In this document: piece after piece, positions 1 to 64,000 of the stretch
Layout of the letters: every line of letters begins with the position of its first letter
Position numbering within the stretch: position 1 is the first letter of the stretch
Source: Arcanobacterium sp.
GTDB lineage: Bacteria > Actinomycetota > Actinomycetes > Actinomycetales > Actinomycetaceae
Direction: 5' to 3'
Assembly: GCA_022778805.1 (NCBI GenBank)
Contig: JALFSN010000002.1
Span: forward strand, 186,001-250,000
DNA length: 64,000 bases
Position numbers and translations under genes: made by a program
The notes under the pieces: model-generated
Databases searched by the model: none
What the model was told of the DNA's origin: nothing
Seen by the model: only the letters and a program-made list of their open reading frames with translations

Positions 1-50
1 GCGGAATTTTGCGCATTTCCGCTCTGGCGGCACTACGCAGCCTGAGAAAC

Positions 51-404
51 TTACGCAATGAAACGTCGGCGCATAGCTAATACCGCAGCGCCGGCCATTG
101 CCAGTGCGATAGCCACCGGCAGCACCGCACCCGCGTGCACGCCCGTGCGGGAAAGCACAGGTACACTCTCGATATTTCCCTCGCCAGAGATATCAGCGCC
201 TTTATCAGCGCCTTTACCCGGAATGCCAGGGGTCACTGAGCCAGATTGAGCTGGATGTTCAATGCCAGGCTGGACAGGTTTTTCAGCACCAGGTTTTTCA
301 GTGCTCGTTCCTGCTCCAGGCTGCTCGGTGCCAGGTCCTACACCGCCGCTGCCAGGCTCCTCGCTGCCACACTGCAGCTCAGCACGAGTCGGAGCAGTCC
401 ACTC
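51..404 (-). pseudogene. Detached wall-anchor tail of the GH36-like surface enzyme
   Basis: This stretch continues in the same reading frame as the enzyme gene to its right, directly after an amber codon at 405-407. It encodes a Pro/Gly/Glu-rich wall-spanning segment with PGAG and EKPGAEKP units, an LPXTG-like signal (LSRTG), about 20 hydrophobic residues and a basic end (MRRRFIA), then a stop at 51-53. There is no convincing start site of its own. I infer it was the sortase-anchored C-terminus of the enzyme and is now unexpressed unless the amber codon is read through. Confidence 0.75.
275..303. repeat. 29-bp identical block shared with the fucosidase gene tail (copy 1)
   Basis: The plus-strand block starting caggtttttcagcacc is identical to 4338-4366. 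It encodes TEKPGAEKP in the wall-spanning tail of both surface enzymes. It could seed recombination between the two 3' ends. Confidence 0.85.
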
Positions 405-3308
405 CTACTTCATTTGTTCACCCTGCGGCAACGCAAACCCATCACGAGCCTGCGCCGTCACAGTCACGGTTTCACCATAGCCATACTCCACACGCCCATT
501 CACATCCGGAGTAAGTACCTTATCCCCAACCTTCACTGTATAAACCACACCATCCACCAACGTAAGCTGCACAGACGGCTTAGTATCACAGTTGGCCGGA
601 TCACTAGCACCAGGTGTCACATTAGACATAGCACCAGGAACCGCCGTCACCGTAGGCTCAGCCTGGGCGGAACCAGCACTAAAGGTGTGTGCCCACATCC
701 ATTCACCCTCAGCTAACTGCCAGCCATCTGCCGCAGCCGCTGTGATCTGCACAGTATCTTGCCCTGCTGGAAGCGAGTGGACGCCAGGATCCACCGCATT
801 GCCATTAATCAAATACCGCACTCCCTCCACTTCTGGAATGGTGTAGGTATCATTTTCACTGCCGTCTTCGTCGGTAAACACTGGCGCCTCAGGAGTGAGC
901 TGTACGTACTGCCCACGCACATCTATTTCCGCAGCTCCGGCAAATTGCTGCCCGTTTTGCGCTGACAGCGCATTGAAACGCACATACCGCGCCCGCACTA
1001 CATCTGGAAATTCAATCACAGCGCGGCTGGCATCAGTGAGCGCGCCGTGAGCGGCATCGTGCCACTGCTGCCCATCTGTAGAATACTGCACTGAATAGTT
1101 GGCCACGATCCCATTGGCAGGATAAACATCTTGCCGAGGAGTATAACGCAAGGCAGAGACCTCTGCCATCGTTCCGGTATCTACTTGAATCCAATGCGGC
1201 ATCGGAGCTACCGACGGATTATATTGCGAATGCCACTGCGTGCCGATTACCCCATCGCAGGCGTGCTCGGGATGCCCAGAATTACCATCCTGCTCTCCTG
1301 TGGCTTCAAAGTCGGAAGCCGTACACTGCCAGTTTTCACGATCTAACCATTCGCTCACGCCTTGCACCCCATAAGCATTAATTTCTGCACCGCCAGCAAA
1401 ATGCGAGCCATTGTGTGACGACGTAGCCGTGAGCTTGAAATATCTGAAAGAACGCTTATCCTGAGGAATCTCAATAAACTTTTCAGTTTTATCGCTCGAA
1501 AACTCTGCCGCTTCCACAACTGTTTCCCAAGCCTGTCCATCCGTAGAGACTTCTAGCTTATAACCTTTGATGTCTCCATTCGTGACGGTGGCGTTCTGCC
1601 GAGGCAGGTAGCTCAGACGACACACTTCGTTCACGCGCCCCATATCCACCTGCAACCAATGCGGATAAGGAGTTTGAGTAGGAGTCCACTGCGTGTGCCA
1701 AATCGTGGCTGGGTTGCCATCGATCATATTGCGCGCCGGATCTTGTTCATTGCCAGTAAGCTGCGCAGAATCAGCGCTAGCTTCCCAGTCTGTACGAGCG
1801 ATAGCGGTATAGCAAGGATCAACCTCAGGCTCTTGCGATGCCGTGGGCTCGTCATCGGTAGGCACTCCCTCAAAGAGCAATACCTCAAAGGGATCAAGCT
1901 CAATGTAATACGGAGCATCCTCACTACTCACCCAAGGCTCGGCGGCGCCGTCACGCTCTACGAATCTAAAACGTCGCGCTTGCCCCTCCGGCACTTCCAA
2001 CGCCTGCGCCGCATTCACGGCAATAAACGCAGGAGCAGCCGTAGGATTACGCACAGCAATCATCGCACGAGCATCACTCTTCGAGCTGCTCGGATTGTGC
2101 CATGCTGCCGTTCCGTATACTTCACCAGAAGCGGGATCCCCACCAATCCAATGAGTATCGGTGAGCAGCTCCACATTTTCGCGCGCCCAACGGGCATTAA
2201 GCGCAATCTTATCCCACGCCCAGTTGGCGTTCTCTTCCCCAATCACAGCCGGATCAAAGAAAGTACTACGTAAGTACAGCTCCTGCAAGCCAATTCCCAT
2301 TGAGAAGAAGTTTTTTAGGTCGTTTGCAAACGCAGTACGCACTGATTCGGAGCTGAAATCGTGAGGCTGATTGGGAATCTGCCCATCCGTGCGGTCAGAG
2401 AGGATTACTCCGTGATTCATCACGGAGTTTAGTGGCATGAGCGGATTCTCCACAATCATATTTTGATGAACCATATCATCGCGATAGGTCACATATTTTT
2501 CTTGTGAATTGCCTTGCCCAGCCTGCCCTGCATCATTGCCATCACGATAAATAGAGTCTGCATACCACAGCCAGTAAGGTGATCCCCACGTGCCCACAGT
2601 GGCATTAATCCACACGTCTTTCTCATGGGCACGCATTTGCTGCATCAGGTCAAAAAGTGCCTCATAATCTGCCACTAGATTGTCGTTTGCACCGGTGATA
2701 AAGAGATTGCCCTGCGCGATTCCATCGAACTTGAATCCCAGCACACCACTATCAATCATGGCAAATACGCGATCTCTGAAATAGTTAAAATATACAGGGT
2801 CAGAAAGGCGCATCACTTTATTGGAGCTAGTCCACGGATTATTCGCGCTGTCCGTATCGCTGAGCTTGGAGTTTCCAATTTGGGCACGCCGTCCAGAGCT
2901 GGTGCCGTATCCACCGAAAGGGCTCATCCATACTGAAAGTTTTGCACCCTGCTCTTTCATCACCGCTAAATCTTCAGCGAAACCGTTGGCAAACTCCACG
3001 GGATCAAAGCTCCACACGTTCAGCCCTGACTCATTTGCCTGGCGCGGATCACGCAAATAATCCCAACCGTCATCTACCCAGTAGGAATCCACAGCTGCAC
3101 CGCGTGCAGTCATCTGGCTGAAAAACAAGCGCTCCGCAGCCAGCATCTGCTCGTGGTCAATAGTGAGCTTTGCACCTCCTGGCTTGAGATCAAACCAGCT
3201 CTGGAAGTGCAGGAATGTACGCCGCGCCCTAGCTCGCTCACGCTCGACATAGTAGCTAAATGAACGGCGAAGCTGCCCCCCCAGGCGCCACACCAATGGT
3301 GGTGGCAA
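405..3308 (-). CDS. GH36-like alpha-galactosidase/N-acetylgalactosaminidase, catalytic and CBM32 part (broken gene)
   Basis: This is the main part of a secreted glycosidase; its N-terminus lies in another frame at 3256-4098. The first ~490 residues form a clan GH-D/GH36-like barrel: WVDDGWDYL, a probable nucleophile in GFKFDG, and IYRDGND, a plausible site for the acid/base. Two F5/8C (CBM32) modules follow at about 505-655 and 655-795, each with W..QVD.G and GGAEI/GAAEI signatures. Two small repeats follow (YTIPEVEGVRY, then VQLTLVDGVVY); the second is cut by TAG at 405-407. The start codon shown is only where the frame opens; real coding begins near 3275 after the frame change. GH36 members act on alpha-linked Gal or GalNAc, and the fucosidase next door suggests blood-group or mucin glycans as target. 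Exact substrate is unknown. Confidence 0.75.
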   Translation of the reverse strand: MPPPLVWRLGGQLRRSFSYYVERERARARRTFLHFQSWFDLKPGGAKLTIDHEQMLAAERLFFSQMTARGAAVDSYWVDDGWDYLRDPRQANESGLNVWSFDPVEFANGFAEDLAVMKEQGAKLSVWMSPFGGYGTSSGRRAQIGNSKLSDTDSANNPWTSSNKVMRLSDPVYFNYFRDRVFAMIDSGVLGFKFDGIAQGNLFITGANDNLVADYEALFDLMQQMRAHEKDVWINATVGTWGSPYWLWYADSIYRDGNDAGQAGQGNSQEKYVTYRDDMVHQNMIVENPLMPLNSVMNHGVILSDRTDGQIPNQPHDFSSESVRTAFANDLKNFFSMGIGLQELYLRSTFFDPAVIGEENANWAWDKIALNARWARENVELLTDTHWIGGDPASGEVYGTAAWHNPSSSKSDARAMIAVRNPTAAPAFIAVNAAQALEVPEGQARRFRFVERDGAAEPWVSSEDAPYYIELDPFEVLLFEGVPTDDEPTASQEPEVDPCYTAIARTDWEASADSAQLTGNEQDPARNMIDGNPATIWHTQWTPTQTPYPHWLQVDMGRVNEVCRLSYLPRQNATVTNGDIKGYKLEVSTDGQAWETVVEAAEFSSDKTEKFIEIPQDKRSFRYFKLTATSSHNGSHFAGGAEINAYGVQGVSEWLDRENWQCTASDFEATGEQDGNSGHPEHACDGVIGTQWHSQYNPSVAPMPHWIQVDTGTMAEVSALRYTPRQDVYPANGIVANYSVQYSTDGQQWHDAAHGALTDASRAVIEFPDVVRARYVRFNALSAQNGQQFAGAAEIDVRGQYVQLTPEAPVFTDEDGSENDTYTIPEVEGVRYLINGNAVDPGVHSLPAGQDTVQITAAAADGWQLAEGEWMWAHTFSAGSAQAEPTVTAVPGAMSNVTPGASDPANCDTKPSVQLTLVDGVVYTVKVGDKVLTPDVNGRVEYGYGETVTVTAQARDGFALPQGEQMK

Positions 3309-4098
3309 TCTCCCAGGGCTTTCCCTCCACTAAATCATTGGCGCGCGGCAGGCGTGATATTGCCACACCATTAGTTACACTCACTTTCGCCATCGGGTTT
3401 TCACCGCCCACCCATGCGCTCTCGGCACCGTCAGCTCCGAGTACTATTGGGGAGCCGTCATCTCGCCCTTCCACTGAACCAGTGACGGTGGCAGAACTCA
3501 CCATATACACATCAGTGATATCTAAAGGAGCATCGCCACCATTACGCATTGTGAGCACATGACGTACATAGTTACTCCCTGAAAGCAGCTCTGCACGATA
3601 GCTCACATGCAGATTACGCAAAGCCTCAGGCAGCGCATCTTTAGCATTGAACTCTACTTTCAGCGCTTTGCCCGAATAGCTATCGGCGAAACTTCCTGTG
3701 TCTTGCTCAGCTGGGGTAATATCCACTTTTTGCAAGGTGCCAGCGGTAAAATTGCTCAGATCATACTTTGTGCCACCGTAGGTGAAGGCGAAAAGCTGAT
3801 CCGTACTAAACGGCACCTGCTCAGAGGTGAGTTTATTGTCTACACGACTCACCGCCAGCCCGTTACTCACATCTAGCGTGAGTGACAGCGCATTGTTGCT
3901 CAGCGTGCCCTGGGTGCCTGCCACTACCACGTTCGGTTCGCCAGGAGCCGTTCCAGGGAAAGTGACGGGATTAGCGCTGGGCTGTGTGAGCTCAGCGGAT
4001 TGCGGCTCAGCATAAGCCGCCTGCTCAGATAGGGGAATCAACGAGAACGAAAGCCCAGCGGCAGCTACGAATGCTATGAGTCTGCCCGTTTTCTTCAT
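3256..4098 (-). CDS. N-terminal part of the GH36-like enzyme (signal peptide and beta-sandwich), frameshifted
   Basis: The 280-residue product begins with a signal peptide (MKKTGRLIAFVAAAG, cleavage near AYA-EP) and a beta-rich domain of the kind preceding GH36 barrels. It runs out of frame at VAPGG within a run of seven G (plus strand C 3276-3282). With six G the frame joins directly to QLRRSFSYY of the catalytic part, restoring one protein. A good ribosome site (GAGGGGAAT) precedes the ATG, and the gene starts only 15 bp after the fucosidase stop, so the two were one operon. Cause could be a real mutation, slippage-based switching or a sequencing error. Confidence 0.8.
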   Translation of the reverse strand: MKKTGRLIAFVAAAGLSFSLIPLSEQAAYAEPQSAELTQPSANPVTFPGTAPGEPNVVVAGTQGTLSNNALSLTLDVSNGLAVSRVDNKLTSEQVPFSTDQLFAFTYGGTKYDLSNFTAGTLQKVDITPAEQDTGSFADSYSGKALKVEFNAKDALPEALRNLHVSYRAELLSGSNYVRHVLTMRNGGDAPLDITDVYMVSSATVTGSVEGRDDGSPIVLGADGAESAWVGGENPMAKVSVTNGVAISRLPRANDLVEGKPWEIATTIGVAPGGAASPFI

Positions 4099-4113
4099 AT
4101 TCTTATTCCCCTC

Positions 4114-7100
4114 TCAAGCATTTCGTTTCATCTGCAAAGCCGCGGCTCGCGCTGTCGCGCCACGCACTGCTACGGCTCCCACGCCCAGCAGCAACAGCGC
4201 CACCAGCGCAGTGACTCCAGCTGCAGAACCAGTATTAGGCATCTGCTGCAAACCAGCCACCGATACGCCACCGTTACCAGAATCCTGGCGTCTATCCGGA
4301 TTACCAGCAAACGTTCCAGCGTCAGAGATGCCAGAACCAGGTTTTTCAGCACCAGGTTTTTCAGTGCCCGTGCCTGCGCCAGGCCGCTCACCGCCAGGCT
4401 GCTCACCGCCAGGCTGCTCTGGCTGAGCGGGCTGCGCAGTGCCAGGCTCCCCAGTGCCAGGTTGTTCACCGCCAGTACCAGGCTGAGCAGGATCAACATC
4501 ACCAGGGTTCTCACCGCCGGTACCAGGCTGCTCTCCACCACTTGGCTCTTGCACGTTTTCGCCAATTTCGTACACGTGCCCCGCTTCGGTAGCAAACGTA
4601 ATATGCCGCTCATCAAGGGCGGTCGGCTCCACCATGGCGTTCGCCGTCACATCTTTAATCTTCACCGCACCAGCGCGATCAAACGCGAGCGCAGCGGGAT
4701 TGCCCAGAGCAGAGGTGAGTCTCACTGTACTGATTTCCCCAGCTTTCCAGGCCATGTCCACAGTGAAATTGCCGCGAGCCATGAGCCCCTTAGCACTGCC
4801 TGAAGCAGCCCAGGCATCCGGAAGTGCTGGTAGTAAGTTGACGTAGTTCCGGTATGCCGTGCCGTCTGCTGCCGTAAACGTGCTGTTGGATTGTAGGAGC
4901 ATCTCATTGACGCCGCTAGTATTGCCGAAGTTGCCATCAATCTGGAACGGCGGATGGGCATCGAACAAATTGGGGTACATCGCCTGCTTCAGCTGCTTCT
5001 CAATCAGCAGATACGCATGATTGCCGTCTCCGGTGCGCGCCCACGAGTTGATGCGCTGCCCCACGCCCCAGCCGGTAGCGTCGTCACCGCGATTGCGCAG
5101 CGATACCTTTGCCGCATCCATATAGGTGGCGTTATCGACTGTGATGAGATCTCCTGGGAACAAGCCAAGCAGATGCGACATATGCCGATGCCCTGCCTGA
5201 TAGCCAGGAATATTCGAGCCATCGGCTTTCTTTCCGAAATCACCTTCAAAGAACCATTCTTTAATTTGCCCGCTGCTTCCCACCTCTATAGGTTTGAGCA
5301 ACTCCAGAGCACACGCCCATGAACGATTTGCATCCGGATGGGTGAAAGCACCGTTTGCATCTTTTGCCCAGTTGTCGACCGAACAGGTGCCTGCCCCATT
5401 CAGCTGTTCGGCATCCACTCCCAGCGCAGTGGCTGCCTCCAGCGTATCGTGAAGCAGCTGCCACACGAGCGTACTCTCGTAGGTATTGCCGTCGGTGCCT
5501 TGCGGGCCGTGCTCCGGCGAATACGCAACGCCCGTGGTGAGCCGAGGCTCTCCGTCTGCCGCATTTTGGTTGCCGCGATGCAGCATATAGTTCACATAGA
5601 AATTCGCTTCTTCTTTCAAAAGTGGATAGACGCGATCAGCTAGCAGCTTCTCATCGCCGGTATACTCCCATGCTTCATACACGTTTTGCAGTAACCACGG
5701 CATAGCAGCCGGACTCCATCCCCACGAGAAGTCTTGCCCCGGCGTCGTCCACCCATATGCAGTATTCTCGGTGTGAGCCATATACCCTGCGCCCTCCCCG
5801 ATTGGCGTACCTGCGGTGGTGCGTGCACCGGCATAGATGCCCGCCGTCACTCGTCCTGGCTCCACCAAACTCTCTGCATAGGCGATCAGCGGTTCGGCTA
5901 GTTCAGCAAGGTTGCCTGAATAGGTCGGCCAATAGTTCATTTGCAGATTCACGTTGAGGTGGAAATCCGATCCCCAAGGAGTCGTGCCGTGAGCATTATC
6001 CCCCGCCGTACTCGACCAGATTCCCTGCAAATTCGATGGGAGCTGGCTATCTTCTCGTGACGACGCAATCGTGAGGTAGCGCCCGTACTGATACACCAGC
6101 ATTTCCAGTTCGCGCTTCTGCGCATCGCTGGCTCGTCCCGCTTTGTAGGCCTCAATGAGAGCATCCGTGGCCAGTGCTCCTTCGTCGGAATGTGACGATT
6201 GCCCGAGGTCAATATGCACGCGGTCATAGTATGCGCGGTGGTCTGCCACGTGGGCAGCTTTCACTGCATCAAAACCTTTGTTTGCCGCCGCGCGTACCAC
6301 GCCAGCTACCCGAGTGTGCAGCGCACCAGCACTTTCCCCCGTGCGGTAGGCCGGATATTCATTGCGATAATCAGTAGCTGCAGCAATATAGAGGGTGACG
6401 CCGGTGGCATCTGCCACGTGGAGCGAACCATCCGCGCCACGCGAGACGGTGCCCACGCCACCATCTGGCACTGCTTTCACCTGGGCATCGTAGCGCAGCC
6501 CGTTATTGCCCAATGCTCCTCGCACGCTGAGCGTATCTCCCACTACTTCAGTGGTTTCTCCGTTCTTTGTGGCACCAGGATTAGTAGGCATAGTGAGTGA
6601 GAAGCTCAAACGACGAGCTTCACTGGCGGTGAGCCGCGCCACCATTACGTTATCGGGGTTAGACACGAAGAATTGCCGAGCATAGTCCACACCATCGTGA
6701 GTGAAGCGCACGTTAGCCAAACCTTGTGAGAGGTTCAAGCTGCGCTGATAGTTCGTGGCCGCGCTATCGGCAAAACCGTAGTTGATGTAGATATTTCCCC
6801 AGTTTTGATAGGCTCCCTGCGCCGCTGGGTTTTCACCGCCGGTGAGGTTTCTGGGGTTCACGGTCTGCGCGCCTGCCTCCAACTGGCGATTCAAATCGCG
6901 CAGCGTGGCTCCATCGCGGCCTTTCGTGGCATTGTTACCGCCGTTATACGCCGTCACGGATCCAGGACCGCCTGTCCACAGTGTCTCTTCATTAAACGTA
7001 ATCCGCTCGTTGGAAATCTCTCCCCACACGGTGCCGCCCACTTTGCCGTTGCCAATGGGGAGTGTAGTGCGCTGCCACCGATCGTTGTCTCCGCCGTCAC

Positions 7101-8250
7101 CACCAGGCAGCGTTCCTTTAGGCACACTCCCGAGTGCAGTAGCAGAAGCCGGAGCGGTATACCACATGACGTCGTCGCCGCTGGTATCGCCATCGCCTGC
7201 ATCGTTCACGGTGCTCACCACCTGCACATTAAACGTAGCCGTGACGCTGGGGTCTTCACGGTACGTGACGACGATTGGATAAGATCCGATGGCAGAGCTG
7301 TCGAATGCTGAGGAATCGAGTGAGTACCGCTCAGCGGTGAGAAGCGTTTCAGCGCCGGTGGCAGTCTCATGTAGCGTGACGGCGAGTCCCGCTGGATCGA
7401 ATGCTTCACCCTTTTCATAGGCAGTCTTCGTAGGCAGCGCAAGAGCGAGAGTGAAATCTGGTTCCTGCGGCGTCACGATCATTCGCGGTGCCATATCTGC
7501 CGTGGTGCCTGCGAGAGTACCACCTGCACCTTCACTAGAGGCAAAACGCAGTTCTGTGCCGCTCGCCTCTTGCATAGCAAAAGTGACGACTTTGTGCCCA
7601 GCTGCAAATTGTGCAGCCACAATAGCCGTAACGTCCAGATCTACTGCTCGCGTGTTTGCCGGATTGATGCGCATGCTATCGCCCGTGTATTGCACTGATC
7701 CATACGGGAAGGGAGCGGACTGCGCAACCAACGTATCGGCATTCACGGTGAAACGCGGACGAGTTGCCCACGTGGCAGTTGCCGTAGGGCACGCAGAAGC
7801 TGAATTAGTACACACATTGGTATCCACTGCCGTCACGCTGATCTTTGTGGTATCACTGGCATTCTTCGTGCCTCGGAAGCCCACATACGTAAGTCTCATC
7901 GTCGCTTGCTGAGGGGCTCTATCGTATGCACTGAGATCGAACGTCAGCAGACCCATCTTGGCATCCGTCTGGTCACTCGTATTTGTCGATTCAAATTGTT
8001 CTCCAAACGTGCCCCGCCCGCTCGGAAGCAGCGCGCCGATGTACGGCTTACTCGCCATAGACTGAGTCTTCTCGCTTCCCCAGGCCTGCAATGTGGTATC
8101 TGCTTGTACAGCCACAGATTCTTCCTCTGGAGCCGCCCACGCGGGAGACGCCAACAGGCTAGAAATAACGGCCATCGCTGCCACTACAATGGCGGCTGCA
8201 CTTCTGCGCGCCCTACTCTGATGCGCTTTTCCCCTTGCAAAACTTCGCAT
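4114..8250 (-). CDS. Wall-anchored alpha-L-fucosidase, GH95 family
   Basis: The ~1378-residue secreted enzyme probably removes alpha-1,2-linked fucose from host glycans. In order: signal peptide (cleavage after AWA, about residue 39), a DNRLRE/CBM96-like beta domain (~48-265), an Ig-like domain (~270-345), a GH95 catalytic region (~360-1120), a Gly/Pro/Gln-rich wall linker from ~1235, then MPNTG, a membrane helix and a basic tail. The motif [12 protein letters not shown] near residue 766 carries the paired Asn known to be catalytic in GH95, and IDGNFG near 1102 carries the catalytic Asp. I chose ATG 8250 over the upstream ATG because GGGGA lies just before it and the signal peptide follows. 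It is the first gene of an operon with the GH36-like enzyme. Family assignment is firm; substrate is inferred. Confidence 0.93.
4338..4366. repeat. 29-bp identical block in the fucosidase tail (copy 2)
   Basis: Identical to 275-303 and in the same orientation. Recombination between the two would delete the whole GH36-like gene, or exchange wall anchors between the enzymes. Confidence 0.85.
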
Positions 8251-8501
8251 ACTTATTTCCCCAGATTTCCCTAGACACGTCTCATTCGGCCTTGCCCACA
8301 TGCATCGGTGCATGATGTGCTGACGTACAGTGCTAGTTATTGCGGTGTTGTGTGTTGTCTACACTCCGATGCCGCACACCACTTTGTGTCGCGTGGCAGT
8401 ACAAGCGCAGACAGCAGGAATCGTACTATGTGCCATCCGCCAAGACGTAAGACGTAAGTTCTAGATCTACTCATCACAGATGGGGGGAGTAAAGTCCAGA
8501 T

Positions 8502-8560
8502 GCGCGAAAGGGGCTCTAGCTTCCCCGATTTCACGGTAGACATACTAGAACCCCTCGCGC
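8502..8560. other. Imperfect inverted repeat in a gene-free stretch
   Basis: Arms at 8502-8519 (gcgcgaaaggggctctag) and 8545-8560 (ctagaacccctcgcgc) pair apart from a 2-base bulge and one mismatch. It lies between the repeat surface protein and the fucosidase on the minus strand and may end transcription of the former, but no clear T-run follows. I see nothing else in 8251-8694. Confidence 0.4.
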
Positions 8561-8694
8561 TATCTCACGTTGCGCCTATCGTGCATCCATAAGCGCCCCG
8601 TGCATTATGCCAGGTTTACAGCACGTGTGAGCAACGCTATGCGAGCAACGCTGACAAGTTTCACAGGCTTGCGGCACTATGCCGAATCCGACTC

Positions 8695-9984
8695 TCAGCT
8701 CTGCTTACTTCTGCTGCGTAGGAAAAGCCCCGCTGAGAGAGCCACCACACTCATCAGAAACATACCGGTGAGCCCCGCACCAGTCTGCGAAAGCTGTGCC
8801 CTCTTGTCCTCTGCTTTTTGAGACTGAGCGGAAACGTCTGGCTGAGCGGGCTGCTTAGGCTGCGTAGGAGTTGCCGCAGATGCGCTCGGCTGTTCGGGCT
8901 GAGTTGGCTGAGCTGGAGTAGGCGAAACAGGCTCCGCCGGTTGTGCAGGTTGTGCAGGTTCCTCAGGCTGAGCTGGCTGCTCGGGCTCATCACCGCCAGG
9001 CTGTTCGGGCTCCTCCGGAGTCGGCGTCACGGCCGAGCATGCTGCTTTCTCCTCTTCCGTCATATCGCGCAGCTGCTCGTTTTTCTCGGTTTGCGGAGCA
9101 TCTTCAACCCACGCTCCCTGTTCATCACTCCAGGAGTGCGTGGTGGTAGTCGTCGTCCGAGTCTGCTTCACTTTCAGCGCTTCGCAATCGCGGGCATCTG
9201 CGCCAGTAGCATCGCTCCAGTCCGACGTCACGACCTTATCCTCAGGCTTAGCAGGCTTGTTCTTCTTGAGCGTCACCGTGGGATACGTGCGATGATCTGC
9301 TTTCTCATCTACGACAGACACGACAATAGGGAACTCGCCAAAAGCATTGGCAGCTGGCAGATCGTCAGAATTGACGTAGAGGTAGCCGCGGTAGACGCCG
9401 TTCTTGGAAAAAGTATTGGCTTTAGAATTGGGCAACGAATCGACGTGCCCCACGACGACTCCCTCAGGAGGGGTCAGCAGGCTATACACGTACGCGGCAT
9501 CAATGGTTTGCCCGTCGGGTACGACCACCGGATCGCTCGGTGCAGTAAAGGTAATGGGCGCTGGCCGATTTCTTGTGAACTTCACCGTCGGGTACTGCTT
9601 AGTGTTATTTTTCTTCTCGTGCGTGAACGTCACGACCACTTCAAAATTTCCGTATTGATCAGCAGCAGGCAGCGTTGTTGAATCAACCCACAGGTAGCCC
9701 TCATACGCCCCATTGCGGGAGACCGTACCAGCTTTTGAATTGGGCAACGAATCGACATGCCCAACTTTCACTCCTGCAGGAGCAATGAGCTGCTTATACA
9801 CATACTCAGCATTAACGACTTGCCCCTCCGGCACGACCACCGGATTCTTTGGTACCGTAAAGACGATCGGATCGACCGATGTTGGCGTAGCCGCAAATGC
9901 TTGCGTCCCTGCCATGAACGCCGAAAAGAACAGCAAGAGCGCTGGTATCAGCGCTAGCGACCGATGCTTATGCCATGTACGCAT
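8695..9984 (-). CDS. Wall-anchored repeat surface protein, function unknown
   Basis: The 429-residue protein has a signal peptide (cleavage near AFA-AT, residue 31) and two tandem repeats of about 95 residues (~37-132 and ~134-228). Each repeat begins FTVP/FTAP.PVVVP.GQ and contains VGHVDSLPNSKA. A middle segment with a Thr run is followed by a Pro/Gln/Glu-rich stalk (~300-390), LSQTG, a hydrophobic helix and RSRSKQS. AAGGGGA precedes the ATG. The repeats resemble stalk modules of Gram-positive surface proteins; an adhesin or structural role is plausible, but no binding domain is recognised. Confidence 0.88.
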   Translation of the reverse strand: MRTWHKHRSLALIPALLLFFSAFMAGTQAFAATPTSVDPIVFTVPKNPVVVPEGQVVNAEYVYKQLIAPAGVKVGHVDSLPNSKAGTVSRNGAYEGYLWVDSTTLPAADQYGNFEVVVTFTHEKKNNTKQYPTVKFTRNRPAPITFTAPSDPVVVPDGQTIDAAYVYSLLTPPEGVVVGHVDSLPNSKANTFSKNGVYRGYLYVNSDDLPAANAFGEFPIVVSVVDEKADHRTYPTVTLKKNKPAKPEDKVVTSDWSDATGADARDCEALKVKQTRTTTTTTHSWSDEQGAWVEDAPQTEKNEQLRDMTEEEKAACSAVTPTPEEPEQPGGDEPEQPAQPEEPAQPAQPAEPVSPTPAQPTQPEQPSASAATPTQPKQPAQPDVSAQSQKAEDKRAQLSQTGAGLTGMFLMSVVALSAGLFLRSRSKQS

Positions 9985-10197
9985 ATTTTCCCCTTATGAT
10001 AGCTGACGTGACTTGAGGAATCTCTATTACGGCTTGCCCCACGTCTCTATTACGATTTACACCACGCGCACAAATTGACACGAGGCGCCACGTATTATTT
10101 TTCCATGGCTCATTCTAGCTTCACTAGGGCTTTGAGCTGGGAGCTTACTCACAATTCGACTCACGCACAACTCGCTGAGGCACAATCCGATTGACAC

Positions 10198-10572
10198 TCA
10201 ATTCGATTGACGCGAGCGGGAGACGTAGCGCCGAATCAGAGCCGTGACGCCGTTGGCGATACCCCCGAAGACGCTGTAGATCACTCCGTATATAAACGCA
10301 GAGTCATTGTAGAAAATGTACATCGGAGCGATGAAACAGGCGCACGGTGCTATCAACCACAGCAAGCTAAACCCCTCTTTTACCCCATCCCACACTGCGA
10401 CTGCAATCGTCAGAACCGGAAAAATCAGGAACAGTGCGAGGAAGATGACGCCTTTCCACGCCTCGTAGGCGCCGCTGATATCCATTGCCGTATTCGCTAT
10501 GAACGGCACCAGCATGAAGCAGGCACATACTATTGCGATTCGCACCCACGTGCTCTTCGTTTTCCATCTCAT
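10198..10572 (-). CDS. Small membrane protein, hypothetical
   Basis: The 124-residue product has about four hydrophobic segments (IAIVCACFMLVPFIA, FLALFLIFPVLTIAV, LLWLIAPCACFIAPM, and one near GVIYSVFGGIANG) and basic ends, so it is probably an inner-membrane protein. AGGTGA lies directly before the ATG. No family was recognised, and no neighbour on the same strand suggests a role. Confidence 0.65.
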   Translation of the reverse strand: MRWKTKSTWVRIAIVCACFMLVPFIANTAMDISGAYEAWKGVIFLALFLIFPVLTIAVAVWDGVKEGFSLLWLIAPCACFIAPMYIFYNDSAFIYGVIYSVFGGIANGVTALIRRYVSRSRQSN

Positions 10573-10770
10573 TCACCTATTTTCACATAGTCCGATTTTC
10601 ATAGCTAGAGGCGGCCACTACAGGCCGATATAGCAGACAGGTGGGCTGCGTAGCACGCCACCGTTGCATGCATCTCACCCGCATCGGCGCCGCCTCATAT
10701 CCCCACATCCCCACGTCTCAATCACCGTCTGGCAGCGACAAACCGCCTCGGAGCCAATAAGCTATCGGCT

Positions 10771-11586
10771 ATGCTGATATCCAGACCGTTTTTGTTTGTT
10801 CAATGCCGTCCCGCTGGCAACATCGAACGCGATGAAAAACAGACGATCGCACATGCAGGGGGCCTCACCATAGGGAAAGATCTGCGCGCACACGTCTTGC
10901 TGGAAGAACCAGATTTCGACCCCGTAAGAGATCTCGATCTGAAAGACGACTACTCCGGCGTCATTATTTCTGGATCCCCATTCAAAGCCGAACCACTCAA
11001 GGCCAAGCCATTCAAAGCTGAACCACTCAAAGCCGAACCATTCAAAGCCGAGGCTACTGCCACGCCGAATACTCCGGAGCGACGTCATCTGCACGCGCGG
11101 CTCACGGCACTCGCGCAATATCTACTCGATAATGATGTACCTACGTTAGGGCTGTGCTACGGATTGCAGATGCTGGCTCTAGCTAGCGGGACGAGCCTCA
11201 CAGATCAGACTAGCGAAGATCTACAAGCCGTGGATATCACTATCACTCCCGAGGGGCACCGCGACCCCGTCACGAGCCATCTTGGCAATACGATTCGCGC
11301 GTATACCGGCCATGAAGATTCGCTCGCCAGCCTACCTGCAGGGGCTACGCTGCTGGGGTGCGGAGAGCACTGCCGGTACCAGCTCGTGCGCTTCGGCACA
11401 AACATTTACGGCACCCAATTCCATCCCGAAATCACCACGCCAGGAATGCGCATCCGCATTGATCAGTACGGTGGCACATATTACGACGCCACTATGCGTG
11501 ACGCCGTCACAGCACGATGCATGTCGCAAGACGTCACCAGTTCGCATCGTTTAATCTCCGCCTTTACTGATTATTTCCGCCGTTAG
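10771..11586 (+). CDS. Class I glutamine amidotransferase-like protein
   Basis: The 271-residue protein resembles GMP-synthase-type glutamine amidotransferases. The nucleophile elbow LGLCYGLQML carries the catalytic Cys, and TQFHPEI carries the His-Glu pair. Between residues ~71 and ~95 it has an in-frame run of five 5-residue repeats (FKAEP/LKAKP/FKAEP/LKAEP/FKAEA) placed right after SGSP, where the family has a short loop. It ends 10 bp before the ATP-dependent carboxylate-amine ligase gene, so the two are probably co-transcribed and may act in one amide- or peptide-forming pathway; substrate unknown. No clear ribosome site precedes the ATG. Confidence 0.85.
   Translation: MLISRPFLFVQCRPAGNIERDEKQTIAHAGGLTIGKDLRAHVLLEEPDFDPVRDLDLKDDYSGVIISGSPFKAEPLKAKPFKAEPLKAEPFKAEATATPNTPERRHLHARLTALAQYLLDNDVPTLGLCYGLQMLALASGTSLTDQTSEDLQAVDITITPEGHRDPVTSHLGNTIRAYTGHEDSLASLPAGATLLGCGEHCRYQLVRFGTNIYGTQFHPEITTPGMRIRIDQYGGTYYDATMRDAVTARCMSQDVTSSHRLISAFTDYFRR
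10981..11055 (+). repeat. 15-bp coding tandem repeat, five units
   Basis: Five in-frame 15-base units alternate between ttcaaagccgaacca and ctcaaagccgaacca types inside the amidotransferase gene. The unit length keeps the reading frame, so copy-number change would lengthen or shorten a surface loop without destroying the protein. Confidence 0.85.
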
Positions 11587-11596
11587 GAGGCAGCAC

Positions 11597-12796
11597 ATGG
11601 GCATCTCTTTCGCGCACTCCACCCGCTCCACCATTGGTATCGAGTGGGAATTACAGCTTCTCGATAAAGACTCGCTCGACCTGCGCCAATGCGCGCCGAC
11701 CATTCTCGAAGAAGTGGAGCGCCGGCACCCAGGCAATGGCCTGGTACACCGAGAGATGCTTCTCAACACTGTAGAGATTATTTCCAAGCCGCAGCGCACC
11801 GTGCGCGCATGCCTCGCTGATCTGCGTAAAGGGATAGAACTGCTGCTTCCTATCACTGCCGATCTGCGGGTAGAGCTGGCGTCGTCTGGATCTCACCCAT
11901 TCGCCAATCCCAGCTACCAGCAAGTGACCGACAATGAGCGCTATAGCGAACTGATTAACCGCACCCAATGGTGGGGGCGCCAAATGCTCCTCTTCGGCAC
12001 CCATGTACACGTCGGCATAGAGAATCGCGATAAAGTCCTCCCCATCCAAAATTATCTGTGCACAAAATTGGGGCATATACAGGCACTCTTCGCATCTTCT
12101 CCATACTGGGCTGGCACCGACACCGGCTACACCGACAATCGCGCCATGGTGTTTCAGCAGCTGCCCACGGCCGGCAAGCCCTACCAATTCGAGACCTGGC
12201 AGCAGCTTGAGCAGTTCACCGATGGAATGCGCAAAACCGGCGTCATTCGTTCATTTGATGAGGTGCGCTGGGACATTCGCCCCTCGCCAAAATTTGGCAC
12301 GATTGAAGTGCGCATCGCAGATGCTTCCTCGAACGAAAAAGAAGTAGCTGCGTGTGGCGCTCTGATTCACGCTCTCGTTGAGACGGCGTCACGGCGTCTC
12401 GATAAAGGCGAGGAGCTAGAGCGAATACCCGATTGGTTCGTCAGGGAGAATAGGTGGCGCGCTGCGCGCTACGGCATGGACGCAGTCTTGATTGAGAATG
12501 CCGCTGGGGAAGAAGGCCATATTGCAGATTCATTGCCGATCTGGCTCGATGAGCTGACGCCGGCAGCCGAATATCTGGGATGTGCCGAAGAGCTGTGGGC
12601 TATCGAGGATATCGTGCGGGTGGGCGTCGGGTATCAGCGGCAAAGAGCCATCTTTCAGTTCACCAGCTCCTACGATAGCGTGGTGGAACACATGATTGCC
12701 GAGATGAAAGCAGCTAAGCCCATTAGCCCTGATGCTTTCATCTCGACGTGCGAACAATCACGGTGGGTCAAAGGACGCCTCACGTACCTTCGCTAA
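11597..12796 (+). CDS. Carboxylate-amine ligase, YbdK/glutamate-cysteine ligase type 2 family
   Basis: The 399-residue protein matches the GCS2 (YbdK/EgtA-like) fold. It starts with GIEWELQLLD (family IGxExE-type ATP/Mg motif), followed by NTVEI, GTHVHVGI and EVRIADAS, all hallmarks of the family. Members join an amino acid carboxylate to an amine using ATP; some make gamma-glutamylcysteine, others have no known substrate. A strong AGGAGG sits 6 bases before the ATG, 10 bp after the amidotransferase stop. Length is normal. A 25-bp tandem duplication covers its stop codon. Confidence 0.9.
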   Translation: MGISFAHSTRSTIGIEWELQLLDKDSLDLRQCAPTILEEVERRHPGNGLVHREMLLNTVEIISKPQRTVRACLADLRKGIELLLPITADLRVELASSGSHPFANPSYQQVTDNERYSELINRTQWWGRQMLLFGTHVHVGIENRDKVLPIQNYLCTKLGHIQALFASSPYWAGTDTGYTDNRAMVFQQLPTAGKPYQFETWQQLEQFTDGMRKTGVIRSFDEVRWDIRPSPKFGTIEVRIADASSNEKEVAACGALIHALVETASRRLDKGEELERIPDWFVRENRWRAARYGMDAVLIENAAGEEGHIADSLPIWLDELTPAAEYLGCAEELWAIEDIVRVGVGYQRQRAIFQFTSSYDSVVEHMIAEMKAAKPISPDAFISTCEQSRWVKGRLTYLR

Positions 12797-12839
12797 CTCG
12801 GGATTGCTACAGCCTCGCTAACTCACGATTGTTACAGCT
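12790..12839. repeat. 25-bp tandem duplication spanning two convergent stop codons
   Basis: Copies at 12790-12814 and 12815-12839 match at 21 of 25 positions and start tcgctaactc. Copy 1 contains the ligase stop (TAA); copy 2 contains the stop of the convergent DUF3021 gene. It looks like replication slippage at a gene end. Confidence 0.8.
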
Positions 12840-13272
12840 TCTCGTTGATGTTTCGGACTTCCGCGCGAGCCAGAAAATACATCACCAACCAGATCGCCAG
12901 GTAGATGACCACAATCATCACGACGATTCCCAGCAGCTCGATGCCTGATTTCCACCACTTCAGATACGTGCCGGCCGCCAGCCCACAGATGAGCACGATA
13001 CTTCCGTGCATGGCTGACGTGAGCATAAGCGGGCGTTTCTCATTTCCATAGAGCAAGGAAGCGAAAGCGCAGATAGCCCCATAGAGAGCATAGATGACGC
13101 GCTCTATCAGCACTGCATTATTAATATTTTCAAACCCATCTAGAAAACCAGGGGTGCCTGGCGAATAGCCCTGCCCCGCTATATAAGAACATATAAGTTC
13201 AATCGTGACGCCGATAGCAATACCAACACATGCGCCAAGGGCTGCAGTGCTGACGACTTCTTTCGTTCTCAT
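12832..13272 (-). CDS. DUF3021-like membrane protein
   Basis: The 146-residue protein has four predicted membrane helices (VVSTAALGACVGIAIGV; IYALYGAICAFASLLY; GSIVLICGLAAGTYL; IVVMIVVIYLAIWLVMYFL), the DUF3021 layout. In Firmicutes and actinobacteria such proteins are usually encoded beside a LytTR regulator, as here, and are thought to modulate it at the membrane. I chose ATG 13272 because GAGGA precedes it; the longer frame upstream is low-complexity and lacks a site. Confidence 0.75.
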   Translation of the reverse strand: MRTKEVVSTAALGACVGIAIGVTIELICSYIAGQGYSPGTPGFLDGFENINNAVLIERVIYALYGAICAFASLLYGNEKRPLMLTSAMHGSIVLICGLAAGTYLKWWKSGIELLGIVVMIVVIYLAIWLVMYFLARAEVRNINEKL

Positions 13273-13445
13273 CTCCGGTTCCTCTCTATACGTCTTTCTG
13301 TATACCTGTGTTTTGTGCGCGCCCGTTTCGCGCGCCCGTTTGCATTTCTGTGTGCTCTTGTGCCCCCTCCACGCGTTTCTGTGCGTTTCTGTGTGTTTCT
13401 TGCACGTCCACCGCGAAAATCGCGCAGGTATCACTTGCAGGGCAG

Positions 13446-13892
13446 TCAAAGACCGAGTGCCCCTTTGAACGCCCGCAGTTGGCGGCGGGATACGTAATAG
13501 CGGGTGCCGTCTTTCAAACGCACAGAAATCGTGGTAGAAAGCGAAAGATCAAGCCGCTCTATCGCTGATATATTGACGATTTCTGACTGCGATATCCGCA
13601 CGAATGACGACGGCGGCAGCACACTTTCGATTTCATATAGCCGAGCTTTGATCTTCCAATCTCCGCTGGCCGTGTGGGCATAAACAGCTTTATCTTTGGT
13701 AAAAAATGCGAGAGTAGAGCGCACGTCGAGCAATGCCGCCTCATGCGCTCGAATGCCGACGATTTTGTGCATCGGGGAAGCCGCAACGAACTCTTGGAGT
13801 GCACGCACGTCGTCATCAATCTCACGTGCCGTCACGGAAATCAACGTCTCCGTGACGCTCGGATCAATAGTGAGGTTAAATCGCACCATCAT
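13446..13892 (-). CDS. LytTR-family DNA-binding regulator
   Basis: The 148-residue regulator has a short N-terminal region and a C-terminal LytTR domain (~55-148) with ALLDVRSTLAFFTKDKAVY, SFVRISQSEIVNISAIE and GTRYYVSRRQLR, all family signatures. It lacks a receiver domain, typical of regulators paired with a DUF3021 membrane protein. GGGAGG lies just before two adjacent ATG codons (13892 and 13889); the second has better spacing. A 173-base A/G-rich spacer with repeated cacagaaacgc units separates it from the DUF3021 gene. Confidence 0.85.
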   Translation of the reverse strand: MMVRFNLTIDPSVTETLISVTAREIDDDVRALQEFVAASPMHKIVGIRAHEAALLDVRSTLAFFTKDKAVYAHTASGDWKIKARLYEIESVLPPSSFVRISQSEIVNISAIERLDLSLSTTISVRLKDGTRYYVSRRQLRAFKGALGL

Positions 13893-14184
13893 CCTCCCTC
13901 TTCCCTCAGCTAGTTGTGCTTTCTTGCAGCTGGCTTCCTCACGTACGCTGTCTCGCCCACGTGCTTCCAGTAAACCGAGATGGGGTATGGGATGTCGAGC
14001 TACAACGCTAAGCGAGGGAGTATCGGCGACAAGCGGAAATGGGGCAGAGACGGTCGAGCCGAAGCCGGAAAGGAGCTTGAAGCGGCAAAGTAGCGTTTGA
14101 AGCCGCAAAAGCGGCAAAACGGCAAAAAATATGGCCGCAGCCAGATCTGCATAGGGTAATTCGCGCACACTGTCGTTCATACGC

Positions 14185-14218
14185 ATTTCATGCACTATGA
14201 AATGTACTAGTAGTGCAT
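14185..14218. promoter_or_regulatory. Nested dyads upstream of the LytTR gene
   Basis: ATTTCAT-gcact-ATGAAAT (14185-14203) overlaps a second dyad with arms ATGCACTA (14190-14197) and TAGTGCAT (14211-14218). It is ~290 bp upstream of the LytTR start and just past the end of the dehydrogenase gene. It could be a binding site or a weak terminator; low certainty. The rest of 13893-14256 is only imperfect gcggcaaaa-type repeats. Confidence 0.3.
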
Positions 14219-14256
14219 CCACCCAACAGATCTGGCCACGGCCATGCCGCGTGGCA

Positions 14257-15177
14257 TCACGCCCGAGCTGCAGCCTCCGGCGAGACCATCTCAGGATTCG
14301 GGCCCGTGATATTGCCATCTTCATCGTAGAGGTAGAAACCTTTGCCGGTAGCCAGCCCCGTCACGCCCTTATCAATCTGCCGCTTCAGCAGCCAGGCAAA
14401 CGAACCCTCTTCTTCACCCATTCGCCCTCTGTTGATGTTGTATGCCACGTTGAAGCCGACGACGTCATACATCTCAAACGGCGACTTTACTGATTTCGTG
14501 GCCACATGCCAGGTGTTGTCGATATCCTCCGGAGAGGCGTACCCGTTCACCCACAGATCCGCCGCTGCGTTGAGGAACGGAATGAGCAGGGAATTGAGCA
14601 GATATCCTGGCACTTCTTTTTGAATCGGAATCGGCACCAGATTGATCGACTTAGCAAAATCCAACACCGCATTGAACGTCTCATCCGAGGTCTTCGGCGT
14701 GCGCATCACTTCACCGGTGTTATTGCGCCACACGAGGTTGGCGAAGTGCAGCGTCGTAAATTTCTCCGGCCGCCCCGTGGCCTCCATAAAGTCCGAGGGA
14801 CGCAGCGACGACGTATTTGTAGCAAAAATCGCATGCTCAGGCGCACCCTCGTTTACTTCAGCCCACACTTTCTTTTTCAGATCGAGAATTTCAGGCACGG
14901 CTTCAATCACGAGGTCTGCCTGCGCCACTGCTTCTTTCAGATTGCTTGACGTCGAAATTCGCGTGACCGCATCCTTAAACTTCTCATCGCTATAGTCGCT
15001 AAGATCGCGCAGATAATGCCCGCGGATCCACTCCCAACGCTCGGGGAGTTTGGCGAGAATTTCATCGCTGATGTCATATGCCACTACATTTTTCCCAGCC
15101 CATGCATTTTGCATAATGATCTGCGAACCCAAGACGCCCGTGCCCAGCACCGTGACGTTATTGATATTCGAGGACAT
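14257..15177 (-). CDS. 3-hydroxyacyl-CoA dehydrogenase family protein
   Basis: The 306-residue NAD-dependent dehydrogenase has the Rossmann motif VTVLGTGVLGSQI near the N-terminus, VIEAVPE and NTSSLRPSDF in the NAD domain, HFANLVWRNN at the catalytic His, and a C-terminal dimerisation domain ending GKGFYLYD. It probably interconverts 3-hydroxyacyl- and 3-oxoacyl-CoA, as in butyrate/fatty-acid metabolism. No other beta-oxidation genes are nearby, so its pathway is open. AAGGAG lies 7 bases before ATG 15177; the longer frame lacks a site. Confidence 0.9.
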   Translation of the reverse strand: MSSNINNVTVLGTGVLGSQIIMQNAWAGKNVVAYDISDEILAKLPERWEWIRGHYLRDLSDYSDEKFKDAVTRISTSSNLKEAVAQADLVIEAVPEILDLKKKVWAEVNEGAPEHAIFATNTSSLRPSDFMEATGRPEKFTTLHFANLVWRNNTGEVMRTPKTSDETFNAVLDFAKSINLVPIPIQKEVPGYLLNSLLIPFLNAAADLWVNGYASPEDIDNTWHVATKSVKSPFEMYDVVGFNVAYNINRGRMGEEEGSFAWLLKRQIDKGVTGLATGKGFYLYDEDGNITGPNPEMVSPEAAARA

Positions 15178-15489
15178 ATCTGCTCCTTCACTCCGTTGTA
15201 GGTATTTCGTCCTGTGTGGTGATTGTAACGTCGCATCCCTTGACACTTATTCCCGACACAATCCCTTGAACTGACGATGCAACCGCAGTTGGCAAAAGGC
15301 GTCTCTCGACAGCGCGTTCCACGCCATGAGCACGCGTTACAACACGTACGCCGTCACCGCGCACACCTAGCGCGTAGAGCCACGAGCCAACTATGCGCAC
15401 CGCCGTCACGCACGCTTTTCAGAAAAGTCGAGTCGCGTAGGCACGGCATCCGATCAGGCGATATCCGGCAGATGATATTGGGCAAAAAG

Positions 15490-16764
15490 TCAGAGCGTAC
15501 CGGCAGGAATCGTGCCCTCAATCTTTGTCGTCACCGAACCTGTACCATGAGCCTCAATACCGCCCACAGACAGCGCATTAACGGCGGCGCCTTCCAGCAC
15601 TTCAAAGCTCACGAGATGATCACCCTCGGTAGCCACGACTCCTCCGATCGTGAGAGCGGTCAGCTCCCCACCAGGTTTGATGGAAACGCCAATCGCCTGC
15701 AAGGGCATCTGCACGCCTTTCACCAAGCTCAACCCCTCAGCACCAGTAGTACGCACATCACCCGTCACCTCAAGTGAGCCCATTGGTTTAGAAACCTGGA
15801 TGCCAATAGCACCGTCACCATGCGTGGTAATCGATTGGAATTTTGCCGACTGCACTGAGCCGTCATACACGTTGAAACCGCGTGCCCCGAGGCCACTCGT
15901 GACAATCGGAGCATTGATCTCCAGGTGCCCCATATCGCCAAAATTCACAAACCCAATGCCGGAAGCACCCGTGGAAGTGATAGCTTCATTCGCCACCCAC
16001 TCCGGCGTTCTTCCCCACAGATCCAGCACCATATCGTTGGGTCCGTGCGTCGTCACCGGCCCATTATTCTCCACGCGATCTACGATTGCTCCGCCGAGCA
16101 CAAACACGCCGCCGGTAATTTTGTCGGGAGTCCCCTGAACGATTCCGCCATCGGTCACAATCGTATCCGTCTCGATGAGATCAGCCGTAAACTTGCCGCC
16201 AGCTAGCTTGCCCTCGCGGTCAGTGTAGCCATCCACAAAAATGCCCGACCCGCGCACCGGCGTTTCTTCTGTACCCGCACTAATTCCGCGCAGCGTGGCT
16301 GTGAAGAGCGAATCCGGATCCGGATTGCGATTCCAGAGTGTGAAGCCTCCTTGTAGCACATCCACGCCGTAGCCGTGCGGCTGCTCCACTCTCCCGCGCA
16401 CATCGGCGCTCTTGACAAACACGTGGTCTGCTTCCACGCGTACCTTCTTCAGCTCGCCCTCGGCAATAATGTACACTTGGCCAACCGTGGTGACGTTGTT
16501 CAAGCGGAACGTGCCCGCATCGGCAAGAGACGTGCTGTTGTACACAGCCACCTCATAATCAGTGGTGGTAATCGTGACATCACGCAGGGTATTGTTCTTC
16601 GTGAGCCGCACGCCTTTCGCCGTAAACTCCAACGTGCCGCCGCTAAGCGTCGCTCCCTCGGGCAGCGTTATCGAGGGCGAGCCGCTAATCGTGCCCTCCA
16701 CCTCAATGTTTTGCTCACCAGCTTCAATCGCGGCGGCCAATTCTTTCACAGAAGTAACTTTCAT
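15490..16764 (-). CDS. Right-handed beta-helix-like protein, unknown function
   Basis: The 424-residue product is built of repetitive short beta strands with Asn/Gly/Val/Thr turns (ITLPEGATLSGGTLEF; NTLRDVTITTTDYEVAVYN), like pectate-lyase-type beta-helices. It lacks a signal peptide or membrane segment, which is unusual because most such helices are secreted. A gap of 28 bp separates it from the metallo-hydrolase upstream, suggesting an operon. No catalytic residues were recognised. The ATG at 16764 is preceded by GGGAG at a long spacing. Confidence 0.75.
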   Translation of the reverse strand: MKVTSVKELAAAIEAGEQNIEVEGTISGSPSITLPEGATLSGGTLEFTAKGVRLTKNNTLRDVTITTTDYEVAVYNSTSLADAGTFRLNNVTTVGQVYIIAEGELKKVRVEADHVFVKSADVRGRVEQPHGYGVDVLQGGFTLWNRNPDPDSLFTATLRGISAGTEETPVRGSGIFVDGYTDREGKLAGGKFTADLIETDTIVTDGGIVQGTPDKITGGVFVLGGAIVDRVENNGPVTTHGPNDMVLDLWGRTPEWVANEAITSTGASGIGFVNFGDMGHLEINAPIVTSGLGARGFNVYDGSVQSAKFQSITTHGDGAIGIQVSKPMGSLEVTGDVRTTGAEGLSLVKGVQMPLQAIGVSIKPGGELTALTIGGVVATEGDHLVSFEVLEGAAVNALSVGGIEAHGTGSVTTKIEGTIPAGTL

Positions 16765-16792
16765 GGTTGATCTTTTTTCTCCCTTGCCATAC

Positions 16793-17446
16793 TCACTGCT
16801 GAGCAGGCACATTAATCGTTATTGAATCACCAGTGCCCAGCGCCACTGCCTCTCCACCGTAGCTCTGCGCAATTCGAGCAAGCGTTTTTTGAGCAAACTC
16901 GCGCCCTAGATCATTGAGCGTAGCATCGTGTATCCCAATCACCCGTTTAGGCCGCACGCGTCGCAAGTACTCTTCTAGCTGCGGATTGTTTTGCCAGGGG
17001 GCAGCGAGCGCCGTCAAGAGCGTATCCACTCCCTCACAATCCTGATGCGCATCTCCTGGATGCAAGACAGCGCCAGCAACGAGGTATCCCACGTTCGGAA
17101 TGACGCCGTCATCCAAACTCGCTCTAGCCTGCTCTTTGCCCACCACACGCACGGGAATATCTCCCACGGTGAAAGCATCTCCCTCAGCTACGAGCGTGAC
17201 GTCTGAATCTGGGGCGTCAAGAGACAGCGGCGTGGGCGAAAACACTTTAAGCTGCGGGTGGGCGCGAATTGAGGCCGCAAGGGAGGGCACATCCACATGA
17301 TCGAAATGATTGTGGGTGACGAGTACCGCATCAGCGCTCTCCACGCTCTCGGGATATCCAAAATACCCAGGATCCACCACGATTGAGGTGGTCTCTGAGG
17401 AAATCGTCACCGCCGCATGAACGCCACGAGTGATCGTCAGTTGCAT
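16793..17446 (-). CDS. Metallo-beta-lactamase-fold hydrolase (UlaG-like)
   Basis: The 217-residue cytoplasmic protein carries the metal-binding motif HNHFDH near residue 69, with further ligands in LHPGDAHQD and IHDATLND. The compact form without large insertions fits the UlaG-like/L-ascorbate-lactonase or general MBL hydrolase group. Substrate unknown. AAGGAG precedes ATG 17446. It leads into the beta-helix gene. Confidence 0.85.
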   Translation of the reverse strand: MQLTITRGVHAAVTISSETTSIVVDPGYFGYPESVESADAVLVTHNHFDHVDVPSLAASIRAHPQLKVFSPTPLSLDAPDSDVTLVAEGDAFTVGDIPVRVVGKEQARASLDDGVIPNVGYLVAGAVLHPGDAHQDCEGVDTLLTALAAPWQNNPQLEEYLRRVRPKRVIGIHDATLNDLGREFAQKTLARIAQSYGGEAVALGTGDSITINVPAQQ

Positions 17447-18105
17447 AGGAACTCCTTCACGAAACCAGTCACGAAGAGCAAGATGGGATACTACATCAGG
17501 CTGCGAAACCAAACCGCAAGATCAGGACACGCAAACACCTGCGTCGCTTTCAGAAAACCCGAACGGTGAAAGTGGGATATTAATTCCCGCCCACCTCTGC
17601 CTGTATCCTCTCGCATCTTTCTTCCCCTTTTGGCCCTTCCCCTTTCCTTTTTTCTTCCCCTTTTGCCCTGCGAAAGATCGACAACTTGCCTTGGAAAAGA
17701 CCTACAACGTGGAGAAGCATATGGCACGACACATACGGCACGAGACGCATATCACATAAATCCTCGTGGGGAATTATCTGTCACCTCGGGTTGTTGTGGT
17801 GGATGTAGCTGCTGTAGACGGATGAACGCCGCGGAGCTTCGTGAAAATCTAATCTCAAGACATTAAAAACAGATCTGATTCGATGAAGCCGAGCTGACGC
17901 TCAGGCGCCTGCGGCGATAGCTAAAAATAGCTAAAGATAACCAACATAAAAGTGACGGCTACGAGTTCTATAACGTTGGGCCCCAGAGTGTAGCTCTAGA
18001 GCCAGGAACCTAGAGTACGGGCACTCAGGCCCGCATCTGAACGTGAAAACATCAATCTGAAACGTAGCCAGCGAAGATAAAGACAGATAGGAAAGGTTCA
18101 CTGAT
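17447..18105. other. Gene-free stretch, pyrimidine-rich
   Basis: No long frame is convincing. Positions ~17580-17680 are strongly C/T-rich. A 12-codon frame at 17720-17758 (MARHIRHETHIT) has GGAG before it and could be a leader peptide, but nothing supports it further. CTCTAG/CTAGAG dyads occur near 17991-18015. Confidence 0.4.
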
Positions 18106-18537
18106 ATGAACACCCAAGAAATGCACAAGCGTTTACTTGAAAATCTCATCAAGATCACTGGTAAAACCGCTGAGGAACTCGTTCCAGGGCTGCACGCTGC
18201 TGGAGTGGAAGCACACGCCGCTGGAGATCCAGCTGTGAACGAAGTTCACAAGCAATTCATTAGTGGCATGGCGGCTGAGCTCGGCCTCGATTTTGATGGT
18301 GTGGAGAAATACACCCCACACTTCGAGGATGACCGCGAAGGTGTGCTCTCTGGCCTCGCAAAAGACTCTGGAAAAACCGAATCAGAAGTTCACGAGGCTT
18401 TCGAGAAAGTCGGCGGCCAATACCGCGAAGCACGCAGCAAAGCCGTGGCTGCTAATCACGAGGGGTTCGTGGTGCGAGCAGCTAAAGAGCTCGGCCTCGA
18501 CCGCTCCATCATCGAGAAGGCTTTCATCTTCGACTAA
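18106..18537 (+). CDS. Small helical protein, hypothetical
   Basis: The 143-residue soluble, mostly helical acidic protein has repeated sub-patterns (LIKITGKTAEEL; GLAKDSGKTESEV; RAAKELGLDRSII), as if built from related helix-turn-helix-like units. AGGAAAGG lies 9 bases before the ATG and a strong terminator follows, so it is a monocistronic unit. I do not recognise the family. The clean signals argue it is well expressed. Confidence 0.8.
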   Translation: MNTQEMHKRLLENLIKITGKTAEELVPGLHAAGVEAHAAGDPAVNEVHKQFISGMAAELGLDFDGVEKYTPHFEDDREGVLSGLAKDSGKTESEVHEAFEKVGGQYREARSKAVAANHEGFVVRAAKELGLDRSIIEKAFIFD

Positions 18538-18657
18538 TTGTGAGTGCTAGTTCGACTATTTTACTGACCTGTCATCTCTGACGGCTGGAGCGGACAGACT
18601 CTCAGAATTCACCGGCCGCCAAAGCCGACTGCCAAAATTCAGTCAAAATCTCTCCAC

Positions 18658-18706
18658 ATGTGGGGGCTGCTGATCACAGTGATCAGCGGCCCCCACATCT
18701 TTTTTC
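18658..18706 (+). terminator. Strong rho-independent terminator
   Basis: Arms 18658-18677 and 18679-18698 pair over about 20 bases with one G-T mismatch and are followed by TCTTTTTTCC. It closes the small helical protein gene. Confidence 0.93.
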
Positions 18707-18972
18707 CTCTTTCGCGCCCCTTTCTTAGTGCCTCCTCATTCTTTAGCATCCTCCCTTAGCGACTCTCCCCTTAGTCCCATTTCTCAGTGCCCATTTCTCA
18801 GTGTTCTCCCGCCGCATTTCGTCACTCCCCCCCCCCGTTACTGCTCTACCGCTCTGCTCTACCGCTCCATCCTCGCCATCATTCTTCGCCGCACCCCTGC
18901 CGCATCCCCATCTTTCGACTCTCCCTCTTTGCCTCTCATTTTCCGATATTTATAGATCTGGAAAGGTAAAAT

Positions 18973-19170
18973 ATGGGTTCAGCGGGTGTGCTCCACAACG
19001 GTGTGGAGCACACCCACATAGACCATCGCAATCAGGCACCAAACCAGACCACCAACAGTTGGGAGACGCATATGGCCGGAGCGGACGCGGCGCAACGGAA
19101 CCGAGAATTAATGGCTTCTGCTGAGGCGTTCGTGCAGGTGTGGGAGAAAGCGCAGGCATGGAACAAATGA
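18973..19170 (+). CDS. Possible small leader protein upstream of the MFS gene
   Basis: This 65-codon frame starts after GGAAAGGT and ends with TGA overlapping the MFS start as ATGA, the arrangement of translational coupling. A shorter start at 19072 (MAGADAAQRNREL...) has an even better site (GGGAG, 7 bases) and avoids the hairpin inside the first codons, so the true product may be 32 residues. No family recognised; low to moderate support. Confidence 0.4.
   Translation: MGSAGVLHNGVEHTHIDHRNQAPNQTTNSWETHMAGADAAQRNRELMASAEAFVQVWEKAQAWNK
18984..19015. promoter_or_regulatory. Perfect 14-bp inverted repeat with 4-base loop
   Basis: Arms gggtgtgctccaca and tgtggagcacaccc enclose acgg. No T-run follows, so it is unlikely to be a simple terminator. 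Its position before the MFS/GH1 locus suggests an operator or an RNA leader hairpin controlling sugar uptake genes. Confidence 0.6.
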
Positions 19171-20399
19171 CGCATCACTATCCTGAATCACAAGCAGAGG
19201 AATCGGCCGGCCCCACACGTGGCTGGACGGCGTGGCTCATTATCGCCACTATTGGCGTCTATGCCGGATGGTTTGGCCCGCTGCAACTGCTCCTACCCTC
19301 GCAGGCGCTGGAGATCACCAAAGGCATCGGCAGTGAGAATCTGCTCGCCATGGTCACAGGAATTGGCGCTGCCATTTCTATGATCGCTAATCCCGCATGG
19401 GGGCTTGCTTCAGACCGCTTCCGCCTGCGCTATGGCTCCCGTGTGCCGGTGCTCATTGCCGGTCTGACTGTGGCAGTAGTCGGCCTCGTCGTACTATCGC
19501 AAGCCATGTCGGTGATTCCCATGGTGATTGGGTGGGGGCTTGTGCAAGTAGGGCTCAATGGCCCCTTTGCCGTGCTGTTGGCATTTATTGCAGACCGCGT
19601 GCCCGAAGCACATCGCGGCACAGTAGGCTCTCTCTTTGGCGCTGCACAACTCCTCGGCGCCGTCACCGGAAATGCTGTGGCGCTCATTTTCAACTCCGAG
19701 AGAATCGGGTATATCGCTCTGGCTATTGCCGTGCCCTGCCTCGTGCTCCCCATCGCCGTTCTTCACAAGCGAGGACGCGATCTCGCCTCCGCCTCACATT
19801 CTGTGGCGTTCAGCTGGAGCGACGTCAAACTTGATAGCACGTTCGTGGCCGCATTCTGTATGCGTTTCTTTTTGAATCTCGTAAATGCGCTGATGCTGCT
19901 CTATCTGCTGTATTTCGTCATGGAACGCCTGGGGCAAAGCAAAGATGACGCCGATGGCACAGTATTTGTACTCACTCTCGTGTATGTAGGATTAGCAGCA
20001 GTAGCCGCAGCGGGCGGCGGCATCGTCTCCGACAAAATGCATCGCCGGAAAATTTGGGTAGTGTATGCGGCAGTCGTGGGCGCGGTGGGTGGAGTTGTGC
20101 TCGCGTTCGCCCACGATTTCGGCGTGCTCATTGTAGGCACCGTGGCTTTCGCCATCGGATACGGGCTGTTCTTGGCGGTCGATGTGGGTATTATCACCGC
20201 CGCATTGCCCAACGAGAAAACTCGCGCCACAATGCTGGGCGTGGCTAATCTGGCGAGTGCTTCCCCGCAGGCGCTCGCACCAGCCATCGCAGCTCCTATC
20301 GTGGCCAACGCTGGAGGATACACTGGCCTCTACATCGTGACGGCAGCCGTGGGGCTCATGGCAATCGTTTTCCTTCCAATGCTGAAGAAAATCGACTGA
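19167..20399 (+). CDS. Major facilitator superfamily transporter
   Basis: The ~410-residue protein has about 12 hydrophobic helices. The loop after helix 2 carries NPAWGLASDRFRLRYGSRVPV, resembling the MFS G-x-L-a-D-r-x-G-r-k motif. Sitting 217 bp before a GH1 beta-glucosidase, it probably imports a beta-glucoside or other sugar; substrate is inferred from context only. ATG 19167 overlaps the stop of the small upstream frame (ATGA); ATG 19158 is an alternative. Confidence 0.85.
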   Translation: MTHHYPESQAEESAGPTRGWTAWLIIATIGVYAGWFGPLQLLLPSQALEITKGIGSENLLAMVTGIGAAISMIANPAWGLASDRFRLRYGSRVPVLIAGLTVAVVGLVVLSQAMSVIPMVIGWGLVQVGLNGPFAVLLAFIADRVPEAHRGTVGSLFGAAQLLGAVTGNAVALIFNSERIGYIALAIAVPCLVLPIAVLHKRGRDLASASHSVAFSWSDVKLDSTFVAAFCMRFFLNLVNALMLLYLLYFVMERLGQSKDDADGTVFVLTLVYVGLAAVAAAGGGIVSDKMHRRKIWVVYAAVVGAVGGVVLAFAHDFGVLIVGTVAFAIGYGLFLAVDVGIITAALPNEKTRATMLGVANLASASPQALAPAIAAPIVANAGGYTGLYIVTAAVGLMAIVFLPMLKKID

Positions 20400-20616
20400 C
20401 CATCTCTGACCGCCTATGACCGCCTCGGAGTATCTGACTGTCTCAGCTGCTAGACACTCATCCACTCAGTTGCTCAGCCGCTCAGATACCCCAGCTACCT
20501 TCAGAGGTTGCCAAGCTTTCCGGCATTACTAAACAGTTATGACGAACAGAGGTAAACCATCGGACGAAGAGAAATAAACAGAGATACGACGATTAAATAC
20601 GATTGATAGGAGCACT

Positions 20617-22017
20617 ATGATTGATATACATGAACTTGCCGCACGGCTACCTCAAAACTTCTGTCTCGGCACGTCCACAGCGGCTTATCAAATTGAGGGA
20701 GGCGTGGCTGACGGCGGACGCGGCCGCTCTATCTGGGATACTTTTACCCATGAGCCAGGGCACGTAATCAACAATGAAAATGGGGATGTCGCCATTGACC
20801 ATTATCACCGACTTGAGGAAGATCTCGATTATATTGCCGATCTCGGCGCCCCCGACTATCGCTTCTCTATTTCCTGGAGCCGTGTACTTCCAACCGGACG
20901 CGGAGAGCTCAATCCCGAGGGGATTGCTTTCTATGATCGCCTAGTGGATGGGCTTCTTGAGCGCGGCATTCGCCCGTGCCCGACCCTTTTCCATTGGGAT
21001 CTTCCTGAAGCATTGCAGCACGAGGGCGGCTGGATGAACCGCGATACTTGCACCGCCTTCGCCGACTATGCCCGCCTGATGGCTGAGCACTTTGGCGATC
21101 GGGTGCAGCGCTGGGCCACGATGAACGAAATGAGCGTGCATTCTCTATACGGGCACGCTCTCGGTTCCCATGCGCCTGGATTGCAGATGGGCTTGGGTGC
21201 CATGGCTGTGGTACACCGATTGCTGCTCGCTCATGGAATGGCCGTGCAAGCGATTCGTGAGGTGGCTCCCCACGCTGAAGTTGGCGTCGTCAATCAGAAT
21301 TTCCCCGTCATTCCCGCCTCAGATTCTCCTGAAGATCTGCAGGCCGCCGGTATGTTTGATCTGGTCACCAACCAAGTGTTCGTCCACCCGATTCTCACCG
21401 GCGAATACCCCGTGACGGACGTGTATGCCCTGATGGCCGATTCTCCAGAGCAGATTGGGGCAGATCTGGCCATCATTTCCACGCCCATTGATTTCTATGG
21501 CCTCAATTATTATGAACCCACCGTGATCGAAGCACCGAAAGTGGGCAAGGATTACTCTGGAAATCTTGAGGTGGATATCCCTGCCGATATGCCATTTCAA
21601 CCTGTTCCGTACGCCAGCGCCGAGCGCACTGATTTTGGCTGGGCCGTAGCTCCCGAGGGCTTGACTCGCATTCTGCTGCACCTACATAAAACGTATCCGA
21701 ATTTGCCACCAGTGACTGTCACGGAGAATGGCGCTTCTTATCACGACGTTCCTGCAGCTGATGGCTCCATCAACGATCAGGCTCGTATCCGATATCTTGC
21801 CCAGCATATTGCCGCCTGCGCCGATGCCGTCGATGCGGGAGTGGACGTGCGCGGGTACTACTGCTGGTCTACATTCGATAATTTCGAGTGGGCGGCAGGA
21901 TATCAAGAACGCTTCGGCCTGATCTATGTGGACTACAAGACGCTCAAGCGCACGCCTAAGGCATCTTATGCCTGGTATCGCGACCTCGCCCGAGCATTGC
22001 GTGAGCGCCCACTCTGA
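20617..22017 (+). CDS. GH1 beta-glucosidase
   Basis: The 466-residue cytoplasmic enzyme hydrolyses terminal beta-glucosides or beta-galactosides. It shows the GH1 N-terminal signature NFCLGTSTAAYQIEG, TLFHWDLPEAL, the acid/base Glu in TMNEMS (E171; most members have NEP, so Met here is a mild oddity) and the nucleophile in VTENGA (E370), plus YYCWSTFDNFEWAAGY near the end. No signal peptide. AGGAG precedes the ATG. It probably cleaves what the upstream MFS protein imports. Confidence 0.95.
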   Translation: MIDIHELAARLPQNFCLGTSTAAYQIEGGVADGGRGRSIWDTFTHEPGHVINNENGDVAIDHYHRLEEDLDYIADLGAPDYRFSISWSRVLPTGRGELNPEGIAFYDRLVDGLLERGIRPCPTLFHWDLPEALQHEGGWMNRDTCTAFADYARLMAEHFGDRVQRWATMNEMSVHSLYGHALGSHAPGLQMGLGAMAVVHRLLLAHGMAVQAIREVAPHAEVGVVNQNFPVIPASDSPEDLQAAGMFDLVTNQVFVHPILTGEYPVTDVYALMADSPEQIGADLAIISTPIDFYGLNYYEPTVIEAPKVGKDYSGNLEVDIPADMPFQPVPYASAERTDFGWAVAPEGLTRILLHLHKTYPNLPPVTVTENGASYHDVPAADGSINDQARIRYLAQHIAACADAVDAGVDVRGYYCWSTFDNFEWAAGYQERFGLIYVDYKTLKRTPKASYAWYRDLARALRERPL

Positions 22018-22132
22018 TCTGCGAGCATTCATTTACATCAGGTAGGTGGCCGCTCTCCTCCAAGCTATCCCACCGAAGATAGCTATCTCATCAGGGAGCG
22101 CGAGGGCGGCCGCCCACTCTTCATTCTCGCAC

Positions 22133-22168
22133 GCTAGTTCACCGCGCTAGTTCACCGCGCTAGTTCAC
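22133..22168. repeat. 13-bp tandem repeat, 2.8 copies
   Basis: The unit gctagttcaccgc is repeated from 22133, 22146 and 22159 between the convergent GH1 and U32 genes. It is probably a slippage-prone microsatellite. Confidence 0.8.
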
Positions 22169-22226
22169 AAACGCTCGATCTCATTTCTCTGCATTTCTCT
22201 GTGCGCCAGGCATCATTTCTGCCCCG

Positions 22227-23564
22227 CTATGCCTCATTTACGCGCGCTCGGATCATGGCGCCAGCCGTGATCGGCTCCATATCCAGCAGCGGCAACGAGA
22301 ATTCATGAGCCGGATTGTTGATCGCGGATACCGCATTCCCCTCGGCATCTCGCAGCCCCGTTTCTGGCACACGGTATCCGATTGGCGGCCTGCCAGGAGC
22401 TAAAAATTCGATTTCCATGGGAGGGGCAATCTTGTTGCGAGCAAAAATCGTCAGCCGTCGCTCGTGCTCATCCCACCCCGTCACCGTGCCCAGCCAGCGC
22501 CACTCGTTGATGTACCCGCCGCGCGTCACGCTCTCAGAAGCCGGATGCTGCCGGTAGTAAAAGCCTGTGGAGTACTCCCGATGAGTCACTTTATACGGTT
22601 CTTCCCGCAGCCATTGCGGCAGGACGATTGGCCCGCTGTTTCCCGCCGCTCGCTGCGTGAGATACTCATTGACGGCGCATTTATAGGCGTTTGCCGTCAC
22701 CGCCGCATAGTATGCCCCCTTGGCTCGCCCTTCGATTTTGAGGCTCGTGACGCCGGCATCCAGAATGTCGTCCACGTGCTCCAGCAGATTCATGTCGTGC
22801 GAATTGAAAAGGAACGTCCCCTGCTCAGAGACCTCTACCGGAATAAATTCGCTCGGCCGTTTCTCTTCCACCACGTGATATTTGTAGCGGCACGCCTGCA
22901 CGCAATCGCCGTGGTTGGCATCTCGGCCCGTAAGATGCTGCGATATGAGGCAACGCCCTGAAAATGCCATACACATGGAGCCATGCACAAACGTTTCCAA
23001 CTCGACATACCTCGGAATGCGGGCACGAATTGCGCGAATCGCTTCTAGATCGAGTTCACGCGCCAGCACTATTCGGCTCGCACCTAGCTCAATGAGCGCC
23101 TGAGCGGCCTGATAGTTCGTGACGCCGGCCTGGGTGGACACGTGCAGCTGCGTGTGCGGAGCCACTTTGCGAGCCGCCATCAGCACCCCAATATCCGAAA
23201 TGATGAGCGCGTCTACCCCGATATCTGCCAACTGCCCCATATAGGTATTCATCTGCGGCACCTCATCGGAGTTCGGCAGGATATTGCAGGTGGCGTACAC
23301 GCGGGCTTCGCGCTCATGGGCGTAGCGGACGGCCTGCTCAAAATCGTCGAGCGTGAAATTCTTCGGCGCGCTGCGCATCCCGAATTGTTGCCCACCGCAA
23401 TAGACGGCATCGGCGCCAAAATCTATGGCGGTCTTCAGCGTGGCGAGATTTCCTGCTGGGGCAAGCACCTCAGGTTTAGATACGGCACACTCCGCCGGAG
23501 TCTGGGCAGCGGCAGCATTCGCATCCCAGGAAACGTTTGCACAATGGCGTGATTCAAATGGCAC
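22227..23564 (-). CDS. U32 family protein (YegQ/TrhP-like, tRNA hydroxylation)
   Basis: The ~445-residue protein begins PEVLAPAGNLATLKTAIDFGADAVY and carries the U32 signature ETFVHGSMCMAFSGRCLIS, followed by GDCVQACRY, the Cys set of the family. Long U32 proteins of this type (TrhP/YegQ) act in hydroxylation of tRNA uridine-34; older annotations call them peptidases. The start is uncertain: GTG 23564 is the best candidate but has no clear ribosome site. The longer frame runs antisense to the divergent CadD-like gene, so the shared promoter space would be only about 36 bp. Confidence 0.9.
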   Translation of the reverse strand: MPFESRHCANVSWDANAAAAQTPAECAVSKPEVLAPAGNLATLKTAIDFGADAVYCGGQQFGMRSAPKNFTLDDFEQAVRYAHEREARVYATCNILPNSDEVPQMNTYMGQLADIGVDALIISDIGVLMAARKVAPHTQLHVSTQAGVTNYQAAQALIELGASRIVLARELDLEAIRAIRARIPRYVELETFVHGSMCMAFSGRCLISQHLTGRDANHGDCVQACRYKYHVVEEKRPSEFIPVEVSEQGTFLFNSHDMNLLEHVDDILDAGVTSLKIEGRAKGAYYAAVTANAYKCAVNEYLTQRAAGNSGPIVLPQWLREEPYKVTHREYSTGFYYRQHPASESVTRGGYINEWRWLGTVTGWDEHERRLTIFARNKIAPPMEIEFLAPGRPPIGYRVPETGLRDAEGNAVSAINNPAHEFSLPLLDMEPITAGAMIRARVNEA

Positions 23565-23600
23565 ACGAACAGCATAGAGGATAGACGGTAGTCTTGTGAT

Positions 23601-24215
23601 GTGCTCATATCGTTTTTGAAAGCTATCGGACTTTTCGCCGTCACGAATATCGACCATTTGCTCGTGCTTTCCATTTTCTTTGCCCACGGCGCGAAGAAGC
23701 CTCACACTCTGCGCCAAATTCTCATCGGCCAGTACATCGGCTTTGCCGCAATCCTCGGCATCACGATTGCTGGGGCTATCGGCGCCACGGCATTGCTGCC
23801 TGCTGCCCTCGTTCCATGGTTTGGCCTCTTGCCTATCTTCATCGGCATTCGCGCTGCTCTCAACTCGTGGCGAGCCATCCACACAGACGAAGCAGATGAT
23901 GAGATGAACGAATCGGCAGAAAAGATTAAACAGAAGCCGTTGAGCATCATGGCCGTTGCTGCCGTAACCTTTGCCAACGGCGGCGACGAAATCGGCACTT
24001 ATTTGCCGGTTTTCATGGCAGCTCCCCCCATGGAAATCGCCCTCTACTGCGCTGTCTTCCTCGTGCTAGTGATCGGAGTGGTGGCTCTGGCTCGATTCGT
24101 GACGTCGCGCCCCAGCGTGGCTGAATTCTTGGAACGTTTCGAAATCATTATTTTCCCCACCGTTTTAATTGCCCTCGGCATAGGGATTATTGTCTCTGGC
24201 CTCTTTGGAATCTGA
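23601..24215 (+). CDS. CadD-like cation (cadmium) exporter
   Basis: The 204-residue membrane protein has about five to six helices and the CadD/LysE-superfamily features TNIDHLLVL and FANGGDEIGTYLPVF. CadD proteins export cadmium and related divalent cations. A GTG start at 23601 is assumed. The Zn/Mn-type importer nearby hints at a metal-homeostasis neighbourhood, although a broken gene lies between. Confidence 0.85.
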   Translation: MLISFLKAIGLFAVTNIDHLLVLSIFFAHGAKKPHTLRQILIGQYIGFAAILGITIAGAIGATALLPAALVPWFGLLPIFIGIRAALNSWRAIHTDEADDEMNESAEKIKQKPLSIMAVAAVTFANGGDEIGTYLPVFMAAPPMEIALYCAVFLVLVIGVVALARFVTSRPSVAEFLERFEIIIFPTVLIALGIGIIVSGLFGI

Positions 24216-24265
24216 CGCTCCGCATCTTTCGTAATATCACGCCGTATCTTTGGACTCCACGCCAT

Positions 24266-24297
24266 CCAGAGATACGCATCACCAGAGATACGCATCA
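24266..24297. repeat. Perfect 16-bp tandem duplication
   Basis: ccagagatacgcatca occurs twice back to back, shortly after the CadD-like gene. Confidence 0.9.
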
Positions 24298-24350
24298 TAG
24301 GTGGCACCGGAATAACGCTCTACGGTCGCCAGTTTCACTGTACGAAAGCA

Positions 24351-24551
24351 GTCGGAGGCTTTGGGGCAAACCATCATCTGCGCCAAACGCTCGTCTTCGT
24401 CAATTCGCCCGTTGTACAGCAGCCTGAACTGTATATGAGCAAAGTCGATACGCTGTATGACGCCGATGGCAACCTCGCCGAGGGCACCCGTGCATTTCTC
24501 GGCAGCGCGATCGATGCATTTATCAGCCTTATCCAGAAGCATCAAGCGTAA
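24351..24551 (+). pseudogene. C-terminal remnant of an NAD(P)H-dependent FMN reductase
   Basis: The frame reads VGGFGANHHLRQTLVFVN, then SPVVQQPELYMSKVDTLYD and ends FISLIQKHQA with a stop at 24549-24551. GGFGANHHLRQ and LQQPE-type motifs are typical of the C-terminal third of NADPH-dependent FMN/chromate reductases. Upstream of 24351 the similarity stops and there is no start codon or ribosome site, so the N-terminal two thirds are gone. It lies between the CadD-like gene and the ABC permease. Confidence 0.75.
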
Positions 24552-24588
24552 GCGATAGCGAGCTGGCTCTTCTCGTCATTCGCCCGCA

Positions 24589-25461
24589 TCATGCCAAGCG
24601 GCACCGCCGACGGTGGCACTTCCACGCGCGGCGAGCTACGAGCGCCCCTACGAAAAGAACTCCATCAAACATGGCCATCGCAGCCGACGTGGGCAGCTCC
24701 AGCTTCCAAGCAACCCAAAAGCCTATCGCCGCAGAGATCAGCGCCACCGCCAGGGAAATTCCCACCGCTGTGCCTAAGCTACGAGAGAAGAGCACCGCTG
24801 TGGCTGCCGGACAGATCATGAGAGCCATCACCAATATAGAGCCCGCCACAGAGAAAGCGCTCACCACTGTGAGAGCTACGAGCAACATCAAACCGTTTTC
24901 AGCAAGACGCACAGGCATTCCGGCCGTGAGTGCAAAGTGCCGATCAAAAATCGACACCCGAAGCACTCTCCAGAAGACGGCGATGTAAAGAGCTGTGAGT
25001 GCGAGCACCACTATCAGTGGCCACATGGCTCGCGGCCCGTAGTTGATTCCGCCCACAATAATGTGTTCACTGCGCAGCGCCATCAAATTGAGATCCCCTG
25101 CCAACACCGTGTGCTCCGATACATGTACGTTCCGAAACGTCGTGGACATGAGCAACACGCCGAGCGCAAAGAGAGCTGGAAAAAGTACCCCTTGATCGGC
25201 GTCACCGCTAACGATTGCGTGCGAGCGCAGCCAGTTTGACATCCACACGATCATCAGTCCCATGATAGTGGCGGCAACTGTCATGGCCGGCGAGTGCAGT
25301 GTACCTGTGAGTGCCACTCCGATCACGATTCCTGGGAGAACGGCGTGAGACATGGCATCAATCAGCATCGACTGACCACGCAGCACAATAAATACTCCAG
25401 GGAGTGCGCACGTCAACGCCGTCACACAGGCAAGGAGAAAGGCCGCTGCAATAAAACTCAT
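24589..25461 (-). CDS. Zn/Mn-type ABC transporter permease 2
   Basis: The 290-residue ABC-3 family permease has eight or so helices and family motifs such as ALPGVFIVLRGQSMLIDAMSHAVLPG and SILVMALMICPAATA. It forms the membrane channel with the second permease upstream. ATG 25461 overlaps the preceding stop as ATGA and has AGGAG 7 bases before, so I prefer it to ATG 25485, where GGAGGT abuts the codon. Confidence 0.92.
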   Translation of the reverse strand: MSFIAAAFLLACVTALTCALPGVFIVLRGQSMLIDAMSHAVLPGIVIGVALTGTLHSPAMTVAATIMGLMIVWMSNWLRSHAIVSGDADQGVLFPALFALGVLLMSTTFRNVHVSEHTVLAGDLNLMALRSEHIIVGGINYGPRAMWPLIVVLALTALYIAVFWRVLRVSIFDRHFALTAGMPVRLAENGLMLLVALTVVSAFSVAGSILVMALMICPAATAVLFSRSLGTAVGISLAVALISAAIGFWVAWKLELPTSAAMAMFDGVLFVGALVARRAWKCHRRRCRLA

Positions 25462-26456
25462 GAGTACGCTCCTCGCCGCAAACATACCTCCCGCTGTTCG
25501 GCGCAGGTTTCCAAGCGCTGAGCTTGAGCGCGCCCGCTGCGCTGCCACCATCTGCAATGCCAGACGTGCAGCCCCTGCCGGCGCAGCTCCAGCCACAATC
25601 GCAGTGCCCGCACAGCTAACGAGATCAAAAACGCAATAAAGAGAAGAATGACGACAATAGGCCCCGTCGGTACATCTCCCATCGATATGGACAGATATCC
25701 GCCGAGCATTCCAGCTATAGCTCCTGCACATGCCGAGCCCAGCACCATCGCCCGCATCGAATGGACGAATGGGCGCACGATGACGGCAGGCATCAGCGCA
25801 AAAGCCACGACGAGAATCATTCCCACAGATTTCACTCCCAGGACGATTGCTACCGTCACACATATGGTGAGCAGAGCGTCTACCACACGCGGGCGGCATC
25901 CGCTGAGCCTTGCCATGATCGGGTCGAAGACTAGCAATGCAACTTCTTTCCACATCGCTACTACAACTGCGCTTGCAATGACGCCGAGAAGTGCGATCGT
26001 CCACAGATCGACGGCGCGCACGGTGGCCGCGTTGCCAAAGAAATACGACATAATTCCCGCTTTCCCTGGGATGGACGAATGATTCAGAATATGAATCGCA
26101 GCTAGTCCCCCGCCGTAAAAAATCGAGAGTGAGACGGCCATGGCAGCATCCGGTTTCACTGGCGTGTGCGCCACTATCCAGTTTGTGAGAGCCACTGCCA
26201 TACACGAGCTGAATGCCGCACCGAGCGAGACCACTAACGTGGACTGTCCATTTCCTCCCCATGCCGCCGCCAAGGCAAATGCACAGACGACGCCCAGGAT
26301 TGCGCAGTGTCCCATCACATCAGATATCAGCGACTGCGCCCGTAAATAGAGAAAAGACCCAGCTCCGCCAGCGAAAAATCCCACCAGTAGGACGGCAAAA
26401 AAGGTGGTGCGAAAGCCATAGGTGGCGAAAAATTCTCCCAGTGGTATAAGCGTCAT
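25458..26456 (-). CDS. Zn/Mn-type ABC transporter permease 1
   Basis: The 332-residue ABC-3 permease (GSFLYLRAQSLISDVMGHCAILG; ILVVAFALMPAVIVRP) overlaps both neighbours by 4 bases. The last ~45 residues are basic, Arg/Gln/Cys-rich and unlike the family, perhaps an acquired tail. Together with its partner permease it forms a heterodimeric channel for a divalent metal. Confidence 0.92.
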   Translation of the reverse strand: MTLIPLGEFFATYGFRTTFFAVLLVGFFAGGAGSFLYLRAQSLISDVMGHCAILGVVCAFALAAAWGGNGQSTLVVSLGAAFSSCMAVALTNWIVAHTPVKPDAAMAVSLSIFYGGGLAAIHILNHSSIPGKAGIMSYFFGNAATVRAVDLWTIALLGVIASAVVVAMWKEVALLVFDPIMARLSGCRPRVVDALLTICVTVAIVLGVKSVGMILVVAFALMPAVIVRPFVHSMRAMVLGSACAGAIAGMLGGYLSISMGDVPTGPIVVILLFIAFLISLAVRALRLWLELRRQGLHVWHCRWWQRSGRAQAQRLETCAEQREVCLRRGAYS

Positions 26457-27313
26457 CCCTCGGCCTCCCCGCTGGCATTTTTGGCCTCCTCGCTGGCGAT
26501 TACCGTCGTTTCCAGTCTCTCAACCGCCACCCCCAGCTCGGCAGCCGCAGCCGTCACTCCCAGTTTTTCGGTCACAGCCGCCGCCCCCAGCCCTGTAGCC
26601 ACGTGTGGAATACCGTATGCTCGTGCCACCACGCTCGGCTGGAGTACCTGCGACGTCAAACCGCTAGCCACCACTTCCCCGTGCGAGAGAAGCGTGACGT
26701 GAGAAGCGATGGCAGAGACCGTGCCAAGATCGTGATGGACGAGCACGACTGTGGCACCTGTAGCCACCTGCTCTTGCAAGATTTCCAGAATCGTCGCTTC
26801 AGAGGCGATATCGACGCCGGCGAACGGCTCATCCATCAAGAGCAGGTCAGCTCCCTGCGCTAAAAGACGCGCTACGAACACTCGTTGCTTTTGCCCACCG
26901 GAGAGAGCAGCAATATGCCGATCAGCGATGTCGGCGAGCCCTGCCCGCTCCAGCGCGTGGGCAGTAGCCTTTTTCTGCTCTCGCCCAATTGCCCGAAACC
27001 ACCCCACGCTCGAATAAGTGCCCATTGCTACCACATCTTTCACTGTGATGGGGAAATCCCAGTCCACTGAAGCGGTTTGCGGCATATAGGCAACACGTCG
27101 GCGAACGCGCGCAAAAGGCTCGCCAAAAAATCGCGCCTCACCACTCGAAGCAATCAGCCCCAGAGCCGCTTTCATCAGCGTGGATTTTCCCGAACCGTTC
27201 GGGCCTACAATGGCGTGAATAGCACCAGGCTCCACGGCCATGCTCACGCCGCTCAGGGCGCGAACGGAGCCATATGATGCGCTCAGTTGATGAAGTTCGA
27301 GTGGTGAGGTCAT
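26453..27313 (-). CDS. Zn/Mn-type ABC transporter ATP-binding protein
   Basis: The 286-residue ATPase has Walker A GPNGSGKST, the signature LSGGQKQR, Walker B LLLMDEP and the switch His in LVHHD. RVAYMPQTASVDWDFP is typical of manganese/zinc-type (MntB/ZnuC-like) ATPases. The C-terminal ~50 residues are Ala/Val/Glu-rich and probably disordered. It energises uptake by the two permeases and is co-transcribed with them. Confidence 0.93.
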   Translation of the reverse strand: MTSPLELHQLSASYGSVRALSGVSMAVEPGAIHAIVGPNGSGKSTLMKAALGLIASSGEARFFGEPFARVRRRVAYMPQTASVDWDFPITVKDVVAMGTYSSVGWFRAIGREQKKATAHALERAGLADIADRHIAALSGGQKQRVFVARLLAQGADLLLMDEPFAGVDIASEATILEILQEQVATGATVVLVHHDLGTVSAIASHVTLLSHGEVVASGLTSQVLQPSVVARAYGIPHVATGLGAAAVTEKLGVTAAAAELGVAVERLETTVIASEEAKNASGEAEG

Positions 27314-27328
27314 AAATCTCCTAGCGCG

Positions 27329-27360
27329 GCGTCACGCCTCAGATGCGTCACGCCTCAGAT
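27329..27360. repeat. Perfect 16-bp tandem duplication
   Basis: gcgtcacgcctcagat is present twice in tandem between the metal-binding protein gene and the ATPase gene. Confidence 0.9.
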
Positions 27361-27437
27361 GTAAGGTGCGGCAAATGTGCGACTCAGCGGCTACGCGATG
27401 CGGCAGATGCAGGGTGCGACAGATAGGCGATGCGCCG

Positions 27438-28394
27438 TCACTTCTTCAAAGCGGCTGCAATCGTCTGAGCGTTGTGCTCAAAAGCGCCAATATACGTATT
27501 GACGGGAGCAGAATCCCCCAAGGTATCCGCGTAAAGCACTTGATCAGACACATCTACGTGCCCGCCCTTAGCTGCCACAGATTCCTGCAGATGCTTGATG
27601 ACTTCGGGATTCTTCAGGTTGTCTTGGAATATCTGGTGGACGTTTTTCTGGGCGACGAGAGTGGCGAGCTCGTCAAATTGCGCAGCGCTCATCTCAGATT
27701 CAGAGGAGACGAAATCCGTGGCGTGAATTTCCAGACCATACGTTTTACCGAGGTAGTTGAAAGCGTCGTGGCCGGTGACGAGAATCCGCTTCTCGGCGGG
27801 GATGGATTCGAATGCAGCTTTGGCTTTCTCGTGAGCTGCCTGGATTTTTGCTTTATAGCTGGTGGCATTCTGTTTGTACGTATCCGCATGAGGGGCATCA
27901 AGCGCGGCGAGCTTTTGAGCAATTGCATCAACGGCATACTGCCAGAGAATCGGGGAATTCCACACGTGCGGATCGTGTCCGGACACTTTGCCATCTTCTT
28001 CCCATGGCAAGAGTTCTTTCTCAGGAATCGCCTCGGCTGCTGGGAGCGAGCGCTCTTTCAAGCCGTCAAACTGAGCCATCATTTTATGCTCCATATCGTG
28101 GCTCGTCCACACCACGAGATCAGCTGCATCCACTTTCTGAATATCAGCCGTCGTGAGTTCCTGGGTATGCGGATCTCCTCCAGGAGCTACGAGCGTGGTC
28201 ACTGTGGCCTGCGGAGCTATATTTGCCACGGCGTCAGCCAAATAGCCCGTCGATGCCACAATCTGAAATTCCTTATTGCTTGACGTCGGATTGTTTGACG
28301 TCGATGCGCTGCCTTTTCCGGTTTCAGCGCACGCTGCAGTGGTGCACGCCAACAGCATAGAGAGCGCAAGAGCTGCCGTTCGTTTGAGATTCAT
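27438..28394 (-). CDS. Zn/Mn-binding lipoprotein of the ABC transporter
   Basis: The 318-residue substrate-binding protein of the ZnuA/MntA (cluster A-I) family has a lipobox near LACTTAAC, GDPHTQELT and HDPHVWNSP metal-binding motifs, ILVTGHDAFNYLG, and a C-terminal half ending in helices. It captures a divalent metal outside the cell and delivers it to the two permeases. The His-rich loop typical of ZnuA is missing, which leans slightly to manganese, but this is not decisive. GAGGA lies 8 bases before the ATG, and a palindromic operator lies upstream. Confidence 0.93.
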   Translation of the reverse strand: MNLKRTAALALSMLLACTTAACAETGKGSASTSNNPTSSNKEFQIVASTGYLADAVANIAPQATVTTLVAPGGDPHTQELTTADIQKVDAADLVVWTSHDMEHKMMAQFDGLKERSLPAAEAIPEKELLPWEEDGKVSGHDPHVWNSPILWQYAVDAIAQKLAALDAPHADTYKQNATSYKAKIQAAHEKAKAAFESIPAEKRILVTGHDAFNYLGKTYGLEIHATDFVSSESEMSAAQFDELATLVAQKNVHQIFQDNLKNPEVIKHLQESVAAKGGHVDVSDQVLYADTLGDSAPVNTYIGAFEHNAQTIAAALKK

Positions 28395-28435
28395 ATATGT
28401 TCCTCGTTTGCTATCGTATTTATAAGAACTTTGGA

Positions 28436-28471
28436 TACCCTAAGTTCATAAAAGTTAGGGTACCCTAAGTT
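28436..28471. promoter_or_regulatory. Palindromic operator of the metal transporter operon
   Basis: A perfect 14-bp palindrome TTAGGGTACCCTAA (28455-28468), flanked by AAAG/GTTT, is preceded 25 bp away by a matching half site TACCCTAAGTT (28436-28446). Palindromes of this kind upstream of Mn/Zn importers are usually bound by DtxR/MntR-type or Fur/Zur-type repressors; which one applies here is not known. Confidence 0.75.
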
Positions 28472-28630
28472 TTACTGTAGTTCTAGCTTCGTGAGAGAAA
28501 GTCAGATCTTTCACTGCCCTCTAAAAGTCAGACGAACGTCCCGACAAACACTAGGATTGCCGGTACAAGGATGCGCATAAACACGAGCGCCAAAGGTGCC
28601 GCCTGCGCCGAAATACGTTTCAATATAACC

Positions 28631-29860
28631 ATGACGTTTTCTTTAGCGAATGATTACAGTGAGGGCGCACACCCACGCATTCTACGTGCGCTTTCCGCCG
28701 TCAACACTCAGCAGTTTCCTGGATATGGCTCCGACGCCTTGTGCTCGGGGGCCGCTCACGCTATCCAAAACGCTATCGGCGTCCCTGAAGCCAGCGTGTA
28801 TTTTCTCACCGGCGGCACGCAGACTAACCGCACCGTGATTAGTTCTTTGCTGCACCCATACGAAGGTGTGCTCAGCGCCCAGAGTGGGCATATTTCTACT
28901 CATGAGGCGGGAGCTATTGAAAATAGCGGGCACAAGGTCATTCCGCTGCCAGCTCCCGATGGGAAACTCTCCGCCGCTATCGTGCGCAGCTACCTCGAAG
29001 ATTTCTATTCCGATGCCAACCATGCGCACATGGTAAAACCTGGCATGGTGTATATTTCCCACCCCACCGAATACGGCACCCTCTACTCACATGAGGAGCT
29101 TGAGCAGTTGCACGCCGTCACCCAAAGGTATGGCATTCCACTTTACTGTGACGGCGCCCGCCTTGCGTATGGCCTCGCAGCCGCCGGCACTGATGTGCAC
29201 CTCCCAGATCTCGCCAGGCTGTGTGACGTTTTCTATATCGGGGGCACGAAGTGCGGAGCACTATTCGGCGAAGCCGTAGTGTTTTGCACAATCCCCACTC
29301 CGGCGGGTTTCACCACGCATGTGAAGATGAACGGAGCGCTGCTCGCCAAGGGGTGGCTGCTCGGCGTGCAATTCTCTGAATTGTTTTCTCGTGACGGCGG
29401 TGCAGCAGATGGCAGTGCAGCATCGCTCAATGGTGAGGCAGACGATTGTGCGGCACCCCTCGATAGTGAGGCAAACGACGGTGAGGCATTTGAGACATCC
29501 CTTGATGGTGCACATCCGTTAGATTGCTCGGATCACTCGGATTACACCGCTGTCTCTGAGCCCGCTGTCTCTGAGTCTGCCACACTGTACGAGCAGCTTG
29601 GCCGCCATGCAAATCAGCTAGCTGCCACGATTCGAGAAGCACTGCGTCAGAACGGATATCGTGAGTATTTCTCCAATCCCACAAACCAGGTATTTTTTGA
29701 GCTCACGCGCAACCAATATGCCGCGCTCAGCGCATTCGTAGACCTGAGCTTTTGGGAGAACATCGACGCCGAGCGAGTGCTTGTGCGGGCGTGCACCTCT
29801 TGGGCTACTCCCGCCGAGCATGTGGGTGAATTTTGCCGATTGCTCGGCGATCACTCCTGA
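28631..29860 (+). CDS. Threonine aldolase/beta-eliminating lyase family PLP enzyme
   Basis: The ~409-residue fold-type I PLP enzyme starts with LANDYSEGAHPRIL, has LTGGTQTN at the cofactor site, LYCDGARLAYGLAA (PLP Asp) and YIGGTKCGALFGEA with the Schiff-base Lys. It probably cleaves threonine or another beta-hydroxy amino acid. Residues from ~255 to ~320 (DNA 29393-29590) are an Asp/Ala/Ser-rich low-complexity insertion absent from normal members. I chose ATG 28631 from family length; ATG 28571 would add 20 residues and neither has a good ribosome site. Its stop overlaps the convergent deoxyribosyltransferase by 10 bases. Confidence 0.87.
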   Translation: MTFSLANDYSEGAHPRILRALSAVNTQQFPGYGSDALCSGAAHAIQNAIGVPEASVYFLTGGTQTNRTVISSLLHPYEGVLSAQSGHISTHEAGAIENSGHKVIPLPAPDGKLSAAIVRSYLEDFYSDANHAHMVKPGMVYISHPTEYGTLYSHEELEQLHAVTQRYGIPLYCDGARLAYGLAAAGTDVHLPDLARLCDVFYIGGTKCGALFGEAVVFCTIPTPAGFTTHVKMNGALLAKGWLLGVQFSELFSRDGGAADGSAASLNGEADDCAAPLDSEANDGEAFETSLDGAHPLDCSDHSDYTAVSEPAVSESATLYEQLGRHANQLAATIREALRQNGYREYFSNPTNQVFFELTRNQYAALSAFVDLSFWENIDAERVLVRACTSWATPAEHVGEFCRLLGDHS

Positions 29861-30342
29861 GCTGCCTCAGCCACGAGCTCTTCGAGCACTCCACGCAGCT
29901 CATGTGGCTCCACGAATCCGCGCCCGCCGCTCATTTTCAGCACTGCGCCATAGAGATATTGGTTGATACTCCAACTGCGCCGGTCGCCAATCTCCGGCAA
30001 AGTGGTACGACGGATGTCGTCATACAGAAACACGCACCGTTTGGCGGCGTCATGTTCCATCATCTCCAGCACTTGCCCCAGCTCCACGAGCGTGCCGATC
30101 GCAAACTCTTTCACATTGAAAATCACGAGGTCAGCCCGCTGTAGACGCTCGGTATCCTCGCGCAGAATTTTCTCTGCGAGCTTGTTATTTTCCTCCACCG
30201 AGACGTTCTTCTTGTCGTTGATGCCTTTGTTTTTGATCGGCGAATAGTAATCAAGGCCGAGATCTTTCACCACATTTTCAATTTGAGAAAGCTCGTATTG
30301 CGAACCTGCGCTCATAATGTCGCCCGCGATATAAACAAACAT
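29851..30342 (-). CDS. Nucleoside 2-deoxyribosyltransferase
   Basis: The 163-residue enzyme starts MFVYIAGDIMSAGSQYELSQI and shows the family's substrate loop and DLVIFNVKEFAIGTLVELG, with Asp and Glu expected for transfer of deoxyribose between bases in nucleotide salvage. The frame stays open upstream to a GTG at 30543 and encodes a Cys-rich segment (CSRCGIGC), but the family length and AGAAGCGAG before ATG 30342 favour the short form. Confidence 0.82.
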   Translation of the reverse strand: MFVYIAGDIMSAGSQYELSQIENVVKDLGLDYYSPIKNKGINDKKNVSVEENNKLAEKILREDTERLQRADLVIFNVKEFAIGTLVELGQVLEMMEHDAAKRCVFLYDDIRRTTLPEIGDRRSWSINQYLYGAVLKMSGGRGFVEPHELRGVLEELVAEAAQE

Positions 30343-30724
30343 CTCGCTTCTTCCAGCTCGTGCTTCTGCAGGCGGCTCTCCCCTGCAGCTCTTGTCCATC
30401 TGAATATAGCGCGGCAATACGGGGATAGTGCAGCCGATGCCGCAGCGTGAGCACATTTGACCAAACACGCAGGCGTGACGCCGCTCTCCCACTGGCTCTA
30501 TGTACGCTTGCACGCCAACAATGCCAGCCCTGTCAGTATCCACCGCTCATGTGAACTACGCGCGCCCCGCGCATTCGCGCGTCACGCCCGCACGGAGTAC
30601 CCACGTAAACTTGAGCCTACACAGAATTTCACATGAGCCACGCCACCGCGCAAGCCCGCAAATGGCAACCTATGTGAAAAACCTAAGCCCATACCTGCGC
30701 GTCACGCCCGCACCCATCGCACTG

Positions 30725-32167
30725 CTAGTCGTTGCGGCGCTGCTGCTGCACCAATACTTTCCGCTCAAGCGGAATCGTAAGCAATACTGGAATAGCAGTG
30801 ACGATGACCCCCGAAGCGATAATAACCGGCAAGAGCTGCTCATTTTGGGGCACGGGAGGAGCTGTCAGCGTCATCAATGCCAGTACAACGCCCATCGTCA
30901 CTGCTATACACATCAGCACGGTGAACGGCACTAGCACCTGCTGAACCCGCGCGGAAGAAAATGTCTTCATGGGAGCTCCAATCAGCACCAGCGTCTTCTC
31001 CTCGCTGGCACGATCAAATACGTCTGACGCCTGCTGCAAAAGCGTGGACAGCGCACCCAGGATAAGAGTGAAAATTAAGGCAATCGCCACTCCTTTTACA
31101 ACGTCACCCTGGATGATCGCGCCGATGGCTTCCATCTGCGATCCCGTATCATGCCCAGCACTACGCACAGCCGTAGAGTTTCCTATAATCGGGAAACTAG
31201 CCAGCACTACGACGTAGGATGCGATCATCCCCATCAGCAGCACGCCCGTAATGGTTCGCCAGACGGAACGGGGAGAGTCAATCAAACGGCGAGCAGCGAT
31301 GAGCCGAGCCGGATTCTTCGTACGCAACACCAAACGCCCAAGTATGTGCACCACGAATGGCCCCAGGATAGAAAAGCCCATGATAAGCACCAGCAAGATG
31401 ATTGTGTATGCTATGACTCGCTCCACGATTCCCTCCATCTTGATCGTCCCATTGCTAATAGATTGTGCGAGATAGATGGAGGCCCCGATAAGCAGCACAA
31501 AAAGCACCACCCGCCAGTAGCCAAGCGCTTTAGGAGCCACGCGGCGTGAGACTCCCAGCGGAGAAATAGAGACTTTTATCAATCCGACGAGAGTCGATGC
31601 GAACGCCACTGCGGCCAGCACCAGAAATGCACAAATCACCAACCACCACGGTATAAGCATTTCATTCATCGCGATAGGCACAGTGCCGAAACTGACGAAC
31701 CCCCACAGCGGCAGCGTGACGACGTACAGAATAAAACCGATGGCGAATCCCACCGCGAACTGCACGAACGTTTCGAGGAGAGCTAGAAAACGCACTTCGT
31801 TCGCCGTCATACCTAAAAGCCGCAGCGAGGCGAGCCGCCGAGAGCGCCCTTGAGCCCCCAATCTGGCCGCCCCCATGCCGAGGGAGAAAATCGGCACAAG
31901 AAGAATGACTAGTGCAATAAAGGAAAAAGTCGATAGCGCTTCGCCTGTGGCAGCAGTGAGATCTGCGGAGACACCAAGATTGTTGGCCATCATCGCGTCA
32001 AGAGTATCTTTACGCTGGAAAAACATCCATACGCCACCAAGCGTGGTGAGCGCCAGAAAGCTGGAGCCAGCAAAAGCGGTTGCCGCAAAAGAGTCGAGTA
32101 TGCCATTGCCTTTGCGGTTGCGCAGCCGCGCCGCAGAAAGACGAGAGGCAAGAGATATGGTGTTCAT
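30725..32167 (-). CDS. ABC transporter permease, FtsX-like
   Basis: The 480-residue membrane protein has two FtsX-like halves, each with several helices (LGMTANEVRFLALLETFVQFAVG; GAPMKTFSSARVQQVLVPF), typical of MacB/BceB-type exporters or mechanotransmitters. It overlaps its ATPase by 4 bases. The divergent sensor kinase and regulator suggest the system responds to envelope stress or antimicrobial peptides; this is an inference from context. Confidence 0.87.
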   Translation of the reverse strand: MNTISLASRLSAARLRNRKGNGILDSFAATAFAGSSFLALTTLGGVWMFFQRKDTLDAMMANNLGVSADLTAATGEALSTFSFIALVILLVPIFSLGMGAARLGAQGRSRRLASLRLLGMTANEVRFLALLETFVQFAVGFAIGFILYVVTLPLWGFVSFGTVPIAMNEMLIPWWLVICAFLVLAAVAFASTLVGLIKVSISPLGVSRRVAPKALGYWRVVLFVLLIGASIYLAQSISNGTIKMEGIVERVIAYTIILLVLIMGFSILGPFVVHILGRLVLRTKNPARLIAARRLIDSPRSVWRTITGVLLMGMIASYVVVLASFPIIGNSTAVRSAGHDTGSQMEAIGAIIQGDVVKGVAIALIFTLILGALSTLLQQASDVFDRASEEKTLVLIGAPMKTFSSARVQQVLVPFTVLMCIAVTMGVVLALMTLTAPPVPQNEQLLPVIIASGVIVTAIPVLLTIPLERKVLVQQQRRND

Positions 32168-32898
32168 CTGTTCATCACCTCATCCATAGCGCGATCCGTC
32201 TGCACGAGGCCGTCTCGAATCTCTACCAGTCGCTCGCACCAGGCAGCCACTTTGACATCGTGAGTGATGATGACGAGCGCGCTGCCATTCATGCGGCTAG
32301 CAGTCGTGAGAATCTGCATGACCTCCTGGCCGGTCGCCTGATCCAAAGCCCCCGTGGGCTCATCAGCAAATACCACGGCCGGATCACAGGCTAATGCGCG
32401 AGCTACTGCCACCCGCTGCATTTGTCCGCCACTCATTTCACCAGAACGCTTCCTACGCTGATCGGACACCCCGAGTTTGCTGAGCCACTCATCGGCCACA
32501 GCATTAGCTTTTGCGCGATTTTCTCCTTTCAACAGCAACGGAAGAGCCACATTCTCGCGCGCCGTGAGCTCAGGCACGAGCTGGCCATCTTGGAAAACGA
32601 AGCCAAAGCGCTCCCGACGAAGCCGAGAGCGGGCAGCATCGCTCATATTGCTTATCAGCTCATTGCCAAAGAGCACGCGGCCACTCGTCGGTTTGAGAAT
32701 CCCTGATAGCACATGCAAAAGTGTGGACTTTCCAGAGCCAGACGGCCCCATAATGGCAATCTGCTCCCGCTCATGGATTGTGATATCGACGCCCGCGAGC
32801 GCATGCACCAATCCGGAGCGTGAAGAGCCAAAATCTTTGGAAAGTCCTAGGCCAGAGAGGAGGGCTGGATTCATCTGTGTTTGAGATATATCGTTCAT
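32164..32898 (-). CDS. ABC transporter ATP-binding protein, MacB/LolD type
   Basis: The 244-residue ATPase has Walker A GPSGSGKST, signature MSGGQMQR, Walker B VVFADEPTGALD and the switch His in ITHD. ATPases with ADEPTGALD pair with FtsX-like permeases, as here. Transcription starts from a region with a perfect 12-bp dyad. Confidence 0.93.
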   Translation of the reverse strand: MNDISQTQMNPALLSGLGLSKDFGSSRSGLVHALAGVDITIHEREQIAIMGPSGSGKSTLLHVLSGILKPTSGRVLFGNELISNMSDAARSRLRRERFGFVFQDGQLVPELTARENVALPLLLKGENRAKANAVADEWLSKLGVSDQRRKRSGEMSGGQMQRVAVARALACDPAVVFADEPTGALDQATGQEVMQILTTASRMNGSALVIITHDVKVAAWCERLVEIRDGLVQTDRAMDEVMNR

Positions 32899-32950
32899 AC
32901 TCTTATTTCAGCGCATACGCGCCGGATAGAAAATAGTGCTGCTCCCCGAT

Positions 32951-32976
32951 TGTGGGTAGTGCCAGCACTACCCACA
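32951..32976. promoter_or_regulatory. Perfect 12-bp inverted repeat upstream of the ABC exporter
   Basis: TGTGGGTAGTGC-CA-GCACTACCCACA lies about 53 bases before the ATPase start, in the space shared with the divergent two-component genes. It is a good candidate site for the NarL/LuxR-type regulator encoded nearby. The rest of 32899-33350 shows no gene. Confidence 0.6.
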
Positions 32977-33350
32977 CCCCACCGCTGGCGCTACCCCGCC
33001 GTCACTTGCCGGCCTAGCACTGCCCTCCGGCACAGCCCACCATATTGAACGCTGGCATATCAAACGCGAATTTTATAGGAATGGTTAAAGGCTGCCGTCC
33101 CAGTTTTCTGGTACTCCAAGAGCCGCGCGCGTCACCATTAGATTCGAGGAGAATATATCGTGGCTATCGTTCATAGGAACGACTATCTTCGACGGCTACA
33201 AAACATCCTATAACCCAATTTCTATGTGAGATGCACAGCTCTCCTTTCTCAAAGCCCTAGTAGCGAGTTCGTCAGTTGCCGCTTACACGAACGGAGGCTC
33301 CACAGTGCCAGCTGTACAGTACAATCGTGTGCGTGTGGGAGAGATTACAA

Positions 33351-34214
33351 ATGCGAAAGAAGGGGCACCGGCTTTCACCTGCCCAGCAGATTACGCAGCT
33401 GATCGCTTCGCGCCGTGAAATCGTGCAAGCTTTCGAGATTGAACGCCGCCGAATCGAGCGCGATCTGCACGATGGCGCCCAGCAATATCTGGTGGCGGAA
33501 AATATGGCTATTGGCGAAGCGCTGCTCATGCTGCAGCTTTATCCCGAGGACTTACCTCCGCAACTGCGCGATCTGCCATCCGTCTTGGAGCGAGCCCAGA
33601 GAGTTGGAGAGCAAGGCTTAGCCGCTCTGCGCGCCGCCGTCAATAACATCCATCCGAAGATTCTCTCCGATTTGGGGCTGGAAGAAGCTATTAAACTCGC
33701 CGCTCACACCAGTGCGATGCCAGCCCGCGTGATTGCGCCTCACCCATTGCCCACAATGCCCGAGGGAGTAGTGGCCACAGCTTATTTCTTCACCACCGAA
33801 GCACTCACGAACTGTGCGAAATATGCTCCAAATGCCCATGTGAGTATCCTCCTCGTCTCCGATCAATCTCTGCACGTATCCGTGGTGGACGACGGGCCAG
33901 GAGGCGCCCACGTGCTCTCTGGCCACGGTTTGGCTGGCTTGCGCGAGCGCCTCAGCGCTTTCGGCGGAGAGCTGCACGTTGATTCACCGATCGGCGGCCC
34001 CACCACCGTGGCAGCGTCTATTCCACTATTGCTCTTCCCTGGGGAGACGGCGATTGGTACGCCGCGTTCAGACAACTCCCCGAATGCCACCCAACACTCC
34101 GACGACTCCCCAAATACCGCTCAACACTCCAGCAGTCCCACCGCCCAGCGCTCCAGCAGTCCCACTGGTCCGCCAATAGTCACTCTGGCCGCTCCTGACC
34201 GCCCCAGCCAGTAG
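33351..34214 (+). CDS. Soluble sensor histidine kinase (HisKA_3 type)
   Basis: The 287-residue kinase has the phospho-His motif IERDLHDGAQQYLV and an HATPase_c domain (VVDDGPGG; GHGLAGLRERLSAFGG). It has no membrane segment or sensor domain, unlike most relatives, so it may sense through the FtsX-like permease or an intracellular cue. The last ~50 residues are a Ser/Pro/Thr repeat (SDNSPNATQH, SDDSPNTAQH, SSSPTAQR, SSSPTGPP). GGGAGA precedes ATG 33351; the earlier start has no support. Confidence 0.88.
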   Translation: MRKKGHRLSPAQQITQLIASRREIVQAFEIERRRIERDLHDGAQQYLVAENMAIGEALLMLQLYPEDLPPQLRDLPSVLERAQRVGEQGLAALRAAVNNIHPKILSDLGLEEAIKLAAHTSAMPARVIAPHPLPTMPEGVVATAYFFTTEALTNCAKYAPNAHVSILLVSDQSLHVSVVDDGPGGAHVLSGHGLAGLRERLSAFGGELHVDSPIGGPTTVAASIPLLLFPGETAIGTPRSDNSPNATQHSDDSPNTAQHSSSPTAQRSSSPTGPPIVTLAAPDRPSQ

Positions 34215-34402
34215 CTCACTATCCATGCCGATTCACGGAACGCACAGGCTGCCCTCGTGCACGCATCGTTCGTTCGCATCGCCACCTGCTCGCATCGTCG
34301 ATCTATTAAACGCCGTCCCCGTATCTGCTAACCCTTATATCCACCATCCACACAGACTCTCGCATCCCCCGCCGCAGAAATTCATCCAGAAAGGCTGCCC
34401 CC

Positions 34403-35194
34403 ATGAAAATTTTCCTTGCAGACGATGCCGCTCTCATTCGCGCTGGTCTCACCGAAATTTTGCAGCGCGCAGGGCACGAGATTGTGGGGCACGCCAGCTC
34501 TGCCACCGAACTGGAAACACAACTCACCGCCATGCTCACAGCTGGGGAAATAGTCGATGTACTCATCACCGATGTACGGATGCCACCAACGATGAGTGAC
34601 GACGGGCTGCGCGCCGCCGTCACCCTGCGTCATGCTTTCCCCATGCTAGGGGTAATGGTCCTCTCACAATACGTAGCCCCCGCGTATGCAAGTGCTCTCT
34701 TCACCCCTGACGACTCCCCTCGTGCCGGATGCTCCGCCGCAGCGATCGGATACGGAAATGAAGCGGGAAAAATGGGAGCTCGTGGCCGGCCATGGACTGC
34801 CGCATCCACCAGCTTCACAGGCAGTACTCCCACTGGAGGGCTGGGTTATCTACTCAAAGATCGCGTGATGCACGTGGCCGATTTCATTCGGGCGCTCACG
34901 ATCGTGGCTGCTGGCGGCGTGGTGGTCGATCCAGAGGTCGCAGCGGGATTAGTCCAAGCAAAAAGTACTGTGCTTTCAGCGCTCACTCCCCGCGAGCGCG
35001 AAGTGTTGGAACTGATGGCTCAAGGATATTCCAACAGTGAGATAGCCGGCCAGCTTTACCTTTCCGTGGCTGCGATAGCCAAGCACGTGGCCAATATCTT
35101 TCTCAAGCTCGGCCTTGCCCCAGGTGAGGAAAACCGGCGCGTGCGTGCCGTGTTGGCCTATCTCACGGCCACTGGCGGAGCTACGGCGTCATAA
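34403..35194 (+). CDS. NarL/LuxR-family response regulator
   Basis: The 263-residue regulator partners the kinase upstream. The receiver carries FLADDAA and the phospho-acceptor D57 in ITDVRMPP; the C-terminal HTH has LTPREREVLELMAQGYSNSEIAGQLYLS. About 45 residues (101-146, TPDDSPRAG to STPTGG) are inserted within the receiver just before GLGYLLKD, where relatives need only a few residues; this sits next to the signalling face and could alter dimerisation. AAAGG precedes the ATG. Confidence 0.9.
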   Translation: MKIFLADDAALIRAGLTEILQRAGHEIVGHASSATELETQLTAMLTAGEIVDVLITDVRMPPTMSDDGLRAAVTLRHAFPMLGVMVLSQYVAPAYASALFTPDDSPRAGCSAAAIGYGNEAGKMGARGRPWTAASTSFTGSTPTGGLGYLLKDRVMHVADFIRALTIVAAGGVVVDPEVAAGLVQAKSTVLSALTPREREVLELMAQGYSNSEIAGQLYLSVAAIAKHVANIFLKLGLAPGEENRRVRAVLAYLTATGGATAS

Positions 35195-35200
35195 AAATAT

Positions 35201-35234
35201 CATGGCACACCAGAGATCATGGCACACCAGCGGC
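35201..35234. repeat. 17-bp tandem duplication after the regulator stop
   Basis: atcatggcacaccagag and atcatggcacaccagcg lie in tandem 7 bases after the stop codon of the response regulator. Confidence 0.85.
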
Positions 35235-35253
35235 TCTGGACTCAGGCGCATTA

Positions 35254-35991
35254 CTAACCGACGATAGCGCTCCAGAGCACTTTCAATGAGCCGAGAAAGG
35301 CGACCGTCAAAGCAATAGCGCGCGCCCAAGAGGGCTTAATAAACGCCCGTAAAAATTTGGTCAGTACAATTCCGACAATGACGGCTGCTACTGATACCAC
35401 AATTGTGCTCGGTGGCAGCACCCGGAAAGCCGCACCTTGGCCATCGACCAGTACTCGTCCGCTCACCACGACCACGTTCATCACCATGAAAAGCGGCTGC
35501 ACGGTGGCAGCAAATTCGCGCTGTTCCCATCGGGTGGCCTGCGCATAGGCCGCCATCACTGGCCCTGCCTGCGAGACGAACATCGACGTCACTCCGCTGG
35601 CAAACCCCAAACTTGCATTGGCTATAGGAAGTGGCATCGGCTTAAAGTGCGACGCAAAGAACGAGAAGACGACGAGAACGAGCATGAGCACACCGAGCAC
35701 CAGCATTGCTGCGCGCTCTGGAATAAACAGCAGCAAAATCATAGGGATAATCATGCCTGGGATGGAGTACGCCGCCAGCGGGGCAAACCGCCGCCAATTT
35801 ATCTCTTTCCACAGCGCCACCATCATCGCCACGTTCACGAGCGAAGAGATCACACTCGCCCAGACCACCGAATAATGCGGCCCCAGCATAGCTACGTAGA
35901 ACGGCATGATAACCATGCCAAAACCCATGCCAGATACGCCTTGTACACAGGTGGCAAACATCGTGATAAGCGCAAAGAGAAAAAGATCCAT
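35254..35991 (-). CDS. TauE/SafE-family permease
   Basis: The 245-residue membrane protein has about eight helices in two similar halves, beginning ATCVQGVSGMGFGMVIMP, with the second half repeating the pattern at ASLGFASGVTSMFVSQAGPVMAAY. TauE/SafE proteins export sulfite, sulfoacetate or related organic anions. Substrate is unknown. Repeats of AGCGCT lie upstream. Confidence 0.88.
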   Translation of the reverse strand: MDLFLFALITMFATCVQGVSGMGFGMVIMPFYVAMLGPHYSVVWASVISSLVNVAMMVALWKEINWRRFAPLAAYSIPGMIIPMILLLFIPERAAMLVLGVLMLVLVVFSFFASHFKPMPLPIANASLGFASGVTSMFVSQAGPVMAAYAQATRWEQREFAATVQPLFMVMNVVVVSGRVLVDGQGAAFRVLPPSTIVVSVAAVIVGIVLTKFLRAFIKPSWARAIALTVAFLGSLKVLWSAIVG

Positions 35992-36031
35992 AAGCCTTAA
36001 TGTACGGCTTTGAACATATTAATCGTAATTT

Positions 36032-36090
36032 GCAAGCGCTCTCACCGTACGTCATTCGCGAGCGCTCTCACCTAGCGTGCAAGCGCTTTT
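36032..36090. promoter_or_regulatory. Three AGCGCT-centred repeats upstream of the TauE-like gene
   Basis: gcaagcgctctcacc (36032-36046), gcgagcgctctcacc (36058-36072) and gcaagcgctttt (36079-36090) recur at 26 and 21 bases. Centres of the form CAAGCGCT resemble LacI-family operator cores, so a repressor site is possible. Low certainty. Confidence 0.35.
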
Positions 36091-36149
36091 GCCGCTACCG
36101 ATGCTGCTGTTTGCTTGGTCTGCCGCGAACTGAAGTGCTTGGTGACACG

Positions 36150-37331
36150 CTACGCATGTGCCGGCGTCAGCTCCCCTACTAATGGCCGTCCTATGAGCGT
36201 GCGAACTTGCTCAGAGCTGCACCCCTGCGAAAACAAGAAAATGAGCTTGGCATAGAGCGCTTCTATCATCGCGTCTTCACCGCTGACTGCTCCAGCATCA
36301 AGCAACGCGTGCCCCGTGGCATAGGCGCGCAGATCCGTGCGCGGATGCAGCGTCTGGCTGGAGGCCACAATCACACATCCGCTGCCGCTCGCCTCAGCCA
36401 ACACATCCACAAATCCTGGCTCCTGCGCGGGCACATTCCCCATGCCATAGCCGCGTATGACGACGGCGCGTGGGAGTGGAGTGAGCGCTGCTGCTAAACG
36501 TTGGGCATTCATTCCTGGAGTTACGTGTAGCACCATCACGTCGTGAGGAACAAAAGGCCGAGGAGGGAAGGGCAACCTTGCCCGCCGATAGTTATCTACC
36601 TGCTGCGAGTAGGCTATTTGCCACGAATCAGCCACTAGCTGCGAGCCGTCCATCTGTGCTATCGGAGCCACGCCAGGGCTTGCAAATGCTTCAAAATCCC
36701 AGGCGGAGATTTTGGTCGCGCGGTTGCCACGCAGGAGATGCCGGCCAAAGAAAATATACACTCCCACCAGCCCAGGATGAGCGGCTGCCTGCAGCGCCCC
36801 CATCACGTTGGAATACGCATCTGATTTGGCATCCGTGAGTGGAAGCTGCGCCCCCGTCATAATGATCGGCGCCGCGATATCAGGCAATGCGAAAGAGAGC
36901 GCCGCCGCCGTGTAGGCCATAGTGTCGCTGCCGTGGAGAATCACGAAAGCATCGCCGCTTCCTACATCGACGCTTCCATCAGCGCTTTCTACATTGCCCT
37001 TTTCTGCATCTTTATCCGCAGCATCAGCCTCATCTGCGGCACCGGCGCTCACAGCATTGCTGGCGCTCACAGTATGGCTGGTGGTGGCATTTCCACCCGC
37101 GCTACGGCTGACGGCGCGCACCGCATCCACAATCTGCTGCCACGCAGCTGGCGTGGCATTCGCGGAGTCGATGAGCGGACTGAGCTGCATAAAGCTGACG
37201 TTCCCAGCAAAATCAGTGCCCGCTAGCTGTCTATTGAGCCATTCCGCTAGCTCTGTATCCGGCACTAGCCCCTCATCGGAGGTGCGCATACCAATAGTGC
37301 CGCCAGCGTATATCACGTGAATATGCCTCAT
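36150..37331 (-). CDS. ansA: L-asparaginase, type I-like
   Basis: The 393-residue cytoplasmic enzyme hydrolyses asparagine to aspartate and ammonia. The N-terminal Thr motif IYAGGTIGM and the second catalytic motif HGSDTMAYTAAALSF are intact, and RGYGMGNVP and SQTLHPRTDL follow. Residues ~75-127 are a low-complexity Ala/Ser/Asp/Glu insertion not found in normal members (~330 residues). It is divergent from an AspT/YidE-type transporter, suggesting asparagine use coupled to aspartate exchange. Confidence 0.92.
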   Translation of the reverse strand: MRHIHVIYAGGTIGMRTSDEGLVPDTELAEWLNRQLAGTDFAGNVSFMQLSPLIDSANATPAAWQQIVDAVRAVSRSAGGNATTSHTVSASNAVSAGAADEADAADKDAEKGNVESADGSVDVGSGDAFVILHGSDTMAYTAAALSFALPDIAAPIIMTGAQLPLTDAKSDAYSNVMGALQAAAHPGLVGVYIFFGRHLLRGNRATKISAWDFEAFASPGVAPIAQMDGSQLVADSWQIAYSQQVDNYRRARLPFPPRPFVPHDVMVLHVTPGMNAQRLAAALTPLPRAVVIRGYGMGNVPAQEPGFVDVLAEASGSGCVIVASSQTLHPRTDLRAYATGHALLDAGAVSGEDAMIEALYAKLIFLFSQGCSSEQVRTLIGRPLVGELTPAHA

Positions 37332-37484
37332 CGTTGTACCCTACATCTGACCAGCGCGTATTCCCAGTACGTTTTGGCTGCACCGTTTCATGATGCACGA
37401 ATGCTCATTTTATGATGAGTATGGGGTGTGTCTATTTCTCATAGCACTCTCCACGGCATTTTCCGCGACGAAAGAAAGCCCACA

Positions 37485-39053
37485 ATGACCGCACTACTAT
37501 CGGCTTCCCCGCTCATGACGATTTTCCTCGTGGTAGCCCTCGGAGCGATTCTCGGAGCCATCCCTTTCGGCCCACTGCGCTTCGGCGCCGCTGGCGCGCT
37601 GTTCGTCGGGCTCGTCGTAGGATATATCGCGCCAGATCTCGGGGCGCAGATGGCGCTCGTCCAGCAAATTGGCCTCGCCCTGTTTGTCTACACCGTCGGG
37701 CTCAGCGCCGGACAAACGTTTTTCAAAGATCTTAAGAGCCAGCGAGCCATTATGCTCGCCTCTCTCGGCGCGCTCGTGCTTGCAGCTGCCGTGGCCGTTG
37801 GCGGGGCTGCACTACTGAATATGCCGATTGATCTCACCTCTGGAATCTATGCCGGAGCTCTCACCACTACCCCAGCCCTCGCAGCTGCTAGCGCTATCGC
37901 CGGCACAGCTGCGCCCGCCGTCGGATATTCTCTGAGCTACCCCGCCGGAGTAGTGGTAGGAATCATTATCGTGGCCATCATTATCAACCGACCGTGGCCA
38001 GGAAAGCACGATACTCCCTCATTGGCAGGGCAACATCTCAAGGCAGTGACGGCGCTCGCCACTCGCGATGTCAATATCCGTTCCATTCCAGGCTGGCGCG
38101 ATCAACGCATCAAGATGAGTTACATCAGATCGGGCAACGTCACCCGCGTGATTGCCCCAGGTGAGATGCTGCACGCGAACGATCAAGTGGTCGTGGTGGG
38201 GCTTCCTGACGACGTGGATGCCGCCGTGCAGAGCATCGGCTACGCACTGCCCGAACATCTCGCCGACGATCGTTCCATCGTAGATTTTCGCCAATTTTTG
38301 GCTTCCCGCCCAGAGATAGCAGGGAAAACCATCGCTGAATTGAATCTCGCGGCGCGCTATGGCGCCGTCGTCACTCGTATCATTCGCGGTGATTTGGAAG
38401 TGCTCGCAGCCGATGATGCCCGCGTAGAACTTGGCGATCGCCTGTGGGTGGCCTATCCGCGTGACGAATCCCATCGGCTTGCAGAATTTTTCGGCAACTC
38501 CCACAACAGCGTGGCCGAGGTGGATGCCATCGGCCTCGGGCTCGGAATCGTGGCCGGCGTATTGCTCGGCATGGTGGAATTTTCGCTACCTGGCGGAGCC
38601 ACATTTTCTCTCGGCTCAGCTGCAGGACCGCTGATAGCAGGCATGATACTGGGATATTTACAGCGCACAGGTCCACTCGTATGGCAGCTCCCACAGGGAG
38701 CCAATCTCACCGTACGGCAGATGGGACTCCTGCTTTTCCTGGCATCCGTAGGCATCGCTTCTGGACCAGCGTTCGCACAGACAGCATTTACCGCCACCGG
38801 CGCTCGCGCCATCGGATTAGGGGTAGCCGTCGCGGCAGTGGCAATGGGCATCATGGCTCTGGCCGGCAAACTGCTAGGACTCTCTGCCAGGCGCACAGCT
38901 GGCACGATGGCCGGCATTCTCGGGCAGCCAGCGCTTCTCGCTTTCGCGCAGACGAAAGCCACCGATGAACGTATCGAATCGGGCTATGCCACAATTTTCG
39001 CGCTGGGAATCGTGGTGAAAATTCTGATCATCTCCATTATCTTGATGTTTTAA
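37485..39053 (+). CDS. AspT/YidE/YbjL-type transporter
   Basis: The 522-residue membrane protein has two AspT/YidE-type membrane halves (~5 helices each) flanking two cytosolic TrkA_C domains (~185-265 and ~270-350). ALTTTPALAAASA in the first half and GIASGPAFAQ in the second are family motifs. Characterised members exchange aspartate and alanine or other dicarboxylic amino acids. ATG 37485 is preceded by GAAAGAAAG; an upstream GTG would add 19 unsupported residues. Confidence 0.88.
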   Translation: MTALLSASPLMTIFLVVALGAILGAIPFGPLRFGAAGALFVGLVVGYIAPDLGAQMALVQQIGLALFVYTVGLSAGQTFFKDLKSQRAIMLASLGALVLAAAVAVGGAALLNMPIDLTSGIYAGALTTTPALAAASAIAGTAAPAVGYSLSYPAGVVVGIIIVAIIINRPWPGKHDTPSLAGQHLKAVTALATRDVNIRSIPGWRDQRIKMSYIRSGNVTRVIAPGEMLHANDQVVVVGLPDDVDAAVQSIGYALPEHLADDRSIVDFRQFLASRPEIAGKTIAELNLAARYGAVVTRIIRGDLEVLAADDARVELGDRLWVAYPRDESHRLAEFFGNSHNSVAEVDAIGLGLGIVAGVLLGMVEFSLPGGATFSLGSAAGPLIAGMILGYLQRTGPLVWQLPQGANLTVRQMGLLLFLASVGIASGPAFAQTAFTATGARAIGLGVAVAAVAMGIMALAGKLLGLSARRTAGTMAGILGQPALLAFAQTKATDERIESGYATIFALGIVVKILIISIILMF

Positions 39054-39302
39054 CGTCCTGCAACTATCTGTGCGCTGACGCCGTAACGTGCCTTGCATAT
39101 ATCCAGCTACAGCACGTTATAGCCCTTTGTGCGGCGAACCTGCGGCACGTGGCATCACACGTAGTGCTGACGCCGTAAGCGCTAGCGTCGGCATGCCACC
39201 ACTGCGGCAACGTATGATACACATGTATGAACTGACGTCGTACACACTGACACGATGTACTGACACGGCACACTGGCACGACGAAACGAGGAGTAGCTTC
39301 TC

Positions 39303-39503
39303 ATGGAACATCCACAGCTGGCAAAGGCATGTCTTTTCGCTCTCGCTCTGGCCACTATCGCCCACGTGGCTTACCATGGCCCGAAAGATTACCGGCGACT
39401 AAAAGAACTAGGACGCGAGGAATTTATCGCTGAGAAACGCCAAGCGCTGCGGAAATGCCCTGCGCTGCGCAGCTGGCTTCCCGCCAGCTCACCGAACCAC
39501 TGA
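39303..39503 (+). CDS. Small membrane-anchored hypothetical protein
   Basis: The 66-residue product has one hydrophobic segment (ACLFALALATIAHVAY) and a charged C-terminal part (YRRLKELGREEFIAEKRQAL). GAGGAG precedes the ATG at 10 bases. Near codon 48 a different frame opens and continues to 39604 with RQLTEPLTG and a Pro/Glu/Gln tail, so the gene may originally have been longer and suffered a frameshift. Confidence 0.5.
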   Translation: MEHPQLAKACLFALALATIAHVAYHGPKDYRRLKELGREEFIAEKRQALRKCPALRSWLPASSPNH

Positions 39504-39630
39504 CGGGCACAGCAAGAGGCGGGCAAGCAACAGGCGGCGCGGCGGGAGAGCCGGAACCAGAGCAAGAGCTAGCACCACCAGAGCAGGAACTGGAACCAGA
39601 GTAAGAGAACTGGAACCAGAACCGACTTCA

Positions 39631-40848
39631 CTACATCACGATGAGCTCACGCACCACCTCAGCCGCTTTTTCCAGCGAGGGCACCGGCAAAAATTCAAAC
39701 TTGGAGTGGAAATTGTGCCCGCCCGTAAAGATATTCGGCGTAAACAACCCCTGCGCAGAGAGGTATGAGCCATCCGTACCGCCACGAGTTGGCTCAGAGA
39801 TCGGCGTCACGCCCACGGCGGCAAACGCAGTCTGCAACTGGCTGATAGCTACAGCATTTTCCTCCGTGAGCGCGTCGCGGATATTGGCATACTCATCTCG
39901 GATATCACAGGTGATACCCGCTCTCGGATAGCGCTGCGAAAGCACCTGCACAGCTTGGCGTACATACTCTTTGCGAGCTTCAAACTGCTCTTTGCTGTGA
40001 TCTCGGATATTGACCGTCAGCCGTGCTCGCGCCGCGGTGGCATGGAGTTCCTGCATCCAGTGATAACCATCACGGCCATCCGTATTTTCAGGGGTCTGGA
40101 GCCTATCAAACATCGAGATGAAATCAGTAGCTACCAGCACTGGATTCACCATTACGCCTTTTGCATCCATCGGGTGCGCCGCCACCCCCTCAATCTCAAT
40201 CACCGCCTGCGCTGCATTAAACGTCTCATATACCAGCTCTCCAAGCTCCCCGCCATCCACAGTGAAAGCAAAATCTGGAGCAAATTTCTGCAGATCCACA
40301 TGCTTCGCTCCGCGCAGACCAATCTCTTCATCCGGTACGAATGCCACGTAGACGTCCGGATGCTCGCCCCCACTTTCCACCACCTGCGACAGTGCATCCA
40401 TAATGGCCGCGACGCCGGCTTTGTCGTCTGCACCGAGCACACTGGTGCCGTCCGTCGTCACGATATCCTGCCCTTGATAGCGCAATAAAGCAGGATACTG
40501 AGCCGGATCGAGCACTGCCGAATCTCCAAGCTCAATGACGCCGCCATCATAAGAGTGCACGATCTGCGGATTGACCTGGGCACACAGATCAGCATCTGCT
40601 GTGTCAAAATGCGCCATAAGACCAATTGAGGGGCGCACAGCACTGGCAGTAGCTGGAAGTTTCGCCGTCACGCACGCAAACTTGCTCACATCCACATCCA
40701 CCAACCCCAGCTCGCGCAGCTCCCCCGCAAGCAGATGAGCCATATCCCATTCGGTGGGTGAAGATGGCACCGTCTCAACGTGCGCATCACTCTGGCTAGG
40801 TATGCGCACATAGCGCAAGAAACGCTCCAGAATCGGCTCCACTGCCAT
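39631..40848 (-). CDS. pepT: Peptidase T (tripeptide aminopeptidase)
   Basis: The 405-residue M20 metallopeptidase removes the N-terminal residue from tripeptides in the cytoplasm. Metal-site motifs are GLMAHFDTAD, SVLGADDKAGVAAIM, VPDEEIGL, FTVDGGELGEL and TGGHNFHSKFEFLPV, in the family order. Length is typical. GAGGAGGA precedes the ATG. It probably feeds amino acids released from imported peptides. Confidence 0.95.
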   Translation of the reverse strand: MAVEPILERFLRYVRIPSQSDAHVETVPSSPTEWDMAHLLAGELRELGLVDVDVSKFACVTAKLPATASAVRPSIGLMAHFDTADADLCAQVNPQIVHSYDGGVIELGDSAVLDPAQYPALLRYQGQDIVTTDGTSVLGADDKAGVAAIMDALSQVVESGGEHPDVYVAFVPDEEIGLRGAKHVDLQKFAPDFAFTVDGGELGELVYETFNAAQAVIEIEGVAAHPMDAKGVMVNPVLVATDFISMFDRLQTPENTDGRDGYHWMQELHATAARARLTVNIRDHSKEQFEARKEYVRQAVQVLSQRYPRAGITCDIRDEYANIRDALTEENAVAISQLQTAFAAVGVTPISEPTRGGTDGSYLSAQGLFTPNIFTGGHNFHSKFEFLPVPSLEKAAEVVRELIVM

Positions 40849-41014
40849 AGTATCCTCCTCGATCTTTCTCAGTACGTGAGTATGGGAGTCCAGCTTGATA
40901 CGTGAGCCACGACCAGCTCGATACGCGATCCACGAGTCCAGCTTCTCCTATTCACATGTTAATCTTAGGAGTATTGGTTATTTTATTAGTTATTCCCACA
41001 GAAAAGGTTGAACG

Positions 41015-41815
41015 ATGAGGATAAAGAAAATTGCGGCGCTCATCGCCGGTGTGGCTCTCACATTCTCAATCGCGGCGTGCTCCGGTTCCAAGGCGCCAGC
41101 AAATGCTGAAAAGGCACAAGGAGCCGACTTCACTGTGGGATTTGACGCCGAATTTCCACCCTACGGTTTCCAGGAATCAGGGAAATATGTGGGCTTCGAT
41201 TTGGAACTCGCCCAAGAAGTAGCCCAGCGCAACGGCTGGAATTTCAAACCGCAGCCCATCGCCTGGGATTCCAAGGATATGGAACTCAATAGCGGCAACA
41301 TCGATTGCATCTGGAACGGTTTTACCATTGACGGGCGTGAAGATGCCTACACGTGGAGCGAGCCGTATGTGGACAACAAGATAGTCTTCGTTACGGGCGC
41401 CGCGAGCAAGATCACGTCAGCAACTGACCTCAAAGGCAAATCGGTACTCGTACAGGCTGATTCGTCTGGCTTACGGGCGCTGAAATCGGATGCCAACAAG
41501 GATCTCGTCGCCTCTTTCAAGCAGCTCACCGAAGTGCCTGATTACAATAACGGCCTCATGGAGCTAGAGTCGGGCGCGGCTGATGCCATGGCGGTAGATC
41601 AGAGCGTCGGGCAATACCAGATTAATTTGCGCGGAAAAGATAAATTCAACGTCTTCGATCCAGGCTTCCCCGGCGAAAAGTACGGCATTGGCTTCAAGAA
41701 AGGCAACACTGCCCTGCGCGACCAAGTGCAGAAGACCCTAGATGAGATGAAGAAAGACGGCACTCTTGAAAAGATTGCCGAAAAATGGGGTCAGCAAGAC
41801 GTGGTAATCCGCTGA
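41015..41815 (+). CDS. Polar amino-acid ABC transporter, binding lipoprotein
   Basis: The 266-residue family-3 solute-binding protein has a lipobox in SIAACSG, the start FTVGFDAEFPPYGFQESGKYVGFDLELA and DCIWNGFTIDGREDAYTWSEPY, typical of polar amino-acid binders (His, Gln, Asp/Glu, Cys). It starts a three-gene operon. Substrate specificity cannot be read from sequence by eye. Confidence 0.93.
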   Translation: MRIKKIAALIAGVALTFSIAACSGSKAPANAEKAQGADFTVGFDAEFPPYGFQESGKYVGFDLELAQEVAQRNGWNFKPQPIAWDSKDMELNSGNIDCIWNGFTIDGREDAYTWSEPYVDNKIVFVTGAASKITSATDLKGKSVLVQADSSGLRALKSDANKDLVASFKQLTEVPDYNNGLMELESGAADAMAVDQSVGQYQINLRGKDKFNVFDPGFPGEKYGIGFKKGNTALRDQVQKTLDEMKKDGTLEKIAEKWGQQDVVIR

Positions 41816-41829
41816 GGTGATTTGCTGAT

Positions 41830-42483
41830 ATGAACTGGGATTCTCTCCCCCAGCTAGCCGAGGGGTTCGTGCAGACGTGCATCATTTTTGCGCTCACGCT
41901 CGCGTTCTCTCTTCCCCTCGGGCTGCTGGTCTACGCCGGACGAGTGAGCCGAATCAAGCCGCTGGCATGGCTCGTGCAGTTCTACATCTCGATTATGCGC
42001 GGCACCCCGTTGATGCTGCAGCTACTCGTGGTCTATTTCGGGCCATACTATCTATTCGGGATGCAAATTTCGTCGGCTTACCGCTTTTATGCCGTCATCA
42101 TTGCTTTTGCCATCAATTACGCCGCCTACTTCGCAGAGATCTACCGCGGCGGTTTTCAAGCCATCCCTGTGGGGCAGGCAGAGGCAGCATTTGTGCTGGG
42201 ATACTCGCCGGCGCGCACATTTTTCACAATCAAACTTCCGCAGATGTTTCGCACAGTGCTCCCGTCCATCACCAACGAGGTCATCACGCTGGTGAAAGAT
42301 ACGTCACTCGCCTTTGCCATTGCGTATGCCGAGATGTTTACGGTGGCCAAGCAGATTGCCGCATCGACGACTTCCATGGCTCCCTTTGTGGCGGCGGCCG
42401 TCTTTTACTGGATATTCAATATGGTCGTAGCAGTGCTCATGGAACAGCTCGAAAAGAAACTTGCTGTGGCGGCAATTAAGTGA
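41830..42483 (+). CDS. Polar amino-acid ABC transporter, permease
   Basis: The 217-residue HisM/GlnP-type permease has about five helices, SIMRGTPLMLQLLVVYF and the EAA loop GQAEAAFVLGYSPARTFFTIKLPQ. It forms the channel for the binding protein 14 bp upstream and overlaps the ATPase gene. Confidence 0.94.
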   Translation: MNWDSLPQLAEGFVQTCIIFALTLAFSLPLGLLVYAGRVSRIKPLAWLVQFYISIMRGTPLMLQLLVVYFGPYYLFGMQISSAYRFYAVIIAFAINYAAYFAEIYRGGFQAIPVGQAEAAFVLGYSPARTFFTIKLPQMFRTVLPSITNEVITLVKDTSLAFAIAYAEMFTVAKQIAASTTSMAPFVAAAVFYWIFNMVVAVLMEQLEKKLAVAAIK

Positions 42484-43265
42484 ATGGGGTGGGTGTGGAC
42501 AACGCATTAGAGATCCGCGAGATGCATAAGAGCTTTGGCACAAACCACGTGCTCAAAGGGGTGTCGCTATACGTACAAGAGGGCGATGTACTCGCCATAC
42601 TTGGCTCTTCTGGCTCTGGCAAATCCACTCTGCTGCGGTGCGCCACATTTCTCGACCGCATGGACAGCGGCGATATCCGCTACTTCGGACACCAGGCACT
42701 CACTATGAGTGAAGGGAAAAAGACGAGTGACGGCGATGAGAAGCGTTTTCGCCACGATTTCGGTCTTGTTTTCCAAGACTTCAATCTCTTCCCCCACTGG
42801 AACGTGATGCGCAATCTCATTGATGCTCCCGTGAAAGTGCAAAAACGGCCAGCCGAGGAGGTGCGCGCTGAAGCCCAGGCATTGCTTGAGCGCATGAATC
42901 TCGCAGACAAAGGGGATGCCTATCCCGCCGAGCTCTCCGGCGGTCAGCAGCAGCGTGTGGCCATCGCCCGCGCCTTAGCGTTGAAGCCACGAATGCTATA
43001 TTTCGACGAGCCCACGTCCGCCCTTGATCCAGAGCTCACTGGCGAGATCTTGGCCATCATTCGCGATCTGGCAGCCGACAACATGACGATGGTGATCGTC
43101 ACTCATGAGATGGAGTTTGCGGCGCAGGTGGCCGACCATGCCGTTTTTATGGATGGTGGCATCGTGCTGGAAGAAGGCGAAGCCGAAGAGCTCATCCACC
43201 ATCCGACGCAGGAGCGCACACGGCAGTTCCTCAATAAACTGCGCGGCGAAGGCCGTACTCGCTAG
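42480..43265 (+). CDS. Polar amino-acid ABC transporter, ATP-binding protein
   Basis: The 261-residue HisP/GlnQ-type ATPase has Walker A GSSGSGKST, signature LSGGQQQR, Walker B MLYFDEPTSALDPEL and the switch His in VTHEM. A GTG start overlaps the permease stop (GTGA); an internal GTG giving VDNALEIREM is a possible alternative. It completes the importer. Confidence 0.94.
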   Translation: MNGVGVDNALEIREMHKSFGTNHVLKGVSLYVQEGDVLAILGSSGSGKSTLLRCATFLDRMDSGDIRYFGHQALTMSEGKKTSDGDEKRFRHDFGLVFQDFNLFPHWNVMRNLIDAPVKVQKRPAEEVRAEAQALLERMNLADKGDAYPAELSGGQQQRVAIARALALKPRMLYFDEPTSALDPELTGEILAIIRDLAADNMTMVIVTHEMEFAAQVADHAVFMDGGIVLEEGEAEELIHHPTQERTRQFLNKLRGEGRTR

Positions 43266-43866
43266 TACCCACTAGTACTCGCTAGCATTCGCTAAGCTGC
43301 GACACCGGCAATTCGGCTGCGCTGAAAATTTGGTGATGCTGGCAATTCGGCTGCGCTGGCGAAAAGTGTCCATAAAGTGGAGGCAGTTGCAAAGTAGATA
43401 AAAGTGCCGCTACCGTAGTCACATGTTCAAACGAATGCGAATGCCCAGCTAGCGAGCACGCCCTCGGCAGTGCGGTCAAAGTGACTGCGCGCTTGAGCCT
43501 CGTGTTTCGCCAATGCCCATCCATTGCGGGCAGCGGGCTACCACAGCATTCCGTCCATATCTCATCGTGACTGAGCAGATGCCGTAGGCACTGAAAGCCA
43601 CCTCGGATAAAAGTTATCTCGGATACATCCTGTTGATATGCGTTCTAGGCGCAGCATCACTGAGATCATCCCATTGATAGCACACCAAACGGCATACCAA
43701 AGAAAACGATATACCGCCGAGGAATCCGGCTGAACACTCCACCGTAGACCAGAGCACAGCAGCGCTTCGGTATACAGTACGCGCCTCACGCTCCGCTCAA
43801 TGCTCCGCTTCACTGCTCGCTTTCCACAATTGCGCAAACAGATTGATAGACAGAAAGAACACGACA
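43255..43866. other. Gene-free stretch with direct repeats
   Basis: No gene is supported between 43266 and 43866. gtactcgctag is repeated 20 bases apart around the ATPase stop codon (43255 and 43275). ggcaattcggctgcgctg occurs at 43308-43325 and again about 33 bases later. I looked for a SAM riboswitch before metY and did not recognise one. Confidence 0.6.
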
Positions 43867-45159
43867 ATGACGACCCCCTCTGAATCCACATGGAAATTCG
43901 ACACACTACAAATTCACGCTGGCCAAGCCCAGCCCGATCCCACTACTGGAGCACGTGCGCTACCGATTTACCAGACGACGTCTTACGTATTTGAATCCGC
44001 CGAGCAAGCTGCCGGACGCTTCGCTCTCACCGACGCTGGCCCTATCTACTCGCGAATTACCAACCCCACCGTGGGAGCCATCGAAGAGAAAATAGCCAAA
44101 CTTGAGGGTGGCACCAGCGGACTCTTGCTCAGCTCTGGTCAAGCTGCCATCACGTTTGCCATCTTGAATATCGCTGGCGCAGGCGATCATATCGTGGCTT
44201 CTTCAAGCCTCTATGGTGGCACGGCAAACCTGCTGAAAGAGACGCTCCCACATTACGGTATCGAGACGACGTTTATTACCGAGCCAAACGATAGTGCGCA
44301 GTGGCAAGCCGCCATTCGTCCAAACACCAAAGCGCTCTTTGGCGAAACAATCCCTAATCCCCGCGGAGATGTCCTCGATATTGAACCCATTGCACGCGTC
44401 GCTCACGAAGCGGGAATACCGCTCATCGTAGACAACACCGTGCCGACGCCCTATTTGCTCCAGCCGTTCACGTGGGGAGCAGACGTGGTGGTGCATTCAG
44501 CTACGAAGTACCTCGGCGGGCACGGCACTACCCTGGGCGGGGCAATCGTGGAAAGCGGAACGTTCGACTGGAAGAACGGCAACTTCCCCCAATTCACCAT
44601 CCCAGATCATACATATAACGGCATCGTGTGGGGCGATCTCGGCGGTGGCGCATTCACGACCCGCGTCCGCGCTACACTGCTGCGCGATATCGGGGCATCC
44701 ATCTCCGCTATCGACGCCTGGATACTCGGCCTCGGCATTGAGACACTTTCTTTGCGCCTCGATCGGCACGTGAGCAATGCGCTCGCCGTGGCGAAATTCC
44801 TCGAACAGCACAGCGCCGTAGCCAGCGTCTCATACGCTTCATTGCCCAGCTCTCCGTACTACGAGTTGGCACAGAAGTATGTTCCCAAAGGAGCTGCTGG
44901 ATTGCTGAGCTTCGATCTCGTCGGCGGACGTGAAGCTGGCGAAAAGTTTGTGGATTCCTTGCAGCTCTTCTCTAATCTGGCCAATATCGGAGATATCCGA
45001 TCGCTGGTGGTGCATCCGGCCACCACGACTCACTCGCAGCTCAGCGACGCAGAGCTAGCAGCTATCGGCATTACGCCTGGCACAATCAGGCTCTCCGTAG
45101 GGTGCGAAGACATTGACGACATTCTCGCCGATCTCCAGCAGGCGCTCGCCACGCTCTGA
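43867..45159 (+). CDS. metY: O-acetylhomoserine aminocarboxypropyltransferase/sulfhydrylase
   Basis: The 430-residue PLP enzyme of the Cys/Met metabolism family makes homocysteine (with sulfide) or methionine (with methanethiol) from O-acetylhomoserine. Features: FDTLQIHAGQ..DPTTGARALPIYQTTSY, SSGQAAITFAI, VDNTVPTPYLLQP and the PLP Lys in HSATKYLGGHGT. The length and start are those of MetY rather than MetB. ATG 43867 is chosen from family alignment. Confidence 0.93.
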   Translation: MTTPSESTWKFDTLQIHAGQAQPDPTTGARALPIYQTTSYVFESAEQAAGRFALTDAGPIYSRITNPTVGAIEEKIAKLEGGTSGLLLSSGQAAITFAILNIAGAGDHIVASSSLYGGTANLLKETLPHYGIETTFITEPNDSAQWQAAIRPNTKALFGETIPNPRGDVLDIEPIARVAHEAGIPLIVDNTVPTPYLLQPFTWGADVVVHSATKYLGGHGTTLGGAIVESGTFDWKNGNFPQFTIPDHTYNGIVWGDLGGGAFTTRVRATLLRDIGASISAIDAWILGLGIETLSLRLDRHVSNALAVAKFLEQHSAVASVSYASLPSSPYYELAQKYVPKGAAGLLSFDLVGGREAGEKFVDSLQLFSNLANIGDIRSLVVHPATTTHSQLSDAELAAIGITPGTIRLSVGCEDIDDILADLQQALATL

Positions 45160-45266
45160 CGCAGCACCTCTGGCCGCTGCTTGTACGCATTAACACGTGT
45201 AGAGCTAGCTGCTTGTAGATCTGGCTCTCGCAGAACTACGCTTGCAAGCACTGCGCCGCTAGCACT

Positions 45267-45305
45267 GCATGAGCGCCGTCACAGTCTATGTGGCGGCGCT
45301 CATGC
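45267..45305. terminator. Hairpin between convergent metY and thiamine pyrophosphokinase genes
   Basis: Perfect 12-bp arms gcatgagcgccg (45267-45278) and cggcgctcatgc (45294-45305) with a 15-base loop. No T-run, so strength is uncertain, but the place between convergent genes fits a shared terminator. Confidence 0.6.
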
Positions 45306-45425
45306 GCCTCAGCTTTACTCGTCTACTCGTCACTCGCCTTATTTATTCGTCGCTTACTCCGCCTCCCTCCACCGACGCTCGTTCACCCGTCGCTGTTGCT
45401 CACCCAACTCTGCTTCGCTGCTCGC

Positions 45426-46181
45426 CTACTCGTCACGCGAGCACACGAGCAGCAACCTCCCCGCACGCACACTGAGCGTGGCCAATTCTCCCACTATCTC
45501 ATTGCTCACGCCGCGCGTAGACGAATCAGAAAAATCAAAGTCGGCGACTTCGTACTTGACGCCGCGCATCGTCACCCCCACAGCTGAGCCACCGTAGGGC
45601 AGCACCCCAAAATAGCGGAATCCTCGTTGCATTACCGTATATGTGCCCACTCCTACCATCTCCACGGAATTGAATCCGTCAAAAATGCGCACATTCACTG
45701 GTGAATCCACATATTTCGCCAAAATCGCAAGATTGCCAAGCGTGTGATCAAAACGCCCTCCCAGCCCACCGAGCAGTGCAATATCACTAAAGCCAAGCTG
45801 CACCGCCACATCCACAGCAGCCTCAGAATCAGTCATAGCTTTCTCAGCTGGCAGCACGAATACCGCTGGGGATTTCTCGTGCTTTGGCGCATCGTCTTGA
45901 GGCTGCCTGCCATCTCGCACCAACTGCTCTCGTTCGGGCGCGTCCAGCGAGAGCACTGCCGACGCCGCCGAGAGATAGTAGTAACGCCCCTGCGGACGTG
46001 GAGACGAATCATAGTCACCAATGTATGCATCAGGAGTCAGACCGAGCTCGTCAGCCACCAGCTGCCCGCCGTCAGCACACAGCACAAAATCCCATTGCTG
46101 CTGCGCAATCTGCTCACGTATCCGATCACGGCCGTCCACCCGCGCGGTGACGACGAGACATGACGACGTATGAGAACCCAT
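45426..46181 (-). CDS. thiN: Thiamine pyrophosphokinase
   Basis: The 251-residue enzyme transfers pyrophosphate from ATP to thiamine. Motifs: FVLCADGG, YIGDYDSS, MTDSEAAVDVAV and LGGLGGRFDHTLGN; the C-terminal beta-sandwich follows with VLPYGGSAVGVTMRG. About 20 residues near 88-110 (GRQPQDDAPKHEK) appear inserted between the two catalytic motifs. GGAG precedes the ATG. Confidence 0.92.
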   Translation of the reverse strand: MGSHTSSCLVVTARVDGRDRIREQIAQQQWDFVLCADGGQLVADELGLTPDAYIGDYDSSPRPQGRYYYLSAASAVLSLDAPEREQLVRDGRQPQDDAPKHEKSPAVFVLPAEKAMTDSEAAVDVAVQLGFSDIALLGGLGGRFDHTLGNLAILAKYVDSPVNVRIFDGFNSVEMVGVGTYTVMQRGFRYFGVLPYGGSAVGVTMRGVKYEVADFDFSDSSTRGVSNEIVGELATLSVRAGRLLLVCSRDE

Positions 46182-46190
46182 TCACAACTC

Positions 46191-46315
46191 CAATCGCTCA
46201 CACCCTGTAAGAACCTACGTTCTTACGGCATTCGCTCAATCACGTGACACAACACGCTCAATCGCTCACACCCTGTAAAAACCCACGTTCTTACGGCACT
46301 CGCTCAATCACGTGA
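46191..46315. repeat. 57-bp direct repeat, two copies, each with a hairpin
   Basis: Copies at 46191-46247 and 46259-46315 differ at three positions. Each contains a dyad of the form GTAAGAAC-ctac-GTTCTTAC (one mismatch in copy 2). Copy 2 holds the last codons and stop of the small gene to its right; copy 1 lies between it and the thiN start. It looks like a duplication of a gene end together with its terminator hairpin. Confidence 0.9.
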
Positions 46316-46563
46316 ACCCTGGTGGAGCGCGGAAACTCCCGCGCACAGGCTTCTTTGAAAGCATGCTTCATATCGCGAGCTTGAGCGAACGTGCGTTCAC
46401 TCTCGCGATATCCGTGCTCACGCAGCACAATAGCATCAGCCACGCGCTCCACCTCCACCGAGCGATCCCGCTTCCACGTGAGCATCGTCAGCGTGATATC
46501 CCGCTTGCGCTGAGCGGCAGAAAAGAGGTGCGCTTGCGCCTGTTTCAACGGCATAGCTTTCAT
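46291..46563 (-). CDS. Small basic protein, possible partner of the adjacent toxin-like gene
   Basis: The 90-residue protein is Arg/Lys/Glu-rich and helical (ERVADAIVLREHGYRESERTFAQARDMKHAF). A very good GAGGAGG site precedes the ATG. It follows the toxin-like gene by 71 bp on the same strand. No family was recognised; the antitoxin role is only a suggestion from size and position. Its stop lies inside a duplicated hairpin. Confidence 0.6.
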   Translation of the reverse strand: MKAMPLKQAQAHLFSAAQRKRDITLTMLTWKRDRSVEVERVADAIVLREHGYRESERTFAQARDMKHAFKEACAREFPRSTRVHVIERVP

Positions 46564-46598
46564 GCCCGCCTCCTCTCGCTCCCTATCAATCTTCGCAC

Positions 46599-46642
46599 GG
46601 CGTCGTCACTTCAAAAAGCTCTACTTCACAGTCGTCACTTCA
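46599..46642. repeat. 16-bp direct repeat around the stop of the toxin-like gene
   Basis: gtcgtcacttcaaaaa occurs at about 46599-46614 and 46627-46642; the second copy contains the last codons and stop of the toxin-like gene. Confidence 0.8.
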
Positions 46643-46946
46643 AAAAAGCGTCAATTTCCTTAGAAAACTCGGACTTCTGGATATGCGTGCTGATGTAGAC
46701 CACCGTCGCCAGATCTGCACGAACCGTGAAAGCCACTCGAAACGATGGCAATTTTCCCACATTGACTCGGCATTCATAGACGCTCAGCCCCTCAAAGAGC
46801 CTGCGGGAAGCGAGTTTTGTCTGTGCAAAATTGGTGGCTACCTGCCTTGCAATGTGCTGCGCAATAGCAGCTCGTATGCGCTGCTCCTGCGCAGCATATT
46901 TGCGAAAAACCGCCTTACACCCCGACGTGTAAAATTCGCACCTCAC
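46635..46946 (-). CDS. Small protein, possible RelE/HigB-like toxin
   Basis: The 103-residue product has a helical N-terminal half and a beta-strand C-terminal half (SVYECRVNVGKLPSFRVAFTVRADLATVVYISTHIQKS), the layout of RelE-superfamily mRNA interferases. Catalytic residues could not be assigned. A GTG start at 46946 is assumed. The last bases of the gene (gtcgtcacttcaaaaa) are duplicated at about 46599-46614. Confidence 0.5.
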   Translation of the reverse strand: MRCEFYTSGCKAVFRKYAAQEQRIRAAIAQHIARQVATNFAQTKLASRRLFEGLSVYECRVNVGKLPSFRVAFTVRADLATVVYISTHIQKSEFSKEIDAFLK

Positions 46947-47259
46947 ACTGTCACTCTATCCTTTTCTACCCTTTTCCACGCTCGTCCACTCAAGTTAGCC
47001 CGCCAGCTCCTAGCCCACTGCGCCACCTCGGCACAGTCCTTTTCCTGTACTTTCTTATGCGGCTTTCTCGGCTCCGGCTTTCTCGACGACGTCACAATCC
47101 TATTCCAACCTCGCCGCACGTTCCGCAGCACCCTAAATGCGGCAGAGCACTGCCTTAAGAGTCAATTGTTAAATACTTGATACTTTTTTGTAAGCTAACG
47201 GTAGACGCGCAGGAATTTCCTGTGTATCCTCCTCGAACTACTCAACGAAGGAGCTTTCT
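46947..47259. other. Gene-free stretch before the phosphate transport operon
   Basis: No gene is supported. An A/T-rich patch at ~47159-47200 (ttgttaaatacttgatac) is a plausible promoter region for the DUF47/Pit genes. Confidence 0.4.
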
Positions 47260-47880
47260 GTGGGACACAAAATTGGCGGCCCATCCGTTACTGATCTCAT
47301 TGCCACGCAATCCGAAAATCTCACCCGCGCAGCCACAATGCTTACCAATCTCGTTCAGGCTGAACCGCGCGTACGGGAAGATATCAACGCCAAACTTCAC
47401 GCCATTGAAAACGAAGCCGACGAAGCTACACACACCGTGTTGAAAAAAATTAATTCTAGCTTCGTCTTGCCTTACGACCGCGAAGACCTCTTCAACCTCA
47501 CGTCGATTATTGACGATTGTATCGACATGATCGATGAAGCAGGAGACAACATTGTGCTCTACGGGGTGGATGAGCTGCCTGAAAAAGCCATTAAACTGGT
47601 GGGCATCATCAGCGAGTGTGCACAATCCACTGAAGACGCTATGCAGCATCTCGACAAAATTACTGAGAAAATGCGGGCGTTCTGGGTGGGAATCAACCAG
47701 CTTGAGAATCATGGAGACACCGTCTATCGCTCCATCATTTCCGATCTGTTTAACGATCCGGAAGCCGAGCCTATGAAAGTCTTGAAGATGAAGTTCGTCG
47801 TGGATTGTTTTGAAGCCGCTATCGACCGCTTCGAAAATCTCGCGGCCGTGGTAGAGACTATAGCGATCAAGGAGAACTAA
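47260..47880 (+). CDS. DUF47/PhoU-like Pit accessory protein
   Basis: The 206-residue all-helical protein of the DUF47 family (HAIENEADEATHTVLKKINSSFVLPYDREDLFNLTSIIDDCIDMID in part) is made of PhoU-like helices with metal-binding E/D motifs. Such proteins are encoded just before Pit transporters and modulate them. GTG start with GAAGGAG at 8 bases; 4 bp before the pit gene. Confidence 0.92.
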   Translation: MGHKIGGPSVTDLIATQSENLTRAATMLTNLVQAEPRVREDINAKLHAIENEADEATHTVLKKINSSFVLPYDREDLFNLTSIIDDCIDMIDEAGDNIVLYGVDELPEKAIKLVGIISECAQSTEDAMQHLDKITEKMRAFWVGINQLENHGDTVYRSIISDLFNDPEAEPMKVLKMKFVVDCFEAAIDRFENLAAVVETIAIKEN

Positions 47881-47884
47881 TCCC

Positions 47885-48889
47885 GTGGATCTCACGCTCT
47901 TATTGATCGTGCTCGTGTCGCTCATCGCCTTTATCTTCGACTTCACGAACGGCTTTCATGACGCCGCTAACGCCATTGCTACGTCGGTGGCCACGCGCGC
48001 GATGAAACCAATTGTTGCCATCGTTATGGCAGCAGGTATGAACTTTCTCGGAGCATTGCTCGGCACGGGCGTAGCCGAAACAATTGGCTCGGGAATCATT
48101 TCCCCTCCTCAAGACGATTCTGGCCTCATTGTCGTCCTCTCTGGTCTGCTAGGAGCTATCGGATGGAATATCATCACCTGGTGGTTTGGGCTACCCTCTA
48201 GCTCCTCTCACGCTCTCATTGGCGGGCTCACCGGCGCAGGAATCGCTGCCGCCGTCACCGTGCACTGGGTCGTCATCGGTGAAAAAGTCATCATTCCGAT
48301 GTTTCTCTCTCCAGTAGTCGGGTTTGTGCTCGCATACCTATTGATGTCACTCTTGCTCCGAGCACTCAAGTACGCCCAGTACCGCACCACAATGCACCGC
48401 TTTCGCCGGCTGCAGATCATTTCTTCCGCAGCCGTGGCACTCGGGCACGGCCTACAGGATGCCCAGAAAACTATGGGTGTGGTGGTGCTGGCGCTCGTAG
48501 CTGGTGGATATCACCAAGGCACTGACATCCCACTGTGGGTGAAATTTGGCGCGGCACTAGCCATCTCTCTCGGCACTCTCACCGGTGGCAAACGTATTAT
48601 GAAGACGCTCGGGCAAAACATCACTGACGTCGATCCCTCCCGTGGCTTCGTCTCTGAAATGGTAGGCGCCGCCGTGCTGTATACCACAGCATTTCTCTGG
48701 CATGCCCCTGTCTCCACTACGCACGTCATCACTTCCGGCGTCATGGGCGTGGGCGCCACCAGGCGCCGCAGCGCAGTGCGCTGGAGCGTGGCTGGAAATA
48801 TCGTCATGGCATGGTTTCTCACCTTGCCAGCAGCCGGTTTTATTGCCATGATTTTCTATAGCATTCTGCACGCAATCATGCACGTGTGA
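47885..48889 (+). CDS. pit: Low-affinity inorganic phosphate transporter, Pit family
   Basis: The 334-residue membrane protein has about ten helices in two inverted halves, with the signature DFTNGFHDAANAIATSVATRAM near the start and GLPSSSSHALIGGLTGAG, then LGHGLQDAQKTMGV and HAPVSTTHVITSG in the second half. It imports metal-phosphate driven by protons. GTG start with AAGGAG upstream. Convergent with ppk, so phosphate uptake and polyphosphate storage are neighbours. Confidence 0.94.
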   Translation: MDLTLLLIVLVSLIAFIFDFTNGFHDAANAIATSVATRAMKPIVAIVMAAGMNFLGALLGTGVAETIGSGIISPPQDDSGLIVVLSGLLGAIGWNIITWWFGLPSSSSHALIGGLTGAGIAAAVTVHWVVIGEKVIIPMFLSPVVGFVLAYLLMSLLLRALKYAQYRTTMHRFRRLQIISSAAVALGHGLQDAQKTMGVVVLALVAGGYHQGTDIPLWVKFGAALAISLGTLTGGKRIMKTLGQNITDVDPSRGFVSEMVGAAVLYTTAFLWHAPVSTTHVITSGVMGVGATRRRSAVRWSVAGNIVMAWFLTLPAAGFIAMIFYSILHAIMHV

Positions 48890-48955
48890 GAATCACGTAG
48901 TGACGCGCGTATAGCACTTCGCTTATCGCGATTCGCGCATAGCAGTTTTGAGCTT

Positions 48956-48992
48956 GCGGGTGCTTTGCCCATTCCCCTGGCAAAGCACCCGC
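48956..48992. terminator. Perfect 14-bp hairpin between convergent pit and ppk
   Basis: gcgggtgctttgcc (48956-48969) and ggcaaagcacccgc (48979-48992) with a 9-base loop. No T-run on either side. Probably a bidirectional terminator. Confidence 0.6.
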
Positions 48993-49132
48993 CGATACCC
49001 ACTGCGCTGCGGCGTCAAAGTACTCAGCAGTGAGGAATTGGCTGAGGGACGCTAGATACATTGTTGGAGACTCTCGCGCTCAGCTACCAGCAGGGGACTC
49101 AGGACGGCGCCGCCATCGGTACCGCGCCTGCA

Positions 49133-51769
49133 TCAGTGCCGCGCGGCTACGCGCGAGCGCGCATCAGCCATCAACACGTCTTGGATATGCTGCAGCCGAT
49201 TCCCCTGCTCGTCTTCGTAGACGTGATGCCACCCATCTGCTTCCAGATGCCAGCTTTGCGTCTCATCTGCACATGCCAACGTGACGAGATTGATGAGTTC
49301 CTGCTTCATCTGCGAATCCGTGATCGAAATAACCGCTTCTATACGCCGGTCAAGGTTACGATGCATGAGATCTGCCGAGCCAATAAACACCTCCGGATCG
49401 CCGTCATTGTGGAAAGCATAGATGCGTGAGTGCTCCAGGAAACGACCCAGAATTGAGCGCACTTTGATATTGTCGCTCAGCCCCGGAATGCCTGCCCGCA
49501 AGCAGCAGATACCGCGCACTTGTAGCTCCACCGGCACCCCTGCCTGCGAGGCACGATAGAGAGCATCAATCACGCGCTCATCCACGATGGCGTTGGTCTT
49601 GAGTTTAATCCAGGCCTCTTTGCCCGCACGCTTATGGGCGATCTCGCGCTCTATCCGCTCTAATAGCCCAGCGCGGATTCCAAGCGGAGCCACCAGCAGC
49701 CGATGGAATTTCGCTTTCGGAGCATAGCCGGAGAGCTGGTTAAAAAGTCGAATCAGATCCTGTCCGACGTCACGCTCACACGTAAAGATACCCAAGTCTT
49801 CATAGCCTCGCGCCGTCTTGGGATTGTAATTGCCTGTGCCCACGTGGCAGTAGCGGCGCAAACCGTCATCTTCTTGCCGCACGACGAGCGAGAGTTTGCA
49901 GTGCGTCTTCAATCCCACAATGCCATAGACCACGTGTACGCCCGCCTGCTCTAGCTTACGCGCCCACTCGATATTGGCTTGTTCGTCGAAACGCGCCTTG
50001 ATTTCCACGACAGCCAGTACCTGTTTACCTGCATAAGCAGCTTTGATGAGCGCATCCACAATTGGGGAATCACCACTCGTGCGATAGAGCGTCTGCTTGA
50101 TAGCCAGCACTTTCGGGTCTGCAGCAGCTTGCGCAAGAAATTGCTGCACACTCGTTGCAAATGAATCGTAGGGGTGATGCACCAAAATGTCTTGCCGCCG
50201 TATCGCCTCAAAGACGTCACTCGCTCTGGAGCTCTCCACCTCGGCGAATCCCGCCGGCGTCACGGGCACAAAGTTCTTGTACTTCAGCTTCGGCCGATCG
50301 AGATCGTGAATGACGTTCAGACCAGTGAGGTCAAGCGGCTGCGGCAGTCGGAAGACGTCTTCCGTGCGCACTCGCAATTCTCGTTGCAGTAAATGCAGCA
50401 CATGTTCTGAAATGTCCTCAGCCACTTCCAGGCGCACCACTGGCCCGAAACGCCGCTTGAGCAGCTCCTTTTCCATCGCTTGTAGAAGGTTCTCAGCGTC
50501 GTCCTCTTCCACCTCAAGATCCTCATTGCGGGTGACGCGGAACGTGGAGTAATCCACCACGTCCATCCCTGGGAAAAGGGTATACAAATGCGCGCCGATC
50601 ACTTCTTCCAACGGGATATATTGCGTCTGCCCCATAGCATCCGAGGGCACATCTTCTGCGCTATACGGTCGCCCCTCAGAATCGACGGCAATGAAACGCG
50701 GCAGCAAAGACGGCACTTTCACCCTGGCAAAGAGTTCTTTCCCCGTGGCCGGATTGCTCACGACCACCGCCAAATTCAGCGAAAGACCCGAGATATAAGG
50801 GAAAGGGTGAGCCGGATCGACAGCCAGCGGGGTGAGGACGGGGAAGATCTGCTTGCGATAAAACTTCCGCAAGCGCTCATGCTCATGCTCGCCAATATCT
50901 GCCCAATGCCGAATATGAATGCCTTCTTCAGCCAACTTGGGCTGCACGTCGTCTCGAAACACACGCGCGTGGCGTTCCATGAGCTCGTGCGCACGGATAT
51001 TGATGCCGTCGAGCAGCTGATGTGGACTGAGGCCAGATGGACCCGTCACGGCCATTCCGGCTGCAATGCGGCGTTTTAGGCCAGCCACTCGCACCATGTA
51101 GAACTCGTCGAGATTGGAAGCGAAAATCGCCAAAAACCACGCGCGCTCCAAAATCGCCAACTTTGGGTCTTCCGCCTGCTCCAGCACCCGCTCATTAAAC
51201 GCCAGCCACGTGAGTTCACGATCGACGAAACGCCCCTCCGGCAAAGGAGCCTCTTCCGGCTTGAGCCCTTGCGCTTCGGCGCGTTTGCGGGCTTCCTGTG
51301 CCATCTTGCTGAGCGTCTCAGGCAAGACCGGCGAACCCAGGCGCATCCGCAGCTTCTGCACCGAGGGCTTCTGCTTTCCTTGGGTATAGCCGGCTAAGCC
51401 TGATGCCTGGCTGCGCACTGCTTCACGCGCCACCCGATTCTCCTGCTGCCAGGCGGTATCACCGATGCGATCGATCGTGTCCGCTGAGGCGATGACGTCG
51501 GAGGAGCCGTCAGTCTTGAGGTCGGCAGCCATATGGTCGGCAGCTTCACGATTGTCAGCTTCGCGGTGGTCGTCCGCTTCAGTCGCAGCACCTGCAGCAT
51601 CCGCCGCCACAGCTATATCAGTTCCTAGCTGCTGAGCTGGCACAGCAGACTCAACCGCATCGCGTTCAGCGGCAAGCTCAGCATCACGGCCGGCAGCGAG
51701 CTCGGCAGCATAATTGACAGCACGATTGGCGATTTCAACGTCTTCTTCGCCCATATCTTGATAGCCCAT
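49133..51769 (-). CDS. ppk: Polyphosphate kinase (PPK1)
   Basis: The ~878-residue enzyme polymerises the gamma-phosphate of ATP into polyphosphate. The core starts near residue 187 with [18 protein letters not shown] and [17 protein letters not shown]; the autophosphorylated His lies in [19 protein letters not shown] near residue 641, with [19 protein letters not shown] before it. The first ~185 residues are far longer than usual and mostly Ala/Asp/Glu-rich (e.g. [14 protein letters not shown]). The start is uncertain (ATG 51769 or 51754). Confidence 0.93.
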
Positions 51770-51894
51770 ACCCCGATATTGCCAAAAAATGCTCAGCAAT
51801 GCAGGCAATACGCTGTGTATTTTACAGTTGTCTCACATAGCAGTTGCCGACGGCCCTCACCTACCTCCGCGCTCACAGCTGGCGCCCGCATAAT

Positions 51895-51939
51895 GTTAGA
51901 ATACTTACATAATATTTTCTTTTATGTTAGTATTCTAAC
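51895..51939. promoter_or_regulatory. Large AT-rich inverted repeat (18-bp arms) upstream of the dicarboxylate transporter
   Basis: Arms gttagaatacttacataa (51895-51912) and ttatgttagtattctaac (51922-51939) pair at 17 of 18 positions around a 10-base spacer. It lies ~75 bases before the transporter start. The base composition differs sharply from its surroundings. Candidate operator, possibly for the RpiR regulator encoded beyond the lyase gene. Confidence 0.7.
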
Positions 51940-52012
51940 TACTGGTGAGTGGCACCCTGTACATCACGATTTACACCGCCACATCACGCCAGAGCTATAC
52001 AAAGGAGTATTC

Positions 52013-53446
52013 ATGTCTATCGCTTTGCTCACCATTGCGATAATCGTGCTTGCCGCCACCATTTTCTTCCTCCTCAAAGGAAAATCTCCCGTGATGGTGT
52101 TGCTGTTTGCAGGCGTGATTCTCGCCGTCTTTTCATTGATCTTTGACCCCTCTCTCCAGCTCCTCAAAGAAGATGCCACATCTGGATCTCGATGGTTCGA
52201 TATTTTCGGCCTCATCGAATCCGTGGCCATTAAGCAGCTCTCTGGGGTGGGCATCATCATTATGGCCGCCGGAGGATTCTCTGCATACATGAACGGCATT
52301 GGCGCCACCGATGCCCTTGTGCGCATTGCAGCACGCCCCCTATCAAAACTCGGGCATCCCTATATGCTCCTCATCGTGGCTTATCTCCTCGGACAGGCTC
52401 TCTTTATGGTCATTCCTTCAGCCGCCGGATTAGCACTCTTGCTATTAGTGTCAATTTTCCCCATCCTCGTAGCCGCTGGAGTGACGCCTGCGGCAGCCGG
52501 AGCCGTCATTGTCTCGTGTTCGGCGCTTCCTATGGGGCCAGGCACCGGCACCGCAATCCTCGCAGCCAAAACCGTTGGCGAATCTCCTGCCGTCTATTTC
52601 GTCCATCATCAACTACCAGTGGCTCTTCCCACTATGATCGTCATCGCCCTCATCCTCTACATCACCTCCAAGCACTTTGATCGGCGTGACGCCGGAAACT
52701 CCGAGCTTCTCGGTTCCTCTTCTATCACGGGCACAAGCCCAGCGACCACCGCCACTGCCAGCACGACGCCCCAAACGGGCACCGCCACTGCTAGCACGAA
52801 AGATGGCGCTCCTGCCATCTATGCCATCTTCGTGTTACTTCCCATTATTCTGCTCATTGTTTTCTCTCCACTCACCAACAGTTCTATTGAGCTTTCCACC
52901 GTCTCCGCTTTCTTCCTCGTGTGGATTCTCGCCATCGTGGTGGATCTGATCCGCACCAGAAAAGTGGAACGCACGCTCACCACCGCCGTCACGTTCTTTA
53001 CCGGCATGGGAAAGATGTTTGGCTCAGTCGTATCGCTGATCATTGCAGCTCAGGTTTTCGCTGAGGGGCTAAAATCTGCCGGCCTCATCGATGCGATTAT
53101 CAACATTGCCAAAGGAGCGAGCCTAGGAGAGACGCTCATGGCGATTGTCCTCACGATTATCGTTGGCGCCGTCACGTTCCTCACTGGCTCTGGCGTCGGA
53201 GCATTTTCAGCTTTTGCTTCCCTAGCACCTGAAGTCGCCACCGGCATTGGAGCAAGCGCCGTCAAATTAGTGACGCCAATGCAATTTGCTGGCGGCCTCT
53301 TCCGCTCGATGTCTCCAGTAGCTGGAGTGACTATCGCGGTGGCAGGCGGCGTCGGCATCAGCCCAGTTGCGCTAGCACGGCGTTCTGCACCAGCCATGTT
53401 GGGCGGTATTTTAGTCATGACGGCGTTGAGCCTCATTATCGGCTGA
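52013..53446 (+). CDS. dcuC: C4-dicarboxylate transporter, DcuC-like
   Basis: The 477-residue membrane protein has about 12 helices and DcuC-like motifs (GGFSAYMNGIGATDALV; MVIPSAAGLALLLLVSIFPILV; FLTGSGVGAFSAFASLAPEVA). DcuC-type carriers take up or export fumarate, succinate or malate in anaerobes. A Thr/Ala/Ser low-complexity loop (DNA ~52697-52815) is inserted between two helices. AAAGGAG is 7 bases before ATG 52013. It probably supplies the lyase encoded downstream. Confidence 0.88.
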   Translation: MSIALLTIAIIVLAATIFFLLKGKSPVMVLLFAGVILAVFSLIFDPSLQLLKEDATSGSRWFDIFGLIESVAIKQLSGVGIIIMAAGGFSAYMNGIGATDALVRIAARPLSKLGHPYMLLIVAYLLGQALFMVIPSAAGLALLLLVSIFPILVAAGVTPAAAGAVIVSCSALPMGPGTGTAILAAKTVGESPAVYFVHHQLPVALPTMIVIALILYITSKHFDRRDAGNSELLGSSSITGTSPATTATASTTPQTGTATASTKDGAPAIYAIFVLLPIILLIVFSPLTNSSIELSTVSAFFLVWILAIVVDLIRTRKVERTLTTAVTFFTGMGKMFGSVVSLIIAAQVFAEGLKSAGLIDAIINIAKGASLGETLMAIVLTIIVGAVTFLTGSGVGAFSAFASLAPEVATGIGASAVKLVTPMQFAGGLFRSMSPVAGVTIAVAGGVGISPVALARRSAPAMLGGILVMTALSLIIG

Positions 53447-53673
53447 GGCGCACGACCGAATAGAGCGGATAAAACACCTACCAAGACGACTATCCATCGG
53501 GTACTGCCTGATGATGCTCTTGCACCTCAGGCAGTTGCTCGCCGCCGTCACGGCGTATCGGGCACGCCATCGCGTAATCCGCATACACCAGCAGCACATA
53601 CGGGCACGTCGGCATACCGTATCGCACAAAACTGCATGACACAATCGACATCAAACAATCAGAAAGGAAGCCC

Positions 53674-54999
53674 ATGTCATTCGGAATTTTCAACAGCACT
53701 TTTAACAAACGGGGATACGTCGATCCCCATTTTGAAGACGTGTGGGGCGAGCGCCACACCCTTGAGTGCTGGTTTCAGGTAGAGGCCGCTCTCGCTGGCG
53801 TTCAGGCGGAGCTCGGCATCATACCCGAGCAGGCTGCGAGACACATTCAAGCTAGTGCCACCGTGACGGAGAAACTTCTATCTGAGGTGAGCAACGGCGG
53901 CGGCGGAAACCCTCTGATCGTTGGACTCGATGCTATTCGCACCGCCGTCGGCAAAGAATATCGCGGGTGGGTGCACTATGGAGCTACCAGCCAAGACATC
54001 CTCGACACCGCCAGGGCACTGCAGATTAAAGAATCCCTAGAGATTTTCCAGAGCAACCTCAACAGCATCATCGCATCCGTACAGCAGCTTGCACATCAGC
54101 ACGCTCACACATTAATGGTGGCACGCACAAACGGACAACACGCCCTACCCACCACACTCGGTACGCGATTTGCTCGTTGGCTGACGGCTCTGAAAGCTGA
54201 CGTGCGGAGAATCAACAGCTGCCAGGAAGATGCACTCAGCATCCAATTCTCTGGCGCAGCCGGTACATACGCTTCCACGGGTACTCTCGGCCCGAAAATT
54301 GCTCAAAGGTTAAGCGAGACATTGGGCTTGACGTATCGCTTCGTCCCCTGGCATGCCGATCGCAGCGCAATTACTGAATTGTGCACGATGATGGCAATCC
54401 ACGGACAAAACCTCGCTAAAATAGCTGAAGATCTCTTTGATATGCAGCGCAATGAGATTGGCGAAGCTCACGAGATGATGGATGCTCATCTTTCTGGTTC
54501 TTCCGCTATGCCACAGAAAAAGAATCCTTTCTCCACGATGAAGATCTCCGTAGCCGGCAGAATTGCTGCCGGCGCTGCAGCCACTTTGCTCACGCAACCT
54601 CCCGCCGCCCACGAGCGCGATCATCGCCAGTTGGAGGTAGAGCGCGATCTCTTACCGCGTACGCTTATCGCCGTAGAGGGAGCACAGCGAAAACTGCTGG
54701 CGCTGCTCCCTAACCTCGTTTTTGACGTCGAACAATTGGCAGCCAACCTCTGCTACGAGGGTCCGCTCATACTTACCGAGCATATTCTGATGGAGCTGGC
54801 TCCTACCCTCGGGCATGAAAAAGCCCACGACGTGCTGCAAGAGTTTGCATCCCGTTATCGAGAATCCCACATCTCGCTACAGCAGTTCGTGAATGAACGC
54901 CCTGAATTGCAGGCGGCGCTCAAAGACGTCGATCTTGATTCCCTGCTCGCACCGGACAATTATATTGGTCTCTCTGAGGAAATTTCTTTAGCCCAGTGA
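53674..54999 (+). CDS. Fumarase/aspartase-superfamily lyase (PurB/PcaB-like)
   Basis: The 441-residue enzyme carries the superfamily signature GSSAMPQKKNP near residue 276, YGATSQDILDTA and TNGQHALPTTLG. It resembles adenylosuccinate lyase and carboxymuconate cycloisomerase more than fumarase. Such enzymes release or add fumarate-like groups, and the dicarboxylate transporter just upstream suggests a fumarate-linked substrate rather than purine synthesis. Actual substrate unknown. AGAAAGGAAG lies before the ATG. Confidence 0.88.
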   Translation: MSFGIFNSTFNKRGYVDPHFEDVWGERHTLECWFQVEAALAGVQAELGIIPEQAARHIQASATVTEKLLSEVSNGGGGNPLIVGLDAIRTAVGKEYRGWVHYGATSQDILDTARALQIKESLEIFQSNLNSIIASVQQLAHQHAHTLMVARTNGQHALPTTLGTRFARWLTALKADVRRINSCQEDALSIQFSGAAGTYASTGTLGPKIAQRLSETLGLTYRFVPWHADRSAITELCTMMAIHGQNLAKIAEDLFDMQRNEIGEAHEMMDAHLSGSSAMPQKKNPFSTMKISVAGRIAAGAAATLLTQPPAAHERDHRQLEVERDLLPRTLIAVEGAQRKLLALLPNLVFDVEQLAANLCYEGPLILTEHILMELAPTLGHEKAHDVLQEFASRYRESHISLQQFVNERPELQAALKDVDLDSLLAPDNYIGLSEEISLAQ

Positions 55000-55057
55000 C
55001 GCCGTCACGCCGAGCTAGCGATGCTTCACCAGTGGACGCTAGCTCAGTGACGGCGTC
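54989..55057. repeat. Direct repeat around the lyase stop codon
   Basis: A block of the form tagcccagtgacgccgtca (holding the lyase stop) is repeated as tagctcagtgacggcgtca about 49 bases downstream. Both contain the window's over-represented CGCCGTCA-type word or its complement. Confidence 0.7.
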
Positions 55058-55121
55058 AAGGCGTATGTGGAGCTCACACATGCGCACGCGAAGCCCTACT
55101 GCCCGCCGTGCCTCTCGCTCC

Positions 55122-56021
55122 TTACGCCCGCCGCGGCTTCCCACCATCGCGTCGCAGCTTCCCATCATCATGTTTCTTGGGTGAGATAAAAAGATCCATC
55201 TCTTGGTAGATGTGCTCGATGTCGTGCACCCTTTCATCAGAATGTTCATTTTCCAGCGCATCTACCAACGCCTCTAGGAACACTAGGAATACCGCACGAG
55301 TACGAAAACGCCCTGGAGTATTTCCTGGCAAATGAAGGGATATATCCGCATAAGCCTGCAGCGGAGAAGAGAGACGATTCGTCATCAAAGCCACCGTTGC
55401 CCCTCGCTCTTGCGCTACTGCCATGACGTTGCGCACCCATACGGCGTGACGATCGAACGCCGTCACAAAAAGCACCGATTTTTGCGCGAGATCCAGAAGC
55501 TCATGCGGAGCGACATCGGCCGACTCAATCAGGTGCACATGCGAGCGATGATAGCGAATGAGCAGATAGAAATAGCGCATAAGCTGCTTCCCAGAAGCGT
55601 TGGACAGCAGATACAACGGCCGATCGTCATCTCGTAGCAGATCAGCAATGGTATCAAACATCTGCGCATTGACGATCTCCCCAGCCGTACGCAACTGCCC
55701 AATGGCATCGTCAATATGATGCCGTAACGCCGTTCCTGGACTGCTTGGATCAGGCTCAAGTTTTGCCCGCTCATCAGGGGAATCAAAGTTTTCGGCGATC
55801 TCAGCTTTCAACGAAGCCGAAAAATCCCGATATCCTCTATATCCAAGACGGCGCACATAGCGTGTGACGGAGGCCGTCGACGTATTAACTGCAGCACACA
55901 CTGCCTCAATCGTGTCGAATGCCAGCTGCGGATAACGCTCCACAAAGTAGTTTTTGAGCTTCTCCTCCGTAGGAGTCGCCGTGCTCTGCTGCGCAATGCG
56001 CTGAAAAAGGCTAGCGTCCAC
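55122..56021 (-). CDS. RpiR/MurR-family transcriptional regulator
   Basis: The 299-residue regulator has an N-terminal HTH (CAAVNTSTASVTRYVRRLGYRGYRDF, residues ~40-67) and a C-terminal SIS domain (~125-260) that senses a phosphorylated sugar or similar metabolite. Convergent with the transporter/lyase pair, it is the likely controller of that locus; the 18-bp inverted repeat upstream of the transporter is a candidate target. The C-terminal end is very basic. Confidence 0.9.
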   Translation of the reverse strand: MDASLFQRIAQQSTATPTEEKLKNYFVERYPQLAFDTIEAVCAAVNTSTASVTRYVRRLGYRGYRDFSASLKAEIAENFDSPDERAKLEPDPSSPGTALRHHIDDAIGQLRTAGEIVNAQMFDTIADLLRDDDRPLYLLSNASGKQLMRYFYLLIRYHRSHVHLIESADVAPHELLDLAQKSVLFVTAFDRHAVWVRNVMAVAQERGATVALMTNRLSSPLQAYADISLHLPGNTPGRFRTRAVFLVFLEALVDALENEHSDERVHDIEHIYQEMDLFISPKKHDDGKLRRDGGKPRRA

Positions 56022-56080
56022 TAGATCTCCCCAACTAACAGCTCTTCACTCTCACACGCAGGCTTCCTTATTCTCCCCCG

Positions 56081-56130
56081 ATAAAATTCAAAGCCCAGCG
56101 CCTATCGATATATCGAGCGGCACTGGGCTT
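56081..56130 (-). terminator. Original tRNA-Lys terminator, now displaced
   Basis: On the minus strand AAGCCCAGTGCC and GGCGCTGGGCTT pair (one G-T) and are followed by TGAATTTT. It lies directly after the partial tRNA-Lys copy at 56133-56162, as expected for the terminator of the tRNA before the islet was inserted. Confidence 0.75.
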
Positions 56131-56132
56131 AT

Positions 56133-56162
56133 GCGGTAGGCCCCACGGGACTCGAACCCGTA
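56133..56162 (-). repeat. 30-bp duplicated 3' end of tRNA-Lys (distal att site)
   Basis: Identical to 58018-58047: it contains the T-arm and acceptor 3' strand of tRNA-Lys plus 3 flanking bases (starts gcggtaggccccacgggact). A partial tRNA end on one side with the intact tRNA on the other is the classic mark of an element integrated into a tRNA gene. Confidence 0.9.
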
Positions 56163-56249
56163 GCTCTATAGAATAGAAACCCCGTCCGCTCCCATTGTAG
56201 CCAGCATTACAAGTATTGATAAATGGCGCGCTGCTTACGGAACGCTACC

Positions 56250-57500
56250 TTAGATGGCAGGATGCCTCCACAACGAGCAGATAGGAAGCAAGTAGGAGCC
56301 ACCTGTGCGGCGCTGTACCTGATCGCCAAGATAGAGCACCACTTTTGCAGCAATTCGTTCACTGCGGATTGCGGAATCGAGCTTTCGCCAAGCATCTGCT
56401 GGCGCCGTCATCCCCGATTTCACTTCTATAAGAATTATTCTGCCGTCAAAGAGTTCCACTACCACGTCGATCTCTTCGTTTCGCTGCCGGTAGTGGTAGA
56501 GCCTATAAGGCTGCTCACTCCAGGTTTGCTGCTTACGTAATTCAGCCACCACGAATTGCTCAGTGAGCGCGCCGAAATACTCCCTCCCACCAATTACATT
56601 AGCTTTTTCAAGAGTCATTCCTGCCAAGTAGGCAGACAACCCAGTATCATTGAGCGACGCTTTCGGCCTGCGTACCACCCTCGCACTCATCGCCATCCCC
56701 CATGCTGGGAGCTGATTAACGAGATACATTTGCTCAGCCAACGCCAGGTACTGCCGAGCTGTACCCTCAGAAACGCCAAGCTGACGAGCAAATTTAGCTA
56801 TCACGAGTTCTGACTGTCCGCCACTGGCAAGCAACGAAAGCAGTCTACTGAGGGTGGCAGAGAAAGCACCTCCAGCAAGCTCGGCTGCGTCTCGGGAAGA
56901 GAGCTCCCGCACATACGCCGAGTACCAACGATTGCGAGCTTTCCATTCGGAGCGTTGCAACGGCACAGGATAACCCCCAGCGAGAATCGCTTCTTTCGTC
57001 TGCAAAACTGGCTCAACCTGCACATCTCCAGGAGCTCCGGCCAAAATCCAATTCACCCAATCTTCCGGAGTAGAACGTTGCTCAAGCTCCCCAACGCTTA
57101 GTGGATTAAGCGATAAAATTTCTGCTCTGCCGGCAAGGGAATCCGAGGATCCCTGCACTTTCAGAAAATCTGCCGAGCCAGTGATGAGAAATTTCGCAGG
57201 CCGGTGATCTTGATCTACCTCTCGTTTGAGAGCCAACACGAGTGACGGCTCTCGCTGCGCTTCGTCGATAATGAGTAGCCGATCCGAAGCCTGATGCAAA
57301 AAGCCGACTGGGTCACTGCTCGCAAAGCTCATAGCATTCGGGTCATCAAGTGTGACTGTGGTAGATGGCACAGCTAACGCAGCTTGCTGAGCAAGGGTAG
57401 ATTTACCCACCTGGCGAGCCCCTTCTATCACCACCACAGGAGATTCACTCAGCATTTCTTTCAGCAGCATAAGCGCATGCCGATTTACTTGATTTTTCAA
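56250..57500 (-). CDS. AAA+ ATPase with DUF4143 (AAA_14) in the tRNA-Lys islet
   Basis: The 416-residue protein has Walker A EGARQVGKST near residue 26, Walker B RLLIIDEAQ, then the DUF4143 region (~200-400) with a winged-helix-like part (IAKFARQLGVSEGTARQYLALAEQ), SLNDTGLSAYLAG and a PD-(D/E)xK-like end (EEIDVVVELFDGRIILIEVKSG). This family is widespread, often on variable DNA, and poorly understood. The start is a TTG at 57500 without a ribosome site; ATG 57470 is an alternative. It contains D and ExK residues in the order of a PD-(D/E)xK nuclease-like fold, which is suggestive only. Confidence 0.87.
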   Translation of the reverse strand: MKNQVNRHALMLLKEMLSESPVVVIEGARQVGKSTLAQQAALAVPSTTVTLDDPNAMSFASSDPVGFLHQASDRLLIIDEAQREPSLVLALKREVDQDHRPAKFLITGSADFLKVQGSSDSLAGRAEILSLNPLSVGELEQRSTPEDWVNWILAGAPGDVQVEPVLQTKEAILAGGYPVPLQRSEWKARNRWYSAYVRELSSRDAAELAGGAFSATLSRLLSLLASGGQSELVIAKFARQLGVSEGTARQYLALAEQMYLVNQLPAWGMAMSARVVRRPKASLNDTGLSAYLAGMTLEKANVIGGREYFGALTEQFVVAELRKQQTWSEQPYRLYHYRQRNEEIDVVVELFDGRIILIEVKSGMTAPADAWRKLDSAIRSERIAAKVVLYLGDQVQRRTGGSYLLPICSLWRHPAI

Positions 57501-57531
57501 GGTAAAAACGAAAAAACAGTACCATAATTTG

Positions 57532-57633
57532 CGGATTTACCACACCATTTATACGGATTTGCCAAACTTTTTTTACGGACTTGCCAGAGCTTTTGGCGCT
57601 TACACATTAAAAGACTCAAAGGCGATTTGCCAC
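57532..57633. repeat. Iteron-like direct repeats with 22-bp spacing
   Basis: cggatttaccac (57532), cggatttgccaa (57554) and cggacttgccag (57576) start exactly 22 bases apart; a fourth, weaker copy gcgatttgccac starts at 57622. They lie between the two divergent islet genes. Such helically phased repeats suit cooperative binding by a repressor such as the adjacent HTH protein, or an origin. Confidence 0.75.
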
Positions 57634-57701
57634 ATATTGGCGTGTCTAACTTGTTATAAACAAAAATTAATACGCAATTGTTATCGCAAAATACGAAATA
57701 T

Positions 57702-57717
57702 TGCTATACTTGCACCT
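57702..57717 (+). promoter_or_regulatory. Extended -10 promoter for a leaderless HTH gene
   Basis: TGCTATACT (extended -10) ends at 57710, only 7 bases before the ATG at 57718, so transcription should begin at or next to the start codon. There is no ribosome site. Leaderless mRNAs are common in actinobacteria. Confidence 0.6.
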
Positions 57718-58083
57718 ATGAGCGCATTAGATCAGGAATCTCGCACCGTTGAGATTGAAAGTTTTGTGGATATCGTTGCCGAAAACATTAGAGCACTAGC
57801 GGCGCTGCATGGGATGAGTCAGAAAGAGCTTGCTGAGGAGATTGGAATGACGCAAGCCGCTGCAAGTGTTCGCTGGCGCGGCAAGCGGCAGTGGCAGCTT
57901 GAGGATATCCAAAAAGTAGCAGAAATCTTTGGTATTAATCCCTGGGAGATTACGCAGCCCCACATGAATATGGGGAACGCCCGCCGATTGGCGAGCGTTC
58001 CGAATGCCTCACAGGAAGCGGTAGGCCCCACGGGACTCGAACCCGTAACCTACAGATTAAAAGTCTGGAGCTCTACCAATTGA
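57718..58083 (+). CDS. Cro/CI-type HTH regulator reading into tRNA-Lys
   Basis: The 121-residue protein has an HTH domain at ~20-75 (LAALHGMSQKELAEEIGMTQAAASVRWRGKRQW). The last ~22 residues (EAVGPTGLEPVTYRLKV...) are encoded by the antisense strand of the tRNA-Lys gene and are a junction product, not an ancestral domain. In a circular form joined at the repeats the frame would instead stop a few codons after LEPV. It probably controls the islet through the nearby phased repeats. Confidence 0.75.
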   Translation: MSALDQESRTVEIESFVDIVAENIRALAALHGMSQKELAEEIGMTQAAASVRWRGKRQWQLEDIQKVAEIFGINPWEITQPHMNMGNARRLASVPNASQEAVGPTGLEPVTYRLKVWSSTN

Positions 58084-58094
58084 GCTAGAGGCCC
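58022..58094 (-). tRNA. tRNA-Lys (TTT)
   Basis: The minus strand folds as a cloverleaf: acceptor GGGCCTC/GGGGCCT, D-arm AGCTCAATTGGTAGAGC, anticodon loop CTTTTAA (anticodon TTT), T-arm ACGGGTTCGAGTCCCGT, discriminator A. No encoded CCA. It is the integration target of the adjacent islet and remains intact. Confidence 0.95.
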
Positions 58095-58310
58095 GCAATC
58101 CGTTTGGACGTGATGATTCTAGCCTCACCACCACCTTTCTCGCAAAAGCGAGGCTGCAAATCGTTCTAGCTACCTCTTATTGCCCCAGATCACGCCCGAC
58201 ATTCGCCTCACGTGTGTCTTGATTTGCGCCTTGATTTGCACCCATCTGATCGAAAAATGGGAGAGAATGGAGAAAACGCATCACCCAGAACACATCACAG
58301 GGAGGCTATT

Positions 58311-58928
58311 ATGAACGCCTACAAGCCTCGGCGGCCTGCCCAGCTCAAACCCGATCAGATTGAACTGATTGAGGGGCATGACGACGTAGCCCAAACCTCA
58401 GAACTCGCGCACACTACAGCTATGGTGGTGGTACCACTGCGCGACGACGCCACCATTGATTCCGCCGGACGCCAACGCTTACTGGCGATCATTCGCGAGG
58501 ACGGCATCGATTCACTGGCGGAGACATGGGTGGATTCACCAGCCGAAAGCCTGCCTGGAATCCTCTGGCGCGGATATTTGCTGAGAGAGTGGATACGCCG
58601 CTTCCCCGACGAAGCCTCCGAGCGCTTTTTAACCGCACAGCGTAGCGATATAACGACCGTCGTGGAGCTCTCCGGCGTGAGCAATCCGCAGGCCGTCAAG
58701 ACGCTATGGGATGGCGTCTTCGCAGGGAACTTTACTGGTGACTTTGCCCACGTACTGCGTGAATCCGCGCGGTTCACCGATTTTATTGGCCGCGTGCAGC
58801 CTGAGTGGATTCGTGATGACGCCCACCCGTTGGCTACCGTCGTCACCCGACGCGATACCGCACTCGTGCGCACCGCGAGAGAATTCCGCGCCGGCGGGGA
58901 ACTTCTTATCCGCGGAATGCTGAACTAA
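58311..58928 (+). CDS. Hypothetical actinobacterial protein
   Basis: The 205-residue soluble protein has a helical middle (GILWRGYLLREWIRRFPDEASERF) and an acidic N-terminal part. GGGAGG lies 6 bases before ATG 58311. There is no recognised domain. It stands alone between tRNA-Lys and the AEC transporter gene. Confidence 0.8.
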   Translation: MNAYKPRRPAQLKPDQIELIEGHDDVAQTSELAHTTAMVVVPLRDDATIDSAGRQRLLAIIREDGIDSLAETWVDSPAESLPGILWRGYLLREWIRRFPDEASERFLTAQRSDITTVVELSGVSNPQAVKTLWDGVFAGNFTGDFAHVLRESARFTDFIGRVQPEWIRDDAHPLATVVTRRDTALVRTAREFRAGGELLIRGMLN

Positions 58929-59066
58929 ATCGGTACTAAATCCAGTTCGCTCTCAGCCATCTGCCAGCTCTCAGCTCACGTGCTATGCCAGAAGACCCGA
59001 CTGGCAGCGCCCGTCAGAACGAGCCTTTGGACTAGCACAGCACATTCTCGGACAGTCCGTTCTGCG

Positions 59067-60002
59067 CTAGCCCAATAGCGCCACCGCGATTAGCAGTGCT
59101 GGCATGGAGAGCACCGTACTCAAGGCCACACCGTCGCGCGCCGTCTCCACTCCTGCTCCGTACCGCTGTGCGTAGATAAACACATTGTTTGCCGTTGGAA
59201 AACACCCCACAACCACGGCCGTGAGCACCGCTGACGTGGGAAGGTGAAACGCCAGAGCTAGGAGCCAGCTCAGCAGTGGTCCAATGACAACGCGTCCTGC
59301 CACTGCCGCATACATCGGCACAAATTCGCCGGTCAGGCGCGGCAGACGTTCCAAACCAAAAGATACCCCCAAAGCAACCATCAGCAGCGGCACAGTGGCA
59401 TCTACCACCATCGTGAGTGGCGCCTGTATGAATGACGGCAGCACGACGCTCATCCCCGCCAACCGCATGAGCGCAACGGCCAAGCCAAGCAGCAACCCCA
59501 CTATTGGCGGCTTCGTAAAAGCGCGCGCTATCTCCCGCAGCACAGACGCATCTTCCCCGTTCGTCTGCCTCTCCAGCAGCACAAACGAGAGCGGAGCCAT
59601 CACGCACATTTGAAATAAAATGATGGGGGCTCCTGCCTCGGGGTGTCCCGTCGTCACCGCCAGATACGCCACACCAAGATTTCCCACATTTGTGTATGAC
59701 GCCGTGAGCGCCAGTATCGTCTGCGTACCATCTCGCTGCTGAAAGACTTTCACAGCGAGCAGATAGAAAGCCACGAAGAGGACGATTGCCTGCACGATAT
59801 TCACCAGAGCCGTGAGAGAAAAGACGCCGTGCACATCCGATTGCTCCATGGTGGCAAAGAGCATCGCCGGCAAAAACACGTTGAAAATAAGCCGCGAGAG
59901 CACACGGTCGGCGCCTTTTCCGACGCCGTGAAGTCTCGCCACAATAAACCCCACTGCCATGAGTGCCAGCAAGTTCCACAGATCGAGTGCGATGTTCATC
60001 AT
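59067..60002 (-). CDS. AEC family (auxin efflux carrier-like) permease
   Basis: The 311-residue membrane protein has about ten helices; ASYTNVGNLGVAYLAV and the final VVVGCFPTANNVFIYAQRYG are AEC family motifs. Bacterial members export or exchange malate, malonate or other organic acids. It starts 14 bp after the MscS gene on the same strand, so the two may be co-transcribed. Substrate unknown. Confidence 0.9.
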   Translation of the reverse strand: MMNIALDLWNLLALMAVGFIVARLHGVGKGADRVLSRLIFNVFLPAMLFATMEQSDVHGVFSLTALVNIVQAIVLFVAFYLLAVKVFQQRDGTQTILALTASYTNVGNLGVAYLAVTTGHPEAGAPIILFQMCVMAPLSFVLLERQTNGEDASVLREIARAFTKPPIVGLLLGLAVALMRLAGMSVVLPSFIQAPLTMVVDATVPLLMVALGVSFGLERLPRLTGEFVPMYAAVAGRVVIGPLLSWLLALAFHLPTSAVLTAVVVGCFPTANNVFIYAQRYGAGVETARDGVALSTVLSMPALLIAVALLG

Positions 60003-60016
60003 AAGCAGTGAACCAC

Positions 60017-61978
60017 TTATCTGCTCGTGTCATGGTTGCTATCAGCGTCGGTACCAGGACCGCTGCGGCCATCAGAATTGCCAGCAGCAGTGGCGCCGAA
60101 GCCACCCTCGTCATCGCACTCACCATGGCTAGCGGAGCTAGCAGAGCTCATACCCGAACCGCTACGGACGTCATCTCCGTCGGCAGCACCCGAATCACCA
60201 GAGCTGGCAGGATGCTCATCAGATACTGATTCCTGTGACTTTTCTTCTACTTTTTGTATAGCTCCGGTGGAGCGCTCCAGCCGTCTCTTGCGCTCTTCGT
60301 ACACTTCTTCAGCAGGTCCAGCAAACGCACGCTGGCGTTCCTCAGCCTCAGCGGAGCCCGAGAAGATTGCCGACTCACTGATTTCCTGTGCCTGACCTGC
60401 GCCTTGCTGAGCTGCTGGACTCTCTCCATCTGCATGTGCATGGACAAGCGCATTGACGTCGTCACGCTTCATCACGATCGTACTCTCCGCTTCGTCATGA
60501 GTTCCTGGAGTCGGCGCTGGCTGCCACGTGCGCATCGTGGCCGGATTTTCTCCCGCTGCCAATGCCGCCAAACCAGCTTCGGCTTCCTCCGCAGCAGTAT
60601 CCTCAGTAGCCAAGCTCTGCTTGAGTCCGCGGATCTGCTCAGGCGAGAGCACCTGAGTCGAGGCTCCGCTAGGATGCGGATCAGAATTTCCAGGCGCCTG
60701 CGAATCGGGGAGATATACAACGGGTTCGGCCTGCTCTAAGCGAGCTTCCACTGCGGCCAAACTGGCCTGTTCTGCAGCTGCAACGTCCACGTGGTCGTGC
60801 TCCCACATGCGGACATGCGGCATTGCCTGCGGCGCCTCATGCTGTATCCAGATAGCCATTTTTTCGCGCACATGATTTTGCAGATCGCTGAGGGTAGGGG
60901 AATTTTTAGCACTCACGATCACCCGCAGCTGCAAGAAACCTTTCGTGGCATTGCTCACCTGGAGCACTCCCGTTTTGCCATCCCACAGATCCGTGCCCAG
61001 CAAAATTACGCGCAATTGCTTGCGCGCCGCCGCCACCGGCACTGCCCAGTCCACATCAATATCTACCGTTCCCACCATTTCTGGCGCTCTGCGCGTCCAG
61101 TTCTCGAAACTCTGAGTCGTCAGCAGCGAGCTCGGCACAATGATCCTGCGCCCATCCCACACTGCAAGCACCACATAGGTGAGCGTGATTTCTTCCACAG
61201 TAGTGGTCGTATTGTTGTAAAAGACCACATCGCCCACACGAATGGAATCGGAAAAAGCTAGCTGTAGCCCTGCAAAAACGTTTCCCAAGGTGGTCTGCGC
61301 TGCAAGGCCAGCTACCACCGACACCACCCCAGCTGACGCTAGAAGCGACGCCCCTGCGGTGCGCGCCTGTGGGAATGTGAGCAAAACGCCAGCAAATCCT
61401 AGAATCCACACCACTACTACGATCACACGGTGCAGGATTTGCATTTGCGTCTGTACGCGTTTCGCTCGCCCTTGAGATGATTCTTGGATGCGCTCGTGAA
61501 TGACGGCGGTAATGCCATTTGCGACGCCTACCACCAACCATGTGGCTGCCACGATGAGCGCAATCCCCCAGGCGTGATCGAGATACCCCGTCCATGCTGG
61601 AACCGTGGCTCCATGTGCCCCCGCGAGAGCTTTGTCGCGCGCCACGCTGAAGCCTATCCAGGCACCGCACACCAGCAGCAATACCTGCAGCGGTCGATAG
61701 ACCGCCCCCGCAAAAGCCTTAGCTATGGCGTGTCTGCGAGTGATAATGCGCCCCACGCCGATGAGTATCACGCCCACTGCAATTGCTGCCACGATGCCAA
61801 TGGCCACACCCACAAGCAGCTGCAGGAGATCAATCGTCACTCCAGCAGCCTCCGCGGCAACGGCGTTGGCGCTACCGTCTATGCCGTCGCCGTCGTCCTC
61901 CCCAGCAGCCATCACTGCGTGGGCGCACATGTATCCACGGGGAAACTCAAGAGGCATCGGCACAGCAAGAAAGCTCAT
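60017..61978 (-). CDS. MscS-family mechanosensitive channel
   Basis: The 653-residue protein has N-terminal helices (~47-75, ~90-110, ~135-160, ~180-230), the pore-lining helix GASLLASAGVVSVVAGLAAQTTLGNVFAG and the MscS beta domain after it (IRVGDVVFYNNTTTTVEEITLTYVVL). After ~410 comes a ~240-residue acidic, Glu/Ala/Ser-rich tail with no structure signature, much longer than in typical MscS. It releases solutes on osmotic down-shock. The palindrome AGCCTAGGCT sits just before the start. Confidence 0.9.
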   Translation of the reverse strand: MSFLAVPMPLEFPRGYMCAHAVMAAGEDDGDGIDGSANAVAAEAAGVTIDLLQLLVGVAIGIVAAIAVGVILIGVGRIITRRHAIAKAFAGAVYRPLQVLLLVCGAWIGFSVARDKALAGAHGATVPAWTGYLDHAWGIALIVAATWLVVGVANGITAVIHERIQESSQGRAKRVQTQMQILHRVIVVVVWILGFAGVLLTFPQARTAGASLLASAGVVSVVAGLAAQTTLGNVFAGLQLAFSDSIRVGDVVFYNNTTTTVEEITLTYVVLAVWDGRRIIVPSSLLTTQSFENWTRRAPEMVGTVDIDVDWAVPVAAARKQLRVILLGTDLWDGKTGVLQVSNATKGFLQLRVIVSAKNSPTLSDLQNHVREKMAIWIQHEAPQAMPHVRMWEHDHVDVAAAEQASLAAVEARLEQAEPVVYLPDSQAPGNSDPHPSGASTQVLSPEQIRGLKQSLATEDTAAEEAEAGLAALAAGENPATMRTWQPAPTPGTHDEAESTIVMKRDDVNALVHAHADGESPAAQQGAGQAQEISESAIFSGSAEAEERQRAFAGPAEEVYEERKRRLERSTGAIQKVEEKSQESVSDEHPASSGDSGAADGDDVRSGSGMSSASSASHGECDDEGGFGATAAGNSDGRSGPGTDADSNHDTSR

Positions 61979-62017
61979 ATCTCTAGCCTAGGCTAAGGCG
62001 GTGGCAGAGGAAAGGTC

Positions 62018-62215
62018 TCCACCTGTGCCGCACGGCCTCATACGACGCACTACTCCGCTCAGTGCGCTACCCCACCAATGCCACTTTCACATAGGTGAGC
62101 AAGCTCGCAGTTACGAAGGATAAACTGGTTTTGCAATTCTCGCTCTCAATCGTTTAAGCTATTACCCGTTCCACCAACGAGGAACGCAAGATCGTAGACG
62201 GTCGGTCTACACCGC
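62018..62215. other. Gene-free stretch before the tRNA cluster
   Basis: No frame is convincing. A weak promoter-like pair (TTGCAA at 62131 and TAAGCT 18 bases on) could serve the tRNA genes. Confidence 0.3.
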
Positions 62216-62288
62216 GCCCCTATCGTCTAGCGGCCTAGGACGCTGGCCTTTCACGCCGGTAACACGGGTTCAAATCCCGTTGGGGGTA
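62216..62288 (+). tRNA. tRNA-Glu (TTC)
   Basis: Cloverleaf with acceptor GCCCCTA/TGGGGGT, anticodon loop CTTTCAC (anticodon TTC), T-arm ACGGGTTCAAATCCCGT and discriminator A. First of three tRNA genes on the plus strand. Confidence 0.96.
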
Positions 62289-62292
62289 CAGC

Positions 62293-62466
62293 GAGGAGTA
62301 CGAACGGAGAGAACTTGTTCTCTTCAGCGAGTACGACGAAGCTGTACGTAAGAATGCGCAGCATTCTTACGAATACGATGAGGAGTACGAGCGAAGAGAG
62401 TTTACTCTCTTTAGCGAGTGCGACGAAATTGTACGCAAGAATACAAATGTGTTCTTGCAAGTACAG
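62293..62466 (+). ncRNA. Tandem 87-base structured repeat between tRNA-Glu and tRNA-Asp
   Basis: Copy A (62293-62379) and copy B (62380-62466) each start gaggagtacga and each hold two hairpins. Hairpin 1 is at 62306-62325 in A and 62393-62412 in B (9 bp each). Hairpin 2 is at 62348-62370 in A and 62435-62458 in B (10 bp). Stem differences between copies preserve pairing: A-U to G-C, C-G to U-A, U-A to C-G and G-C to A-U, plus G-U compatible changes, with none disrupting a stem. That indicates selection for RNA (or DNA) structure. Function unknown. Confidence 0.6.
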
Positions 62467-62536
62467 TGAGAAGGGCGAGTGTTGCTTTTGCAAGCGCAGC
62501 TTCTCAACAACAGGTAGATTTGTCTACTGTCATAAT

Positions 62537-62610
62537 GGCCCTGTAGCGCAGTTGGTTAGCGCGCCGCCCTGTCACGGCGGAGGTCGCGGGTTCAAGTCCC
62601 GTCAGGGTCG
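62537..62610 (+). tRNA. tRNA-Asp (GTC)
   Basis: Acceptor GGCCCTG/CAGGGTC, D-arm GCGCAGTTGGTTAGCGC, anticodon loop CTGTCAC (GTC), T-arm GCGGGTTCAAGTCCCGT, discriminator G. A terminator follows. Confidence 0.97.
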
Positions 62611-62623
62611 CGGTGAGATGACT

Positions 62624-62657
62624 CCCTGAATGCCGTTTCGGCACCAGGGTGTTTTCT
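62624..62657 (+). terminator. Terminator after tRNA-Asp
   Basis: CCCTG-aa-TGCCG-ttt-CGGCA-c-CAGGG followed by TGTTTTCTTA forms a bulged hairpin with a T-rich tail. tRNA-Phe therefore probably has its own promoter or relies on read-through. Confidence 0.8.
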
Positions 62658-62662
62658 TATCT

Positions 62663-62735
62663 GGCTCTGTAGCTCAGTTGGTAGAGCGAACGACTGAAAA
62701 TCGTTAGGTCAGCGGATCGATGCCGCTCGGAGCCA
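62663..62735 (+). tRNA. tRNA-Phe (GAA)
   Basis: Acceptor GGCTCTG/CGGAGCC, anticodon loop CTGAAAA (GAA), stem AACGA/TCGTT and discriminator A. The T-loop reads ATCGATG instead of the usual TTCGA-type loop, i.e. position 54 is A, which is unusual. Confidence 0.94.
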
Positions 62736-62834
62736 CTGCGTTGGCGATGCCCTTGGAGGAGCGCTGCCGAGATGGTTTGTACTCCTATCTTTCCCGTTTT
62801 CATGTGGATCTCGTGCTAGCAGGAGGCATACAAC

Positions 62835-64000
62835 ATGGATCAGCGCAAACGCCGCCGTCCTGCACACCTCAAATTTTCTCAGCGTTCCACTGGTCGCTCT
62901 ACTCACTCTCATACTCCTCGAGAGCACACCCGCTCTGATGCTTCTCCCCACGCTTCACGCATTTCTCCCCGCACCTCAAACCGCGCCCACAATCCCGCCC
63001 AGAGTACTGAGCACACTGGCGGGTACACTGACCACCATCCAAATACAGAGCGGCGCCAGCACGCACCCAGCATTAATGCCCGTCGTGACGCCGCCCGCGA
63101 GCGCCCGTATGAGCGTGAACAGCAGCGCGGGAATCACCGTGAATATCAGCAGCAGCGCTATGAGCACCGCCAGCGTGAACAGCTGAACCGGCATGAACCT
63201 GCGCGCGCTCCGCACCCCCGCGAAGCTGAACGCAGAAACCACGGTGAGACCGAGCGTTCAAGCGTGGCGCGCTCATCCCTTATCATGGCCTCTGGCACAC
63301 TCGTGAGCCGAGTACTCGGCATGATTCGCTCTCCCTTTTTACTCACGATGGTCATCGGCTTGAATTCTCCGATTGCTAACGCTTTCGATATTGCCAATAC
63401 CTTGCCCAATCTGCTCTTTAATTTCCTTGCCTCAGGCATTATTGATTCCGTGCTCGTCCCAGCGATTGTGCGCGCCTCCAATGGCGCTGACGGCGGGCGA
63501 GCTTATCTCAATAAACTTTTCACTATCTCAGTGGTGTTTCTCGGAGTAATCACGGCTTTACTCACGCTCGGCGCTCCGCTCGTCGTCAAGATATGGGCCG
63601 CTACGCTCAGCCCGCAGTGGTACCAGATCACCGTGATGATGGCGTACTGGTGCATTCCGCAGATTCTCTTCTATGGTCTGACGGCGGTACTTGGCCAAAT
63701 CCTCAACGCTCGCGAAGTCTTCGGCCCTTATATGTGGGTGCCGGTAGCGAATAATGTGGTAGCCATCGGTGGGTTTCTCACTCTGCTGTGGGTATTTGGC
63801 GCACCCTCGGAGGCACAGCTCATTGACCCGAACGCTTGGATAGGGCCGCGCAGCCTACTGCTGGCTATTATCTCCACCGCCGGTATTGCTCTGCAGGTGG
63901 TGCTGTTGCTCTTCCCGCTGCACCGCCTCGGAATTAAGCTGCGTCTCGATTTCCACTGGCGCGGAGCTGGTTTGCGCACCACCGGCAAGGCTTCTCTGTG
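62835..64000 (+). CDS. murJ: MurJ/MviN lipid II flippase, N-terminal part (runs off the window)
   Basis: The gene starts at ATG 62835 after AGGAGG and continues past the window end. The MurJ core begins near residue 145 (SSLIMASGTLVSRVLGMIRSPF) with NAFDIANTLPNLLFNFLASG, the MviN family pattern, and at least six helices follow. It flips lipid II for peptidoglycan synthesis. The first ~143 residues are a hydrophilic Arg/Gln/His-rich extension (e.g. REQQRGNHREYQQQRYEHR). In many actinobacteria murJ lies close to oriC upstream of trx/par genes. Confidence 0.93.
   Translation, partial: MDQRKRRRPAHLKFSQRSTGRSTHSHTPREHTRSDASPHASRISPRTSNRAHNPAQSTEHTGGYTDHHPNTERRQHAPSINARRDAARERPYEREQQRGNHREYQQQRYEHRQREQLNRHEPARAPHPREAERRNHGETERSSVARSSLIMASGTLVSRVLGMIRSPFLLTMVIGLNSPIANAFDIANTLPNLLFNFLASGIIDSVLVPAIVRASNGADGGRAYLNKLFTISVVFLGVITALLTLGAPLVVKIWAATLSPQWYQITVMMAYWCIPQILFYGLTAVLGQILNAREVFGPYMWVPVANNVVAIGGFLTLLWVFGAPSEAQLIDPNAWIGPRSLLLAIISTAGIALQVVLLLFPLHRLGIKLRLDFHWRGAGLRTTGKASL

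Follow-up and report, generated by a model that had tools for sequence, protein, structure and literature searches.

A two-gene islet at a tRNA-Lys gene of Arcanobacterium sp., probably reduced from a small temperate siphophage, with a candidate defence ATPase and phased promoter repeats

What has come to lie between a tRNA-Lys gene and its terminator, leaving a repeated tRNA end on either side? In the window, by which we mean the whole stretch of 64,000 nucleotides analysed from contig JALFSN010000002.1 of Arcanobacterium sp., the 3' end of tRNA-Lys recurs as a direct repeat, identical at 30 of 30 positions, with the two copies 1,885 bp apart. The distal copy runs directly into a strong terminator-like hairpin in tRNA orientation, which bears out the proposal of an earlier note that an insertion of about 1.9 kb split the tRNA from its terminator; where congener loci were read, a hairpin also directly follows the tRNA in several of the empty sites. 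Open reading frames and Pfam matches agree with that note on what lies between the repeats: one AAA_14 plus DUF4143 gene on the minus strand, one XRE-type HTH gene on the plus strand, and, among these ORFs, no integrase. Nor are any fragments of integrase or virion genes left in the islet. The features of the locus are as follows.

56091..56130, minus strand: hairpin of the original tRNA-Lys terminator, displaced to the far side of the islet (inverted repeat; fold -28 kcal/mol)
56133..56162, minus strand: second (distal) att core, an exact copy of the tRNA-Lys 3' end
56250..57500, minus strand: gene for an AAA_14-wHTH-DUF4143 protein, PADLOC PDC-S01 candidate, TTG start (Pfam; PADLOC)
57532..57594, minus strand: three 22-bp phased direct repeats upstream of the ATPase gene (repeat scan; a feature found family-wide)
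57639..57646, plus strand: GGCGTGTC, candidate repressor operator (octamer common to related phages)
57718..58083, plus strand: XRE-type HTH gene, homologue of phage immunity repressors (Pfam HTH_3; PHROGs transcriptional repressor, E 4e-12)
57974..58001, no strand: GC hairpin in the 3' end of the repressor gene (inverted repeat; fold)
58018..58047, minus strand: tRNA-proximal att core at the tRNA 3' end (exact 30-bp repeat)
58020..58094, minus strand: tRNA-Lys gene, anticodon ttt, the attB gene (ARAGORN)

Two of these features had been overlooked. The HTH reading frame passes through the att core and into the tRNA, with no stop before the tRNA, and the core therefore lies inside the HTH gene. 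In translation, the plus strand of the tRNA-proximal core encodes part of the protein's C-terminus, and the protein closes with GPTGLEPVTYRLKVWSSTN, translated from the antisense strand of tRNA-Lys. The element also carries a GC hairpin of its own (57974-58001), lying some 17 nt away from where the tRNA ends, and similar hairpin sequence occurs at the tRNA-Lys copies of two congeners, G002 and G005. This hairpin may act as a stand-in for the displaced tRNA terminator.

The islet is a polymorphic insertion, because at six congener loci read the tRNA-Lys end is present once and the islet absent, while the host genome holds exactly two copies of the att core. Most congeners have one copy, as does the seventh lacking the element, G008, and G005 alone among congeners has a second. 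Relatives are thus not all alike, seven of nine congeners being without the element, and the earlier description of a clean integration footprint holds as that of a site-specific insertion. G002 has a related HTH gene at a contig end; draft contigs break at both the G002 and the G005 islets, and as an RpiR gene was not found in the relatives, the left flank of the former could not be followed. No second copy of the present islet with its ATPase gene turned up among the congeners or in the genome-contig scan. In a genome of a related genus (G010, locus L022), a different element, with primase-polymerase-like and RepA-like genes, adjoins tRNA-Lys.

Of 213 genomes from this bacterial family, 38 have homologues of the HTH protein. 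At all of the 16 best-scoring loci whose contig includes the tRNA, the homologue ends inside a tRNA gene, the tRNAs being tRNA-Asn, two kinds of tRNA-Arg, tRNA-Lys(ctt) and tRNA-Lys(ttt). In phages these genes are often paired with a cro-like gene, and elsewhere they are solitary; no close relative was found in viral contigs or phage records. Most related phages tested have the octamer GGCGTGTC, or one nearly the same, 49-80 nt upstream of the repressor. There are two copies of it in the whole window, and we treat it as a candidate operator by virtue of this shared placement.

Ten HTH homologues, in ten related genomes, sit at one end of elements of 15.3-17.6 kb. A second tRNA 3' end at the other side of each gives att repeats of 35-80 bp, and that opposite end holds a tyrosine integrase in the same orientation, some 14-17 kb off. 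The five elements whose genes were listed look like small siphophages, with terminase, portal, capsid, tape measure and lysin, a call made by eye from gene size, order and sequence and with no virion profile scan. Phage-form repressors were derived by joining, in the computer, the repressor side to the distal att flank. Their tails read -WGLAA (L085, L087), -RLAA (L097), -TLAA (L098) and -VLVA (L089), while those of L059, L092 and L093 have no recognisable degron; most of the integrated forms terminate inside the tRNA with ..SNQQPSD or a near relative of it. Integrases of the full elements often end in -VAA, -AAA or -SAA. Such tags on both phage-form repressors and integrases are hallmarks of integration-dependent immunity, a pattern known from mycobacteriophages and from a prophage of Bifidobacterium (PMC9262239, PMC6109161).

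With phages of that kind (mycobacteriophages of the BPs/Brujita type and Bifidobacterium Bb423phi2), the islet shares an att core within the repressor gene and an attB within a tRNA gene. Its full-length relatives resemble them further: the integrase sits at the other end of the prophage, and phage-form repressors as well as integrases bear ssrA-like tails. The islet differs in having no integrase and no virion genes and in carrying PDC-S01, and its circle-form repressor would end in -GLEPVAL, shorter than the integrated form and without a degron. Because it fails defining features of the class, it is filed as a derivative. We consider it probable that the islet is the reduced relic of a small temperate siphophage of tRNA-Lys with integration-dependent immunity. 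Five facts weigh against that reading: the circle-form repressor gains no degron; the reading does not account for how the ATPase gene came in, DUF4143 genes being absent from the full prophages among the matches listed; the islet retains no piece of an integrase or virion gene; the repressor is not kept everywhere, the G002 copy having lost its 5' part; and some phage-form tails (L059, L092, L093) are themselves free of a recognisable degron.

The earlier note had instead proposed a satellite mobilised by the integrase of another element. Nothing shows a satellite, and reduction of a mini-prophage explains the islet better because the HTH protein is homologous to phage repressors whose genes terminate within tRNAs. 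A true minimal satellite, still moved by the integrase of a co-infecting tRNA-Lys phage while repressor and PDC-S01 shield the host, could draw on the two perfect 30-bp cores and on the armless integrases described for integration-dependent immunity phages, for which core sequences suffice (PMC9262239). It could draw also on a further repressor islet, of 1.7 kb, at a tRNA-Asn (L090), and on G005, where an integrase of this type begins some 120 bp from where the same tRNA-Lys att core begins, so that a phage of this class uses the islet's site. However, the congeners and the genome-contig scan yielded no second copy of this islet with its ATPase gene, and the HTH of G002 is 83% identical to that of the window over the part retained, much as neighbouring chromosomal genes are (82-84%), which fits vertical descent. 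On balance we find a satellite quite improbable. The earlier note had suggested looking for a tRNA-Lys integrase elsewhere in the host genome, but no in-house helper was found there. Of a closely related integrase, only a broken 3' end was seen, beside tRNA-Pro (L075:6499-6700), which has an alanine-rich tag at its terminus and is 68% identical over 65 residues to the tRNA-Lys integrase of G005.

Further traces of such phages were seen at tRNA genes. At tRNA-Lys of G005 (contig C34, L101:9110-9410), a stretch left of the distal att looks like the 3' terminus of a further repressor copy; 37 bp there match the tRNA side exactly, which suggests that related phages used this tRNA repeatedly. At tRNA-Asn of G002 (L059:1231-1639, 1499-17847), a full prophage separates the tRNA from a decayed repressor of older date, whose frame now crosses the distal att core into the tail of the newer phage.

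Repressors at tRNAs without an integrase occur in about ten other genomes, most of them directly beside chromosomal genes. The host genome itself has a second lone repressor at tRNA-Asn (L082:18336-18680), 52% identical to that of the islet, which ends in the tRNA and has a chromosomal HAD-like gene directly upstream. Two short tRNA-Asn islets, at L090 (16715-18482) and at L099 (reaching from some 1.2 kb to the left of the tRNA), also belong here and bear a repressor, with neither integrase nor PDC-S01 in either. The wider set of remnants lacking an integrase, together with the loss of integrase and virion genes here and the truncated repressor of G002, would also suit a decaying prophage scar in which the ATPase is a neutral passenger and nothing has a present function. 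Yet both islet ORFs are intact, as are the nuclease and ATPase residues, the candidate operator and the repeats persist, and the HTH gene compared with that of G002 gives a dN/dS of 0.10 at a dS of 1.2, a ratio that indicates purifying selection. A functionless scar is therefore, in our judgement, rather unlikely.

The other islet gene encodes a protein that matches the PADLOC PDC-S01 profile over its full length (residues 1-413, E 8.6e-129). PDC-S01 (AAA_14-DUF4143), an ATPase fused to a PD-(D/E)XK domain, has been ranked the fourth most common (putative) defence across prokaryotes, with validation pending for most such candidates (PMC12988326). The islet protein likewise joins the two parts, and its Walker and PD-(D/E)XK residues are invariant in 40 aligned homologues; what differs is the setting, a probable tRNA-anchored phage relic. 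While a PDB sequence search gave no match, an AlphaFold2 model of all 415 residues has a mean pLDDT of 92.6, and the closest structural matches of the ATPase plus winged helix (VIA) are archaeal AAA ATPases and NLR/CED-4 proteins, with Z of 13-17 over about 250 residues at an rmsd near 5. In the model this part may resemble STAND NTPases (Avs, NLR, Apaf-1/CED-4) and the archaeal ATPases PABY2304 and SSO1545, a shared fold being no proof of function. Unlike STAND NTPases, the islet protein lacks C-terminal sensor repeats (TPR, WD, LRR), and the model ends in DUF4143 with PD-(D/E)XK-type residues, placing a predicted nuclease at the C-terminus. PDC-S01 may be described as a candidate phage-defence family with a STAND-like ATPase-wHTH and a PD-(D/E)XK nuclease.

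Two ways of accounting for the gene's presence were dropped. It does not appear to be phage cargo, having no relative in viral contigs and no PHROGs match, and it is no habitual cargo of tRNA islets, a tRNA lying within about 1.5 kb at only 4 of some 85 loci. One genome, G366, holds 19 DUF4143 genes, some near one another.

The phased repeats noted earlier upstream of the ATPase gene are real. On the plus strand, CGGAYTTRCCA occurs exactly in the 64 kb only at 57532, 57554 and 57576, at a spacing of 22 bp, with a weaker fourth repeat near 57625, and the period-22 score stands at z = 15 over dinucleotide shuffles. A like layout was first noticed upstream of other DUF4143 genes. Upstream self-similarity was scored at shifts of 18-28 bp, from start codons assigned by rule, in a sample mostly from the phylum of the window plus 16 plasmid genes and including Alpha- and Gammaproteobacteria among its PDC-S01-type genes. 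In a first pass, a score of at least 11 was reached by 28 of 66 genes versus 22 of 300 control genes, the period being 22 or 23 in 26 of the 28; the top two controls proved to be DUF4143 genes themselves. With DUF4143 genes taken out of the controls (n = 300), a 22-23-bp array was found in 29 of 80 PDC-S01-type genes versus 6 of 300 (Fisher 1e-16), and in 17 of 46 clusters at 50% identity (4e-12), the score threshold and the 22-23-bp class having been picked once these data had already been inspected. Long palindromes precede 19 of the 80 versus 8 of 300 controls, and an array or a long palindrome precedes 46 of the 80 versus 14 of 300. The median array comprises 3.5 copies, its end lying 26 bp ahead of the start codon, a placement to be expected of promoter-proximal operators. 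Phased repeats belong, then, to PDC-S01-type genes in general and are not special to the islet. A literature search of incomplete coverage turned up one paper that names DUF4143 and no prior report of such arrays at PDC-S01 promoters. At five PDC-S01-type gene starts (L115, L174, L178, L108 and L171), big near-perfect palindromes with arms of up to 25 bp stand without strong direct-repeat arrays.

These results split the earlier suggestion that the cargo could be a defence, addiction or replication module. Its defence part gains a candidate gene from the PDC-S01 match, and its replication part falls away, since repeats of the same period precede PDC-S01-type genes elsewhere, on chromosomes and plasmids, and so are not replication iterons. 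A role of the repeats as operators of the HTH repressor is not supported either: upstream of 14 related repressors there is no period-22/23 array, and the shared element is GGCGTGTC. Coevolution of protein and repeat was dropped as well, repeat and protein sequence showing no correlation either overall (Spearman -0.06, Mantel p 0.79) or below 60% protein identity.

The two genes diverge from a common promoter region of 217 bp that holds both the repeats and GGCGTGTC, an arrangement that invites the idea of a functional pair, with the HTH protein as dedicated regulator or antitoxin of the ATPase-nuclease. A small repressor, RptR of E. coli, can indeed hold a defence promoter with direct repeats (PMC12255303). 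The likeness lies in the direct repeats of the defence locus promoter; RptR is a separate small repressor with 9-bp repeats, whereas PDC-S01 has arrays of 22-23 bp and its own predicted winged helix. A dedicated pair is unlikely, however, given that in phages the partner of the HTH homologue is often a cro-like gene, that elsewhere the homologue has no partner, and that repeats also precede PDC-S01-type genes with no such HTH gene beside them. More broadly, and with some doubt, we offer the tentative proposal that PDC-S01 genes are controlled through their promoters, where the STAND-like ATPase-nuclease itself would bind the 22-23-bp phased arrays or the long palindromes, and, as a separate matter, that lone integration-dependent repressors at tRNAs form a recurring class of minimal immunity islet.

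For the phage relic that we favour, we infer the following course. The ancestor would have been a small temperate siphophage integrated at tRNA-Lys and possessing integration-dependent immunity, its att core lying inside the repressor gene such that the integrated repressor would end with residues from the tRNA antisense strand. A later deletion would have taken out the integrase and virion genes but spared the repressor and the two att cores; a PDC-S01 gene is present as well, at the position that phage early genes would have. The repressor probably binds an operator near 57639-57646 and would block related mini-siphophages, while the PDC-S01 protein would provide a second, nuclease-based defence, its transcription possibly controlled, perhaps by the protein itself, through the 22-bp repeats. 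Excision of the islet in trans by a related phage is conceivable in principle, since the integrases of such phages have been described as armless. Read in this manner, the two-gene islet is tied to a family of very small actinobacterial prophages, which often leave just their repressor at the tRNA. For PDC-S01, very abundant and with no known mechanism, the promoter repeats offer a cheap and testable handle.
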